DNA from: Acorus gramineus
Lineage: Eukaryota > Streptophyta > Magnoliopsida > Acorales > Acoraceae
Direction of reading: 5' to 3'
NCBI GenBank assembly: GCA_030737835.1
Contig: JAUJYN010000070.1
Location: 228,586-292,585, forward strand
DNA: 64,000 bases
The position numbers were made by a program, and so were the translations under genes. Position 1 is the stretch's first letter. Every line of letters starts with the position of its first letter. The notes beneath the pieces were generated by a model. The model had not been told where the DNA came from. It ran no database searches and worked only from the letters and a program-made list of their open reading frames with translations. This document shows positions 1 through 64,000 of the stretch, one piece after another.

Positions 1-303
1 GTGCCATTTATGTAGTCACCAAACATACCTGGAGTGTATTGAACGAACAAGTGGTGCCATGTACACAATTTTTCCTGAACCAAGAGAAAGTGCCACGTCG
101 CAGATCTTTTATCTCCGCACGTCGAACTTCAAACCTGAGTGTATGAAGAAGAATGCCTTTTGTTGCGCTTCCTACAAATGGCACCAGCTGCGGGGCCCGA
201 TTTTTTCTCCAATCAGCACACCACAAACAAGGGGAGGATCCGGTCAACATGTAAGGAGTGACCTACAAAAACATGAGAGTAAACTCTATAACGATCAAGT
301 TAG
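1..303. other. Left flank with an exon-like segment related to 2608-2711
   Basis: Bases 1 to about 104 closely match 2608-2711 and the corresponding part of the second copy near 43274-43377. The shared stretch contains a possible minus-strand exon end, CTCCAG followed by GTATG. The minus strand is open across most of 8-250, but the family is not recognisable. Bases 105-303 have no partner elsewhere in the window that I could find. I see no complete gene. Confidence 0.4.
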
Positions 304-994
304 TAATCATAAAAAAGAAAGAAGATTTCTATGTGAACCTCCTTAGTTGGTATATAATTTTTTTTTTAAATATGATTAAGATTATTTTTTTAAAAAATAT
401 GATTATGACATATCATCATTTTTATTGGGATAATGATATAACGAAAAAAATTTATAGACCTAAAGGAAAAGTGACCCAGATTTCATTTTTGTTTTACCCT
501 CTATTATTTAGCAATTACTCATATTTATTTGTTCAAAATTTATAATCATATAACAATAAATATAATTTATCTATTACTTATTTATTAAAAAAAGAAAAGT
601 GATCCAATTTTCATTACTATTTTACCCTCCCATAAATTTAACAATTACTCATACCAATGTAATCAAAATTTAAAATTAGATAAATCATAAATATAATTTT
701 TTATTTTAAAATCATATTTAAATAAATCATTTCAGTATATTCAGTTATTTATAATTTCAAATTAAAAATATTTATCAAAATATTTTATAAAGACTTGTTA
801 TGTTATTTTATATTAAAAAACATACAATTACATGGCCTACAAATTTATTAATTTATATTAAATAGAATGAATTTTTGAATGATTCAGTACTCTACAAACA
901 TTTCATCTATATCGTGCATTCTATCAATACTATAATAACATATTGTTAATTTAGATCCATGTGCATTAAACACATGTATTAAAACATGTATTAT
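304..994. other. AT-rich intergenic DNA, no gene seen
   Basis: Very AT-rich DNA with oligo-A/T runs and no convincing coding frame or splice pattern. It is repeated nearly base for base at 35235-35842. The match stops at about base 912 here, where copy B carries the end of its 5.6-kb element, and resumes at the GATCCATG motif at 954, which matches 41462. Confidence 0.6.
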
Positions 995-1524
995 GGGAAA
1001 AATCCATATAACCCCTTGTAAATTGACTGAAATCCATATAACCCCCTGACTTTTTTTAAAATCCATATAACCTTGAAAATATTTAGTAAATCCAAATAAC
1101 TCCCTGAATAAAATTTACGTTTACAGATAATGAATATTTGTGAATATTATGTTTGGCTAACCCCGATAGAGAACACGGTATACCCAAAAAATCCTACAAT
1201 GTGTTAAAAATACAAAAAATCCTATGTAAATGACGATTTTACCATTCTGGATAGTTTTATAATATAATCAGAGAGGGTAAAATTATCATTTTCATAGGAA
1301 TTTTCACATTTTTAACACATTGTAGAGATTTTTTAGTATATTTTGTTTTTAGTAAGAGTTAATCAAATAAAATATTCACAAAACATTCATCATCTGTCAA
1401 CGAAAATTTTATTCACGGGGTTAATTAGATTTACTAGGTGTTTTTAGGGGGTTATATGGATTTTAAGAAAAGGCAGGGGGTTATATAGATTTTAATCAGC
1501 CAAGGGGTTGTATGGATTTTTCCC
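995..1524. mobile_element. Foldback MITE of about 530 bp, copy A
   Basis: The element starts GGGAAAAATCCATATAACCC and ends with the near-exact reverse complement, GGGTTGTATGGATTTTTCCC. The inverted arms extend for roughly 250 bp each, so most of the element is palindromic. A related motif (ATCCATATAACC type) recurs three times in the left arm and its complement three times in the right arm. There is no coding capacity. The flanks read TTAT before and TATA after, so the target duplication is not resolved and the superfamily is uncertain. Copies occur at 41662-42205 and, much decayed, around 32270-32670. Confidence 0.75.
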
Positions 1525-2235
1525 TATAATAAAATAACATAACAAATCTTTATAAATTAATTGTGACAGATTTAGTGAACAATTTTAATTTTGAATTACT
1601 AAAATTTGAATATATTGTAAGATTTTAAAATCTTGATATATTTATAACTTACCTGATTTGTAATCTTACATTTTGAATAAATAAATATGAGTAATTGTTA
1701 AATTTATGGGATAGTAAAATCAAAATAAATCTGGCTTATTTTACTTTTAATAAGTGATTCAAGGAATTAAAGTTTCCAATTGCCTATGGTTATCTGTTAT
1801 TAAAGTTTAACAATGTAATAAGAAAATTGATCATTTATTCTCATTTGTGACACCTAGGAGTGCTATTTATTAAAAAATGCAATGTCAGTCAAGGTTGGTT
1901 CATCGTGTTGACATTAATTCATTAATGTAAGAGTACTCACAAGTCATAAAAAATATGGAAATGTTAATCTAAATTAAAAAATTAAAGAATCTGAGGTTAT
2001 ATTTTGATTGGTTTAATTTTAAAAAATTTACCTTCCACCTAACAGAATATGTTTTCATGATCATGAATATTGTTCCTACATAGTATTTGAAATGAGTGAG
2101 GGATGATAATTTCAAATTCTATATATAAATAAAGACACAAGCTTCAACTGAAACTTAGAAATGCATGATAATTTCAAATTCTATGTATAAACATTAAAAA
2201 AAGGAATGAATTCATTACCTACTTAAATACAATAC
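1525..2235. other. AT-rich DNA, no gene seen
   Basis: No coding region is visible. Bases 1751-1885 recur at 26334-26460 (right flank of the retrotransposon) and at about 42414-42545. Bases 1897-1976 recur in inverted orientation at the start of each 518-bp unit at 26521, 27039 and 27557. Confidence 0.55.
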
Positions 2236-4015
2236 CAGCTCCAGGGCAACTATTTCCAATGAGTCTCTCAATGAAACCCTGTATCATATGGATGCAAACA
2301 TCAGCAGATTGTGGTAGTCAAGTATTATCCATGTTAAAATAAAGAAGGAAAGACTCGCATGGGCTGGTTTGATGTCCATGAACAGGAGAAGCAGACGTTA
2401 ATTACAAACCCCAAATTAATGTGTGTTCAATTACGGTTCCTAAAACAATAAATCAGCATCAATCAGTCTTCATTTAATAGAAATGAGCTTTGTGCATTAA
2501 CGCAGAAAAGAATATCGTTGCGACAACAAATTGCACTCCCCGTAAAACAAATACCACATTTATGCAAGAAAATCTCGGTAACTAAGCCTATAACGTAGGA
2601 AAAGAATGTGCCATTCATGTAGTCACCAAACATACCTGGAGTGTATTGAACGAACAAGTGGTGGTGCAATATACACAATTTTTCCAGAACCAGGAGAAAG
2701 TGCCACGTGGCGCTACATCAATTAGTTCTCAAAGATCACCTTAAAGCAAAACAATCAACTAGAAACAAATTAGAATTATATTTATACGATGTTTGGAGAA
2801 ACAAAATTAAATCATTAAAATCCACAACTAAACATAATTTCAAAAAAATGAAATTACACTTACAGCATAGAGATCTTCACCAGTTAATAACTCACCAACA
2901 GATGTGACAATGAAGATAAACTGGGTTTCAAAATCGAAAATGCAAAACCCAAGTTATCCTAAAAAAATTTGAATATAAAAAATCACATAGAATAAAAAAA
3001 ATTACCCAAGTTTTTAGACTTGAATTCAATGCTATAAACACCTGTGTGTCTGAATATAAGTATCAAAAGGAACTCATACTCCTTGCTATGCAATAACATA
3101 ATGTCCATAGTACATGAAATGACAAGGTATCACATCAAAATGGTACCAGATACACCTGCAACAAGTAAGTAAAAATAGAGGTCTACATAGAATAATTCTA
3201 CTGCAAAAAGTCATATATACCTAATGCATATAATAAGAGGTTATATCTATGAGTAAGAAAGGCAATGGATGATTAAGAACACATAAAATCAGTTTAAAAA
3301 AAAAAACCTGGAAGCCATCGACAAATTATCAGCTCAAACAAAGATTACCAAAATTGTCCAAAATTCTTGGACTCACGTATATTTCAAAAATAAAGAAACA
3401 CAAACGAAATCAATGATTACCTTCGTGACTCACAGAAAAAGATCAAACAAACTCATTGGATACTTAACTTTTAAATAAGAAGTCCCTACGACCCTAATAA
3501 TTTTTTTGTAAACCACCAAGTTAAAACCAATCAGTGAAACTCAGTATAACCCAAATATCCCTAAATTTCATGAGTAAACTTTAAACATACCACTTTCCAT
3601 CCCCCAATTTTTTTAATAAATTAATGAAACAACTGACCTTTTATGGAAACTTCACCATCATCAAAGATGATGTATAGGTTTTGAGAAGGTTTGAACCCGC
3701 AATTGGTTGACAAGTTGCAGTGCACAACAAGAGCTTTACGTTGGAGACCAATTTTAATCATACAATACTGCAAAAAGTTATCACATAACCAGAAAAAAAG
3801 GAGATACAAAGAGAGAGCGAGAGAGTGTGTGTGTGGGTGTGTGTAAATAATTAAACATATAAAAAATCAACCCTGTAAATCATCCATCGACAAGTGAACA
3901 TCTAACCTTAAAAATGATATGCCACAGGGCCCCAGCTGCAAAACTGCCATTAGTAACTTGATAAAGAACATCATGAAATTCAATAAGTTGTTGCCAATTC
4001 AAAGCTAAAACAACA
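2236..4015 (-). pseudogene. Exons of an unrecognised host gene, copy A
   Basis: At least three minus-strand segments look like genuine exons. One covers 4015-3907 (109 nt, acceptor TTCTTATCAG, donor GTTAGA) and encodes 36 residues including WQQLIEFHDVLYQVTNGSF. The next covers 3767-3638 (130 nt, acceptor TTTTGCAG, donor GTCAGT) and encodes 43 residues including KALVVHCNLSTNCGF. The splice phases match: the first ends on a codon boundary and the second starts in frame. A third, 2920-2864 (57 nt, donor GTAAGTG), encodes 19 residues including VTSVGELLTGEDLYA. A fourth possible exon ends at 2236 (ADVCIHMIQGFIERLIGN) but has an in-frame TGA just upstream. I do not recognise the protein. Upstream exons are cut off by the retrotransposon at about 4710, so this is a gene fragment. 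An identical arrangement lies at 42902-44685. Confidence 0.5.
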
Positions 4016-4709
4016 CTGATAAGAAGAGACAATCATGCTTTCGTCCAAGTGCAGCAAGGGAAAATAAAACAAAAATAATAAGACAGATAAAACCAAATTT
4101 TAAAGACACAAGAAAAAAGAAAACAAATAAACAATATTAAATAAGGGAAAACCAATACCTCACCCAAATCCCCTGTTCGCAGTGAAACACTCACATACAT
4201 TTCAAAAACATGTCACATCTATCATACCACACACACACATCACACTTATTCCCACACAAACAATTTATGCACAGTTATAGTTGTCATTTAAAAAGACAAA
4301 CTCTCATCCACCACTTATCCACACTTTACCAAGATAAACCAATCAACAAAATTGTTAATTTTACATTTTCCAATGAAAATAACAGAAATGACAATCATAC
4401 AAAATTTGCTTATTCTGTATGGAATGTTATCTATCCGGTATAACAATCGTAGGCGAATAAATCTATGTCACACACCAAAAGGGTGGTTAGTTGATAAACA
4501 AAAAAAAAATTGTTTATTTCACTTAATGGGGTGTGACATCAAGTTATTCACCCCTGATAATTATATCGAGATAGACAACAATCCCTACACAATAAGCAAG
4601 TTTTTGTTTTGTTGCCTTTTCTATTAGTCTCATTGGAAAATGTAAAAATGACATTTTTGTTATTTGTATAACCTTGGATAAAAGAAGTTTATAATTTTTT
4701 AAATGACGG
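4016..4709. other. AT-rich DNA between host exons and truncated gag
   Basis: No gene is supported apart from a possible further minus-strand exon end near 4160 (GATTTGGGTGAG before GTATTGG). The junction with the retrotransposon is at about 4710, where gag-like DNA begins abruptly at TCTTCGTAGGG. The same junction is present at 45381, so it predates the segmental duplication. Confidence 0.5.
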
Positions 4710-5867
4710 TTCTTCGTAGGGTCGGGAGGTGGCTTCTTTAAGGTTGTTCCCCCCTTAGGCGTTGGGGTGACAGAGATAGGGGTCGTCACCTTTCGGTTGG
4801 CAAGCGCGGCATCCTCCTCCAACCGGAGGTAGCCGTCGACCTGTGACAATATGTCAGCCATGTCGACGGGAGGCTTTCAGACGAGGGACTCGTAGAAGTT
4901 CCCGGTCGCCACCAGTCCTGAGCGGAAGGCCATCGCGGCAGTCCTTGGGTCACAGTCGTCGACCTGAGTCATCTTGGTACTGAAACGCATGAGGTAATCC
5001 TTCAATCGTTCGCCTTCAGCTTGTCTCATCTCAAAGAGGTTGGCAACATCTTTTTTCTGCTTGCAATGGCAGATGTAGTGGCCGATGAAGAGTTCGCATA
5101 GGGAAAGCTGGAGACAGAGCCCGGGGTGAGCTTCTGGAACCAAGCGAGGGCTTGCCCACCGAGACTTTGGAGAAAGACCTTACAGAGCAGGGCGTCATCC
5201 CCGGCTTCGAGGGACATGCACTATTGAAACAAGAACAGGTGCTCTCTCGGGTCCGTCTTTCCCTCGTAAAGTTTAAATTTCGGGGGAGTGAATTTCTCCG
5301 GACAAGGGGTGCGGAGGATGTCCGCTAATAGCGGGGACAAGTGGATCAATTCTGCCGTCTCGAGCAAGTGGTTAGCGGCGGTGCGTGGTCTCATGGTGCG
5401 GAACCGCTGGTCCATTGCCTTCATTAGATCTTCGCGAAGTCTTGGGTCATCTTGGCGTGGCCTCTTGGAATTGACGGCCACGTTCGACGAACCGGCAAGT
5501 TCTTCGACATGAAGGGGATTTGCCTTAGGATCTACGCAATGCAGGTGTTCGCCCATGTGCGGGGCGTTGGGTTGCGCAGGTGGGACGACCTCCGCAGGTT
5601 GTCGGTCGTTCTCCCATGGGTTCGCCCATGTGCCCCGTTTTCTTGTTCCGGCGGGTTGTCCAGCCTTAGGATTCTCGCGTCGCGTCTCGTCCATGGAACG
5701 ACGGAGACCTTCAACCTCAAGACCGGCTTCGTCCACGTGGCGTTGCGGATCAACTCCGTCGGAGCGCGGGTTTTCCCTCGGCAGACTTCCAGGATCAGAC
5801 GAAGCGCTACGTAGTACTGATCGGATGACCGGGGTGGAAGAGACGGAAGGTTTTTCTTGGGGGGCAT
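4710..5867 (-). pseudogene. Truncated Ty3/gypsy gag, copy A
   Basis: Minus-strand remnants of a retrotransposon Gag capsid protein. In reading order: a charged N-terminal part with heptad-like EAEGLRRSMDETRREN; the segment KFKLYEGKTDPREHLFLF; a stop; then the core LQSLGGQALAWFQKL, followed by LFIGHY and EGERLKDYLMRFS, typical of the Retrotrans_gag family. It ends in MADILSQVDGYLRLEEDAA. Frameshifts and stops separate the pieces. The first ATG (5867, MPPKKNLPS) is in a different frame from the rest, so the true start is uncertain. The zinc-knuckle end and all of pol are missing: at 4710 it runs into AT-rich host DNA. It lies on the far side of the LTR at 5908-6480 from the main element, as expected for two elements that shared one LTR. 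Confidence 0.8.
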
Positions 5868-5907
5868 GATTTCGATCACGCGCGTCCCCTTACCTGACGC
5901 GCCAAGC

Positions 5908-6480
5908 TGGAGGTACAGAAATTGACAATCCGGATTCGGGTCGTCAAGATCCGCCGACTCTGCTCCTCCCAATCTCCTCCTTGGTCCTGTCGGCTTCCCT
6001 CCTTCTAAGGCAAGGTGGTAGTTTGTTTGTGATTGAACCTCGAGATCTTTCTCTAGACTGCCTACGTACCCCTCCTGACTTTTGGCTCTCAATTTGTCTG
6101 TGGGGATCAAGTCATACGTAGTTCCTATTTATAGTGTTCTCCCCAACCCTTAGGATCATCTGAAGATCATATCTACATGGATCGGATGGAGTCCTGGATT
6201 GTTGGGATCAATCTCATCCTATTGAGATTTACTTCATCTGTGACCTAGATTTGCTCAGATTCTGGGTTTGACTTATTCCTGAGACCTATCCATTTGGCCC
6301 TAGTGGATAAGTGTCCCATGATTTAGGATTTGTTGGATCTGCATTCTCTAACCCAGTCAACTGCCAGGCGGGCCGGATTCACCGACGAGGGGTGATCCAG
6401 GTCGTGGGTTTCCACCTAAGCGGGTCGTGGGTCTTCGTCGCGTGGGGCTCTACGGATGGGCCTCATTTTTGGGCCCTATA
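5908..6480 (-). repeat. LTR of the Tat-type retrotransposon (left)
   Basis: About 573 bp matching 25774-26333 and 46573-47143. On the minus strand it should read TG...CA: the 3' end is ...GTACCTCCA, next to the gag leader (GCTTGGCGCGTCAGG). The 5' end reads TATAGGGCCC where the right LTR has TGTAGGGCCC, so the terminal TG has mutated. It is flanked by internal retrotransposon DNA on both sides (gag to the left, 3' region to the right), so it serves as 3' LTR of the large element and 5' LTR of the truncated one. Confidence 0.8.
6125..6134 (-). promoter_or_regulatory. TATA box in LTR
   Basis: The minus strand reads CTATAAATAG, a good plant TATA box inside the LTR, about 260 bases upstream of gag. 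The LTR at 46573-47143 keeps the same motif. The right LTR has CTTTAAATAG near 25986-25995, which weakens it. Confidence 0.55.
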
Positions 6481-6891
6481 GATGCCCACTTTTTTCTACC
6501 TAATGGGGGGGCCAGGGGCGCCCCAATCTGGTGGAAAGAAATACCCTCTGGAGCGACATGTGGGGGACGGTACTGATTGCCGAGGACCAATGTTCATGTC
6601 GATCTTCGTACATTCCTTAATCATGGCGGAATGTAGAGGGACTGACGTCGATTGAGATGCTCGTATTGCGATGCGAGGGTTCCCGAGGGAATTAAGGCGC
6701 CAGGCCACATCGGCTGTCCGCTCGTATTGTGAGACAAAGATTGCTGAGGGGACTGACGCCCGTCTTTTTATCTAGCCGTCGTTGGGGGGGCCCGCCGTCT
6801 CGTTCCGAGGTGGTTTAATGCTCGGGTGGCATTAGTGAGCCCGTGGATAGACGAGGGGGCGCTCGAAGATCGAGACGGTTGCTGTTCACGT

Positions 6892-6899
6892 TATAAAAG
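6892..6899 (+). promoter_or_regulatory. TATA box of the antisense gene (first copy)
   Basis: TATAAAAG in the context CACGTTATAAAAGGAG, about 86 bases upstream of the ATG at 6985. The same motif at the same spacing precedes the other two copies of this gene (8987 and 47555). It is on the + strand, opposite to gag and pol. Confidence 0.6.
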
Positions 6900-6984
6900 G
6901 AGAGAAGCTGGCCGAACTATTGCTCGATTCGACCCTTCCTAAACTCTCTTCTTCTCGTGCTTCTGACTTTCCCGTTCGTCTACC

Positions 6985-8249
6985 ATGGCTGCCCTTCCGA
7001 GAGGTATCTTCGAGAGGAGGGATCGATATGCCCCCGAGATCGAGGATGGAGAGGGGCTCCGTCTGGGAGAGGCGTATTTCTCCCACCACCATCTCTCGAT
7101 CATCCTTCTTCCCCTTCATCCTCTCATTCCTACCTTTCTCACATGTTTCGGCCTCGCGCCGCTCCAGGTGCACCCGAACGTCTTCCGCATCCTGCACGCG
7201 ACGCTTTACCTCAACGAGATGAGGGGTACGGCCTTCGGATCGCCGAGGTCATGTATTGTTATCGTTTCGCGGTGTATCTGTACGAGTGGTGCCGCTTTTA
7301 CTTTGTCACCAACGGGTGACGTCGCCTTCTGTTTGTTCTCCCAGACGTTGACCGGAGGTGGAAGGAGGAGGTGGTCGCCCTTAGCGGGGTGTGGCAGTGC
7401 CCGATTCGTGGGACGCCCCCGGTGCCGAAGAGGTTAGGGACCCTCCATAAGTGCTCACATTGAGTCCCCCCTTCTTTTTGTTGTTTTCTCCTTTTTCGGG
7501 TGCCTCACGTGCATGCTACTGTGCAATGCAAGACGTGTTGATCTAGGGAGGGAGTTGTCCAGTTCCTGAGCCCGTTTCATGGAGGAGACGGTCTTTCCGG
7601 CCCTTTGGACCTTTGTCTGGGATGCTTCCCTCCGTTGATCGACGTCCACACCCTGATGGCCGACGCCGAGTGGTTACTGTCCCTGTGCTATACACGTTGG
7701 TCACCGGGGGGCGAGGGCCCATCCCACGCTGGTGATCACCGTTCTCGTCCGGACTCTGAGTCTTCTTCTGGTTGGGAGGATGAGGAGAACAGCGATGCCA
7801 AGTGGGACTTTGACAACGTCAAGGGAGCAGCCCCAGCGAACCCTATCCTTGATCCGAGGATATCTTCGCCAGGTGCTCTCGCTTGCGCTGAGGAGGCGGT
7901 GATGCATGCTGTGACTCAGGCGTCCCTGTTGGAGGCCGAGCGTGATGAGTATCGCCGCTCGGCTGAATACTGGCAGTCATGGGCGTTGGCGCGAGAGGCA
8001 TCAGAGGGTGATCTTGCGGACCAGGTCGACGCTGGTCTGAGGGTAACTTGCGCCAGGAGCTTGCGCGAGGGTTGGGATTCCGCCAATCTACCAGAGAGCC
8101 ATCCGCTGCTACACCACCCAGACTCTGTTGATGCGGCAGAGGGTTTTGGTCCGAGGATGTACCCGGAGCTCCCATCTCGATGCCGCTACCGTTCAGTGGT
8201 GCTCGGCGATGGTGGTAGCTTGTGTCCCCTTTTTTCCTTCTTTTTGTAA
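6985..8249 (+). pseudogene. Antisense ORF of the Tat element, putative gypsy-type transposon protein (first copy)
   Basis: Plus-strand gene between pol and the 3' LTR, opposite in direction to pol. The N-terminal part begins MAALPRGIFERR and contains YFSHHHLSIILLPLHP and NVFRILHATLYLNEM. A frameshift near 7226 and a TGA at 7317 break it, and the frame that continues (VDRRWKEEVVAL) ends at KCSH near 7460. A second open part (7605-8249) is acidic and rich in Glu, Ser and Asp, with AERDEYRRSAEYWQS as a likely coiled coil. The two parts may be exons with an intron around 7460-7600, since a hydrophobic T-rich stretch separates them. This pattern fits the plant 'putative gypsy type transposon' family (Transposase_28), whose function is unknown. 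A TATA box lies upstream and an AATAAA signal downstream. Confidence 0.6.
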
Positions 8250-8268
8250 CAGATGAAAGAACAATGTG

Positions 8269-8274
8269 AATAAA
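8269..8274 (+). terminator. Possible polyadenylation signal of the antisense gene
   Basis: AATAAA, about 20 bases after the stop of the second antisense part (8249). The copy at 48938-48943 is intact; the second gene in copy A has AATAGA at the matching place (about 10035). Confidence 0.45.
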
Positions 8275-8986
8275 AGGAAGTTTATTTTTGAACTAGTACC
8301 TTGCTTTGGGGATGATTTTGAGGGGGATTGGGGTCCGAGCGTCTGTAGCTCAGACCACCTAGACGGCAGGCTCCGGCTCTGCCCCCAGGCTTGAGCCAGT
8401 TCGCGACACAGCTCCTGAGTTGGGTTTGTGCCTTTAGCGGTGGAGTTTTCGAGTCGTATACTTGGCTTGAACTGTGAGTACGGCGTGGTCTCATGAGGCT
8501 CGTCCCTACCCTCTGGCGTCCACCTTGGAGGGAATTTTGTTAGTCCCTAGCTTGAACCGACTGACGGTGTCGCCCTACGGGAAGTCATGGGTCGGAATCT
8601 TGGCTTGAAGGAGCTGGTGGAAAGAAATACCCTCTAGAGCGACACGTGGGGGACGGTACTGATTGCCAAGGACCAATGTCTGTGTCGATCTTCGTACATT
8701 CCTTAATCATGGCGGAATGTAGGGTTCCGAGGGGCTGACGTTGACTGAGATGTTCGTATTGTGATGCGAGGGTTCGCGAGGGAGTTAAGGCGCGCCTCGC
8801 CACGTCGGCTGTCCGCTCATATTGCGAGGCAAAGATTGCTGAGGGGACTGACGCCCGTCTTTTTATCTAGCCATCGTTTGGGGGGCCCACCATCTCGTTT
8901 TAATTTGTTTTAATGCTCGGGCGGCATTAGTGGGCGCGTGGATAGACGAGGGGGCGCTCGAAGATCGAGAAGGTCGCTGTTCACGT

Positions 8987-8994
8987 TATAAAAG
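8987..8994 (+). promoter_or_regulatory. TATA box of the antisense gene (second copy)
   Basis: TATAAAAG about 94 bases before the ATG at 9088, in the same context as 6892-6899. Confidence 0.5.
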
Positions 8995-9087
8995 GAGGAA
9001 AGGAGAAGCTGGCCGAACTATTGCTCGATTCGACCCTTCCTAAACTCTCTCTTCTTCTCGTGCTTCTGACTTTCCCGTTCGTCTACC

Positions 9088-9984
9088 ATGGCCGCCCTTT
9101 CGAGAGGTATCTTCGAGCGGAGGGTTCGATACGCCCCCGGAGTTGAGGACAGAGAGGGGCTCCGTCCGGGGGAGGTGTATTTCTCCCACCACCATCTCTC
9201 GGTCATCCTTCTTCCCCTTCATCCTCTCATTCCTACCTTCCTCACCTGTTTTGGTCTCGCGCCGCTCCAGGTGCATCTGAACGTCTTCCGATCCTGCACA
9301 CGGCGCTCTACCTCAACGAGACGAGTGGGTAAGGCCATGGGATCGCCAAGGTCATGTATTGCTATCGTTTCGCAGTGTGTCCGTACGAGAGGCGCTGCTT
9401 TTATTTTTTTGCCAACGGGCGACGTCGCCTCCTATTCGTTCTCCCGGACGTTGACCGGAGGTGGGAGGAGGAGGTGGTCGCCCTTAGTGGGGCGTGGTAG
9501 TGCCTGATTCGTGGGGCGCCCCCCATGTCAAAGAGGTTCGGGACCCTCCATAAGTGCTCACATTGAGTCCCCCTTCTTTTTGTTGTTTTCTCCTTTTCGG
9601 GTGCCTCACGTGCATGCTACTATGCAATGCAGGACGTGTTGACCTAGGGAGGGAGTTGTCCAGTTCTCGAGCCCGTTCTCGAGCCCGTTTCATGGAGCAG
9701 TCGAGCGTGATGAGTATCGCCGCTCAGCCGAATACTGGCAGTCAGGGGAGTTGGTGCGAGAGGCATCTGAGGGTGATCTCGAGGACGAGGTCGACGCTGG
9801 TTCGAGGGTAACCTGCGCCAGGAGCTTACGCAATGGTTGGGACTCCGCCAATCTACCAGAGGGCCATCCACGGCTACACCACCCAGACTCTGTTGATGCG
9901 GCGGAGGGTTTTGGTCCGAGGAAGTACCCGGAGCTCCCATCCCGATGCTGCTACCGTTCGAGTGGTGCTCCGCGATGGTGGTAG
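9088..9984 (+). pseudogene. Antisense ORF of the Tat element, second internally deleted copy
   Basis: Begins MAALSRGIFERRVRY and matches the gene at 6985 for about 70 residues before a frameshift near 9285. The acidic middle part is deleted: the sequence jumps from CATGGAGCAG to TCGAGCGTGATGAG at about 9697. The tail (EASEGDLEDEVDAG) is retained to a stop at 9984. Its AATAAA signal has become AATAGA. It is a duplicated and decayed copy. Confidence 0.6.
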
Positions 9985-10205
9985 CTTGTGTCCCCTTTTT
10001 TCCTTCTTTTTGTAACAGATGTAAGAACAATGTGAATAGAAGGAAGTTTATTTTTGAACTAGTACCTTGCTTTGGGGATGATTTTGAGGGGGATTGGGGT
10101 TTGAGCGTCTATAGCTCAGACCACCTAGACGGCAGGCTCCGGCTCTGCCCCCAGGCTTGAGCCAGTTCGCGACACAACTCCTGAGTTGGGTCTGTGCCTC
10201 TAGCG

Positions 10206-11370
10206 GTGGAGTTTTCGAGTCGCATCATTGGCTTGAACCGTGAGTACGGCGTGGTCTCATGAGGCTCGTCCCTTCCCTCCGGCGTCCCCCTTGGAGGGAA
10301 TTTTGTTAGTCCCTGGCTTGAACCGACTGATGGTGTCGCCCTACGGGAAGTCATGGGTCGGGTTCTTGGCTTGAATCGGCTGGCGGCGTCACCTTGTGAA
10401 ACACTTTCCCTTCCTCTGGCTTGAACCGACAAGCGGCGTCACCCTTGGAGGGAATTTTGTTCGTCCCTGGCTTGAATCGACTGACGTCGTCGCCCTGTGG
10501 GAAGTCATTGGTCGGGTCCTTGGCTTGAACCGGCTGGCGGCGTCACCCTGTGGAACCCTTCCCCTTCCTCCGGCTTGAACCGACTGGCGACGTCATCCTT
10601 GGAGCGAATTTTGTTCGTCCCTGGCTTGAACCAACTGACGGCTTCGCCCTGTGGAAGTCAGGGGTCAGGTCCTTGGCTTGAACCGGCTGGCGGTGTCACC
10701 CTGTGGAATTCTTCCCCTTCCTCCGGCTTGAACCGACTAGCAGCGTCACCCTTGGAGGGAATTTTATTTATCCCTCGCTTGAACCGACTAACGGCGTCGC
10801 CCTATGGGAAGTCATCAGTCGGGTCCTTGGCTTGAACCGGCTAGCGGCATCACCCTGGGAGGGAGTTTTTGGTCTGTATCCGACCGCGTGCAAGGGAGCG
10901 AATGGGTGTCCCGTTCCCATCCTAACCCGCAGCGTACGCGCGGCTAGACCCGGTCTGACGTGGTTTCTCCGCGACCGGCAATATGGGGGTAGGTGGCCAA
11001 CATCACTGGCCCTACCCGTGGTTGTACGTGCTCGGAGGGCCAGCATCACTGGCCCTACTTGTGGTTGTACGTGCTCGGGTAGAGAATTTTGTTTGTCCTT
11101 CGCTTGAACCGACTAACGGCGTCGCCCTGTGGGAAGTCATGGGTCGGGTACTTGGCTTGAACCGGCTAGCGGCGTCACCATGGGAGGGAGTTTTTGGTCT
11201 GTATCCGATCGCGTGCATGGGGGCAAATGGGTATCCCGTTCCCATCCTAACCCGCAGCGAACGCGCGGCTAGACTCGATCTGATGTGGTTTCTCCGCGGC
11301 CGACAGTACGGGGGTAAATGGCTAGCATCACTCGCCCTACCCGTGGTTGTACGTGCTCGGGGGATGGCCA
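10206..11370. repeat. GC-rich tandem repeats in the retrotransposon 3' region, copy A
   Basis: A motif GGCTTGAACCGACTGGCGGC recurs about every 50 bp with varied linkers (GTCACCCTTGGAGGG, GTCGCCCTGTGGGAAG and similar), giving a higher-order repeat near 150 bp. Two longer blocks of about 320 bp (around 10770-11085 and 11095-11370) repeat a segment containing GGTCTGTATCCGA. All frames are open by composition only and I see no gene. Variable tandem repeats between pol and the 3' LTR are common in Tat elements. Confidence 0.75.
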
Positions 11371-11491
11371 TGTATTGAATAGGGATATATATTCACAAAC
11401 ATCCATCCATATTTAAAACATGCAGGTGTCAGCTAAAAGAATGAATTAATCATAAATAGTTTCTAAACATTATTCAACAAAGCCACCCGGC

Positions 11492-12665
11492 CTACACATA
11501 ATACTTTCTCAAGTTCATAGCATTCCATGTCGTCTACATGGGTACCTTTCGGGGCCCGACCGTGGAAAGCTTGTATGCCCCCTTGTCGTAAGCCTCCACC
11601 ACCTCATATGGACCTTCCCAGGTGGCCCCAAGTTTTCCAGCGTTAGGCTCGCGAATGTTGTCAGTGACGCGTTGGAGCACCCACTCGCCGGGAGTGAATG
11701 ACTGGGGGCGCACCTTTCGGTTGAAGTGGAGGGCCTATTGGCGTTGGTAGGCAGCCAGGCGGATGAGACCAGTTTCCCTTCGTTCCTCGAGTAGAGCGAG
11801 GTTCCGAGTAAGGGCTGCATCGTTCTGCTCGTAGTCAGCGAGCGATGATCGCAGAGTTGGACGGCCGAATTCAGTTGGAATGACTCCTTTCGAGCCGTAG
11901 GCGAGGGCGTAAGGGGTCTCCCCGATGAGCTTTCTTCGGGCGGTGCGATATGCCCAGAGGACTCCCGAAAGCACCTCGAGCCATCGCCCTTTCCGATCTT
12001 CAAGCCTCTTTCTTAAGCTGTGGAAGATCGTGCGATTGGTGACTTTAGCTTGCCCGTTCCCTTGTGGCTATGCACGGGAGGAGAACCGTTGTTGGATGCC
12101 ATATTTTTCGCAAAACTCACAAACGGGAGCGTTTGTGAACTGCGCCCCATTGTCTGTGATGACGGTTATAGGCACCCCAAACCTGATGTGATTTCACAAG
12201 AAAGTTTTGACGTCGGAGTGCTTCACGGTCTTGTAAGCCTCTGCCTCAACCCACTTAGAGAAATAGTCGGTCGCTAGGAGCACGTACCTTTTTTCCCCTG
12301 GCCGCGACCGGGAACGGCCCAGCAATGTCCATTCCCCATTGCGCGAAGGGCCACGGGACAGTGAGGGCGTGCAGATTCTCGGCCGGGAGGTGTATGAGAG
12401 GGGCGTGCAACTGGCATTGCTTGCACCGTCGTGCGAAGTCGAGGGCGTCTTTGCAGAGATTGGGCCTGTAATACCCTTGAGTCGAGATGCGGTGAGCCAA
12501 TGACCTTCCGGATGATTGATCGCCGCACGACCCTTCGTGGACTTCTTCCATCAGGAGCTTAGCTTCGTTCCTGGCGAGACACCTTAAGAATGGTCCGTCC
12601 TCGTTGCGCCGGTACAATACCCCGTCGATGATCGAGTACCTCACGGAGCGACGTCTCAATTTCAA
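11492..12665 (-). pseudogene. Integrase of the Tat-type retrotransposon, copy A
   Basis: Minus-strand remains of Ty3/gypsy integrase. The N-terminal zinc-binding region has EVHEGSCG and ARRCKQCQLHAP. The core begins with the first catalytic Asp in QWGMDIAGPFP and the second in ITDNGAQF. The third catalytic residue is lost: the motif reads NGQAKVTNRT where the family has Glu in place of Lys (GAG to AAG). In-frame stops occur near 12073 (before PQGNGQ) and near 12195. The C-terminal part (GEWVLQRVTDN, GPYEVVEAYDKGAYKL) ends at NLRKYYV with the stop at 11492. The protein would insert cDNA into the genome, but this copy cannot be active. Confidence 0.85.
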
Positions 12666-13265
12666 GGCTTCGGTGTGGGCACGGTCCCGTCCCTTATGAA
12701 GGCTTCAATTTCGTCCATCCAGCACGGTGACTCTCTTCGGATTGCTCCGACTGAGGGGGCGGGATCCACGGATGGGTGTTCGAACATTTCAGAAGGAACC
12801 CAATACCCGCTCCCGTCGATGGCTGCCGTGGCGAGAGAGTCAGTCGCGGCATTGTCGCTTCTCGGGAGGTAGTGGATCTCAAAGCCGAAGAATTCCTTGG
12901 ACAGCTCGGCTGCCAAGCATTGGTATTGCTCCATTCTTTGGTCCTTGGCAGCGTAGGTGCCGTCGACCTGTAAAACCACCAATTGTGAATCGCAATATAC
13001 GCGCAAGTACCTGACATGGAGTGCCTTGGCGAGCTGGAGACCAACTAGCAACGCCTCAAACTCTGCGACGTTATTGGACGCGGCGAAGCGGAGTCAGAGC
13101 GATTGCTCGAGCGTAGTCCCGTCGGGGGTGTGGATGACGACCCCGGCCCCGTGCCCCCTGTGGCCGGATGCACCATCCACGTGTAAAGCTCACCAGTCCA
13201 GGAGGTGCGGAGGATCCTTGAGCTCAGCCACTGATTGCTCTATCTCGTCCGCGGGGCGGGTCAAA
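12666..13265 (-). pseudogene. Second (archaeal-type) RNase H domain of the Tat-type pol
   Basis: In reading order: HVDGASGHRGHGAGVV, a premature TGA after TTLEQSL near 13093, NNVAEFEALLVGLQLA, RYLRVYCDSQLVVLQV, and IHYLPRSDNAATDSLA. These match the conserved blocks of an RNase H fold: the first Asp in VDGAS, Glu in EFEA, Asp in YCDSQ and Asp in RSDNAA. A second RNase H placed between the standard RNase H and integrase is the mark of the Tat lineage of Ty3/gypsy elements. It follows directly after the first RNase H remnant at the edge of the tandem array. It is a pseudogene because of the stop. Confidence 0.75.
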
Positions 13266-16200
13266 TTCGAGAAGGAAGTCCGCCACCACTTGGCCTTTCA
13301 CCGAGACTTGGGGCTTGTAATCAATATCGAACGGTGACAGCTCGATGGCCCATTTCGCCGTGCGCCCGTACAAGTCGAGCTTATGGAGGAACACACGGAT
13401 AGGATGCGAGGTGAGGACCACGATGCGGTGCGCTTCAAAGTAGTGAAAAAGCCTTCGTTTGGTTACTACGAGGGCGAGAGTGAGCTTTTCGATTGAGGAG
13501 TAGCGACTCTTAGCATCCGTCATTGACTTGCTGGTATAGAATACGAGACGTCGCAGGCCCTGGTCTTTGTGGAAGAGTGCTGCGCTCACGGAGGTGGTGG
13601 AAACCGCGAGGTACGGATAGACCTCCTAACCTTCGACCGGGACCGAGAGGATCGGCGGCCTAATGAGATGCTCCTTGAGCTCGCAGAATGCAGCTTGCTG
13701 CGCCTCGCCCCACTTCATCCCCTTGACAACTTGAAAGAATGGGCGGCAGCAATCCGAAAGTCGAGAAATGAATCGTGCGAGCGTGGCGACCCGTCCCGTA
13801 ATCACCTGTATGCTAAATTCCTGGACTTTTATCGGGCTAGCCTCTATCCCTTGTCGGTGGACAATGTGACCCAAAAGATGTCCAGAGGAGACCCCAAAGG
13901 AACATTTTGTTGGGTTCAACTTCATACACATCGTCCGAAGAGTTTCGAAAGCTTCCGACAAATGGACTAGATGGTCGTGGTGACAATGACTCTTTATGAC
14001 CGTATCGTCGATGTAAACCTCAACGGTACGTCCGATGAGATCGCGGAAAACTTTGTTCACCAACCGCTGGAAAGTGGCCCCGACGTTTTTCAACCTGAAC
14101 GACATTACCGTGTAACAATAGAGCCTGCGCTCGGTGATAAACGCCGTCTTCTCCTAGTCTTTTGGGTGCAGTGGGATTTGGTTATATCCCGAATAGGCGT
14201 CAAAAAAGATAATCACCGGTACCCGGCCGTCGCATCGACCAGTTGATCGATTTTGGGAAGGGGGTAACTGTCTTTGGGGCATGCTTTGTTCAGGTTGGTG
14301 AAGTCGATACAAACTCTCCAATTACCGTTCTTCGAGAAGGAAGTCCGCCACCACTTGGCCTTTCACCGAGACTTGGGGCTTGTAATCAATATCGAACGGT
14401 GATAGTTCGATAGCCAATTTCGCTTTGCGCCCGTACAAGTCCGGCTTATGGAGAAACACACGGATAGGGTGCGAGGTGAGGACCACGATGCGATGCGCTT
14501 CAAAGTAGTGAAAAAGCCTTCGTTTGGTTACTACGAGGGCGAGAGTGAGCTTTTCGATTGAGGAGCAGCGACTCTTAGCATCCGTCATTGACTTGCTGGT
14601 ATAGAATACGAGACGTCGCAGGCCCTGGTCTTTGTGGAAGAGTGCTGCGCTCACGGAGGTGGTGGAAACCGCGAGGTACGGATAGAGCTCCTAACCTTCG
14701 ACCGGGACCGAGAGGATCGGCGGCCTAATGAGATGCTCCTTGAGCTCGCAGAATGCAGCTTGCTGCGCCTCGCCCCACTTCATCCCCTTGACAACTTGAA
14801 AGAATGGGCGGCAGCAATCCGAAAGTCGAGAAATGAATCGTGCGAGCGTGGCGACCCGTCCCGTAATCACCTGTATGCTGATTTTGGAGAAGGGGACGCG
14901 CTAAATTCCTGGACTTTTATCGGGCTAGCCCTATCCCTTGTCGGTGGACAATGTGACCCAAAAGATGTCCAGAGGAGACCCCAAAGGAACATTTTGTTGG
15001 GTTCAACTTCATACACATCGTCCGAAGAGTTTCGAAAGCTTCCGACAAATGGACTAGATGGTCGTGGTGACAATGACTCTTTATGACCGTATCGTCGATG
15101 TAAACCTCAACGGTACGTCCGATGAGATCGCGGAAAACTTTGTTCACCAACCGCTGGAAAGTGGCCCCGACGTTTTTCAACCTGAACGACATTACCGTGT
15201 AACAATAGAGCCTGCGCTCGGTGATAAACGCCGTCTTCTCCTAGTCTTTTGGGTGCAGTGGGATTTGGTTATATCCCGAATAGGCGTCAAAAAAGATAAT
15301 CACCGGTACCCGGCCGTCGCATCGACCAGTTGATCGATTTTGGGAAGGGGGTAACTGTCTTTGGGGCATGCTTTGTTCAGGTTGGTGAAGTCGATACAAA
15401 CTCTCCAATTACCGTTCTTCGAGAAGGAAGTCCGCCACCACTTGGCCTTTCACCGAGACTTGGGGCTTGTAATCAATATCGAACGGTGACAGCTCGATGG
15501 CCCATTTCGCCGTGCGCCCGTACAAGTCGAGCTTATGGAGGAACACACGGATAGGATGCGAGGTGAGGACCACGATGCGGTGCGCTTCAAAGTAGTGAAA
15601 AAGCCTTCGTTTGGTTACTACGAGGGCGAGAGTGAGCTTTTCGATTGAGGAGCAGCGACTCTTAGCATCCGTCATTGACTTGCTGGTATAGAATACGAGA
15701 CGTCGCAGGCCCTGGTCTTTGTGGAAGAGTGCTGCGCTCACGGAGGTGGTGGAAACCGCGAGGTACGGATAGACCTCCTAACCTTCGACCGGGACCGAGA
15801 GGATCGGCGGCCTAATGAGATGCTCCTTGAGCTCGCAGAATGCAGCTTGCTGCGCCTCGCCCCACTTCATCCCCTTGACAACTTGAAAGAATGGGCGGCA
15901 GCAATCCGAAAGTCGAGAAATGAATCGTGCGAGCGTGGCGACCCGTCCCGTAATCACCTGTATGCTGATTTTGGAGAAGGGGACGCGCTAAATTCCTGGA
16001 CTTTTATCGGGCTAGCCCCTATCCCTTGTCGGTGGACAATGTGACCCAAAAGATGTCCAGAGGAGACCCCAAAGGAACATTTTGTTGGGTTCAACTTCAT
16101 ACACATCGTCCGAAGAGTTTCGAAAGCTTCCGACAAATGGACTAGATGGTCGTGGTGACAATGACTCTTTATGACCGTATCGTCGATGTAAACCTCAACG

Positions 16201-19200
16201 GTACGTCCGATGAGATCGCGGAAAACTTTGTTCACCAACCGCTGGAAAGTGGCCCCGACGTTTTTCAACCTGAACGACATTACCGTGTAACAATAGAGCC
16301 TGCGCTCGGTGATAAACGCCGTCTTCTCCTAGTCTTTTGGGTGGAGTGGGATTTGGTTATATCCCGAATAGGCGTCAAAAAAGATAATCACCGGTACCCG
16401 GCCGTCGCATCGACCAGTTGATCGATTTTGGGAAGGGGGTAACTGTCTTTGGGGCATGCTTTGTTCAGGTTGGTGAAGTCGATACAAACTCTCCAATTAC
16501 CGTTCTTCGAGAAGGAAGTCCGCCACCACTTGGCCTTTCACCGAGACTTGGGGCTTGTAATCAATATCGAACGGTGACAGCTCGATGGCCCATTTCGCCG
16601 TGCGCCCGTACAAGTCGAGCTTATGGAGGAACACACGGATAGGATGCGAGGTGAGGACCACGATGCGGTGCGCTTCAAAGTAGTGAAAAAGCCTTCGTTT
16701 GGTTACTACGAGGGCGAGAGTGAGCTTTTCGATTGAGGAGCAGCGACTCTTAGCATCCGTCATTGACTTGCTGGTATAGAATACGAGACGTCGCAGGCCC
16801 TGGTCTTTGTGGAAGAGTGCTGCGCTCACGGAGGTGGTGGAAACCGCGAGGTACGGATAGACCTCCTAACCTTCGACCGGGACCGAGAGGATCGGCGGCC
16901 TAATGAGATGCTCCTTGAGCTCGCAGAATGCAGCTTGCTGCGCCTCGCCCCACTTCATCCCCTTGCCTGCCTTGACAACTTGAAAGAATGGGCGGCAGCA
17001 ATCCGAAAGTCGAGAAATGAATCGTGCGAGCGTGGCGACCCGTCCCGTAATCACCTGTATGCTGATTTTGGAGAAGGGGACGCGCTAAATTCCTGGACTT
17101 TTATCGGGCTAGCCCCTATCCCTTGTCGGTGGACAATGTGACCCAAAAGATGTCCAGAGGAGACCCCAAAGGAACATTTTGTTGGGTTCAACTTCATACA
17201 CATCGTCCGAAGAGTTTCGAAAGCTTCCGACAAATGGACTAGATGGTCGTGGTGACAATGACTCTTTATGACCGTATCGTCGATGTAAACCTCAACGGTA
17301 CGTCCGATGAGATCGCGGAAAACTTTGTTCACCAACCGCTGGAAAGTGGCCCCACGTTTTTCAACCTGAACGACATTACCGTGTAACAATAGAGCCTGCG
17401 CTCGGTGATAAACGCCGTCTTCTCCTAGTCTTTTGGGTGGAGTGGGATTTGGTTATATCCCGAATAGGCGTCAAAAAAGATAATCACCGGTACCCGGCCG
17501 TCGCATCGACCAGTTGATCGATTTTGGGAAGGGGGTAACTGTCTTTGGGGCATGCTTTGTTCAGGTTGGTGAAGTCGATACAAACTCTCCAATTACCGTT
17601 CTTCGAGAAGGAAGTCCGCCACCACTTGGCCTTTCACCGAGACTTGGGGCTTGTAATCAATATCGAACGGTGACAGCTCGATGGCCCATTTCGCCGTGCG
17701 CCCGTACAAGTCGAGCTTATGGAGGAACACACGGATAGGATGCGAGGTGAGGACCACGATGCGGTGCGCTTCAAAGTAGTGAAAAAGCCTTCGTTTGGTT
17801 ACTACGAGGGCGAGAGTGAGCTTTTCGATTGAGGAGCAGCGACTCTTAGCATCCGTCATTGACTTGCTGGTATAGAATACGAGACGTCGCAGGCCCTGGT
17901 CTTTGTGGAAGAGTGCTGCGCTCACGGAGGTGGTGGAAACCGCGAGGTACGGATAGACCTCCTAACCTTCGACCGGGACCGAGAGGATCGGCGGCCTAAT
18001 GAGATGCTCCTTGAGCTCGCAGAATGCAGCTTGCTGCGCCTCGCCCCACTTCATCCCCTTGACAACTTGAAAGAATGGGCGGCAGCAATCCGAAAGTCGA
18101 GAAATGAATCGTGCGAGCGTGGCGACCCGTCCCGTAATCACCTGTATGCTGATTTTGGAGAAGGGGACGCGCTAAATTCCTGGACTTTTATCGGGCTAGC
18201 CCTATCCCTTGTCGGTGGACAATGTGACCCAAAAGATGTCCAGAGGAGACCCCAAAGGAACATTTTGTTGGGTTCAACTTCATACACATCGTCCGAAGAG
18301 TTTCGAAAGCTTCCGACAAATGGACTAGATGGTCGTGGTGACAATGACTCTTTATGACCGTATCGTCGATGTAAACCTCAACGGTACGTCCGATGAGATC
18401 GCGGAAAACTTTGTTCACCAACCGCTGGAAAGTGGCCCCGACGTTTTTCAACCTGAACGACATTACCGTGTAACAATAGAGCCTGCGCTCGGTGATAAAC
18501 GCCGTCTTCTCCTAGTCTTTTGGGTGGAGTGGGATTTGGTTATATCCCGAATAGGCGTCAAAAAAGATAATCACCGGTACCCGGCCGTCGCATCGACCAG
18601 TTGATCGATTTTGGGAAGGGGGTAACTGTCTTTGGGGCATGCTTTGTTCAGGTTGGTGAAGTCGATACAAACTCTCCAATTACCGTTCTTCGAGAAGGAA
18701 GTCCGCCACCACTTGGCCTTTCACCGAGACTTGGGGCTTGTAATCAATATCGAACGGTGACAGCTCGATGGCCCATTTCGCCGTGCGCCCGTACAAGTCG
18801 AGCTTATGGAGGAACACACGGATAGGATGCGAGGTGAGGACCACGATGCGGTGCGCTTCAAAGTAGTGAAAAAGCCTTCGTTTGGTTACTACGAGGGCGA
18901 GAGTGAGCTTTTCGATTGAGGAGCAGCGACTCTTAGCATCCGTCATTGACTTGCTGGTATAGAATACGAGACGTCGCAGGCCCTGGTCTTTGTGGAAGAG
19001 TGCTGCGCTCACGGAGGTGGTGGAAACCGCGAGGTACGGATAGACCTCCTAACCTTCGACCGGGACCGAGAGGATCGGCGGCCTAATGAGATGCTCCTTG
19101 AGCTCGCAGAATGCAGCTTGCTGCGCCTCGCCCCACTTCATCCCCTTGCCTGCCTTGACAACTTGAAAGAATGGGCGGCAGCAATCCGAAAGTCGAGAAA

Positions 19201-22200
19201 TGAATCGTGCGAGCGTGGCGACCCGTCCCGTAATCACCTGTATGCTGATTTTGGAGAAGGGGACGCGCTAAATTCCTGGACTTTTATCGGGCTAGCCCTA
19301 TCCCTTGTCGGTGGACAATGTGACCCAAAAGATGTCCAGAGGAGACCCCAAAGGAACATTTTGTTGGGTTCAACTTCATACACATCGTCCGAAGAGTTTC
19401 GAAAGCTTCCGACAAATGGACTAGATGGTCGTGGTGACAATGACTCTTTATGACCGTATCGTCGATGTAAACCTCAACGGTACGTCCGATGAGATCGCGG
19501 AAAACTTTGTTCACCAACCGCTGGAAAGTGGCCCCGACGTTTTTCAACCTGAACGACATTACCGTGTAACAATAGAGCCTGCGCTCGGTGATAAACGCCG
19601 TCTTCTCCTAGTCTTTTGGGTGGAGTGGGATTTGGTTATATCCCGAATAGGCGTCAAAAAAGATAATCACCGGTACCCGGCCGTCGCATCGACCAGTTGA
19701 TCGATTTTGGGAAGGGGGTAACTGTCTTTGGGGCATGCTTTGTTCAGGTTGGTGAAGTCGATACAAACTCTCCAATTACCGTTCTTCGAGAAGGAAGTCC
19801 GCCACCACTTGGCCTTTCACCGAGACTTGGGGCTTGTAATCAATATCGAACGGTGACAGCTCGATGGCCCATTTCGCCGTGCGCCCGTACAAGTCGAGCT
19901 TATGGAGGAACACACGGATAGGATGCGAGGTGAGGACCACGATGCGGTGCGCTTCAAAGTAGTGAAAAAGCCTTCGTTTGGTTACTACGAGGGCGAGAGT
20001 GAGCTTTTCGATTGAGGAGCAGCGACTCTTAGCATCCGTCATTGACTTGCTGGTATAGAATACGAGACGTCGCAGGCCCTGGTCTTTGTGGAAGAGTGCT
20101 GCGCTCACGGAGGTGGTGGAAACCGCGAGGTACGGATAGACCTCCTAACCTTCGACCGGGACCGAGAGGATCGGCGGCCTAATGAGATGCTCCTTGAGCT
20201 CGCAGAATGCAGCTTGCTGCGCCTCGCCCCACTTCATCCCCTTGCCTGCCTTGACAACTTGAAAGAATGGGCGGCAGCAATCCGAAAGTCGAGAAATGAA
20301 TCGTGCGAGCGTGGCGACCCGTCCCGTAATCACCTGTATGCTGATTTTGGAGAAGGGGACGCGCTAAATTCCTGGACTTTTATCGGGCTAGCCCCTATCC
20401 CTTGTCGGTGGACAATGTGACCCAAAAGATGTCCAGAGGAGACCCCAAAGGAACATTTTGTTGGGTTCAACTTCATACACATCGTCCGAAGAGTTTCGAA
20501 AGCTTCCGACAAATGGACTAGATGGTCGTGGTGACAATGACTCTTTATGACCGTATCGTCGATGTAAACCTCAACGGTACGTCCGATGAGATCGCGGAAA
20601 ACTTTGTTCACCAACCGCTGGAAAGTGGCCCCGACGTTTTTCAACCTGAACGACATTACCGTGTAACAATAGAGCCTGCGCTCGGTGATAAACGCCGTCT
20701 TCTCCTAGTCTTTTGGGTGGAGTGGGATTTGGTTATATCCCGAATAGGCGTCAAAAAAGATAATCACCGGTACCCGGCCGTCGCATCGACCAGTTGATCG
20801 ATTTTGGGAAGGGGGTAACTGTCTTTGGGGCATGCTTTGTTCAGGTTGGTGAAGTCGATACAAACTCTCCAATTACCGTTCTTCGAGAAGGAAGTCCGCC
20901 ACCACTTGGCCTTTCACCGAGACTTGGGGCTTGTAATCAATATCGAACGGTGACAGCTCGATGGCCCATTTCGCCGTGCGCCCGTACAAGTCGAGCTTAT
21001 GGAGGAACACACGGATAGGATGCGAGGTGAGGACCACGATGCGGTGCGCTTCAAAGTAGTGAAAAAGCCTTCGTTTGGTTACTACGAGGGCGAGAGTGAG
21101 CTTTTCGATTGAGGAGCAGCGACTCTTAGCATCCGTCATTGACTTGCTGGTATAGAATACGAGACGTCGCAGGCCCTGGTCTTTGTGGAAGAGTGCTGCG
21201 CTCACGGAGGTGGTGGAAACCGCGAGGTACGGATAGACCTCCTAACCTTCGACCGGGACCGAGAGGATCGGCGGCCTAATGAGATGCTCCTTGAGCTCGC
21301 AGAATGCAGCTTGCTGCGCCTCGCCCCACTTCATCCCCTTGCCTGCCTTGACAACTTGAAAGAATGGGCGGCAGCAATCCGAAAGTCGAGAAATGAATCG
21401 TGCGAGCGTGGCGACCCGTCCCGTAATCACCTGTATGCTGATTTTGGAGAAGGGGACGCGCTAAATTCCTGGACTTTTATCGGGCTAGCCCCTATCCCTT
21501 GTCGGTGGACAATGTGACCCAAAAGATGTCCAGAGGAGACCCCAAAGGAACATTTTGTTGGGTTCAACTTCATACACATCGTCCGAAGAGTTTCGAAAGC
21601 TTCCGACAAATGGACTAGATGGTCGTGGTGACAATGACTCTTTATGACCGTATCGTCGATGTAAACCTCAACGGTACGTCCGATGAGATCGCGGAAAACT
21701 TTGTTCACCAACCGCTGGAAAGTGGCCCCGACGTTTTTCAACCTGAACGACATTACCGTGTAACAATAGAGCCTGCGCTCGGTGATAAACGCCGTCTTCT
21801 CCTAGTCTTTTGGGTGGAGTGGGATTTGGTTATATCCCGAATAGGCGTCAAAAAAGATAATCACCGGTACCCGGCCGTCGCATCGACCAGTTGATCGATT
21901 TTGGGAAGGGGGTAACTGTCTTTGGGGCATGCTTTGTTCAGGTTGGTGAAGTCGATACAAACTCTCCAATTACCGTTCTTCGAGAAGGAAGTCCGCCACC
22001 ACTTGGCCTTTCACCGAGACTTGGGGCTTGTAATCAATATCGAACGGTGACAGCTCGATGGCCCATTTCGCCGTGCGCCCGTACAAGTCGAGCTTATGGA
22101 GGAACACACGGATAGGATGCGAGGTGAGGACCACGATGCGGTGCGCTTCAAAGTAGTGAAAAAGCCTTCGTTTGGTTACTACGAGGGCGAGAGTGAGCTT

Positions 22201-23074
22201 TTCGATTGAGGAGCAGCGACTCTTAGCATCCGTCATTGACTTGCTGGTATAGAATACGAGACGTCGCAGGCCCTGGTCTTTGTGGAAGAGTGCTGCGCTC
22301 ACGGAGGTGGTGGAAACCGCGAGGTACGGATAGACCTCCTAACCTTCGACCGGGACCGAGAGGATCGGCGGCCTAATGAGATGCTCCTTGAGCTCGCAGA
22401 ATGCAGCTTGCTGCGCCTCGCCCCACTTCATCCCCTTGCCTGCCTTGACAACTTGAAAGAATGGGCGGCAGCAATCCGAAAGTCGAGAAATGAATCGTGC
22501 GAGCGTGGCGACCCGTCCCGTAATCACCTGTATGCTGATTTTGGAGAAGGGGACGCGCTAAATTCCTGGACTTTTATCGGGCTAGCCCCTATCCCTTGTC
22601 GGTGGACAATGTGACCCAAAAGATGTCCAGAGGAGACCCCAAAGGAACATTTTGTTGGGTTCAACTTCATACACATCGTCCGAAGAGTTTCGAAAGCTTC
22701 CGACAAATGGACTAGATGGTCGTGGTGACAATGACTCTTTATGACCGTATCGTCGATGTAAACCTCAACGGTACGTCCGATGAGATCGCGGAAAACTTTG
22801 TTCACCAACCGCTGGAAAGTGGCCCCGACGTTTTTCAACCTGAACGACATTACCGTGTAACAATAGAGCCTGCGCTCGGTGATAAACGCCGTCTTCTCCT
22901 AGTCTTTTGGTGGAGTGGGATTTGGTTATATCCCGAATAGGCGTCAAAAAAGATAATCACCGGTACCCGGCCGTCGCATCGACCAGTTGATCGATTTTGG
23001 GAAGGGGGTAACTGTCTTTGGGGCATGCTTTGTTCAGGTTGGTGAAGTCGATACAAACTCTCCAATTACCGTTC
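13266..23074 (-). repeat. Nine-unit tandem array of the RT-RNase H segment (array A)
   Basis: Nine head-to-tail copies of one internal pol segment. Units start at the TTCGAGAAGG junction at 13266, 14331, 15418, 16506, 17602, 18689, 19785, 20882 and 21979, giving lengths of 1065, 1087, 1088, 1096, 1087, 1096, 1097, 1097 and 1096 bp. Each unit holds RT from the block NGNWRVCIDF through DAYSGYNQ, FQRLVNKVF, the catalytic YIDD and GHIVHRQG, then the RNase H connection and domain to VADFLLE. At each boundary, RNase H runs into the RT start again, out of frame, giving LLEER and a stop. Length differences come from a 9-bp deletion (units 1, 2, 3 and 5), a 1-bp C-run change and a 24-bp deletion in unit 1. 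Most units are nearly identical. The right end joins the normal RT N-terminal region and the left end joins the second RNase H, so the array sits inside one element. Confidence 0.95.
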
Positions 23075-23330
23075 TTCTTCTTGACGAGGATAACATTCGA
23101 GATCCAGTCGGGATATTGAACCTCTTGGATAAATCTCGCTTCAAGGAGGCGATCAATTTCGTCCGATATGATCCTGTTGCGTTTGGAGACAAAGCGTCGC
23201 TGCTTCTGCCTGACGGGGGTTGAACCTGGACAGATATTGAGCTCGTGGACAGCGATCGCAGGGTCAATCCCGGGCATGTCACTGTGTGTCGAGGTGAACA
23301 CAACCTGGTTGGCCCGCAACATGGCTAATA
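21979..23330 (-). pseudogene. Reverse transcriptase N-terminal region with the last array unit
   Basis: This is the only place in array A where RT has its natural upstream sequence. Reading down from about 23330: HSDMPGIDPAIAVHEL, EIDRLLEARFIQEV, SNVILVKKKNGNWRV, then NKACPKDSYPLPKID and FFDAYSGYNQIPLH. The last has the first catalytic Asp, and the YIDD box follows within the same unit. A 1-bp deletion at about 22909 (TTTTGGTGGAG, where other units have TTTTGGGTGGAG) breaks the frame in this unit. RT copies the element RNA into DNA; this copy is not functional. Confidence 0.8.
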
Positions 23331-23482
23331 AGGCATCTTGGTCCTCGAGGGGGAGGAGACTTCCTATCTGGACGGTCCTCTCGATGGGTCTGCGTCCAAT
23401 GGGATAGATTCGACCGGCTCAAGAGTGGGGGATTCGGTTTCTTCTTGCGCGAGAGCTTGAGCCCACTTAGGTGGTCGGTCGT

Positions 23483-24118
23483 CTAATTGCTATAATGGTG
23501 GGGGAGGATCGTCTTGAGGCAACAGGGCGGCTGCACTTGAGGCGATCGCGCAGCAACGCCTCGCGGTGACCTGATTGCCACGGATGTCAATCGTCGAGCG
23601 ACCGTTACTGGTGAGGCAACACATAACCTGGTGTAGAGTTGAGAGTACGCCTTCCATGCGATGAATCTAGTCCCATCCCATGATGGCATTATAAGCTGAG
23701 GGGGAATCCACCACAATGAAGTCGATGTCCAAAGTACGATCGGCTGCGGTGACTGGCAGAGTCACCACTCCAACCGGAGTGATTTGATTCCCGTCGAATC
23801 CGACTAGTGGCGGACTCGAGCGCTGAATGATCTCCGCGTCTAACCCCATCCGGGTGAAAGCGCTGAGAAAAAGAATGTTGGCGCTGCTTCCACCATTGAT
23901 CATGATCCTTTGAGCCTGACAGTTGCATATAAAGAGGGTAACGACCAATGGGTCCGAGTGGGGAAGGAGTACCTCTTCGAGATCGTGTGGATCGAATCTG
24001 ATGGCGTGAACCCCGATAGTTTCCGGTTCTCGGCTCGGCCTCCAGTTTGATCTCCTGGGCTTTTCCTCCCTCGGTTCCATCTTTGGCGGGCTAAGTCATC
24101 CATGTATGGTTGACACAA
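23483..24118 (-). pseudogene. Retropepsin-type protease of the Tat-type element
   Basis: Open over 23667-24080: HSDPLVVTLFICNC, RIMINGGSSANILFLSAF, FTRMGLDAEI, LVGFDGNQITPVGVV, and YNAIMGWD followed by a stop at 23667. A downstream frame continues to about 23483. The catalytic motif in this family is normally (V/I)DGGSS(A)D. Here the first Asp is Asn (AAT) and the residue before ILF is also Asn, so the protease cannot cut Gag-Pol. It lies between gag and RT as expected. Confidence 0.8.
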
Positions 24119-25734
24119 CCCGAGGCGGTGGGTTCATTGGTTTTGCGCCGGCGACGCGTCCATTCGTGCCCCCAATGTTGGGGGATGCCTGTCGAGCCAC
24201 ATAGTACGCGAGGCGGCCACCACGTATTAAAGCTTCGACTTGTGAGCGAAGACTACGGAACTAGTCTGTGGTGTGACAACCTCGTTATGGAATTCGGATC
24301 TCCGATTTTGGTCGCGATTCTCTACGGGTGACCTGATTGGGACTGGGGCCGGAAGAACCCCTTGTCGCAGTTCTCCTTCCACACATGCCCAGTAGGGACG
24401 GTAAGGGGGGTTGATTTGACATTGGACTACCTGGGAGTCCGCCCTGCGGACGTCGCGGCATCGCCTTTCTTCGTAGGGCCGGAAGGTGGCTTCTTCGAGG
24501 TCGTTCCCCCCTTAGGCGTTGGGTGACAGAGATAGGGGTCGTCACCTTTCAGTTGGCAAGCGCGGCATCCTCCTCCAACCGGAGGTAGCCGTCGACCTGT
24601 AACAATATGTCAGCCATGTCGACAGGAGGCTTTCGGACGAGGAATTCGTAGAAGTTCCCAGTCGCCACCAGTCCTGAGCGGAAGGCCATCGTGGCAGTCC
24701 TTGGGTCACAGTCGTCGACCTGAGTCATCTCGGTACTGAAACGCATGAGGTAATCCTTCAATCGTTCACCTTCGGCTTGTCTCATCCTGAAGAGGTTGGC
24801 GACATCTTTTTTCGGCTTGCAATAGCAGATGTAGTGGCCGATAAAGAGTTCGCATAGGTTCCATAAGCTGGAGACAGAGCCCGGGGTGAGCTTCCGGAAC
24901 CAAGCGAGGGCTTGCCCCCCAAGACTTTGGAGAAAGACCTTACAGAGCAGGGCGTCATCCCCGGCTTCGAGGGACATGCGCTATTGAAACAAGAACAGAT
25001 GCTCTGTCGGGTCCGTCTTTCCCTCGTAAAGTTTAAATTTCGGGGGAGTGAATTTCTCCGAACGAGGGGTGCGGAGGATGTCCGCTAATAACGGGGAAAC
25101 AAGAACAGATGCTCTGTCGGGTCCGTCTTTCCCTCGTAAAGTTTAAATTTCAGGGGAGTGAATTTCTTTGGACAAAGGGTGTGGAGGATGTCCGCTGATA
25201 ACGGGGACAAGTGGATCAATTCTGCCGTCTCGAGCGTGTGGTCAGTGGCGGTGCATGGTCTCATGGTGCGGAACCGCTGGTCCATTACCTTCATTAGATC
25301 TTCGCGAAGTCCTGGGTTGTCTTGGCGTGGCCTCTTGGAATTGACGGCCACGTTCGACGAACCGGCGGGTTCTTCGACATGAAGGGGATTTGCCTGAGGA
25401 TCTACGCAATGCAGGTGTTTGCCCATGTGTGGGGCGTTGGGTTGCGCAAGTGGGACGGCCTCCGCAGGCTGTCGGTCGATTGCCCCGTTTTCTTGTTCCA
25501 GCGGGTTGTCCAGCAGGTTGCGAAGGCGCTCATTCTCGCGTCGCATCTCGTCCATTGAACGACGGAGTCCTTCTGCCTCGGCCTTGAGACCGGCTTCGTC
25601 CATGCGGCGTTGCGGATCAACTCCGTCGAAGCGCGGGTTTTCCCTCGGCAGACTTCCGGGATCAGACGAGGCGCTACGTAGTACTGATCGGATGACTGGG
25701 GTGGAAGAGACGGAAGGTTTTTCTTGGGGGGCAT
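24119..25734 (-). pseudogene. Gag of the large Tat-type retrotransposon
   Basis: Minus-strand Gag remnant next to its own LTR. The N-terminal part (25813-25085) is the best preserved: EAEGLRRSMDEMRRENERL suggests a coiled coil, followed by KRPRQDNPGLREDLMK and KFKLYEGKTDPTEHLF. After a 110-bp duplication and a frameshift, the capsid core continues at 24977-24549 (LQSLGGQALAWFRKL, LFIGHYICY, EGERLKDYLMRFS, MADILLQVDGYLRLEEDAA). The C-terminal region down to about 24119 is frameshifted and no clean zinc knuckle is readable. The ATG at 25734 (MPPKKNLPS) is out of frame with the rest; the main frame stays open upstream of it, so the start is uncertain. Confidence 0.75.
24986..25205. repeat. 110-bp tandem duplication inside gag
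   Basis: GAAACAAGAACAGATGCTCT occurs at 24986 and again at 25096, and the following 100 bases repeat with several substitutions. The truncated gag copies at 5221 and 45900 have one unit only, so the duplication is specific to the large element. It shifts the gag frame. Confidence 0.8.
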
Positions 25735-25773
25735 GTTTCGATCGCGCACATCCCCTTACCTGGCGCGCCAAGC

Positions 25774-26333
25774 TGGAGGTACAGAAATTGACTATCTGGA
25801 TTCGGGTCATCAAGATCTGCCGACTCCGCTCCTCCCAATCTCCTCCTTGGTCCTGCCGGCTTCCTTCCTTCTAAGGTAAGGTGGTAGTTTGTTGTGACTG
25901 AACCTCGAGATCTTTCTCTAGGCTGCCTACGTACCCCTCCTGACTTTTGGCTCTCAATTTGTCTATGGGGATCAAGTCATACGTAGTTCCTATTTAAAGT
26001 GTTCTCCCCAACCCCTAGGATCATCTGAAGATCATATCTACATGAGTCCTGGATTTTTGGGATCGATCTCATCCTATTGAGATTTACTTCATCTGTGACC
26101 TAGATTCGCTCAGATTCTAGAGTTGACTTATTCCTGAGACCTATCTATTTGGCCCTAGTGGATAAGCGTCCCATGATTTAGGATTTGTTGGATCTGCATT
26201 CTCTAACCCAGTCAACTGACAGGCGGCGGATTCAGCGATGAGGGGTGATCCGGGTCTTGGGTTTCCACCTAAGCGGGTCGTGAGCCGTCGCCGCGTGGGG
26301 CTCTACGGATGGACCTCATTTTTGGGCCCTACA
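25774..26333 (-). repeat. 5' LTR of the large Tat-type retrotransposon
   Basis: 560 bp. On the minus strand it reads TGTAGGGCCC...GTACCTCCA, with proper TG...CA ends. The leader GCTTGGCGCGCCAGGTAAGG follows directly on the gag side; it may hold the primer binding site, but I cannot assign the tRNA. The outer end at 26333 abuts TAAGTGATTC, DNA that also occurs at 1751 and 42414. The TATA-like motif is altered to TTTAAATAG. It differs from the left LTR by a number of substitutions and small indels, so insertion was not recent. Confidence 0.8.
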
Positions 26334-26520
26334 TAAGTGATTCAAGGAATTAAAGTTTCCAATTGCCTAATGGTTATCTGTTATTAAAGTTTAACAATGT
26401 AATAAGAAACTTATCATTTATTCTCATTTGTGACACCTAGGAGAGCTATTTACTCAAAAAGGCGATGGGTTCCACATGTATTCTCATTAATGAATTAATA
26501 TTAACACGATGAGTACTCTT
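26334..26520. other. Right flank of the retrotransposon, duplicated AT-rich DNA
   Basis: 26334-26460 matches 1751-1885 and the copy near 42414. The remainder leads into the 518-bp repeats. No gene seen. Confidence 0.6.
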
Positions 26521-28739
26521 AACATTTAGATTAACATTTCCATATTTTTTATGACTTGTGAGTACTCTTACATTAATGAATTAATATCAACACGATGAAA
26601 TCACATATCATCCAAAAGCAAAATCACATCCCCTTCCCCATAAAAAAAAATAAAACATGATACTATCCGATGAAGGCATACATACATACCTAAGCTATAA
26701 TCATCTGCATTAGCCATGTGATGGGTGCGCGTGATTGTAACTCCGCAATGATCCCTAATGAAAAATGATAGTTAGATAACATCAGTGTAACAGACAAACA
26801 AACACATGATAGTGTTTCAAGAAAGAAGATTCAAATCAAACTGAAATGCTGAAATGAAAAAAAATCAGAAATTGATCAACATTGACACATTACATTCTTG
26901 TATTAAAATGTCTGGAAAAAAAAAGATCAACGCAAAAGCAGAGGTTCACCTTCTCAACATCATTCAATCCTTCGTGCAGCTTAAAAATCACGCTCCTTAA
27001 TTGAACACACGAATCACTTCATCGAATTGTCACCTCTTAACATTTAGATTAACATTTCCATATTTTTTATGACTTGTGAGTACTCTTACATTAATGAATT
27101 AATATCAACACGATGAAATCACATATCATCCAAAAGCAAAATCACATCCCCTTCCCCATAAAAAAAAATAAAACATGATACTATCCGATGAAGGCATACA
27201 TACATACCTAAGCTATAATCATCTGCATTAGCCATGTGATGGGTGCGCGTGATTGTAACTCCGCAATGATCCCTAATGAAAAATGATAGTTAGATAACAT
27301 CAGTGTAACAGACAAACAAACACATGATAGTGTTTCAAGAAAGAAGATTCAAATCAAACTGAAATGCTGAAATGAAAAAAAATCAGAAATTGATCAACAT
27401 TGACACATTACATTCTTGTATTAAAATGTCTGGAAAAAAAAAGATCAACGCAAAAGCAGAGGTTCACCTTCTCAACATCATTCAATCCTTCGTGCAGCTT
27501 AAAAATCACGCTCCTTAATTGAACACACGAATCACTTCATCGAATTGTCACCTCTTAACATTTAGATTAACATTTCCATATTTTTTATGACTTGTGAGTA
27601 CTCTTACATTAATGAATTAATATCAACACGATGAAATCACATATCATCCAAAAGCAAAATCACATCCCCTTCCCCATAAAAAAAAATAAAACATGATACT
27701 ATCCGATGAAGGCATACATACATACCTAAGCTATAATCATCTGCATTAGCCATGTGATGGGTGCGCGTGATTGTAACTCCGCAATGATCCCTAATGAAAA
27801 ATGATAGTTAGATAACATCAGTGTAACAGACAAACAAACACATGATAGTGTTTCAAGAAAGAAGATTCAAATCAAATTGAAATGCTGAAATGAAAAAAAA
27901 TCAGAAATTGATCAACATTGACACCCATAGTTGTCTGGGCGGCTAAGCGAGCCTAGGCGGTGGCCAACCGCCTAGCCGCCTAGGCGTGCTTAGGCGCGCC
28001 TAGGCGGCGCTTAATTAAGATTTTATAATTGAAATTGGTAATTATATTAAAATTATTTATCTACCTATCCATTTTTTAATTTTTTTATGAATATTACTTA
28101 AAATGAAGAATGCTATTTATAAATAAATAACACATGGATGTAATTTATTGGTGCATGTCCATTTTAAAAAAATTAATATAATCTAACCCTAGTGGCATTA
28201 AAGAAGAAGAAAAGGGGAAAGAGTTTAGAGAAGAATGAGATAAGAGTTCAAAATTTTTGAGGAGAGATAGGAGGGAGAGACAAAAAATCAATGGAGACTC
28301 ACTTGGGATCGGGAGAATTCGCTACACTGTTGACCGGCAGAGTAGGTGATGTTTCAATCTTTCGATTGTGTTTTTTTTTCTTTTATTTTTTTAGGTTAGG
28401 CGAGGGATTGGGCGAGCTAGGCGTGATTAAGGCGGGCTAGGCGTGATTTAGGGGGGTAGGCGGGCCCAGGCGCCCGCCTAATTAACATGCTATTAGGCGG
28501 GCGATCGCCTAGGTCCATCTGGACCGCCTAGCCGCCTAGGCGGCGCCTAGGCGACGCCTAGGCGTCGCCCAGACAACTATGATTGACACATTACATTCTT
28601 GTATTAAAATGTCTGGAAAAAAAAAGATCAACGCAAAAGCAGAGGTTCACCTTCTCAACATCATTCAATCCTTCGTGCAGCTTAAAAATCACGCTCCTTA
28701 ATTGAACACACGAATCACTTCATCGAATTGTCACCTCTG
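26521..28739. repeat. Three 518-bp tandem repeats, the third split by a MITE
   Basis: Units begin at AACATTTAGATTAACATTTC at 26521, 27039 and 27557, an exact 518-bp period with almost no differences, so the triplication is young. The third unit carries a 657-bp insertion plus an 8-bp target duplication. On the minus strand each unit contains a possible 65-nt exon (26754-26690 in unit 1, acceptor TTTTTCATTAG, donor GTATGTATG). It includes the frame ATGGCTAATGCAGATGATTA. An upstream block ends in GGATTGAATGATGTTGAGAAG. Degenerate relatives of part of the unit lie around 30840-31030 and 31150-31370, upstream of the V-ATPase G exon. Confidence 0.85.
27925..28581. mobile_element. hAT-type MITE, 657 bp
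   Basis: Terminal inverted repeats start CATAGTTGTCTGGGCGG and end CGCCCAGACAACTATG. The insertion is flanked by an 8-bp direct repeat, ATTGACAC (27917-27924 and 28582-28589). The uninterrupted 518-bp units 1 and 2 carry a single ATTGACAC at this point, which proves the insertion site. An 8-bp duplication and CA-starting ends indicate the hAT superfamily. The subterminal regions are packed with the GC-rich palindrome-like motif GCCTAGGCG; the centre is AT-rich. There is no coding region, so it depends on a transposase elsewhere. Confidence 0.85.
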
Positions 28740-28994
28740 AGTCGTCATCGCCAGATCGTTATCGGGTTGAAAATATCTTCATAGATTATTTGAGTTACTG
28801 TAGATGAGTGCCAACTGATAAATTTGTAACGAATTTTAAATACCTTGTAGGATCATCAATACAAATTAATGAGTAAAGAAGTAGTATCCAAAATATCTAA
28901 TTTAAGCGCTTGGGGTAAAAAAACAAAGACATGGAGACATGTTCACATTTCTTTATTTACTACTGACATATGAAAAGGGAATGTTAATCCTTAC

Positions 28995-29082
28995 CACTTC
29001 TGGCAGTATTAACAATGTGCTGGGCTTCTTGTTCTGCAGCTAACAAATGCTGAATTCCACCCTGATGACTGTTTGATTCCAT
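28995..29082 (-). pseudogene. VHA-G: First coding exon of V-type H+-ATPase subunit G
   Basis: Reading down from 29082, the exon encodes [20 protein letters not shown] followed by nine more residues (ending TARS) and one base of the next codon: 88 nt, ending before the donor GTAAGG. A splice acceptor (TTGCAG) lies just upstream of the ATG, so there is a 5' UTR intron as in many plant genes. The residues match the N-terminus of plant VHA-G, a stator-stalk subunit of the vacuolar proton pump. The next exon should continue with AKMARLKQAK-like sequence, but the minus strand downstream (28994 to 26334) holds only AT-rich DNA and the 518-bp repeats. The full protein is about 110 residues, so this looks like an orphan exon unless an unusually long intron crosses the retrotransposon. 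Confidence 0.8.
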
Positions 29083-32000
29083 TTAGCCTGCAACAGCCAT
29101 CTCAACAAGATCAATGCATTCCAATACAAACTTGAAAACATAACAACAAATAAACCTTTATCCCATCAGCAATGGGTTTGCAAAGGAATGCAGCTTAGAG
29201 TTGATAAGTCACCAATATATGATTTAGTTAGCTTTTTACGACCAATTCTCAACCTGACATCAACCCATAGTAGGGATTCTGGCAGCAAAGTTCCTGTCCA
29301 AATTCAGTATATGAATATGTCGTGGGGCTACCATGATGTGGCAAGGCACTGAGTTCATGCCAAAGCCAGTTGACACGATGGGAGAGAGTATCTTTTGGCT
29401 TATACAACACCAAAAAGAGTCATTACATGATACACAAATGAGTAATAACAGCATTGGACATTATAAATTAAATACAGGTAACTTCAATTATATATTTACA
29501 AGAATCCTCAACTTTTATCTGTATGTCAGTAACTGAACAAATGGTAGGTTTACACAAGATGGGTCCCAAGGTGATGCAATTTATAGCAGTTTTTGTAAGA
29601 AAAAACTTGCAGAACAATGTGCAATTTAGGGTTCAGATTTATTTAAGGTTGATACTGATTACATTTATGTGAGTATAGCCATTTATACAGCCAGAAAATT
29701 ACTAACAATATCGTATTTTTCATCAAGGATGGCTATTTTAGACAACCATTTGCGAATGTAAAAAGTAATTCCGCCTTTTTTTACAGGGAGATTGGGGTCT
29801 TCATATAAAAAATGATGCCCCTCGAACATAAGGAGACAAGATATCCCTCAAAAGGGCAAAAAAAAACAACAAAACCAAAACAAATGAAGAAGCCACTCCT
29901 CTCACCCAAAATGCCCTATATAATATCCTTCACCAATTTCCCCACGATTGTAGAAGCCAATTCTTCACAAAGGAGCACCATTAAAAAGGACCAAAAATAA
30001 TTCTCACTAACAATGACCAATGTACCAATAAGTGAATGACTAAAGAGACAGTTCAATAAACAAAGCCAATAAACTGTGCACCTATCACTGCAGCATCAGC
30101 TTGAAAGAATTTATAAAAACCTCCATAAGTATATCAAATTTTCTAGTTTTTTCCCTGCTGCTGAACATGGCCTATTGATATTCTAGTCTAAGGCAGCTGT
30201 TTTGAGTTGCAGATGGCTACCTAGGTAAATAAAAGCTCTTGACAGTGAATGGGCTACCTAGGTAAAAAGGACCTATTAAGAGCGAATGGAAGAGGGAGGG
30301 GTTCTATACTTCTATATTGAACTAAATTCACATATAGGAAAATGATTGGATGTCCCATTGTGTACATTGTTGAAATGGATAAAAAGGACTGGATGCCCAC
30401 CTAACATAATAAAGATTCCGTGAAACATCTATGAAGAAAAAGTCTTCCAAAGGCAAACATGCTCTTTTAATTATTATATAGCAGTAATCGTTCCTGCAGA
30501 TACATTTTATCAGGATAACTATATATCAAGCAATTTTTTTCAACATGCAAATGGTAGGGTTCATATATCCAGTTGTTTTAATAGTTTGGCTATCATATTA
30601 CCAACAAGTTCTAGTGTAACATAAGTTAGATAGAGATTATTATTCCACTATACCATGCGCAGATGTGCTATAATCCACAATCACAAGAAATGTAAAAACC
30701 CAAAGGGAGGGAAGGGGGAAGGGGGGCTTCTTAAGTGAAGGAAACATCCAGTATTCATAAAAGTAAACCGTTGGTAAATAACAGATAAAGTGCATCCATG
30801 TGAGGTAAAATGAGACACAGAATCCCAATAAGAATGGATTTCAAGAAAGTAGATTCAAATCTATCTGAAATGCTCGACTGAAAAAAACCAGATATCAATC
30901 GACATTGACACATTACATTTTTGCAATCAAAATGTCTGGAAAAAATGAGATTGAGGCACAAGTTCACCTTCTCAACATTGTGCGGCTTCAAAATCACGCT
31001 CTTTGATTGAATACGTGAATCACTTCGCCAGATAGTCGCCTCTAAGTCGTGTTCACCAGATCATCATTGGGTCACCGTCACCAACAGATCATCAGATCTG
31101 AGTCGTCACCACCTGATCATTAGATCAGTGAAACAGACAAACACGCACATCATGATAGGGCTTATGAAAGTAGATTAAAATCAATCTGAAATGCTCCAAT
31201 GATAAAAAAAAAAAAAAAAAAAAAAGACCAGAAATCGATTAACATTGACACATTACATTCTTGCAATCAAAATATCTGAAAAAAAAAATGAGATCAACGC
31301 AGAGGTTCACCTTCTCAACATCATCCGATCCTTAGTGGGCTTGAAAATCATGCTATCGGATCATCATTGGATCGTTTTCGCCGATGGATCGTCACATCCG
31401 AGCCGTCGCCGTGTCGTCACCATCGAATGGTCGTCGCCGGATCGTCGCCGTCGAGTCGGGATGTCTTCGCCTCGCCAAGAGTTGGCCGAGCCAGAAACAA
31501 AAACCGACGTGAAGGGTCGGCGGTGTAAAAAGGGGAGGCGATTACACCACCGACGTCGGTCGGCTTACGATCTCTCGCCCGGCCAAATCTTGGCGATCAG
31601 AAAAAGGGCGGGATTTAGGGTTTCAGCGCCCCCACTTTTTTTTTTCTCTCTCTGTCATTAAATAGAGAAGAGGCGACAACTGGGCGACAGATGTAAGTAA
31701 CCGTTGGAAATCACTGACGGATATACCCATTATCCCGAACCCCCAAATTCCGGTTGTGAAACTAAATTGAACGTTTTAAATTTTAGGTTACGTTTGAAAA
31801 CACATATTAAAAAATAACTTTTACAATAAAGCTATTTTTTAAGATGATTTTAAACTTTAATTTTTTTAGAATGTTTTTTTTTTAATTTATGAATTAATAT
31901 TTGAAAGGAGTTTAATGTTTGGTAGAGAAAGTTGCTTTTCAATTCAAAAAATCGATTCCGATCAAAAAACGTTGTTTTTGAGCTTTATAAAACATAGATT

Positions 32001-32269
32001 TCGATTGAAAAATTAAAAAGAATCTAATGTTCGATTCTTTAAAAAACTGATCCGTTTGACTGCACAATTTTAGCTTTTCAACTTTTTAAAAAGCAAAAAC
32101 GTGCCCTAACGCGCAACCAAACGGGGCCTTAGTTTTGAAAAAATTCTATACAACGTTTTAAATTGAACGCTAACTCCTTTTGAAATTCTAATATGATCTT
32201 ATAAAAATATTTATGTAAATTTAAATAGCTTTATAAGATAATTTTTCGTTGTCAGATGAGAGATATTAC
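29083..32269. other. DNA upstream of the VHA-G exon; no clear gene
   Basis: AT-rich with degenerate copies of part of the 518-bp unit at about 30840-31030 and 31150-31370. On the minus strand, 31660-31380 is GC-richer and contains an AGAGAGA tract followed by CGCTGAAACCCTAAATCCCG. This resembles a plant 5' UTR and could be the original transcription start of the VHA-G gene on the minus strand. The plus-strand frame at 31245-31661 is Arg- and Ser-rich by composition, and I do not regard it as a gene. Confidence 0.4.
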
Positions 32270-32670
32270 ACTAATATTTTGTTTAACTAACCTGACTAAA
32301 AACATATAATACTAAAAAAAATCATACAATGTATTAAAAATATGAAAAATCATCTATAAATAATTATTTTATCCTTCTAGATAGAGTTTTATAATCAATT
32401 TAGAATGATAGAGTTTTATAAATAATTATTTACAAAGAGTTTTTCACATTTTTAACAAATTGAATTAGTTTTTTGATATACTATATTTTCAATCAAGGTT
32501 AACCACACGGAATATTCACATAATATTCATCATCTATCAATGGAGTTTAATTCAGGGGGTTATTTTAATTTATATAAATGTTTTTGAAGGATTATATGAA
32601 CTTTAAAAAAAGTCGGGAGGTTATATAGATTTCGAACGGTTTACATGGAGTTATTTGGATGTTTCCTTTT
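32270..32670. mobile_element. Decayed relative of the foldback MITE
   Basis: The right half (CATTTTTAACAAATTG, ATATTCATCATCTATCAATG, GGGGGTTATTTTAATTTATA, AGGTTATATAGATTTCG) aligns in order with the right arm of the element at 995-1524. The left half aligns more weakly and lacks the terminal ATCCATATAACC motifs. It is an older, truncated copy. Confidence 0.5.
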
Positions 32671-33220
32671 TATTTTTATATTAACATTTCATACTTCTCA
32701 CTTATAAAATTTTAAATTTCTGCTTACCATTTAGGATCTGGAATTAAACAAGTCAAACGTTCGAGTTATTAATATTCTGACTTTAGAAAAAAAAAGAAGA
32801 CATTTTGACATTCGATTCATTGATGCTATTATGGGTAGCATTTTATGTAAAAGGCGTTTATCACATGTAGTCCTCTTTAATTTTTTAATACTTATTTAAA
32901 ATAAATCTATCCAATTTTTATCAAAATAAATGTTTCATAAGAAAAATTTATTATTTTAAAAAATTAAAATATGTATGACTGTCTATGGAATTACATTTAA
33001 AGCTTTTGAATATCAAACACCGTTTACGTTGGCATCTTTAGCAGGGACATTTAAAGAAAATAAAAATCTACATGGTAACCAATAATACGGCTGGGATTGC
33101 AAGGCCATATAATTATATAAAATTAGTTAATAAGTTGATCCTTTTTACCTCCTTAAATCTAATCTCATATAGCTAGATGAGATGAGGTATATAGCTCATT
33201 AATTTTTTTTTTAATATTTA

Positions 33221-33409
33221 CTAAAAATGAATCCATTCAATTTGAAATGGATTGATAAAACATTTTTTATCAAAACATATACTATTTTAAAAAAATAAAA
33301 TACGTCGAGTGAAACTGTCAACAACATTGTCCTAACATTCTCCTTTTTGATAGATCGGTTAATATATTAATATATTACTCCATTTCAAATTGAATGAACT
33401 CATTTTTAG
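33221..33409. mobile_element. Small MITE-like element with 31-bp inverted ends
   Basis: The left arm CTAAAAATGAATCCATTCAA (33221 onward, to 33251) is matched by its near reverse complement at 33379-33409, with two or three mismatches. The enclosed 127 bp is AT-rich and non-coding. The short length and inverted ends suggest a MITE. No target duplication was confirmed. Confidence 0.45.
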
Positions 33410-35234
33410 ATATACGAAGCTGCATTTGAAACTATAAATAATATGGCACGTAAACAAAGTCCTATTTCAGTGCATGAATAAATTATCTTCAATTCACTGT
33501 AGACATACCATCACATACATGCAGCTGAGTGAAATGAGATTGTTGGAAATGTTACAACCTCCCACATTAAACTTTACCATCATTTCAAAAAAAAAAAAAA
33601 CCCGATAGCAGTTGACTTATCATACAATAACGAGTAACATGATCCTTTACGCAACAAACAATGCATTTTTATAAGCTCCCAGTCATTTATTCAACCTTTT
33701 CAACAAAGTATATATTAGTCTCTGTTATTATGCAGCACTGCAAAATCCTTAATTTTCATATATAGGAATAAGAACATTAACTTGTTAATGATTCAGTACT
33801 AGAGCTATTGAACTGGTGAATATGATCTTGTACTAGACTTCGGAGTTTTATGATGTTGATGACTCCTCAATCGAGGACAACTTGTAAACTTTTTACAAAT
33901 TTTCAAAACAACATGAAGCACAGCATTGTTCATGATTAGAGGAATGGTATATAGTGGACGGGATATATGGAAAAGCAGGTAATAAAGCCAGGGCGGGGGC
34001 GGCCTGAGAATTAAATTTTTTGAATGAACCCTAGAAGAAATTTTAAAACGGAGCCTCATACATTTTTTTTTTTTTTTAATTTAGATTGTTTTAATCTTCA
34101 AATTATCAATATTATCTAATAGATGCACAATATTATATAATAATTTAAATTAAAATATTATACAATATCATATGCACTTAATAAAACAAAAAAAATTAAA
34201 TTTTAAAAATTAAAATATCTGTTGAATTATGGTTAGAGAGATTTAGGGAAAAAAAATAAATTTAGAGGATATCAAATAAATTGAGAAAGTTTATTGAATG
34301 GGATTAATTAAAGTAACACATCTCTCACCATACATTTTATTAAAGTCCACTTAATGAATGGTTCTTAGAGACTCTTGTTGGGTAAGGGCCTTAGACAATT
34401 GCCTTGATGGTCTTGCCCCACGACAAGCTCTAAATAAAGCCGTTCTCTAAACAGTTCTTCTATAGCTTTTTTCAGCTGATGGGATATCAAACTAATAATA
34501 GAGCAGACTCTTGCAAAGTTCCTCCAACAAAATAAGAAAAGAACATGGAAAATCAAAATTAAAAAAAAAAACTCTGAATTCATAACAGATGTTGCAATTC
34601 ATTTCACATATACTGCTCAGTTTTCTAAAGAAGGATTTTCAAAAAAAAATGTTTGGCTGGATAAGAGCTCTAAAGATCAAGTAATTGGAAATTAATCTTT
34701 TTTAGAGATATATATATAGTAGGAAAAGAGGCCTCTTAACTTAAAACAATGACTGAATGTAGGAGTGGTCAAAATTGGGTTTCCAAATAATTTACCATTT
34801 ATCCAATAAATCAAAATACCAACCATTTGTGTGGTTTTGGTCTAATTTTCAGAATAGAGTTTCATAATATTAAATAAATTCATAACTGGCAGAAGATAAC
34901 TCCGCATATTTGAAAATCAAAATATCTATATATGAGATATAGAAAGACAATGCACACACAAACAAGTGAGAGGTCAAATTCAGTTGGATAAAACTCTTCT
35001 CAACATAACTCCATCAGAGTGGGGAATAGAGGTATCACATTAGACGCAACCTATATGAGACAGTCCTCCAATCAATTCCACAAAACAATAGAACAAAAGG
35101 TATCATTGTCTTCTTCTCCTCCTCCAAGAAAACACAGACTACCCGTAATCCAAACTAATGTCCATATGGAAGACAATGCACAACTTATCTAACCATGAAA
35201 GATGACTCAAAAAGCAACAATACAAAGGCTATTA
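33410..35234. other. AT-rich DNA, no gene seen
   Basis: Contains poly-A and poly-T runs (near 33588 and 34065) and no convincing exon chain on either strand. It ends where copy B of the segmental duplication begins. Confidence 0.5.
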
Positions 35235-35902
35235 TAATCATAAAAGAAGAAGATTTCTATGTTAACCTCCTTAGTTGGTATATAATTTTTTTTTTTAAAT
35301 ATGATTAAGATTATTTTTTAAAAAACATGATTATGACATATCATCATTTTTATTGGGATAATGATATAACGAAAAAAAATTTATAGACCTAAAGGAAAAG
35401 TGACCCAGATTTCATTTTTGTTTTACCCTCTATTATTTAGCAATTACTCATATTTATTTGTTCAAAATTTATAATCATATAACAATAAATATAATTTATC
35501 TATTACTTATTTATTAAAAAAAGAAAAGTGATCCAATTTTCATTACTATTTTACCCTCCCATAAATTTAACAATTACTCATATCAATGTAATCAAAATTT
35601 ACAATTAGATAAATCATAAATATAATTTTTTATTTTAAAATCATATTTAAACAAATCATTTCAGTATATTCAGTTATTTATAATTTCAAATTAAAAATAG
35701 TTATCAAAATATTTTATAAAGACTTGTTATGTTATTTTATATTAAAAAACATATAATTACATGGCCTACAAATTTATTACCTTATATTAAATAGAATGAA
35801 TTTTTGAATGATTCAGTATTCTACAAACATTTCATCTATATTGTAGAGTAATGATACTCTGCGGACGTGCGGACGAGGTCCCCGTGCGGATCCAATTTCG
35901 AC

Positions 35903-36455
35903 CGTCCGATCGTGCTCGATCGGACGGTCCAAAAAAAAAAAAAAAATCAAATCTCACTCGACGACCACGGACTCTCTCTCTCGCGACTCTCTCTCTCTCT
36001 CTGACTCTCTCTCCCTCTCTCGAAAAAAAAAACACCCAAATCACTCGACGACCTCTGACTCTCTCTCTCGCGACTCTCTCTCTCTCTCTGACTCTCTCTC
36101 CCTCTCTCGACTCTCTCTCTCTCTCTCTTGACTCTCTCTCCCTCTCTCGACTCTCTCTCTCCGGCGAGCACCCGCGACACCCGCGAGCATCGGCGACCAC
36201 CCGCGACGCGTCGGCGACCACCCGCGAGCATCGGCGAGCACCGGCGAGCACCCGCGACCATCGGCGAGGTTGAGCTCTCTGTCTCTCTCTCTCTCTCTAT
36301 GATTAGGGTTTTTATCTAGGGTTTGTGATGTTTAGGGTTTTATCCTTTAGGGTTTGTGATGTCTAGGGTTTTATCCTTTAGGGTTTGTGATGATTGGGTG
36401 TTTTTTAATCTAGGGTTTTTGGTGATTGGGGTTTTTCATCTAGGGTTGTGATGAT
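35903..36455 (+). repeat. Left terminal inverted repeat (inner part)
   Basis: Inverted match to 41030-41466. Order: GATCGGACGGTCC, A-tract, CTCACTCGACGACCACGGAC, long CT tracts, ACCCGCGA/GGCGAGCA repeats, then TAGGGTTTTTATCTAGGG. An extra CT-tract block of about 65 bp (near 36020-36090) distinguishes it from the right arm. Confidence 0.8.
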
Positions 36456-37288
36456 TGGGGATTTTTTATGTCTTCAAAAAAAAAAAAAAAAACTCATGTT
36501 CAAATCTGTCTTTGGAAAAAATGTATGTCTTGAAAAAATGCTAAAATCTGTGTTATGAGCACATTGTTCGGTGAATGATTGAGAATAGTAATGTCAAATA
36601 TGAAATGCTTCTGTTCTTTTCACTGTATCAAAAAAAAATAAAAATAATGTGACACAGATGAATATAAATTCTAACCTAGCTCATAAAATCACTCATCAAA
36701 CACCCTAACTCTCCTTGTATGCTCCATCACACTCCCTGTGCACTCCCACATGACAATGATTTCATACAACATACAACGATGCCACTCTAGTCTTAGAACT
36801 TCAGATAATTAAAGAAACAATTAAAAAAGAAAAATAGATGAAACAGCAATTAGCAATCAATCACATGTCTTAAATGTGCTTCTGAAAAAAGAAAAGAAAA
36901 AGATAACTGGAATGGAGCAGTTTCATCTGAACCATTCAAATAGCACAATAGGGTGTGACATACTGCCATTTGAAGTTGGGATCACAACGGTAATTGATTA
37001 TCTGATTGTTCACTAAATTAGTCGTCCTTTCAAACATTTTTGTTGGCCCCGAATCACCTATATACATGCATCAATACAGAACTTAAACAATGTTATGAAC
37101 AAATCAAATAAGTGAAGTAAGTCCCCAAGAGGGATTGGTGAAAAAAAGGTAGACATACTTTATGTGTGGGGGCACTAAAAGCTTTTAATTCAGATAATGT
37201 GCTTATCTTTCATTATTATGTTATTATGCTTATACATAAAATCGTTTTTTTCAGTTCCTACTGTGCAATTCGTTACCAATCATAGAAC

Positions 37289-37732
37289 ATGTCTGAAATG
37301 GCATCATCAAGCAACAAATATTCCTCCACAAACAAGGCTTGTGAACTGAGTTTCAAAAATAGAGTTTGCTATTGTCGGTGTAAAGCAGCCATAAAATGTT
37401 CTGAGTCTGATAAGAATCCAGATAAATTATACTACACTTGTATGGGATTAAATGAGAGAAAATGCAAATTTTTTGAATGGGTGTATCCGTATAATGGTGT
37501 GGAATATGCAAACAAGCATGGTGAAGCTCTATCAATTCAAGAAGAATCATCAAGACAAGAGGTGGGGATTTCTCCTAATCAGTTTTCAAAACTGCAAAGC
37601 GAACTTGTGGAGCTCAAGACTGCCCAAGTTTTAATGAAGTCGGCTATAGAGGATATAAGGAGCATAATAAAACTTGTGTTTTTATTCTTAGTTGTTGTAA
37701 TTTGTGCAATTTTATTTAGAACAAATGTGTAA
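37289..37732 (+). CDS. GRF-type zinc finger protein with C-terminal membrane segment
   Basis: 147 residues, intact from ATG to TAA. Residues 28-65 form a GRF zinc finger: CYCRCKAAIKC at the start, LYYTCMGLNERKCKFFEWV at the end, with the Cys pattern C-x-C...C...C followed by the typical FFEW. Residues 100-130 (FSKLQSELVELKTAQVLMKS) look like a coiled coil. Residues 126-144 (IKLVFLFLVVVICAILF) are a strongly hydrophobic C-terminal anchor. GRF fingers bind nucleic acid in proteins such as APE2 and TOP3A; small plant GRF proteins of this shape are common and of unknown function. It lies inside the long-TIR element and may be a captured host gene or an element gene. The upstream region ends in TTTTTTTCAG before the ATG, so a 5' UTR intron is possible. 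Confidence 0.75.
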   Translation: MSEMASSSNKYSSTNKACELSFKNRVCYCRCKAAIKCSESDKNPDKLYYTCMGLNERKCKFFEWVYPYNGVEYANKHGEALSIQEESSRQEVGISPNQFSKLQSELVELKTAQVLMKSAIEDIRSIIKLVFLFLVVVICAILFRTNV

Positions 37733-40700
37733 CTTTTATTCATATTGTAATCATTTTGAATATTAGTTTATATTATGCAATGTTGTTGGTTCTGATCTTG
37801 TACTGAAACTTGATGGTTCAAATTATGTAATTAATAGAAGGTGTTAAGTAGATTATGTAATGAATGGATGGTGTTGTGTTGGTTTTGATTTTAGAACACT
37901 GAATTGATTAAGTGTCTTTGTCAGCACCTACCATCTGCTGTTATGTATTGGGTTTGTGGATGGTACTCTATATGATCATCCCCATCTTTGTCACCATCTG
38001 CAATTTGTTAGTATTTGATATTTGCTGCCATATAAGATTAATTGTTGTTTGATTGTATTCACAGGTTGTGTTGTTAGTAGTGTCGTGTTAATGATGAGTT
38101 CATATAGTACAACATGGTGCGTGTTTGTTCAACCCACTCAAAGCTTTGGTTAATTCTTCTCTGGATGATCAAGCACTAAATGTTGAATCACTTCTGAGAC
38201 TATCAGAACTTTTATCATGTTACTCATGTAACTCCTATGTTTTCCTGAATGCTTGTTTTGTTGTTTAGTTTCTTAATTTTGAATATAATTCCCTGCAGGG
38301 ATCCTTCAACAGCACTGGTTTGATGGTTACTTCAAAGCTTCCTAGATTCTCAGACATTTATGATCGAGAACAAAGGCTTACTGCATATTGAATTCCATCC
38401 AAACAATAAACATGAGAATAAATCAATCATCCATTCCAGCCAATGAAAAGAGCTCAAAAAAAGGCCAGAATATAAGACTAATATGAACACCACAATAGCA
38501 AAAATGAATACTTGTTTTATCAAACCCCAGAACATCACATACAGGCAAAGATCAGTTTCAATTATAAGCACATTATCAAACAAGCCTAGCATTTCCATAT
38601 TTAAAGCCTACACAGTTTGATATCCCGACATTCGAAACATAAAATCTGCAAGCCTGAAATGCCACACTACCTTTCTTCAGATTCAACTATAAGAGCCAAA
38701 TGGATTTCTACCACAGAAATGCCAGGTAGAGACAACCAGTGACACACAAAATAGCCATCAAAGTTGTCTACATAGCAACCAACCAACACATGCAAGACTA
38801 CAAAATTCACATAGCACACCATGGTAAAACCTGGCATTTTCCAGAGTAACATTTTCCAAACACAATGCAACACTGCTTATCAATGATAAAATAATACACA
38901 TCAACTGAGCAAAGACAGAGTGATAAATAAAATATTACACATCGGGTATTACATAAGGATAATATATTGCCATGCCTGCATTAATTGAGTTAGGTTTGGA
39001 CATTCAAACGCTACAGATCAAATCAATGTTCCAAGAGATTATGGATCACCCAAAACAACACAAAAGAAGCAACACTGCTCACCAGAAAATAACACACAGC
39101 CACTTAAATTAATACAAATTCGCAAACATTAATACTTCAGTGATATCTTTCCATGTGAATAGCTATATTTGTCCCTTCAAAATCAGGTCCCCCAAAGCTT
39201 TTGTTCTACCATGTCTACATCAAAGAAGAACCGAAGAACCTGTTTAACAAATAAAAAAAATAAAAAAACTGTATTAATTGTAAACTCTAAAGCAATGCTT
39301 TCATGAAACTATATTACACTAAATAATAGCAACACACCTCACACATGACAATACATAATATTTCCCATGCAACTTACAATTCAAAAAAAAAAAAAACCAT
39401 ACACAATATTTTCAAATAGCAAAAATGATTGAAATCAATAGTTTGTAGGTACCTCACAAAATGGTGGAATTTTGGGTGTCTCTATATACCGAGGATTCTT
39501 ATTGTGTGTTTCGTGCTAACCTGAAAAATATCAATTGTATCAACAAATTTAAAAAGTAGGTATATCAATCTTAATAGAGAGTGTTTAATTTAATCTTAAT
39601 AGGAATCCAAACCCCCTGTTCCTCAAATATCTGCTCAAAACTTTCAACTTCCTCTCCCACATTAATGCTCATCTATATGAAATCAGACAACAAAAAATTA
39701 GCAATTAAATCAATCATGTACTATCACAATCATGCACTGTCCATAGAGTTTACAAATTGAAAAGCAAGCAATGTACGCAAGAAGGGCAATGAAACAAAGA
39801 AGATTAAGATAGGTAAGTTACATGTACTTTCTTTTGCATTTTCTTTTGTCACCGTTTGTAACAAGCTATTTTTTTTTTAATGCAAAGTGGTAGGCCCTTC
39901 ATAATAGATAGAAAGAACAATGTCATATTTAGATCAAATTTAAAACACTTTCAAGAAAAGTAATATGATCTAAATATTTAGATCATATTTTGATAGGCTT
40001 GTTGTATTTATGCTATAAAATACTGTGTGGTTGTCATCAGATATTTGATTGAAATTATCATCATACATATAAAATCTAGTATATCACAATCCAAACAATT
40101 TATTTTGAAGCATTCTATTTAATGTCAAAAATAGCTCAATAGTTTTAAGAATTCTCTTACGTGCAGTTTGTTATTCCAAACTTCTCCACATCAAATGGGC
40201 TACAGTTCAATTTTGTATTGCTGACATTTCTTTTGCTTGTGGAGTGATTGCTATATAACGCTCGACTTTAATACTACTTGTACTCTGAATGCTAAAGAAG
40301 TGGCATAAGATCCAAGAAATATTAATGTACAATTTGTTTTCTAAATCAAGGATTGCCTACCCTTTCTTTATAATTTTGTGAGGATAATAACTGTGAATTA
40401 CCCAATTGTGGTGTGTTAGATATACCAAGAGAGGAAGACAATAAATAGACAGAGCAGTTATCATATATTCATAGGAATCATAACATACTATGAGAATTTT
40501 GTGCCTGACAAACTCCTCCCTCAAATACACAACCATAGGTTCCTAAAAAGATTCTTAGATTTCACCAGTTTAGATGAATAATGCAGTCAGTCATAACCGT
40601 TTTAATAAAGAAGGGCCCCTATAGGGTCCAGGGTGTCTACAGAAGGAAAAACTATTTAGCAAGTTGATACTATAAGATTTTGTTTCCAATATATATTTCT

Positions 40701-41029
40701 TCTTCAATTACATTACTGCTGGTAGGTTATATGATATGAAAATGCTCTGACCCTAGAAGAAGCTACTTTTGCTGGATGATCGTCTTTGCTGAATTATTTT
40801 TTATTACTTGGAACATGGTATGTAGTCATGTAGATAGCTTTTTTATTCTTATGCAGTACAATGTCATATTTAGATCAAATAAGAATATTAAAATGGATTA
40901 TCGTCAAATACAACAAGCCTATCAAAAATAACAATATCCAAATGATTATTCAAGTACAGATCAAGATAGAAAAAAATAATCTATTACCATTATCCCCAAT
41001 CAAGATAAAAATATTTTTTCAAGACATAA
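37733..41029. other. Interior of the long-TIR element, no further gene seen
   Basis: AT-rich. Short frames occur, for example on the minus strand at 38350-38598 and 38667-38873, without family resemblance or clear splice context. A minus-strand stretch near 39670-39600 (MSINVGEEVESFEQIFEEQG) is open and acidic but too short to call. Confidence 0.4.
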
Positions 41030-41466
41030 AAAATCCACAATCATCACAAACCCTAAAAAACCCCAATCACCAAAAAAACCTAGATAAAAAACACCCAATC
41101 ATCACAAACCCTAAAGGATAAAACTCTAAACATCACAAACCCTAGATAAAAACCCTAATCATAGAGAGAGAGAGAGAGACAGAGAGCTCAACCTCGCCGA
41201 CGCGTCGCGGTGTGGTCGCGGGTGGTCGCCGACGCGTCGCGGGTGGTCGCCGATGGTCGCGGGTGCTCGCCGATGCTCGCGGGTGTCGCGGGTGCTCGCC
41301 GGAGAGAGAGAGTCGAGAGAGGGAGAGAGAGTCGAGAGAGACAGAGAGAGAGTCGAGAGAGGGAGAGAGAGTCAGAGAGAGAGACAGAGTCGAGAGAGAG
41401 AGTCCGTGGTCGTCGAGTGAGATTTGATTTTTTTTTTTTTTTGGACCGTCCGATCGAGCACGATCC
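41030..41466 (-). repeat. Right terminal inverted repeat, truncated
   Basis: Reverse complement of the left repeat: CCCTAGATAAAAACCCTAAT, GA tracts, TCGCGGGTGGTCGCC repeats, GTCCGTGGTCGTCGAGTGAG, T-tract, GGACCGTCCGATCGAGCACG. It ends at GATC, where the left arm continues for a further 60 bp or so. Confidence 0.8.
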
Positions 41467-41490
41467 ATGTGCATTAAACACATGTATTAG

Positions 41491-41661
41491 TTTAATACAT
41501 GTGTCAAATACATGTAAACCTAGATCAATATGTTATTATAATATTGATACAACACAATATAGACCAAATATTTATAAAATATTGAATTATCCGAAACCTC
41601 ATTCCATTTAACATATATAGGAAAATAAATTTGTATATCATGTAATACGTTTTTTTCATAA
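41491..41661. other. About 170 bp present only in copy B
   Basis: Between CACATGTATTA and the foldback MITE, copy B has extra AT-rich DNA (GTTTAATACATGTG...TTTTTTTCAT), while copy A goes almost directly from ACATGTATTA into the MITE. It is either an insertion in B or a deletion in A. The repeated ACATGTAT motifs would support a deletion in A by slippage. No gene. Confidence 0.5.
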
Positions 41662-42205
41662 AGGAAAAAACCCATATAACCCCTTGTAAACTGACTGAAA
41701 TCCATATAACCCCATGACTTTTTTTAAAATCCATATAACCCTGAAAATATTTAGTAAATCCGAATAACCCTTTGAATAAAATTTACATTTACAGATGATG
41801 AATATTTTGTGAATATTATGTTTGGCTAACCCCGATAGAGAACACGGTATACCCAAAAAAATCCTACAATGTGTTAAAAATGCGAAAAATCCTATGTAAA
41901 TGACGATTTTACCATTCCGGATAGGGTTTTATAATATATTCAGAGAAAGTAAAATCATCATTTTCATAGGATTTTTCACATTTTTAACACATTGTAGAGA
42001 TTTTTTTAGTATATTTTATTTTTAGTAAGAGTTAATTAAATAAAATATTCACAAAACATTCATCATCTGTCAATGAAAATTTTATTCAAGTGGTTAATTG
42101 AATTTACTAGGTGTTTAGGTGTTTTTAAGGGGTTATATGGATTTTAAGAAAAGGCAGGGGGTTATATAGATTTTAATCAGCCAAGGGGTTGTATGGATTT
42201 TTCCC
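41662..42205. mobile_element. Foldback MITE, copy B
   Basis: Paralogue of 995-1524, starting GGAAAAAACCCATATAACCC and ending TGTATGGATTTTTCCC. It carries small differences, including an added GTGTTTAG near 42113. Confidence 0.75.
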
Positions 42206-42901
42206 TATAATAAAATAACATAACAAATCTTTATAAATTAATTGAGACAGATTTAGTGAACAATTTTAATTTTGATTTACTAAAATTTGAATATCTTGTA
42301 AGATTGTAAGATCTTGATATATTTATAACTTACCTGATTTGTAATCTTACATTTTGAATAAATAAATATGAGTAACTGTTAAATCAAAATAAATCTGGCT
42401 TATTTTACTTTTAATAAGTGATTCAAGGAATTAAAGTTTCCAATTGCCTATGGTTATCTGTTATTAAAGTTTAACAATGTAATAAGAAAATTGATCATTT
42501 ATTCTCATTTGTGACACCTAGGAGAGCTATTTATTAAAAAATGCAATGTCAGTCAAGGTTGGTTCATCGTGTTGACATTAATTCATTAATGTAAGAGTAC
42601 TCACAAGTCATAAAAAATATGGAAATGTTAATCTAAATTCAAAAATTAAAGAATCTGAGGTTATATTTTGATTGAAGTTTAATTTTAAAAAATTTACCTT
42701 CCACCTAACAGAATATGTTTTCATGATCATGAATATTGTTCCTACATAGTATTTGAAATGAGTGAGGGATGATAATTTCAAATTCTATATATAAATAAAG
42801 ACACAAGCTTCAACTGAAACTTAGAAATGCATGATAATTTCAAATTCTATATATAAACATTAAAAAAAGGAATGAATTCATTACCTACTTAAATACAATA
42901 C

Positions 42902-44685
42902 CAGCTCCAGGGCAACTATTTCCAATGAGTCTCTCAATGAAACCCTGTATCATATGGATGCAAACATCAGCAGATTGTGGTAGTCAAGTATTATCCATGT
43001 TAAAATAAAGAAGGAAAGACTCGCATGGGCTGGTTTGATGTCCATGAACAGGAGAAGCAGACGTTAATTACAAACCCCAAATTAATGTGTGTTCAATTAC
43101 GGTTCCTAAAACAATAAATCAGCATCAATCAGTCTTCATTTAATAGAAATGAGCTTTGTGCATTAACGCAGAAAAGAATATCGTTGCGACAACAAATTGC
43201 ACTCCCCGTAAAACAAATACCACATTTATGCAAGAAAATCTCGGTAACTAAGCCTATAACGTACGAAAAGAATGTGCCATTCATGTAGTCACCAAACATA
43301 CCTGGAGTGTATTGAACGAACAAGTGGTGGTGCAATATACACAATTTTTCCAGAACCAGGAGAAAGTGCCACGTGGCGCTACATCAATTAGTTCTCAAAG
43401 ATCACCTTAAAGCAAAACAATCAACTAGAAACAAATTAGAATTATATTTATACGATGTTTGGAGAAACAAAATTAAATCATTAAAATCCACAACTAAACA
43501 TAATTTCAAAAAAATGAAATTACACTTACAGCATAGAGATCTTCACCAGTTAATAACTCACCAACAGATGTGACAATGAAGATAAACTGGGTTTCAAAAT
43601 CGAAAATGCAAAACCCAAGTTGTCCTCAATAAAAAAATTTGAATATAAAAAATCACATAGAATAAAAAAAATTACCCAAGTTTTTAGACTTGAATTCAAT
43701 GCTATAAACACCTGTATGTCTGAATATAAGTATCAAAAGGAACTCATACTCCTTGCTATGCAATAACATAATGTCCATAGTACATGAAATGACAAGGTAT
43801 CACATCAAAATGGTACCAGATACACCTGCAACAAGTAAGTAAAAATAGAGGTCTACATAGAATAATTCTACTGCAAAAAGTCATATATACCTAATGCATA
43901 TAATAAGATGTTATATCTATGAGTAAGAAAGGCAATGGATGATTAAGAACACATAAAATCAGTTTAAAAAAAAAAACCTGGAAGCCATCGACAAATTATC
44001 AGCTCAAACAAAGATTACCAAAATTGTCCAAAATTCTTGGACTCACGTATATTTCAAAAATAAAGAAACACAAACGAAATCAATGATTACCTTCGTGACT
44101 CACAGAAAAAGATCAAACAAACTCATTGGATACTTAACTTTTAAATAAGAAGTCCCTACGACCCTAATAATTTTTTTGTAAACCACCAAGTTAAAACCAA
44201 TCAGTGAAACTCAGTATAACCCAAATATCCCTAAATTTGATGAGTAAACTTTAAACATACCACTTTCCATCCCCCAATTTTTTTAATAAATTAATGAAAC
44301 AACTGACCTTTTATGGAAACTTCACCATCATCAAAGATGATGTATAGGTTTTGAGAAGGTTTGAACCCGCAATTGGTTGACAAGTTGCAGTGCACAACAA
44401 GAGCTTTACGTTGGAGACCAATTTTAATCATACAATACTGCAAAAAGTTATCACATAACCAGAAAAAAAGGAGATACAAAGAGAGAGCGAGAGAGTGTGT
44501 GTGTGGGTGTGTGTAAACAATTAAACATATAAAAAATCAACCCTGTAAATCATCCATCGACAAGTGAACATCTAACCTTAAAAATGATATGCCACAGGGC
44601 CCCAGCTGCAAAACTGCCATTAGTAACTTGATAAAGAACATCATGAAATTCAATAAGTTGTTGCCAATTCAAAGCTAAAACAACA
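42902..44685 (-). pseudogene. Exons of an unrecognised host gene, copy B
   Basis: Same exon set as 2236-4015, offset 40666 to 40670 bp: 44685-44577, 44437-44308 and 43586-43530, with the same splice sites and, as far as I can read, no coding change. A possible fourth exon ends at 42902. As in copy A, the upstream part of the gene is cut off by the truncated gag at 45381. Confidence 0.5.
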
Positions 44686-45380
44686 CTGATAAGAAGAGAC
44701 AATCATGCTTTCGTCCAAGTGCAGCAAGGGAAAATAAAACAAAAATAATAAGACAGATAAAACCAAATTTTAAAGACACAAGAAAAAAGAAAACAAATAA
44801 ACAATATTAAATAAGGGAAAACCAATACCTCACCCAAATCCCCTATTCGCAGTGAAACACTCTCACATACATTTCAAAAACATGTCACATCTATCATACC
44901 ACACACACACATCACACTTATTCCCACACAAACAATTTATGCACAGTTATAGTTGTCATTTAAAAGACAAACTCTCATCCACCACTTATCCACACTTTAC
45001 CAAGATAAACCAATCAACAAAATTGTTAATTTTACATTTTCCAATGAAAATAACAGAAATGACAATCATACAAAATTTGCTTATTCTGTATGGAATGTTA
45101 TCTATCCGGTATAACAATCGTAGGCGAATAAATCTATGTCACACACCAAAAGGGTGGTTAGTTGATAAACAAAAAAAAAATTGTTTATTTCACTTAATGG
45201 GGTGTGACATCAAGTTATTCACCCCTGATAATTATATCGAGATAGACAACAATCCCTACACAATAAGCAAGTTTTTGTTTTGTTGCCTTTTCTATTAGTC
45301 TCATTGGAAAATGTAAAAATGACATTTTTGTTATTTGTATAACCTTGGATAAAAGAAGTTTATAATTTTTTAAATGACGG

Positions 45381-46532
45381 TTCTTCGTAGGGTCGGGAGG
45401 TGGCTTCTTTAAGGTCGTTCCCCCCTTAGGCGTTGGGGTGACAGAGATAGGGGTCGTCACCTTTCGGTTGGCAAGCGCGGCATCCTCCTCCAACCGGAGG
45501 TAGCCGTCGACCTGTGACAATATGTCAGCCATGTCGACGGGAGGCTTTCAGACAAGGGACTCGTAGAAGTTCCCGGTCGCCACCAGTCCTGAGCGGAAGG
45601 CCATCGCGGCAGTCCTTGGGTCACAGTCGTCGACCTGAGTCATCTTGGTACTGAAACGCATGAGGTAATCCTTCAATCGTTCGCCTTCAGCTTGTCTCAT
45701 CTCAAAGAGGTTGGCGACATCTTTTTTCTGCTTGCAATGGCAGATGTAGTGGCCGATGAAGAGTTCGCATAGGTTCCGAAAGCTGGAGACAGAGCCCGAG
45801 GTGAGCTTCTGGAACCAAGCGAGGGCTTGCCCCCCGAGACTTTGGAGAAAGACCTTCCAGAGCAGGGCGTCATCCCCGGCTTCGAGGGACATGCACTATT
45901 GAAACAAGAACAGATGCTCTCTCGGGTCCGTCTTTCCCTCGTAAAGTTTAAATTTCGGGGGAGTGAATTTCTCCGGACAAGGGGTGCGGAGGATGTCCGC
46001 TAATAACGGGGACAAGTGGATCAATTCTGCCGTCTCGAGCACGTGGTTAGTGGCGGTGCGTGGTCTCATGGTGCGGAACCGCTGGTCCATTGCCTTCATT
46101 AGATCTTCGCGAAGTCTTGGGTCATCTTGGCGTGGCCTCTTGGAATTGACGGCCACGTTCGACGAACCGGCAAGTTCTTCGACATGAAGGGGATTTGCCT
46201 TAGGATCTACGCAATGCAGGTGTTCGCCCATGTGCGGGGCGTTGGGTTGCGCAGGTGGGACGACCTCCGCAGGTTGTCGGTCGTTCGCCCCGTTTTCTTG
46301 TTCTGGCGGGTTGTCCAGCAGGTTGCGAAGGCCCTCATTCTCGCGTCGCGTCTCGTCCATGGAACGACGGAGACCTTCGGCCTCAAGACCGGCTTCGTCC
46401 ACGTGGCGTTGCGGATCAACTCCGTCGGAGCGCGGGTTTTCCCTCGGCAGACTTCCAGATCAGACGAAGCGCTACGTAGTACTGATCGGATGACCGGGGT
46501 GGAAGAGACGGAAGGTTTTTCTTGGGGGGCAT
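45381..46532 (-). pseudogene. Truncated Ty3/gypsy gag, copy B
   Basis: Paralogue of 4710-5867 with the same end point against AT-rich DNA. It is better preserved: the capsid core 45892-45548 is one open frame (LAWFQKL, RNLCELFIGHYICHC, RLKDYLMRFS) and 46402-45896 is a second, ending in EHLFLFQ before a stop. Copy A has an extra frameshift and small insertion in this stretch. No pol follows. Confidence 0.8.
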
Positions 46533-46572
46533 GATTTCGATCACGCGCGTCCCCTTACCTGACGCGCCAAGC

Positions 46573-47143
46573 TGGAGGTACAGAAATTGACAATCCGGAT
46601 TCGGGTCGTCAAGATCCGCCGACTCTGCTCCTCCCAATCTCCTCCTTGGTCCTGCCGGCTTCCCTCCTTCTAAGGCAAGGTGGTAGTTTGTTTGTGATTG
46701 AACCTCGAGATCTTTATCTAGACTGCCTACGTACCCCTCCTGACTTTTGGCTCTCAATTTGTCTGTGGGGATCAAGTCATACGTAGTTCCTATTTATAGT
46801 GTTCTCCCCAACCCTTAGGATCATCTGAAGATCATATCTACATGGATCGGATGGAGTCCTGGATTGTTGGGATCAATCTCATCCTATTGAAATTTACTTC
46901 ATCTGTGACCTGATTTGCTCAGATTCTGGGTTTGACTTATTCTGAGACCTATCCATTTGGCCCTAGTGGATAAGTGTCCCATGATTTAGGATTTGTTGGA
47001 TCTGCATTCTCTAACCCAGTCAACTGCCAGGCGGGCCGGATTCACCGACGAGGGGTGATCCAGGTCGTGGGTTTCCACCTAAGCGGGTCGTGGGTCTTCG
47101 TCGCGTGGGGCTCTACGGATGGGCCTCATTTTTGGGCCCTATA
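46573..47143 (-). repeat. LTR of the Tat-type retrotransposon, copy B
   Basis: Paralogue of 5908-6480 at about 571 bp, flanked by gag on the left and the 3' region on the right. It keeps the minus-strand CTATAAATAG TATA box near 46790-46800 and the same mutated outer end, TATAGGGCCC. Confidence 0.8.
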
Positions 47144-47554
47144 GATGCCCACTTTTTTCTACCTAATGGGGGGGCCAGGGGCGCCCCAATCTGGTGGAAA
47201 GAAATACCCTCTGGAGCGACATGTGGGGGACGGTACTGATTGCCGAGGACCAATGTTCATGTCGATCTTCGTACATTCCTTAATCATGGCGGAATGTAGA
47301 GGGACTGACGTCGACTGAGATGCTCGTATTGCGATGCGAGGGTTCCCGAGGGAATTAAGGCGCCAGGCCACATCGGCTGTCCGCTCGTATTGTGAGACGA
47401 AGATTGCTGAGGGGACTGACGCCCGTCTTTTTATCTAGCCGTCGTTGGGGGGGCCCGCCGTCTCGTTCCGAGGTGGTTTAATGCTCGGGTGGCATTAGTG
47501 AGCCCGTGGATAGACGAGGGGGAGCTCGAAGATCGAGACGGTCGCTGTTCACGT

Positions 47555-47562
47555 TATAAAAG
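47555..47562 (+). promoter_or_regulatory. TATA box of the antisense gene, copy B
   Basis: TATAAAAG in CACGTTATAAAAGGAG, about 89 bases before the ATG at 47651. Confidence 0.55.
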
Positions 47563-47650
47563 GAGAGGAGAAGCTGGCCGAACTATTGCTCGATTCGACC
47601 CTTCCTAAACTCTCTTCTTCTCGTGCTTCTGACTTTCCCGTTCGTCTACC

Positions 47651-48887
47651 ATGGCCGCCCTTCCGATAGTTATCTTCGAGAGGAGGGTTCGATACGCCCC
47701 CGGAGTTGAGGATGGAGAGGCGCTCCGTCCGGGGGAGGTGTATTTCTCCCACCACCATCTCTCGATCATCCTTCTTCCCCTTCATCCTCTCATTCCTACC
47801 TTCCTCACCTGTTTCGGTCTTGCACCACTCTAGGTGCATCCGAATGTCTTCCGCATCCTGCACGTGGCGCTTTACCTCAACGAGATGAGGGGGTACGGCC
47901 TCAAGATCGTCGAGGTCATGTATTGTTATCGTTTCACGGTATGTCTGTACGAGACGCGCCGCTTTTATTTTGTTGCCAACGGGCGACGTCGCCTCCTGTT
48001 CTCTCTCCCGAACGTCGACCGGAGGTGGAAGGAGGAGGTGGTTGCCCTAATTGGGGCGTGGCAGTGCCCGATTTGTGGGGCGCCCCCCGTGTCGAAGAGG
48101 TTCAGGACCCTCCATAAGTGCTCACATTGAGTCCCCCCTTCTTTTTGTTGTTTTCTCCTTTTTCGGGTGCCTCACGTGCATGCTACTGTGCAATGCAAGA
48201 CGTGTTGATCTAGGGAGGGAGTTGTCCAGTTCCCGAGCCCATTTCATGGAGCAGACGGTCTTTCCGGCCCTTCGGACCTTCGTCTGGGCTACTTCCTTCC
48301 CCCTGTCGATTGACGTGCACACCCTCATGACCGACGCCGAGGGGTTACTGGCCTTGTGCTATGCACGGAGGTCACCGGGGGGCGAGGGCCCATCCCACGC
48401 TGGTGATCACCGTCCTCGTCCGAGCTCTGAGTCTTCTTCTGGGGGGGAGGATGAGGAGAACAGCGATGCCAAGTGGGACTTTGACAACGTCAAGGGAGCA
48501 GCCCCAGCGAACCCTATCCTTGATCCGAGGATATCTTCGCCAGGTGCTCTCGCTTGCGCTGAGGAGGCGGTGATGCGTGCTGTGACTCAGGCGTCCCTGT
48601 TGGAGGCCGAGCGTGATGAGTATCGCCGCTCGGCTGAATACTGGCAGTCACGGGCGGCACGAGAGGCGTCAGAGGGTGATCTTGAGGACCAGGTCGACGC
48701 TGGTCTGAGGGTAACTTGCGCCAGGAGCTTGCGCGAGGGTTGGGATTCCGCCAATCTACCAGAGAGCCATCTGCTGCTACACCACCCAGACTCTTTTGAT
48801 GCGGCAGAGGGTTTTGGTCCGAGGATGTACCCGGAGCTCCCATCTCGATGCCGCTACCGTTCGAGTGGTGCTCGGCGATGGTGGTAG
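47651..48887 (+). pseudogene. Antisense ORF of the Tat element, copy B (best preserved)
   Basis: Begins MAALPIVIFERRVRY, continues YFSHHHLSIILLPLHPL, and has a TAG at 47831 where the other copies have CAG. It then runs on as VHPNVFRILHVALYLNEM, YGLKIVEVMYCYRF and RRWKEEVVALIGAWQC to a stop at 48128. A second long frame (48051-48887) carries IDVHTLMTDAEGLLALCY, the acidic SSSGGEDEENSDAKWDFD and coiled-coil AERDEYRRSAEYWQS. An intron probably joins the two around 48120-48210, since the overlap encodes an odd Cys/Phe-rich hydrophobic stretch. The match is to plant 'putative gypsy type transposon' proteins, of unknown role. It has its own TATA box and AATAAA signal. Confidence 0.6.
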
Positions 48888-48937
48888 CTTGTGTCCCCTT
48901 TTTTCCTTCTTTTTGTAACAGATGAAAGAACAATGTG

Positions 48938-48943
48938 AATAAA
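48938..48943 (+). terminator. Possible polyadenylation signal of the antisense gene, copy B
   Basis: AATAAA about 50 bases after the stop at 48887, in the same context as 8269-8274. Confidence 0.45.
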
Positions 48944-49129
48944 AGGAAGTTTATTTTTGAACTAGTACCTTGCTTTGGGGATGATTTTGAGGGGTATTGG
49001 GGTCCGAGCGTCTGTAGCTCAGACCACCTAGACGGCAGGCTCCGGCTCTGCCCCCAGGCTTGAGCCAGTTCGCGACACAGCTCCTGAGTTGAGTCTGTGC
49101 CTTTAGCGGTGGAGTTTTCGAGTCGTATA

Positions 49130-49890
49130 CTTGGCTTGAACTGTGAGTACGGCGTGGTCTCATGAGGCTCGTCCCTACCCTTCGGCGTCCACCTTGGAGG
49201 GAATTTTGTTAGTCCCTAGCTTGAACCGACTGACGGTGTCGCCCTACGGGAAGTCATGGGTCGGAATCTTGGCTTGAACGAGCTGGCAGCGTCACCCTGT
49301 GGAACCCTTCCCCTTCCTCCGGCTTGAACTGACTAGCAGCATCACCCTTGGAGGGAATTTTGTTCGTCCCTGGCTTGAATCGACTGACGGCGTCGCCTTG
49401 TGGGAAGTCATGGGTCGGATCCTTGGCTTGAACCGACTAGCGGCGTCACCCCGTGGAACCCTTCCCCTCCCTCCGGCTTGAACCGACTAGTGGCGTCATC
49501 CTTGGAGAGAATTTTGTTCGTCCCTTGCTTGAACCAACTGACGGCTTCGGCCTGTGGGAAGTTAGGGGTCAGGTCCTTGGCTTGAACCGACTAGCGGCGT
49601 CACCCATGGAGGGAATTTTGTTCGTCCCTGGCTTGAACCAACTAAGGGCATCGCCTTGTGGGAAGTCATGGGTCGGGTCCTTGACTTGAACCGGCTAGCG
49701 GCGTCACCCTGGGAGGGAGTTTTTGGTCTGTATCCGACCGCGTGCACGGGGGCGAATGGGTGTCCCGTTCCCATCCTAACCCGCAGCGTACACGCGGCTA
49801 GACTCGGTCTGACGTGGTTTCTCCGTGGCCGACAGTACAGGGGTAGGTGGCTAGCATCACTGGCCCTACCCGTGGTTGTAAGTGCTCGGG
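49130..49890. repeat. GC-rich tandem repeats in the retrotransposon 3' region, copy B
   Basis: The same GGCTTGAACCGACT-type repeats as 10206-11370 but with fewer units, and one rather than two of the GGTCTGTATCCGA blocks. The difference in number shows the tract changes by unequal exchange or slippage. Confidence 0.75.
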
Positions 49891-50018
49891 GGGATGGCCA
49901 TGTATTGAATAGGGATATATATTCACAAACATCCATCCATATTTAGAACATGCAGGTGTCAGCTAAAAGAATGAATTAATAAATAGTTTCTAAACATTAT
50001 TCAACAAAGCCACCCGGC

Positions 50019-50696
50019 CTACACATAATACTTTCTCAAGTTCATAGCATTCCATGTCGTCGACATGGGTACCTTTCGGGGCCCGGCCGTGGAAAGCTTG
50101 TATGCCCCCTTGTCGTAAGCCTCCACCACCTCATATGGACCTTCCCAGGTGGCCCCAAGTTTTCCAGCGTTAGGCTCGCGAATGTTGTCGGTCACGCGTT
50201 GGAGCACCCACTCGCCGGGAGTGAATGACTGGGGGCGCACCTTTCGGTTGAAGTGGAGGGCCTATTGGCGTTGGTAGGCAGCCAGGCGGATGAGAGCAGT
50301 TTCCCTTCGTTCCTCGAGTAGAGCGAGGTTCCGAGTAAGGGCTGCATCGTTTTGCTCGTAGTCACCGAGTGATGATTGCAGAGTTGGACGGCCGAATTCA
50401 GTTGGAATGACTGCCTTCGAGCCGTAGGCGAGGGCGTAAGGGGTCTCCCCGATGAGCTTTCTTCGGGCGTTGCGATATGCCCAGAGGACTCCCGAAAGCA
50501 CCTCGAGCCATCGCCCTTTCCGATCTTCAAGCCTCTTTCTTAAGCTGTGGAAGATCGTGTGATTGGTGACTTTAGCTTGCCCGTTCCCTTGTGGCTATGC
50601 ACGGGAGGAGAACCGTTGTTGGATGCCATATTTTTCGCAAAACTCACAAACGGGAGCGTTTGTGAACTACGCCCCATTGTCTGTGATGACGGTTAT
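50019..50696 (-). pseudogene. Integrase C-terminal half, copy B
   Basis: Paralogue of the 11492-12176 part of copy A. It has the second catalytic Asp region at its edge, NGQAKVTNRT with Lys in place of the catalytic Glu, and the C-terminal segment GEWVLQRVTDN to NLRKYYV, intact in one frame at 50240-50019. At 50697 the sequence jumps into the RT-RNase H array, so the integrase N-terminus and the second RNase H are deleted. Confidence 0.8.
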
Positions 50697-53600
50697 AGGT
50701 ACGGATAGAGCTCCTAACCTTCGACCGGGACCGAGAGGATCGGCGGCCTAATGAGATGCTCCTTGAGCTCGCAGAATGCAGCTTGCTGCGCCTCGCCCCA
50801 CTTCATCCCCTTGCCTGCCTTGACAACTTGAAAGAATGGGCGGCAGCAATCCGAAAGTCGAGAAATGAATCGTGCGAGCGTGGCGACCCGTCCCGTAATC
50901 ACCTGTATGCTGATTTTGGAGAAGGGGACGCGTTAAATTCCTCGACTTTTATCGGGCTAGCCCTATCCCTTGTCGGTGGACAATGTGACCCAAAAGATGT
51001 CCACAGGAGACCCCAAAGGAACATTTTGTTGGGTTCAACTTCATACACATCGTCCGAAGAGTTTCGAAAGCTTCCGACAAATGGACTAGATGGTCGTGGT
51101 GACAATGACTCTTTATGACCGTATCGTCGATGTAAACCTCAACGGTACGTCCGATGAGATCGCGGAAAACTTTGTTCACCAACCGCTGGAAAGTGGCCCC
51201 CACGTTTTTGAACCTGAACGACATTACCGTGTAACAATAGAGCCTGCGCTCGGTGATAAACGCCGTCTTCTCCTAGTCTTTTGGGTGCAGTGGGATTTGG
51301 TTATATCCCGAATAGGCGTCAAAAAAGATAATCACCGGTACCCGGCCGTCGCATCGACCAGTTGATCGATTTTGGGAAGGGGGTAACTGTCTTTGGGGCA
51401 TGCTTTGTTCAGGTTGGTGAAGTCGATACAAACTCTCCAATTACCGTTCTTCGAGAAGGAAGTCCGCCACCACTTGGCCTTTCACCGAGACTTGGGGCTT
51501 GTAATCAATATCGAACGGTGACAGCTCGATGGCCCATTTCGCCGTGCGCCCGTACAAGTCGAGCTTATGGAGGAACACACGGATAGGATGCGAGGTGAGG
51601 ACCACGATGCGGTGCGCTTCAAAGTAGTGAAAAAGCCTTCGTTTGGTTACTACGAGGGCGAGAGTGAGCTTTTCGATTGAGGAGCAGCGACTCTTAGCAT
51701 CCGTCATTGACTTGCTGGTATAGAATACGAGACGTCGCAGGCCCTGGTCTTTGTGGAAGAGTGCTGCGCTCACGGAGGTGGTGGAAACCGCGAGGTACGG
51801 ATAGACCTCCTAACCTTCGACCGGGACCGAGAGGATCGGCGGCCTAATGAGATGCTCCTTGAGCTCGCAGAATGCAGCTTGCTGCGCCTCTCCCCACTTC
51901 ATCCCCTTGCCTGCCTTGACAACTTGAAAGAATGGGCGGCAGCAATCCGAAAGTCGAGAAATGAATCGTGCGAGCGTGGCGACCCGTCCCGTAATCACCT
52001 GTATGCTGATTTTGGAGAAGGGGACGCGCTAAATTCCTGGACTTTTATCGGGCTAGCCCCTATCCCTTGTCGGTGGACAATGTGACCCAAAAGATGTCCA
52101 CAGGAGACCCCAAAGGAACATTTTGTTGGGTTCAACTTCATACACATCGTCCGAAGAGTTTCGAAAGCTTCCGACAAATGGACTAGATGGTCGTGGTGAC
52201 AATGACTCTTTATGACCGTATCGTCGATGTAAACCTCAACGGTACGTCCGATGAGATCGCGGAAAACTTTGTTCACCAACCGCTGGAAAGTGGCCCCCAC
52301 GTTTTTCAACCTGAACGACATTACCGTGTAACAATAGAGCCTGCGCTCGGTGATAAACGCCGTCTTCTCCTAGTCTTTTGGGTGGAGTGGGATTTGGTTA
52401 TATCCCGAATAGGCGTCAAAAAAGATAATCACCGGTACCCGGCCGTCGCATCGACCAGTTGATCGATTTTGGGAAGGGGGTAACTGTCTTTGGGGCATGC
52501 TTTGTTCAGGTTGGTGAAGTCGATACAAACTCTCCAATTACCGTTCTTCGAGAAGGAAGTCCGCCACCACTTGGCCTTTCACCGAGACTTGGGGCTTGTA
52601 ATCAATATCGAACGGTGACAGCTCGATGGCCCATTTCGCCGTGCGCCCGTACAAGTCGAGCTTATGGAGGAACACACGGATAGGATGCGAGGTGAGGACC
52701 ACGATGCGGTGCGCTTCAAAGTAGTGAAAAAGCCTTCGTTTGGTTACTACGAGGGCGAGAGTGAGCTTTTCGATTGAGGAGCAGCGACTCTTAGCATCCG
52801 TCATTGACTTGCTGGTATAGAATACGAGACGTCGCAGGCCCTGGTCTTTGTGGAAGAGTGCTGCGCTCACGGAGGTGGTGGAAACCGCGAGGTACGGATA
52901 GACCTCCTAACCTTCGACCGGGACCGAGAGGATCGGCGGCCTAATGAGATGCTCCTTGAGCTCGCAGAATGCAGCTTGCTGCGCCTCGCCCCACTTCATC
53001 CCCTTGACAACTTGAAAGAATGGGCGGCAGCAATCCGAAAGTCGAGAAATGAATCGTGCGAGCGTGGCGACCCGTCCCGTAATCACCTGTATGCTGATTT
53101 TGGAGAAGGGGACGCGCTAAATTCCTGGACTTTTATCGGGCTAGCCCTATCCCTTGTCGGTGGACAATGTGACCCAAAAGATGTCCACAGGAGACCCCAA
53201 AGGAACATTTTGTTGGGTTCAACTTCATACACATCGTCCGAAGAGTTTCGAAAGCTTCCGACAAATGGACTAGATGGTCGTGGTGACAATGACTCTTTAT
53301 GACCGTATCGTCGATGTAAACCTCAACGGTACGTCCGATGAGATCGCGGAAAACTTTGTTCACCAACCGCTGGAAAGTGGCCCCGACGTTTTTCAACCTG
53401 AACGACATTACCGTGTAACAATAGAGCCTGCGCTCGGTGATAAACGCCGTCTTCTCCTAGTCTTTTGGGTGGAGTGGGATTTGGTTATATCCCGAATAGG
53501 CGTCAAAAAAGATAATCACCGGTACCCGGCCGTCGCATCGACCAGTTGATCGATTTTGGGAAGGGGGTAACTGTCTTTGGGGCATGCTTTGTTCAGGTTG

Positions 53601-56600
53601 GTGAAGTCGATACAAACTCTCCAATTACCGTTCTTCGAGAAGGAAGTCCGCCACCACTTGGCCTTTCACCGAGACTTGGGGCTTGTAATCAATATCGAAC
53701 GGTGACAGCTCGATGGCCCATTTCGCCGTGCGCCCGTACAAGTCGAGCTTATGGAGGAACACACGGATAGGATGCGAGGTGAGGACCACGATGCGGTGCG
53801 CTTCAAAGTAGTGAAAAAGCCTTCGTTTGGTTACTACGAGGGCGAGAGTGAGCTTTTCGATTGAGGAGCAGCGACTCTTAGCATCCGTCATTGACTTGCT
53901 GGTTTAGAATACGAGACGTCGCAGGCCCTGGTCTTTGTGGAAGAGTGCTGCGCTCACGGAGGTGGTGGAAACCGCGAGGTACGGATAGACCTCCTAACCT
54001 TCGACCGGGACCGAGAGGATCGGCGGCCTAATGAGATGCTCCTTGAGCTCGCAGAATGCAGCTTGCTGCGCCTCGCCCCACTTCATCCCCTTGCCTGCCT
54101 TGACAACTTGAAAGAATGGGCGGCAGCAATCCGAAAGTCGAGAAATGAATCGTGCGAGCGTGGCGACCCGTCCCGTAATCACCTGTATGCTGATTTTGGA
54201 GAAGGGGACGCGCTAAATTCCTCGACTTTTATCGGGCTAGCCCCTATCCCTTGTCGGTGGACAATGTGACCCCAAAGATGTCCACAGGAGACCCCAAAGG
54301 AACATTTTGTTGGGTTCAACTTCATACACATCGTCCGAAGAGTTTCGAAAGCTTCCGACAAATGGACTAGATGGTCGTGGTGACAATGACTCTTTATGAC
54401 CGTATCGTCGATGTAAACCTCAACGGTACGTCCGATGAGATCGCGGAAAACTTTGTTCACCAACCGTTGGAAAGTGGCCCCCACGTTTTTCAACCTGAAC
54501 GACATTACCGTGTAACAATAGAGCCTGCGCTCGGTGATAAACGCCGTCTACTCCTAGTCTTTTGGGTGGAGTGGGATTTGGTTATATCCCGAATAGGCGT
54601 CAAAAAAGATAATCACCGGTACCCGGCCGTCGCATCGACCAGTTGATCGATTTTGGGAAGGGGGTAACTGTCTTTGGGGCATGCTTTGTTCAGGTTGGTG
54701 AAGTCGATACAAACTCTCCAATTACCGTTCTTCGAGAAGGAAGTCGAGAAATGAATCGTGCGAGCGTGGCGACCCGTCCCGTAAGTCGAGAAATGAATCG
54801 TGCGAGCGTGGCGACCCGTCCCGTAATCACCTGTATGCTAATTTTGGAGAAGGGGACGCGCTAAATTCCTGGACTTTTATCGGGCTAGCCCCTATCCCTT
54901 GTCGGTGGACAATGTGACCCAAAAGATGTCCACAGGAGACCCCAAAGGAACATTTTGTTGGGTTCAACTTCATACACATCGTCCGAAGAGTTTCGAAAGC
55001 TTCCGACAAATGGACTAGATGGTCGTGGTGACAATGACTCTTTATGACCGTATCGTCGATGTAAACCTCAACGGTACGTCCGATGAGATCGCGGAAACTT
55101 TGTTCACCAACCGTTGGAAAGTGGCCCCCACGTTTTTCAACCTGAACGACATTACCGTGTAACAATAGAGCCTGCGCTCGGTGATAAACGCCGTCTTCTC
55201 CTAGTCTTTTGGGTGGAGTGGGATTTGGTTATATCCCGAATAGGCGTCAAAAAAGATAATCACCGGTACCCGGCCGTCGCATCGACCAGTTGATCGATTT
55301 TGGGAAGGGGGTAACTGTCTTTGGGGCATGCTTTGTTCAGGTTGGTGAAGTCGATACAAACTCTCCAATTACCGTTCTTCGAGAAGGAAGTCCGCCACCA
55401 CTTGGCCTTTCACCGAGACTTGGGGCTTGTAATCAATATCGAACGGTGACAGCTCGATGGCCCATTTCGCCGTGCGCCCGTACAAGTCGAGCTTATGGAG
55501 GAACACACGGATAGGATGCGAGGTGAGGACCACGATGCGGTGCGCTTCAAAGTAGTGAAAAAGCCTTCGTTTGGTTACTACGAGGGCGAGAGTGAGCTTT
55601 TCGATTGAGGAGCAGCGACTCTTAGCATCCGTCATTGACTTGCTGGTATAGAATACGAGACGTCGCAGGCCCTGGTCTTTGTGGAAGAGTGCTGCGCTCA
55701 CGGAGGTGGTGGAAACCGCGAGGTACGGATAGACCTCCTAACCTTCGACCGGGACCGAGAGGATCGGCGGCCTAATGAGATGCTCCTTGAGCTCGCAGAA
55801 TGCAGCTTGCTGCGCCTCGCCCCACTTCATCCCCTTGCCTGCCTTGACAACTTGAAAGAATGGGCGGCAGCAATCCGAAAGTCGAGAAATGAATCGTGCG
55901 AGCGTGGCGACCCGTCCCGTAATCACCTGTATGCTGATTTTGGAGAAGGGGACGCGCTAAATTCCTCGACTTTTATCGGGCTAGCCCCTATCCCTTGTCG
56001 GTGGACAATGTGACCCAAAAGATGTCACAGGAGACCCCAAAGGAACATTTTGTTGGGTTCAACTTCATACACATCGTCCGAAGAGTTTCGAAAGCTTCCG
56101 ACAAATGGACTAGATGGTCGTGGTGACAATGACTCTTTATGACCGTATCGTCGATGTAAACCTCAACGGTACGTCCGATGAGATCGCGGAAAACTTTGTT
56201 CACCAACCGCTGGAAAGTGGCCCCCACGTTTTTCAACCTGAACGACATTACCGTGTAACAATAGAGCCTGCGCTCGGTGATAAACGCCGTCTTCTCCTAG
56301 TCTTTTGGGTGGAGTGGGATTTGGTTATATCCCGAATAGGCGTCAAAAAAGATAATCACCGGTACCCGGCCGTCGCATCGACCAGTTGATCGATTTTGGG
56401 AAGGGGGTAACTGTCTTTGGGGCATGCTTTGTTCAGGTTGGTGAAGTCGATACAAACTCTCCAATTACCGTTCTTCGAGAAGGAAGTCCGCCACCACTTG
56501 GCCTTTCACCGAGACTTGGGGCTTGTAATCAATATCGAACGGTGACAGCTCGATGGCCCATTTCGCCGTGCGCCCGTACAAGTCGAGCTTATGGAGGAAC

Positions 56601-59600
56601 ACACGGATAGGATGCGAGGTGAGGACCACGATGCGGTGCGCTTCAAAGTAGTGAAAAAGCCTTCGTTTGGTTACTACGAGGGCGAGAGTGAGCTTTTCGA
56701 TTGAGGAGCAGCGACTCTTAGCATCCGTCATTGACTTGCTGGTATAGAATACGAGACGTCGCAGGCCCTGGTCTTTGTGGAAGAGTGCTGCGCTCACGGA
56801 GGTGGTGGAAACCGCGAGGTACGGATAGACCTCCTAACCTTCGACCGGGACCGAGAGGATCGGCGGCCTAATGAGATGCTCCTTGAGCTCGCAGAATGCA
56901 GCTTGCTGCGCCTCGCCCCACTTCATCCCCTTGCCTGCCTTGACAACTTGAAAGAATGGGCGGCAGCAATCCGAAAGTCGAGAAATGAATCGTGCGAGCG
57001 TGGCGACCCGTCCCGTAATCACCTGTATGCTGATTTTGGAGAAGGGGACGCGCTAAATTCCTGGACTTTTATCGGGCTAGCCCCTATCCCTTGTCGGTGG
57101 ACAATGTGACCCAAAAGATGTCAACAGGAGACCCCAAAGGAACATTTTGTTGGGTTCAACTTCATACACATCGTCCGAAGAGTTTCGAAAGCTTCCGACA
57201 AATGGACTAGATGGTCGTGGTGACAATGACTCTTTATGACCGTATCGTCGATGTAAACCTCAACGGTACGTCCGATGAGATCGCGGAAAACTTTGTTCAC
57301 CAACCGCTGGAAAGTGGCCCCCACGTTTTTCAACCTGAACGACATTACCGTGTAACAATAGAGCCTGCGCTCGGTGATAAACGCCGTCTTCTCCTAGTCT
57401 TTTGGGTGGAGTGGGATTTGGTTATATCCCGAATAGGCGTCAAAAAAGATAATCACCGGTACCCGGCCGTCGCATCGACCAGTTGATCGATTTTGGGAAG
57501 GGGGTAACTGTCTTTGGGGCATGCTTTGTTCAGGTTGGTGAAGTCGATACAAACTCTCCAATTACCGTTCTTCGAGAAGGAAGTCCGCCACCACTTGGCC
57601 TTTCACCGAGACTTGGGGCTTGTAATCAATATCGAACGGTGACAGCTCGATGGCCCATTTCGCCGTGCGCCCGTACAAGTCGAGCTTATGGAGGAACACA
57701 CGGATAGGATGCGAGGTGAGGACCACGATGCGGTGCGCTTCAAAGTAGTGAAAAAGCCTTCGTTTGGTTACTACGAGGGCGAGAGTGAGCTTTTCGATTG
57801 AGGAGCAGCGACTCTTAGCATCCGTCATTGACTTGCTGGTATAGAATACGAGACGTCGCAGGCCCTGGTCTTTGTGGAAGAGTGCTGCGCTCACGGAGGT
57901 GGTGGAAACCGCGAGGTACGGATAGACCTCCTAACCTTCGACCGGGACCGAGAGGATCGGCGGCCTAATGAGATGCTCCTTGAGCTCGCAGAATGCAGCT
58001 TGCTGCGCCTCGCCCCACTTCATCCCCTTGCCTGCCTTGACAACTTGAAAGAATGGGCGGCAGCAATCCGAAAGTCGAGAAATGAATCGTGCGAGCGTGG
58101 CGACCCGTCCCGTAATCACCTGTATGCTGATTTTGGAGAAGGGGACGCGCTAAATTCCTGGACTTTTATCGGGCTAGCCCCTATCCCTTGTCGGTGGACA
58201 ATGTGACCCAAAAGATGTCCACAGGAGACCCCAAAGGAACATTTTGTTGGGTTCAACTTCATACACATCGTCCGAAGAGTTTCGAAAGCTTCCGACAAAT
58301 GGACTAGATGGTCGTGGTGACAATGACTCTTTATGACCGTATCGTCGATGTAAACCTCAACGGTACGTCCGATGAGATCGCGGAAAACTTTGTTCACCAA
58401 CCGCTGGAAAGTGGCCCCCACGTTTTTCAACCTGAACGACATTACCGTGTAACAATAGAGCCTGCGCTCGGTGATAAACGCCGTCTTCTCCTAGTCTTTT
58501 GGGTGGAGTGGGATTTGGTTATATCCCGAATAGGCGTCAAAAAAGATAATCACCGGTACCCGGCCGTCGCATCGACCAGTTGATCGATTTTGGGAAGGGG
58601 GTAACTGTCTTTGGGGCATGCTTTGTTCAGGTTGGTGAAGTCGATACAAACTCTCCAATTACCGTTCTTCGAGAAGGAAGTCCGCCACCACTTGGCCTTT
58701 CACCGAGACTTGGGGCTTGTAATCAATATCGAACGGTGACAGCTCGATGGCCCATTTCGCCGTGCGCCCGTACAAGTCGAGCTTATGGAGGAACACACGG
58801 ATAGGATGCGAGGTGAGGACCACGATGCGGTGCGCTTCAAAGTAGTGAAAAAGCCTTCGTTTGGTTACTACGAGGGCGAGAGTGAGCTTTTCGATTGAGG
58901 AGCAGCGACTCTTAGCATCCGTCATTGACTTGCTGGTATAGAATACGAGACGTCGCAGGCCCTGGTCTTTGTGGAAGAGTGCTGCGCTCACGGAGGTGGT
59001 GGAAACCGCGAGGTACGGATAGACCTCCTAACCTTCGACCGGGACCGAGAGGATCGGCGGCCTAATGAGATGCTCCTTGAGCTCGCAGAATGCAGCTTGC
59101 TGCGCTTCTCCCCACTTCATCCCCTTGCCTGCCTTGACAACTTGAAAAATGGGCGGCAGCAATCCGAAAGTCGAGAAATGAATCGTGCGAGCGTGGCGAC
59201 CCGTCCCGTAATCACCTGTATGCTGATTTTGGAGAAGGGGACGCGCTAAATTCCTGGACTTTTATCGGGCTAGCCCCTATCCCTTGTCGGTGGACAATGT
59301 GACCCAAAAGATGTCCACAGGAGACCCCAAAGGAACATTTTGTTGGGTTCAACTTCATACACATCGTCCGAAGAGTTTCGAAAGCTTCCGACAAATGGAC
59401 TAGATGGTCGTGGTGACAATGACTCTTTATGACCGTATCGTCGATGTAAACCTCAACGGTACGTCCGATGAGATCGCGGAAAACTTTGTTCAGGTGGTGG
59501 AAACCGCGAGGTACGGATAGACCTCCTGACCTTCGACCGGGACCGAGAGGATCGGCGGCCTAATGAGATGCTCCTTGAGCTCGCAGAATGCAGCTTGCGG

Positions 59601-60155
59601 CGCCTCGCCCCACTTCATCCCCTTGCCTGCCTTGACAACTTGAAAGAATGGGCGGCAGCAATCCGAAAGTCGAGAAATGAATCGTGCGAGCGAGGCGACC
59701 CGTTCCGTACTCACCTGTATGCTGATTTTGGAGAAGGGGACGCGCTAAATTCCTCGACTTTTATCGGGCTAGCCCCTATCCCATGTCGGTGGACAATGTG
59801 ACCCAAAAGATGTCAACAGGAGACCCCAAAGGAAAATTTTGTTGGGTTCAACTTCATACACATCGTCCGAAGAGTTTCGAAAGCTTCCGACAAATGGACT
59901 AGATGGTCGTGGTGACAATGACTCTTTATGACCGTATCGTCGATGTAAACCTCAACGGTACGTCCGATGAGATCGCGGAAAACTTTGTTCACCAACCGCT
60001 GGAAAGTGGCCCCCACGTTTTTCAACCTGAACGACATTAACGTGTAACAATAGAGCCTGCGCTCGGTGATAAACGCCGTCTTCTCCTAGTTTTTTGGGTG
60101 GAGTGGGATTTGGTTATATCCCGAATAGGCGTCAAAAAAGATAATCACCGGTACC

Positions 60156-60360
60156 CACAGTTTTAAATCGCGATCGATATATCGATATATCGATCGCAAT
60201 ATCGATTTTGCCGACGAAATCGCGAAATCGCGGGGGTTTCGCGGAGTAATATCGAAATCCCGCTGACGTCACCATGACGTCATCGATATATCGTCGATAT
60301 ATCGACGATATATCGACCGTTGTCGATATATCGTTGATATATCGACTAGTCGGGTCGGGT
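60156..60360. repeat. Subterminal CGATATATCGAT repeats of the hAT element
   Basis: At least eight copies of CGATATATCGA-like palindromes within 200 bp of the left end. A matching cluster occurs at 63770-63845 next to the right end. In hAT elements such short subterminal motifs are bound by the transposase (established for Ac/Ds); here this is inferred from position and repetition. Confidence 0.6.
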
Positions 60361-60546
60361 GGCCAGCCCGACCCGACTGCGTTTATTTTTTTTTTGTTTT
60401 TTTAAAACGGCTATATAGCTGTTGTGGCCCCAACGGCTATATAGCCGTTGGAGCCCCAACGGCTTCATAGCCGTTTGGGGGGTTATTTGCATAAACCCCC
60501 CCATCAATTTTTATTTTTTATTTTTTTGTCCTTCTCTCCCCAATCC

Positions 60547-60553
60547 TATAAAT
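60547..60553 (+). promoter_or_regulatory. Possible TATA box of the hAT transposase gene
   Basis: CCTATAAATACTC followed by a CT- and CA-rich leader typical of plant 5' UTRs. It lies about 450 bases upstream of the ATG at 61002. The leader contains no long frame and may include an intron. Confidence 0.5.
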
Positions 60554-61001
60554 ACTCTCCCAAACCCTCCATTCTCACAACAACAACTCAATACACTCCT
60601 TCTCTTCCATTCAATCACTCTCAATCTCTCATACAATCTCTAGTTCTCTACTCTCTCTTTTAGCAAACATTTTTTTCCCAAAATCCCTCAATCCCAAAAG
60701 AAACCAAAAATCCACAAAAAAAAATCCAAAAATCCATCAAAAATCCAAAAACTTCCTATCTTGGTGGAGATATTGGTGGACTACTTGGAGGACTTTGGTG
60801 GAGTTCTTGGAGGCTTTTGGTGGAGACTTTGAAGGCTTTTGGAGGAAAACTACTTCTCTTTCAATTTTTCTCCTATTTTTAGAGGTATTTATTCTTTGCA
60901 CTTAGTAGAGGTTTTTTAGAAAGTAGTTAAAGTAGCATCATCCACTTAATTAAATAATTAATATTTAATTTTTTGAAACCTAAAAAATCTTTTTTTAAAA
61001 A

Positions 61002-63581
61002 ATGTCTTCTTCTGGAGCTAGTTCATCTAATCTAAGACCGGCTAATACAAAAGACCCTGCATGGAAATATGGTGAATATAAAAGTGCTACTGAAAAACAT
61101 ATAGTCAAATGTTTACTTTGCTCACATCTATGTAGTGGTGGCATAACCAGACTCAAAGAACACATATTGCATTCACCAGGAGCTAATGCTAAACCTTGCC
61201 CTAGAACAACACCAGAAATTAGAAAAGAAATAGAAGAATTCATGAATAAAAAATCTGAGATTAAATGTAGAAGAGGTTCATTTTATTCTGAAGATTTTGC
61301 TAGAGACATAGGAGATCAACAACCACATGTAGGTGATGATATAATAGAAATTGGTGGTCCTAGTTCAAGGCCTCCTCCATCCAAACAAAGAAGGAAAAAC
61401 ACTAGAGGTCCTATGGATTTATTTTGTAGAGGTAATGTTGAAGATGTAGTTGATCAAAGATTAAGAGGAGGCCCTGGACAACAAACAACTTTAGAAAATA
61501 GATTAAAAAAAGAAGAAAGGAAAAATGCAATTCAAAAGATAGCTAGATGGGCAATCACTGCAGGTGTATCTTTTCATGCATTAACTTCACGTTCTTTTCA
61601 TGTTGCATTAGAAGCAATAGGTAGATTTGGGTCTGGTTTAGCCCCACCATCAATGCATGAGATAAGTGAAACATGTTTGCAAGAAGAGGTAAGAGAAACT
61701 CATAAGATTTTAGAGATACATAAAGGACATTGGAAAACTTATGGTTGTACATTAATGTGTGATGGATGGACTGACAGAAGACAAAGATCATTAATTAACT
61801 TTTTAGCTAATTCTCCAAAAGGAACCATGTTTTTGAAATCCATTGATGCATCTGCACATTCACACACTGCAATATTTTTGTTTAAAGAAATAAATGATGT
61901 TATTGAAAATATTATTGGAAAAGAAAATGTTGTTCAAATTGTAACTGATAACGCTGCTAATTATAAAGCTGCATGTCAATTAGTGATAGAGAGACACCCC
62001 ACAATATTTTGGACACCATGTGCTGCACATTGTATTGATTTAATTTTAGAAGACATTGGAAAGATGCATATTAGAACTATTAGTTTAGCTAGAAGAATCA
62101 CTGTTTTCATTTATGCACACACACAATTATTACATTGCATGAGATTGTTTTGCAATGGAGATATTGTTAGGCCAGGACCCACTAGATTTGCCACATCATT
62201 CTTAACTTTGCAATCACTTTGGGAACATAAGAATGCACTTAGGACACTCATGGTAGCAGATGAATGGACCAAGAGTAAGTGGTGCAACCTTAGAACCGGA
62301 AAACAAACAGAAAGAACTATTCTTTCTGTTCAATTCTGGAAAGGTGTACAACGAGCTCTTCACGCTGCAATTCCCCTGGTCCATGTCTTGAGATTAGTTG
62401 ATGGAGATGAAAAACCCTCTATGGGCTACTTATACAATGCAATGGATAAGGCCAAAGAAAAAATTAAGGAAAACTATCAGTACAGACCACTGCAATATGG
62501 CCCTGTTATTGAGGTAATCGAAGGAAGATGGAGTAGTCAGATGTCGTCTGACCTTTACCATGCAGGATTTGTCCTTAACCCCGGAGTATGGTTTAAGACC
62601 GCGGACCGGGACGCGGCAGTCCAAACACATATGCTTCGTTGTGTGCAGGCAATGGCGAAGATGGAGCCAGATCCGGAGGTGGAAGACAGACTGCAGAAAC
62701 AACTGGATTATTATTTACAGGAAAGTGGACCGTTCAGTTGGGGAACCATCGTGAGAGCAAGGGACAACACAATCCCAGTCAATTGGTGGGATAAATACGG
62801 GGGCGAGGTACCAGAGTTGAGGAAGGTCGCCATCAAAATTCTTGGACTCACTTGTTCATCTTCCGGTTGTGAAGAAACTGGAGCGCATTTGAAAATGTGA
62901 GTTGTCCTTACAAATTTACGAAGTACGATTTTTAAAATTTATCTACTTTATAATATCTCATTTTAATTTTCTTGCTTTTAACAGTTACACACCAAGAAGA
63001 GGAATCGGTTGAAGCAAAAGAAGTTGAATGATTTGGTGTTCGTGCAATACAATCAAAAATTGCATGAGCGTTTCCTAAATCTTCAACGTAACCCAGAACA
63101 TGAAGATCCAATCAATTTGGATTCATTGGAAGACGACAACGAGTGGATTATGGATGTCGACGGCCCAGTATTCCAAGGTGAAGACTTGACATGGTCTCAA
63201 GTGGAGCATCAAGCATACGGCGACGCCATAGAACATCAACGCCCGAGACGATCCACGCAGCAGACTCAACAATCTGAAGGTGCAAGACGACGTGGAAAAC
63301 GGCCAATCATTGAGGAGCCTGAAGATGAGGATGACGACGATGATGAAGAAGACGAAGTCATCCCTGCAACACAATTTCAGGGCCAAGAAGGAGTTGAATC
63401 ATCAGATGAAACAAGAGATGTGGATAATGAAATTCAAGAAGAAGACACAGATTCGGATGACAACAACGGTGGACACGGCGGCAACGATGGTGGTGGCACC
63501 TCTTATGGTTATGGCACACCATTAGGTGGAACCCAGGGAGGGGATTTTGTAACCAATGCAATGGATTATCTATTTAAATGA
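61002..63581 (+). pseudogene. hAT transposase (BED finger, DUF659-type), single frameshift
   Basis: Exon 1 starts at 61002 (MSSSGASSSNLRPAN) and is open for 632 codons. Residues about 18-65 form a BED zinc finger (KDPAWKYGEYK, VKCLLCSHLCSGG, RLKEHILH). Residues 215-370 carry the hAT/DUF659 core: LMCDGWTDRRQRSLINF (first catalytic Asp), IVTDNAANYKAAC (second Asp) and WTPCAAHCIDLILEDIG. The C-terminal dimerisation region starts ELRKVAIKILGLTCSSSGCE. At about 62871-62877 one A is missing, so the frame reads EETGAHLKM and stops instead of the family's CERNWS-x-FE. A donor GTGAGT at 62897 and acceptor TTTTAACAG at 62984 bound an 88-bp intron. Exon 2 (62985-63581) resumes HTKKRNRLKQKKLNDLVF and ends in an acidic tail and GTPLGGTQGGDFV. 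The exon is otherwise intact, so inactivation is recent or this is a sequencing error. Confidence 0.88.
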
Positions 63582-63855
63582 AATTTTATCACTTTTATAG
63601 TTTTATGTTGTAATTAATTAGTTATGCATTTTTATTTCAAATCAAAACCATTGTAAAATTATTAATATATTCATATGAAATTATTCTTATTCATTTTCAT
63701 TATTTTCCACATTTTTTTTCATTTTTTTGCTTTTTTTTCCATTTTTTCAAAAAAAAAAAAAAAAATCGGCCAATCGATATATCGATCGATATATGATCGA
63801 TATATCGATTGGAAGCCCCATCGATATATCGATTTAATCGATATTTATAACATTG
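63582..63855. other. 3' part of the hAT element
   Basis: AT-rich 3' UTR with T-rich tracts and a poly-A run (63750-63765), then the subterminal ATCGATATATCGAT cluster and the terminal repeat. No further gene. Confidence 0.6.
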
Positions 63856-64000
63856 CCGGTACCCGGCCGTCGCATCGACCAGTTGATCGATTTTGGGAAG
63901 GGGGTAACTGTCTTTGGGGCATACTTTGTTCAGGTTGGTGAAGTCGATACAAACTCTCCAATTACCGTTCCTCGAGAAGGAAGTCCGCCACCACTTGGCC

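What the first reader, a model, noticed from the sequence alone, without database searches (positions are those of the whole stretch)
13266..23074. A protein-coding RT-RNase H segment turned into a nine-unit tandem array
Nine head-to-tail copies of exactly the same pol segment (RT 'NGNWRV' to RNase H 'VADFLLE') sit inside one Tat-type retrotransposon, with normal pol on both sides. Satellite-like arrays from retrotransposons usually come from LTRs or untranslated repeats, not from the catalytic core. The units keep YIDD and long open frames on the minus strand. This may be a young satellite in formation.
Basis: seen in the sequence. Interest (0 to 1): 0.85.

Follow-up and report, generated by a model that had tools for sequence, protein, structure and literature searches.

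The report
Young tandem array from retrotransposon pol
A dead plant retrotransposon's reverse-transcriptase/RNase H segment has been copied head-to-tail into very young, nearly identical arrays, so the early steps of a satellite repeat's birth (single copy, pair, long array) can be read in one genome.

Summary
In detail: nine head-to-tail ~1.09-kb RT–RNase H units lie at 13267–23077, joined at one identical breakpoint. A second array (50697–60156, resuming at 63856) runs off the contig end. Both lie in tandem copies, the second incomplete, of a ~35-kb segment. A third array on C1 (12 letter-identical units) runs into a stretch of N. C5 carries the segment with single copies and one dimer that has the same junction. 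Genome-wide, the junction occurs 31 times: 17 on C108, 13 on C1, 1 on C5. All 15 complete window units have a frameshift and a stop in the same intervals, so a dead pol was amplified. Best explanation: one tandem duplication at 3-bp microhomology gave a dimer, which unequal exchange expanded and homogenised; copying between loci was at DNA level. Copy number beside the contig end and N stretch is uncertain; no reads could be inspected. A review names pol among sources of satellites, so this is a new member of a known kind, valuable for its recency and monomer–dimer–array series. It is satellite-like, not yet abundant.

The parts
13267..23077 (-). Array 1: nine head-to-tail RT-RNase H units (u1 13273-14332, u2 14338-15419, u3 15425-16507, u4 16513-17603, u5 17609-18690, u6 18696-19786, u7 19792-20883, u8 20889-21980, u9 21986-23076); coding sense on the minus strand
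50697..60156 (-). Array 2, left part: one partial unit, six clean complete units, plus rearranged units (deletion with a 42-bp duplication at 54741-54826; 499-bp duplication at 58994-59991)
63856..64000 (-). Array 2, continuation after the hAT insertion; runs off the end of contig C108
60157..63855 (+). hAT transposon (DUF659 + Dimer_Tnp_hAT, ORF 61002-62900) inserted in a unit of array 2; target duplicate CCGGTACC (8 bp; the BLAST overlap is 9)
304..35234 (.). Copy 1 of the ~35-kb duplicon (AT-rich flanks + element with array 1)
35235..64000 (.). Copy 2 of the duplicon, incomplete because the contig ends; contains a 5.8-kb insertion at about 35845-41662
22960..23418 (-). N-terminal RT pol sequence across the native right border of array 1 (no Pfam hit; assigned by position and the NGNWRV motif)
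24552..24980 (-). gag (Retrotrans_gag)
12665..13093 (-). Second RNase H-type domain (RVT_3) beside the native left border; Tat-type order RT-RH-aRH-INT
12258..12704 (-). Integrase zinc-binding domain (Integrase_H2C2, 24.0 bits, cut-off 25.5)
10280..11360 (.). Tandem repeats (period 154 and 325) between the integrase part and the left end of the element, where Tat/Retand elements usually have them
6967..7434 (+). Antisense open stretch with weak Transposase_28 match (17.7 bits, cut-off 26.2)
4710..6478 (-). gag/5' region of a neighbouring truncated element, matching 24467-26331

Best explanation
This is an incipient satellite made at the DNA level from a dead Tat/Retand-like retrotransposon. 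One tandem duplication of the RT-RNase H segment, joined at a 3-bp overlap (TTC), made a dimer (junction shown; mechanism inferred). Unequal crossing-over and gene conversion between units then expanded it to 9 and to more than 9 units and homogenised the inner units (pattern shown; process inferred). The locus is itself a tandemly duplicated ~35-kb segment, whose own junction also fits a 3-bp overlap (TAA). Copies or parts of that segment lie on C5, C1 and C32. C5 shows the single-copy and dimer states; that these are earlier states rather than later contractions is inferred. No coding function is preserved, and the array probably has no function beyond its own amplification (inferred).
For: One identical junction joins the units in both window arrays. 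Genome-wide (27-mer, up to 2 mismatches) it occurs 31 times: 17 on C108, 13 on C1, 1 on C5, against 0 for the reversed control. Overlap of the two native borders is exactly TTC. The duplicon junction fits TAA, read by eye from the C108-left, C1-right and C108 junction sequences. Edge units keep older variants and inner units are homogeneous: against u4, u3 and u5-u9 have 0 substitutions, u1 has 3, u2 has 13. u2 carries a ~90-bp block of 11 variants also seen in the left unit of the C5 dimer. A 9-bp deletion is shared by u1, u2, u3, u5 and A2_u2. Array 2 and C1 share a change at column 654 and a C at column 851, and A2_u6 is letter-identical to the C1 unit. Non-transposon flanks are duplicated with the element: window 28800-30200 at 99-100% on C1, C32 and twice on C5; window 2000-4500 at 99-100% in the second C108 copy and twice on C5. 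All 15 complete window units have a frameshift and a stop in the same intervals.
Against: No reads were available, so copy number is unverified where arrays meet a contig end (C108) or N (C1); the tool also writes N for withheld stretches. The twelve letter-identical C1 units could be an assembler's repetition. The shared flanks are not uniformly alike: window 31500-35400 matches C5 and C1 at only 90-96%. Pol beside the arrays differs far more than the units do (C5 dimer element 7.7-9.7%; C1 edge 11.4% then 4.2%), so in-place exchange alone is not enough and ectopic exchange must be added. The left dimer unit lacks the stop, and the right one lacks the first frameshift but has two stops there, so the C5 dimer is not simply the unchanged founder. 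With two 3-bp overlaps, microhomology is suggestive only.
Confidence: 0.72

Rival explanations
1. The arrays are wholly or partly assembly artefacts: a short tandem was unrolled or misjoined into nine or more units.
For: C108 ends inside array 2. The C1 array abuts a stretch of N and its 12 complete units are letter-identical. Array 2 holds odd partial units.
Against: Array 1 is bounded by different pol sequence on both sides and several of its units carry indels or substitutions of their own. A hAT with a duplicated target interrupts array 2. The same junction is found in a dimer well inside C5, a 30.7-Mb contig.
Confidence: 0.12
2. The tandem arose during reverse transcription (strand transfer between co-packaged RNAs) and spread by retrotransposition, as proposed for 3'UTR repeats of Tat elements.
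For: This origin is hypothesised for Tat/Ogre 3'UTR repeats (PMC7004042, passages). The junction occurs on more than one large contig.
Against: Array and dimer loci share non-retrotransposon flanking DNA, 99-100% in two stretches and 90-96% in a third, which an RNA intermediate would not carry. All 21 units examined have at least one frameshift or stop. The window element is truncated, and no LTR pair with target-site duplication was established.
Confidence: 0.1
3. Extrachromosomal circles of the unit were amplified by rolling-circle replication and reinserted, giving runs of identical units.
For: Twelve letter-identical C1 units, 13 junctions at exactly 1097-bp spacing, and a unit letter-identical to one in array 2.
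Against: Array 1 shows graded edge variants and interleaved indels as expected from unequal exchange. The arrays keep their place in pol next to native borders rather than lying at new sites. The C1 identity may be an assembly effect.
Confidence: 0.12
4. The array is kept because the RT-RNase H units or their transcripts do something (protein supply, silencing RNA source, chromatin role).
For: YIDD is intact in all 15 complete window units; this is also expected from youth alone.
Against: All 15 have a frameshift and a stop in the same intervals. No transcription or chromatin data were available.
Confidence: 0.03

Closest known systems
Tat/Ogre 3'UTR-derived satellites of Lathyrus sativus (Vondrak et al., PMC7004042; passages read)
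   Same: Tandem arrays inside Tat-lineage Ty3/gypsy elements that expand in place into satellite-like arrays.
   Different: Those arrays start from short repeats downstream of gag-pol, in elements dispersed across the genome. Here the unit is a 1.09-kb piece of pol itself, and the junction was found on only three contigs.
CRM1TR/CRM4TR of maize (PMC3648361; passages)
   Same: Tandem repeats made from pieces of a Ty3/gypsy element; the authors discuss gene conversion and unequal exchange and report recombinant monomers.
   Different: Those are listed as derived from UTR and LTR regions (table row in PMC9659126) of centromeric elements; this one is pol, and its relation to the centromere is unknown.
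Coding-region-derived satellites: rye E3900 (gag), PROsat and HinfI (LINE ORF2) (PMC9659126; passages and parts of Table 1)
   Same: A coding part of a transposable element serves as source of the repeat unit.
   Different: None of the table rows that I saw names RT-RNase H of an LTR retrotransposon; I saw passages, not the whole table. The figure legend of that paper does list POL among possible sources.
Retand elements (PMC11963269; abstract and passages)
   Same: Long pol-3'LTR region with tandem repeats and antisense TRP28 ORFs; the host element here resembles this.
   Different: The arrays described there lie between pol and the 3'LTR, not in RT-RNase H.

Membership tests
Transposon-derived tandem array | Head-to-tail units identifiable as a piece of a transposable element | tested here: met
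Transposon-derived tandem array | Unit homogenisation (concerted evolution) | tested here: met
   u3 and u5-u9: 0 substitutions against u4; edge units more divergent; single copies on C2 and C3 only 86-91% like the array units
Satellite DNA proper | High abundance in long arrays | tested here: not met
   31 junctions in the whole assembly; a contig end and an N stretch lie at arrays, so the true number may be larger. Hence called satellite-like, not a satellite
Satellite DNA proper | Heterochromatic or centromeric location | not testable with these tools
   needs FISH or CENH3 ChIP
Tat/Retand LTR retrotransposon | Domain order RT-RNase H-second RNase H (aRH)-integrase | tested here: met
   RVT_1, RT_RNaseH and RVT_3 above cut-off; Integrase_H2C2 24.0 bits against a cut-off of 25.5. 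That RVT_3 here is the Tat aRH is inferred from position
Tat/Retand LTR retrotransposon | Tandem repeats between pol and 3'LTR | tested here: met
   154-bp repeats at 10280-10857 and longer ones to 11360; position of the 3'LTR itself not settled
Tat/Retand LTR retrotransposon | Antisense TRP28 ORF | tested here: inconclusive
   Transposase_28 E 0.0041, 17.7 bits, under the 26.2 cut-off; the longer antisense stretches 48051-48884 and 7542-8246 had no match
Tat/Retand LTR retrotransposon | RT phylogenetic placement, paired LTRs, primer-binding site and target-site duplication | tested here: inconclusive
   No RT tree against reference lineages was built. Of six primer-site words only GGCGCCA occurs (6696, 47359) and was not followed up; LTR borders stayed unsettled

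The most novel reading that the evidence does not exclude
The RT-RNase H unit behaves as a homogenising cassette that is exchanged between loci independently of its host element: the C1 unit is 99.8% like inner array-1 units and up to 100% like array-2 units, while the pol immediately beside the arrays differs by 4-11% between C108 copy 1 and C1. The C108 and C1 arrays may be two ends of one much larger unassembled array, a locus-specific satellite caught at birth with a dimer relative still present on C5.
Probability: 0.3. Interest if true: 0.65.

Novelty: new member of a known kind. Interest (0 to 1): 0.45.

Why it matters
How satellites begin is usually inferred from old, homogenised arrays. 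Here single-copy, dimer and array states of one segment coexist in one genome, with the founding breakpoint readable to the base. The two-step model (microhomology duplication, then unequal exchange) and its rate therefore become directly testable by comparing individuals. It also gives a clear case in which the source is a catalytic coding region rather than an LTR or UTR.

Tried and rejected
Rejected: that the units code for anything (frameshift and stop in 15 of 15); that the window holds one array; that C108 is a simple alternative haplotype of C1, because five spots of 0.3–0.7 kb beyond the C1 N stretch, out to 90 kb, have no match of 100 bases or more in C108:128586–292585 (C108:1–128585 was not read); that C108's left surroundings are those of C5, since 0 matches of 80 bases or more were found between C108:218586–228888 and the two 6-kb C5 end stretches. 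The right-hand C5 stretch has four 152–382-base matches at 71–86% to C108 further upstream, repeat-like. I first took the 35-kb tandem junction as unique to C108. One search showed C5 matches running across it and one search aligned two of them, so it is shared with C5. The 35-base pattern search had missed them because they differ by a 4-base indel. The first unit search missed the C1 array, which the junction pattern found; DNA counts there are lower bounds.

Led nowhere: primer-binding-site words; Pfam on the right-border RT fragment; passages of PMC6947457, PMC7290377 and PMC9904347, which gave no pol-derived array; placing C108's upstream sequence elsewhere in the genome (searches did not complete). 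The species was not identified. Age: with a recalled rate near 1e-8 per site per year, zero substitutions in u3–u9 or in the C1 units point to tens of thousands of years or less; this is a rough estimate that assumes the assembled letters are right.

Full report
What was checked. Pfam places RVT_1 and RT_RNaseH within units, RVT_3 and Integrase_H2C2 (just under cut-off) on the left and gag on the right, all read from the minus strand. With the 154-bp repeats at 10280–10857 and a weak antisense Transposase_28 match, the host element resembles the Retand/Tat lineage as described in PMC11963269 (abstract and passages). No RT tree was built, and LTR borders and primer-binding site remained unsettled.

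A second array begins at 50697, is interrupted by a hAT transposon at 60157–63855 with a duplicated target of 8 bp (9 by BLAST overlap), resumes at 63856 and runs off the contig: the window is the last 64 kb of C108, a 292,585-base contig. The arrays lie in two tandem copies of a ~35-kb segment, the second incomplete: 304–915 matches 35235–35844 and 995–8617 matches 41663–49286, with a 5.8-kb insertion in copy 2. Between about 2.0 and 5.0 kb the copies differ by 0.2–0.4% per 500 columns; over the whole 995–8617 alignment by 2.1%, with peaks to 11%.

The junction. All 8 internal junctions of array 1 read the same, as do 8 of 9 in array 2, one of them with a single mismatch; the ninth breaks off shortly after the join. 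Comparison with the native borders gives an overlap of exactly three bases, TTC. The junction 27-mer, with up to two mismatches, occurs 31 times in the 398.6-Mb assembly: 17 on C108 (8 in array 1, 9 in array 2), 13 on C1:8006545–8019735 and 1 on C5:20641479; the reversed control gives 0. The unit search had listed 68 matches but not the C1 array, so that count is a lower bound.

Other loci. On C5 (20.61–20.69 Mb) relatives of the element occur as single copies, as one dimer with the same junction and as another tandem pol duplication with other breakpoints. None of the four C5 loci examined (L020, L021, L002, L004) has the array junction at up to 3 mismatches. On C1, twelve complete units are letter-identical and a thirteenth is truncated. 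The array runs into N from 8019873; N is seen again up to 8029872, the 4 kb between the two reads not being looked at. The tool also writes N for withheld stretches, so this may be a gap or a withheld stretch. The C1 unit is letter-identical to A2_u6 and shares with all six complete array-2 units a change at alignment column 654 that none of the nine array-1 units has. C1:7995430–8006028 matches window 22980–27037 and 28582–35244 in reverse and stops at the duplicon's end. So C108 and C1 may be two sides of one unassembled array; this is inferred.

The segment beyond the arrays. Window 28800–30200 is found at 99–100% on C1, C32 and twice on C5 besides itself. Window 2000–4500 is found at 99–100% in the second C108 copy and twice on C5, and not at that level on C1 or C32. 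Window 31500–35400 is less alike: 95% in one C5 copy, 90% and 96% in two pieces of the other, 94% on C1. The duplicon junction at 35235 is continuous in both C5 stretches that I read, at about 97%. Read by eye, the native left end (C108) and native right end (C1) share TAA at that junction. The C32 copy is partial: 1001 of 1001 sampled bases match C1, but the last 1.2 kb of that contig match the window only in short 73–78% stretches. C5, C1 and C108 differ in the outer surroundings that I compared. The shared non-transposon DNA argues that the dimer was copied with the segment rather than by retrotransposition.

State of the units. All 15 complete window units have a frameshift between the RT N-terminal anchor and YIDD and a stop between the RT C-terminal and RNase H anchors; 14 of 15 have a further frameshift after YIDD. 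YIDD itself is present in all 15, in the 12 complete C1 units and in both dimer units; it is not read in the truncated C1 unit or in the single copies L004 and L007. The dimer's left unit has both frameshifts but lacks the stop; its right unit has the second frameshift and the stop but, in place of the first frameshift, two stops. The amplified segment was therefore already dead, and the open stretches reflect youth.

How it grew. Against u4, units u3 and u5–u9 show no substitution, u1 has 3 and u2 has 13. u2 carries a block of 11 variants (columns 66–156) seen also in the left unit of the C5 dimer, and a 9-bp deletion is shared by u1, u2, u3, u5 and A2_u2. Array 2 units differ from u4 by 1–6 substitutions. 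This is the pattern expected from unequal exchange with older edges. Against a simple story, the pol next to the arrays is much more divergent than the units: 7.7–9.7% to the C5 dimer element, and 11.4% then 4.2% between C108 copy 1 and C1. Ectopic exchange with other family members must have taken part, or the history is more complex. The tree of 21 units has only one starred fork, so finer order is not claimed.

Artefact. No reads could be seen. Array 1 has both native borders and distinguishable units and is the most trustworthy; array 2 and C1 touch a contig end and an N stretch, and the identity of the C1 units may be an assembly effect.

Known work. Tat/Ogre 3'UTR arrays that grow into satellites are documented (PMC7004042, passages), CRM-derived tandem repeats too (PMC3648361, passages). 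A 2025 review states that satellites can arise from gag or pol domains (PMC12628747, passages); a 2022 review lists gag and LINE ORF2 cases (PMC9659126, passages and table parts). Seven searches of the open library (shown: 12 of 12, 20 of 83, 15 of 16, 15 of 36, 12 of 121, 12 of 43 and 5 of 5 papers) listed no paper whose title or shown abstract start describes an RT–RNase H-derived array in a Tat element; most subscription papers are not held. The find is a new member of a known kind, valuable for its recency and its surviving dimer.

Noticed in passing
60157-63855: hAT element with an unbroken 632-aa ORF (DUF659, hAT dimerisation) inserted in a unit of array 2, target duplicate CCGGTACC.
   Followed up: partly
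35845-41662: About 5.8-kb insertion present in duplicon copy 2 only, with inverted ends (36023-36481 against 41014-41440) and an ORF with a weak GRF zinc-finger match; probably a DNA transposon.
   Followed up: no
26516-27924: 518-bp tandem duplication at 99.9%, just right of the element; C1 lacks window 27038-28581.
   Followed up: no
54741-54826 and 58994-59991: Exact 42-bp duplication and 97% 499-bp duplication inside array 2, secondary rearrangements of units.
   Followed up: partly
L020 (C5:20613900-20618100): A second tandem duplication of pol (~1.27 kb) with other breakpoints and an 8-base overlap at the join: tandem duplication recurs in this cluster.
   Followed up: partly
L005-L019 (C5:20636936-20651683): 2.4-kb head-to-tail duplication of a pol-gag stretch at 97.8%, next to the dimer-bearing pol.
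   Followed up: no
L035/L036 (C32:13872800-13876118): Partial copy of the duplicon near the end of a 13.9-Mb contig, 1001 of 1001 sampled bases identical to C1.
   Followed up: partly
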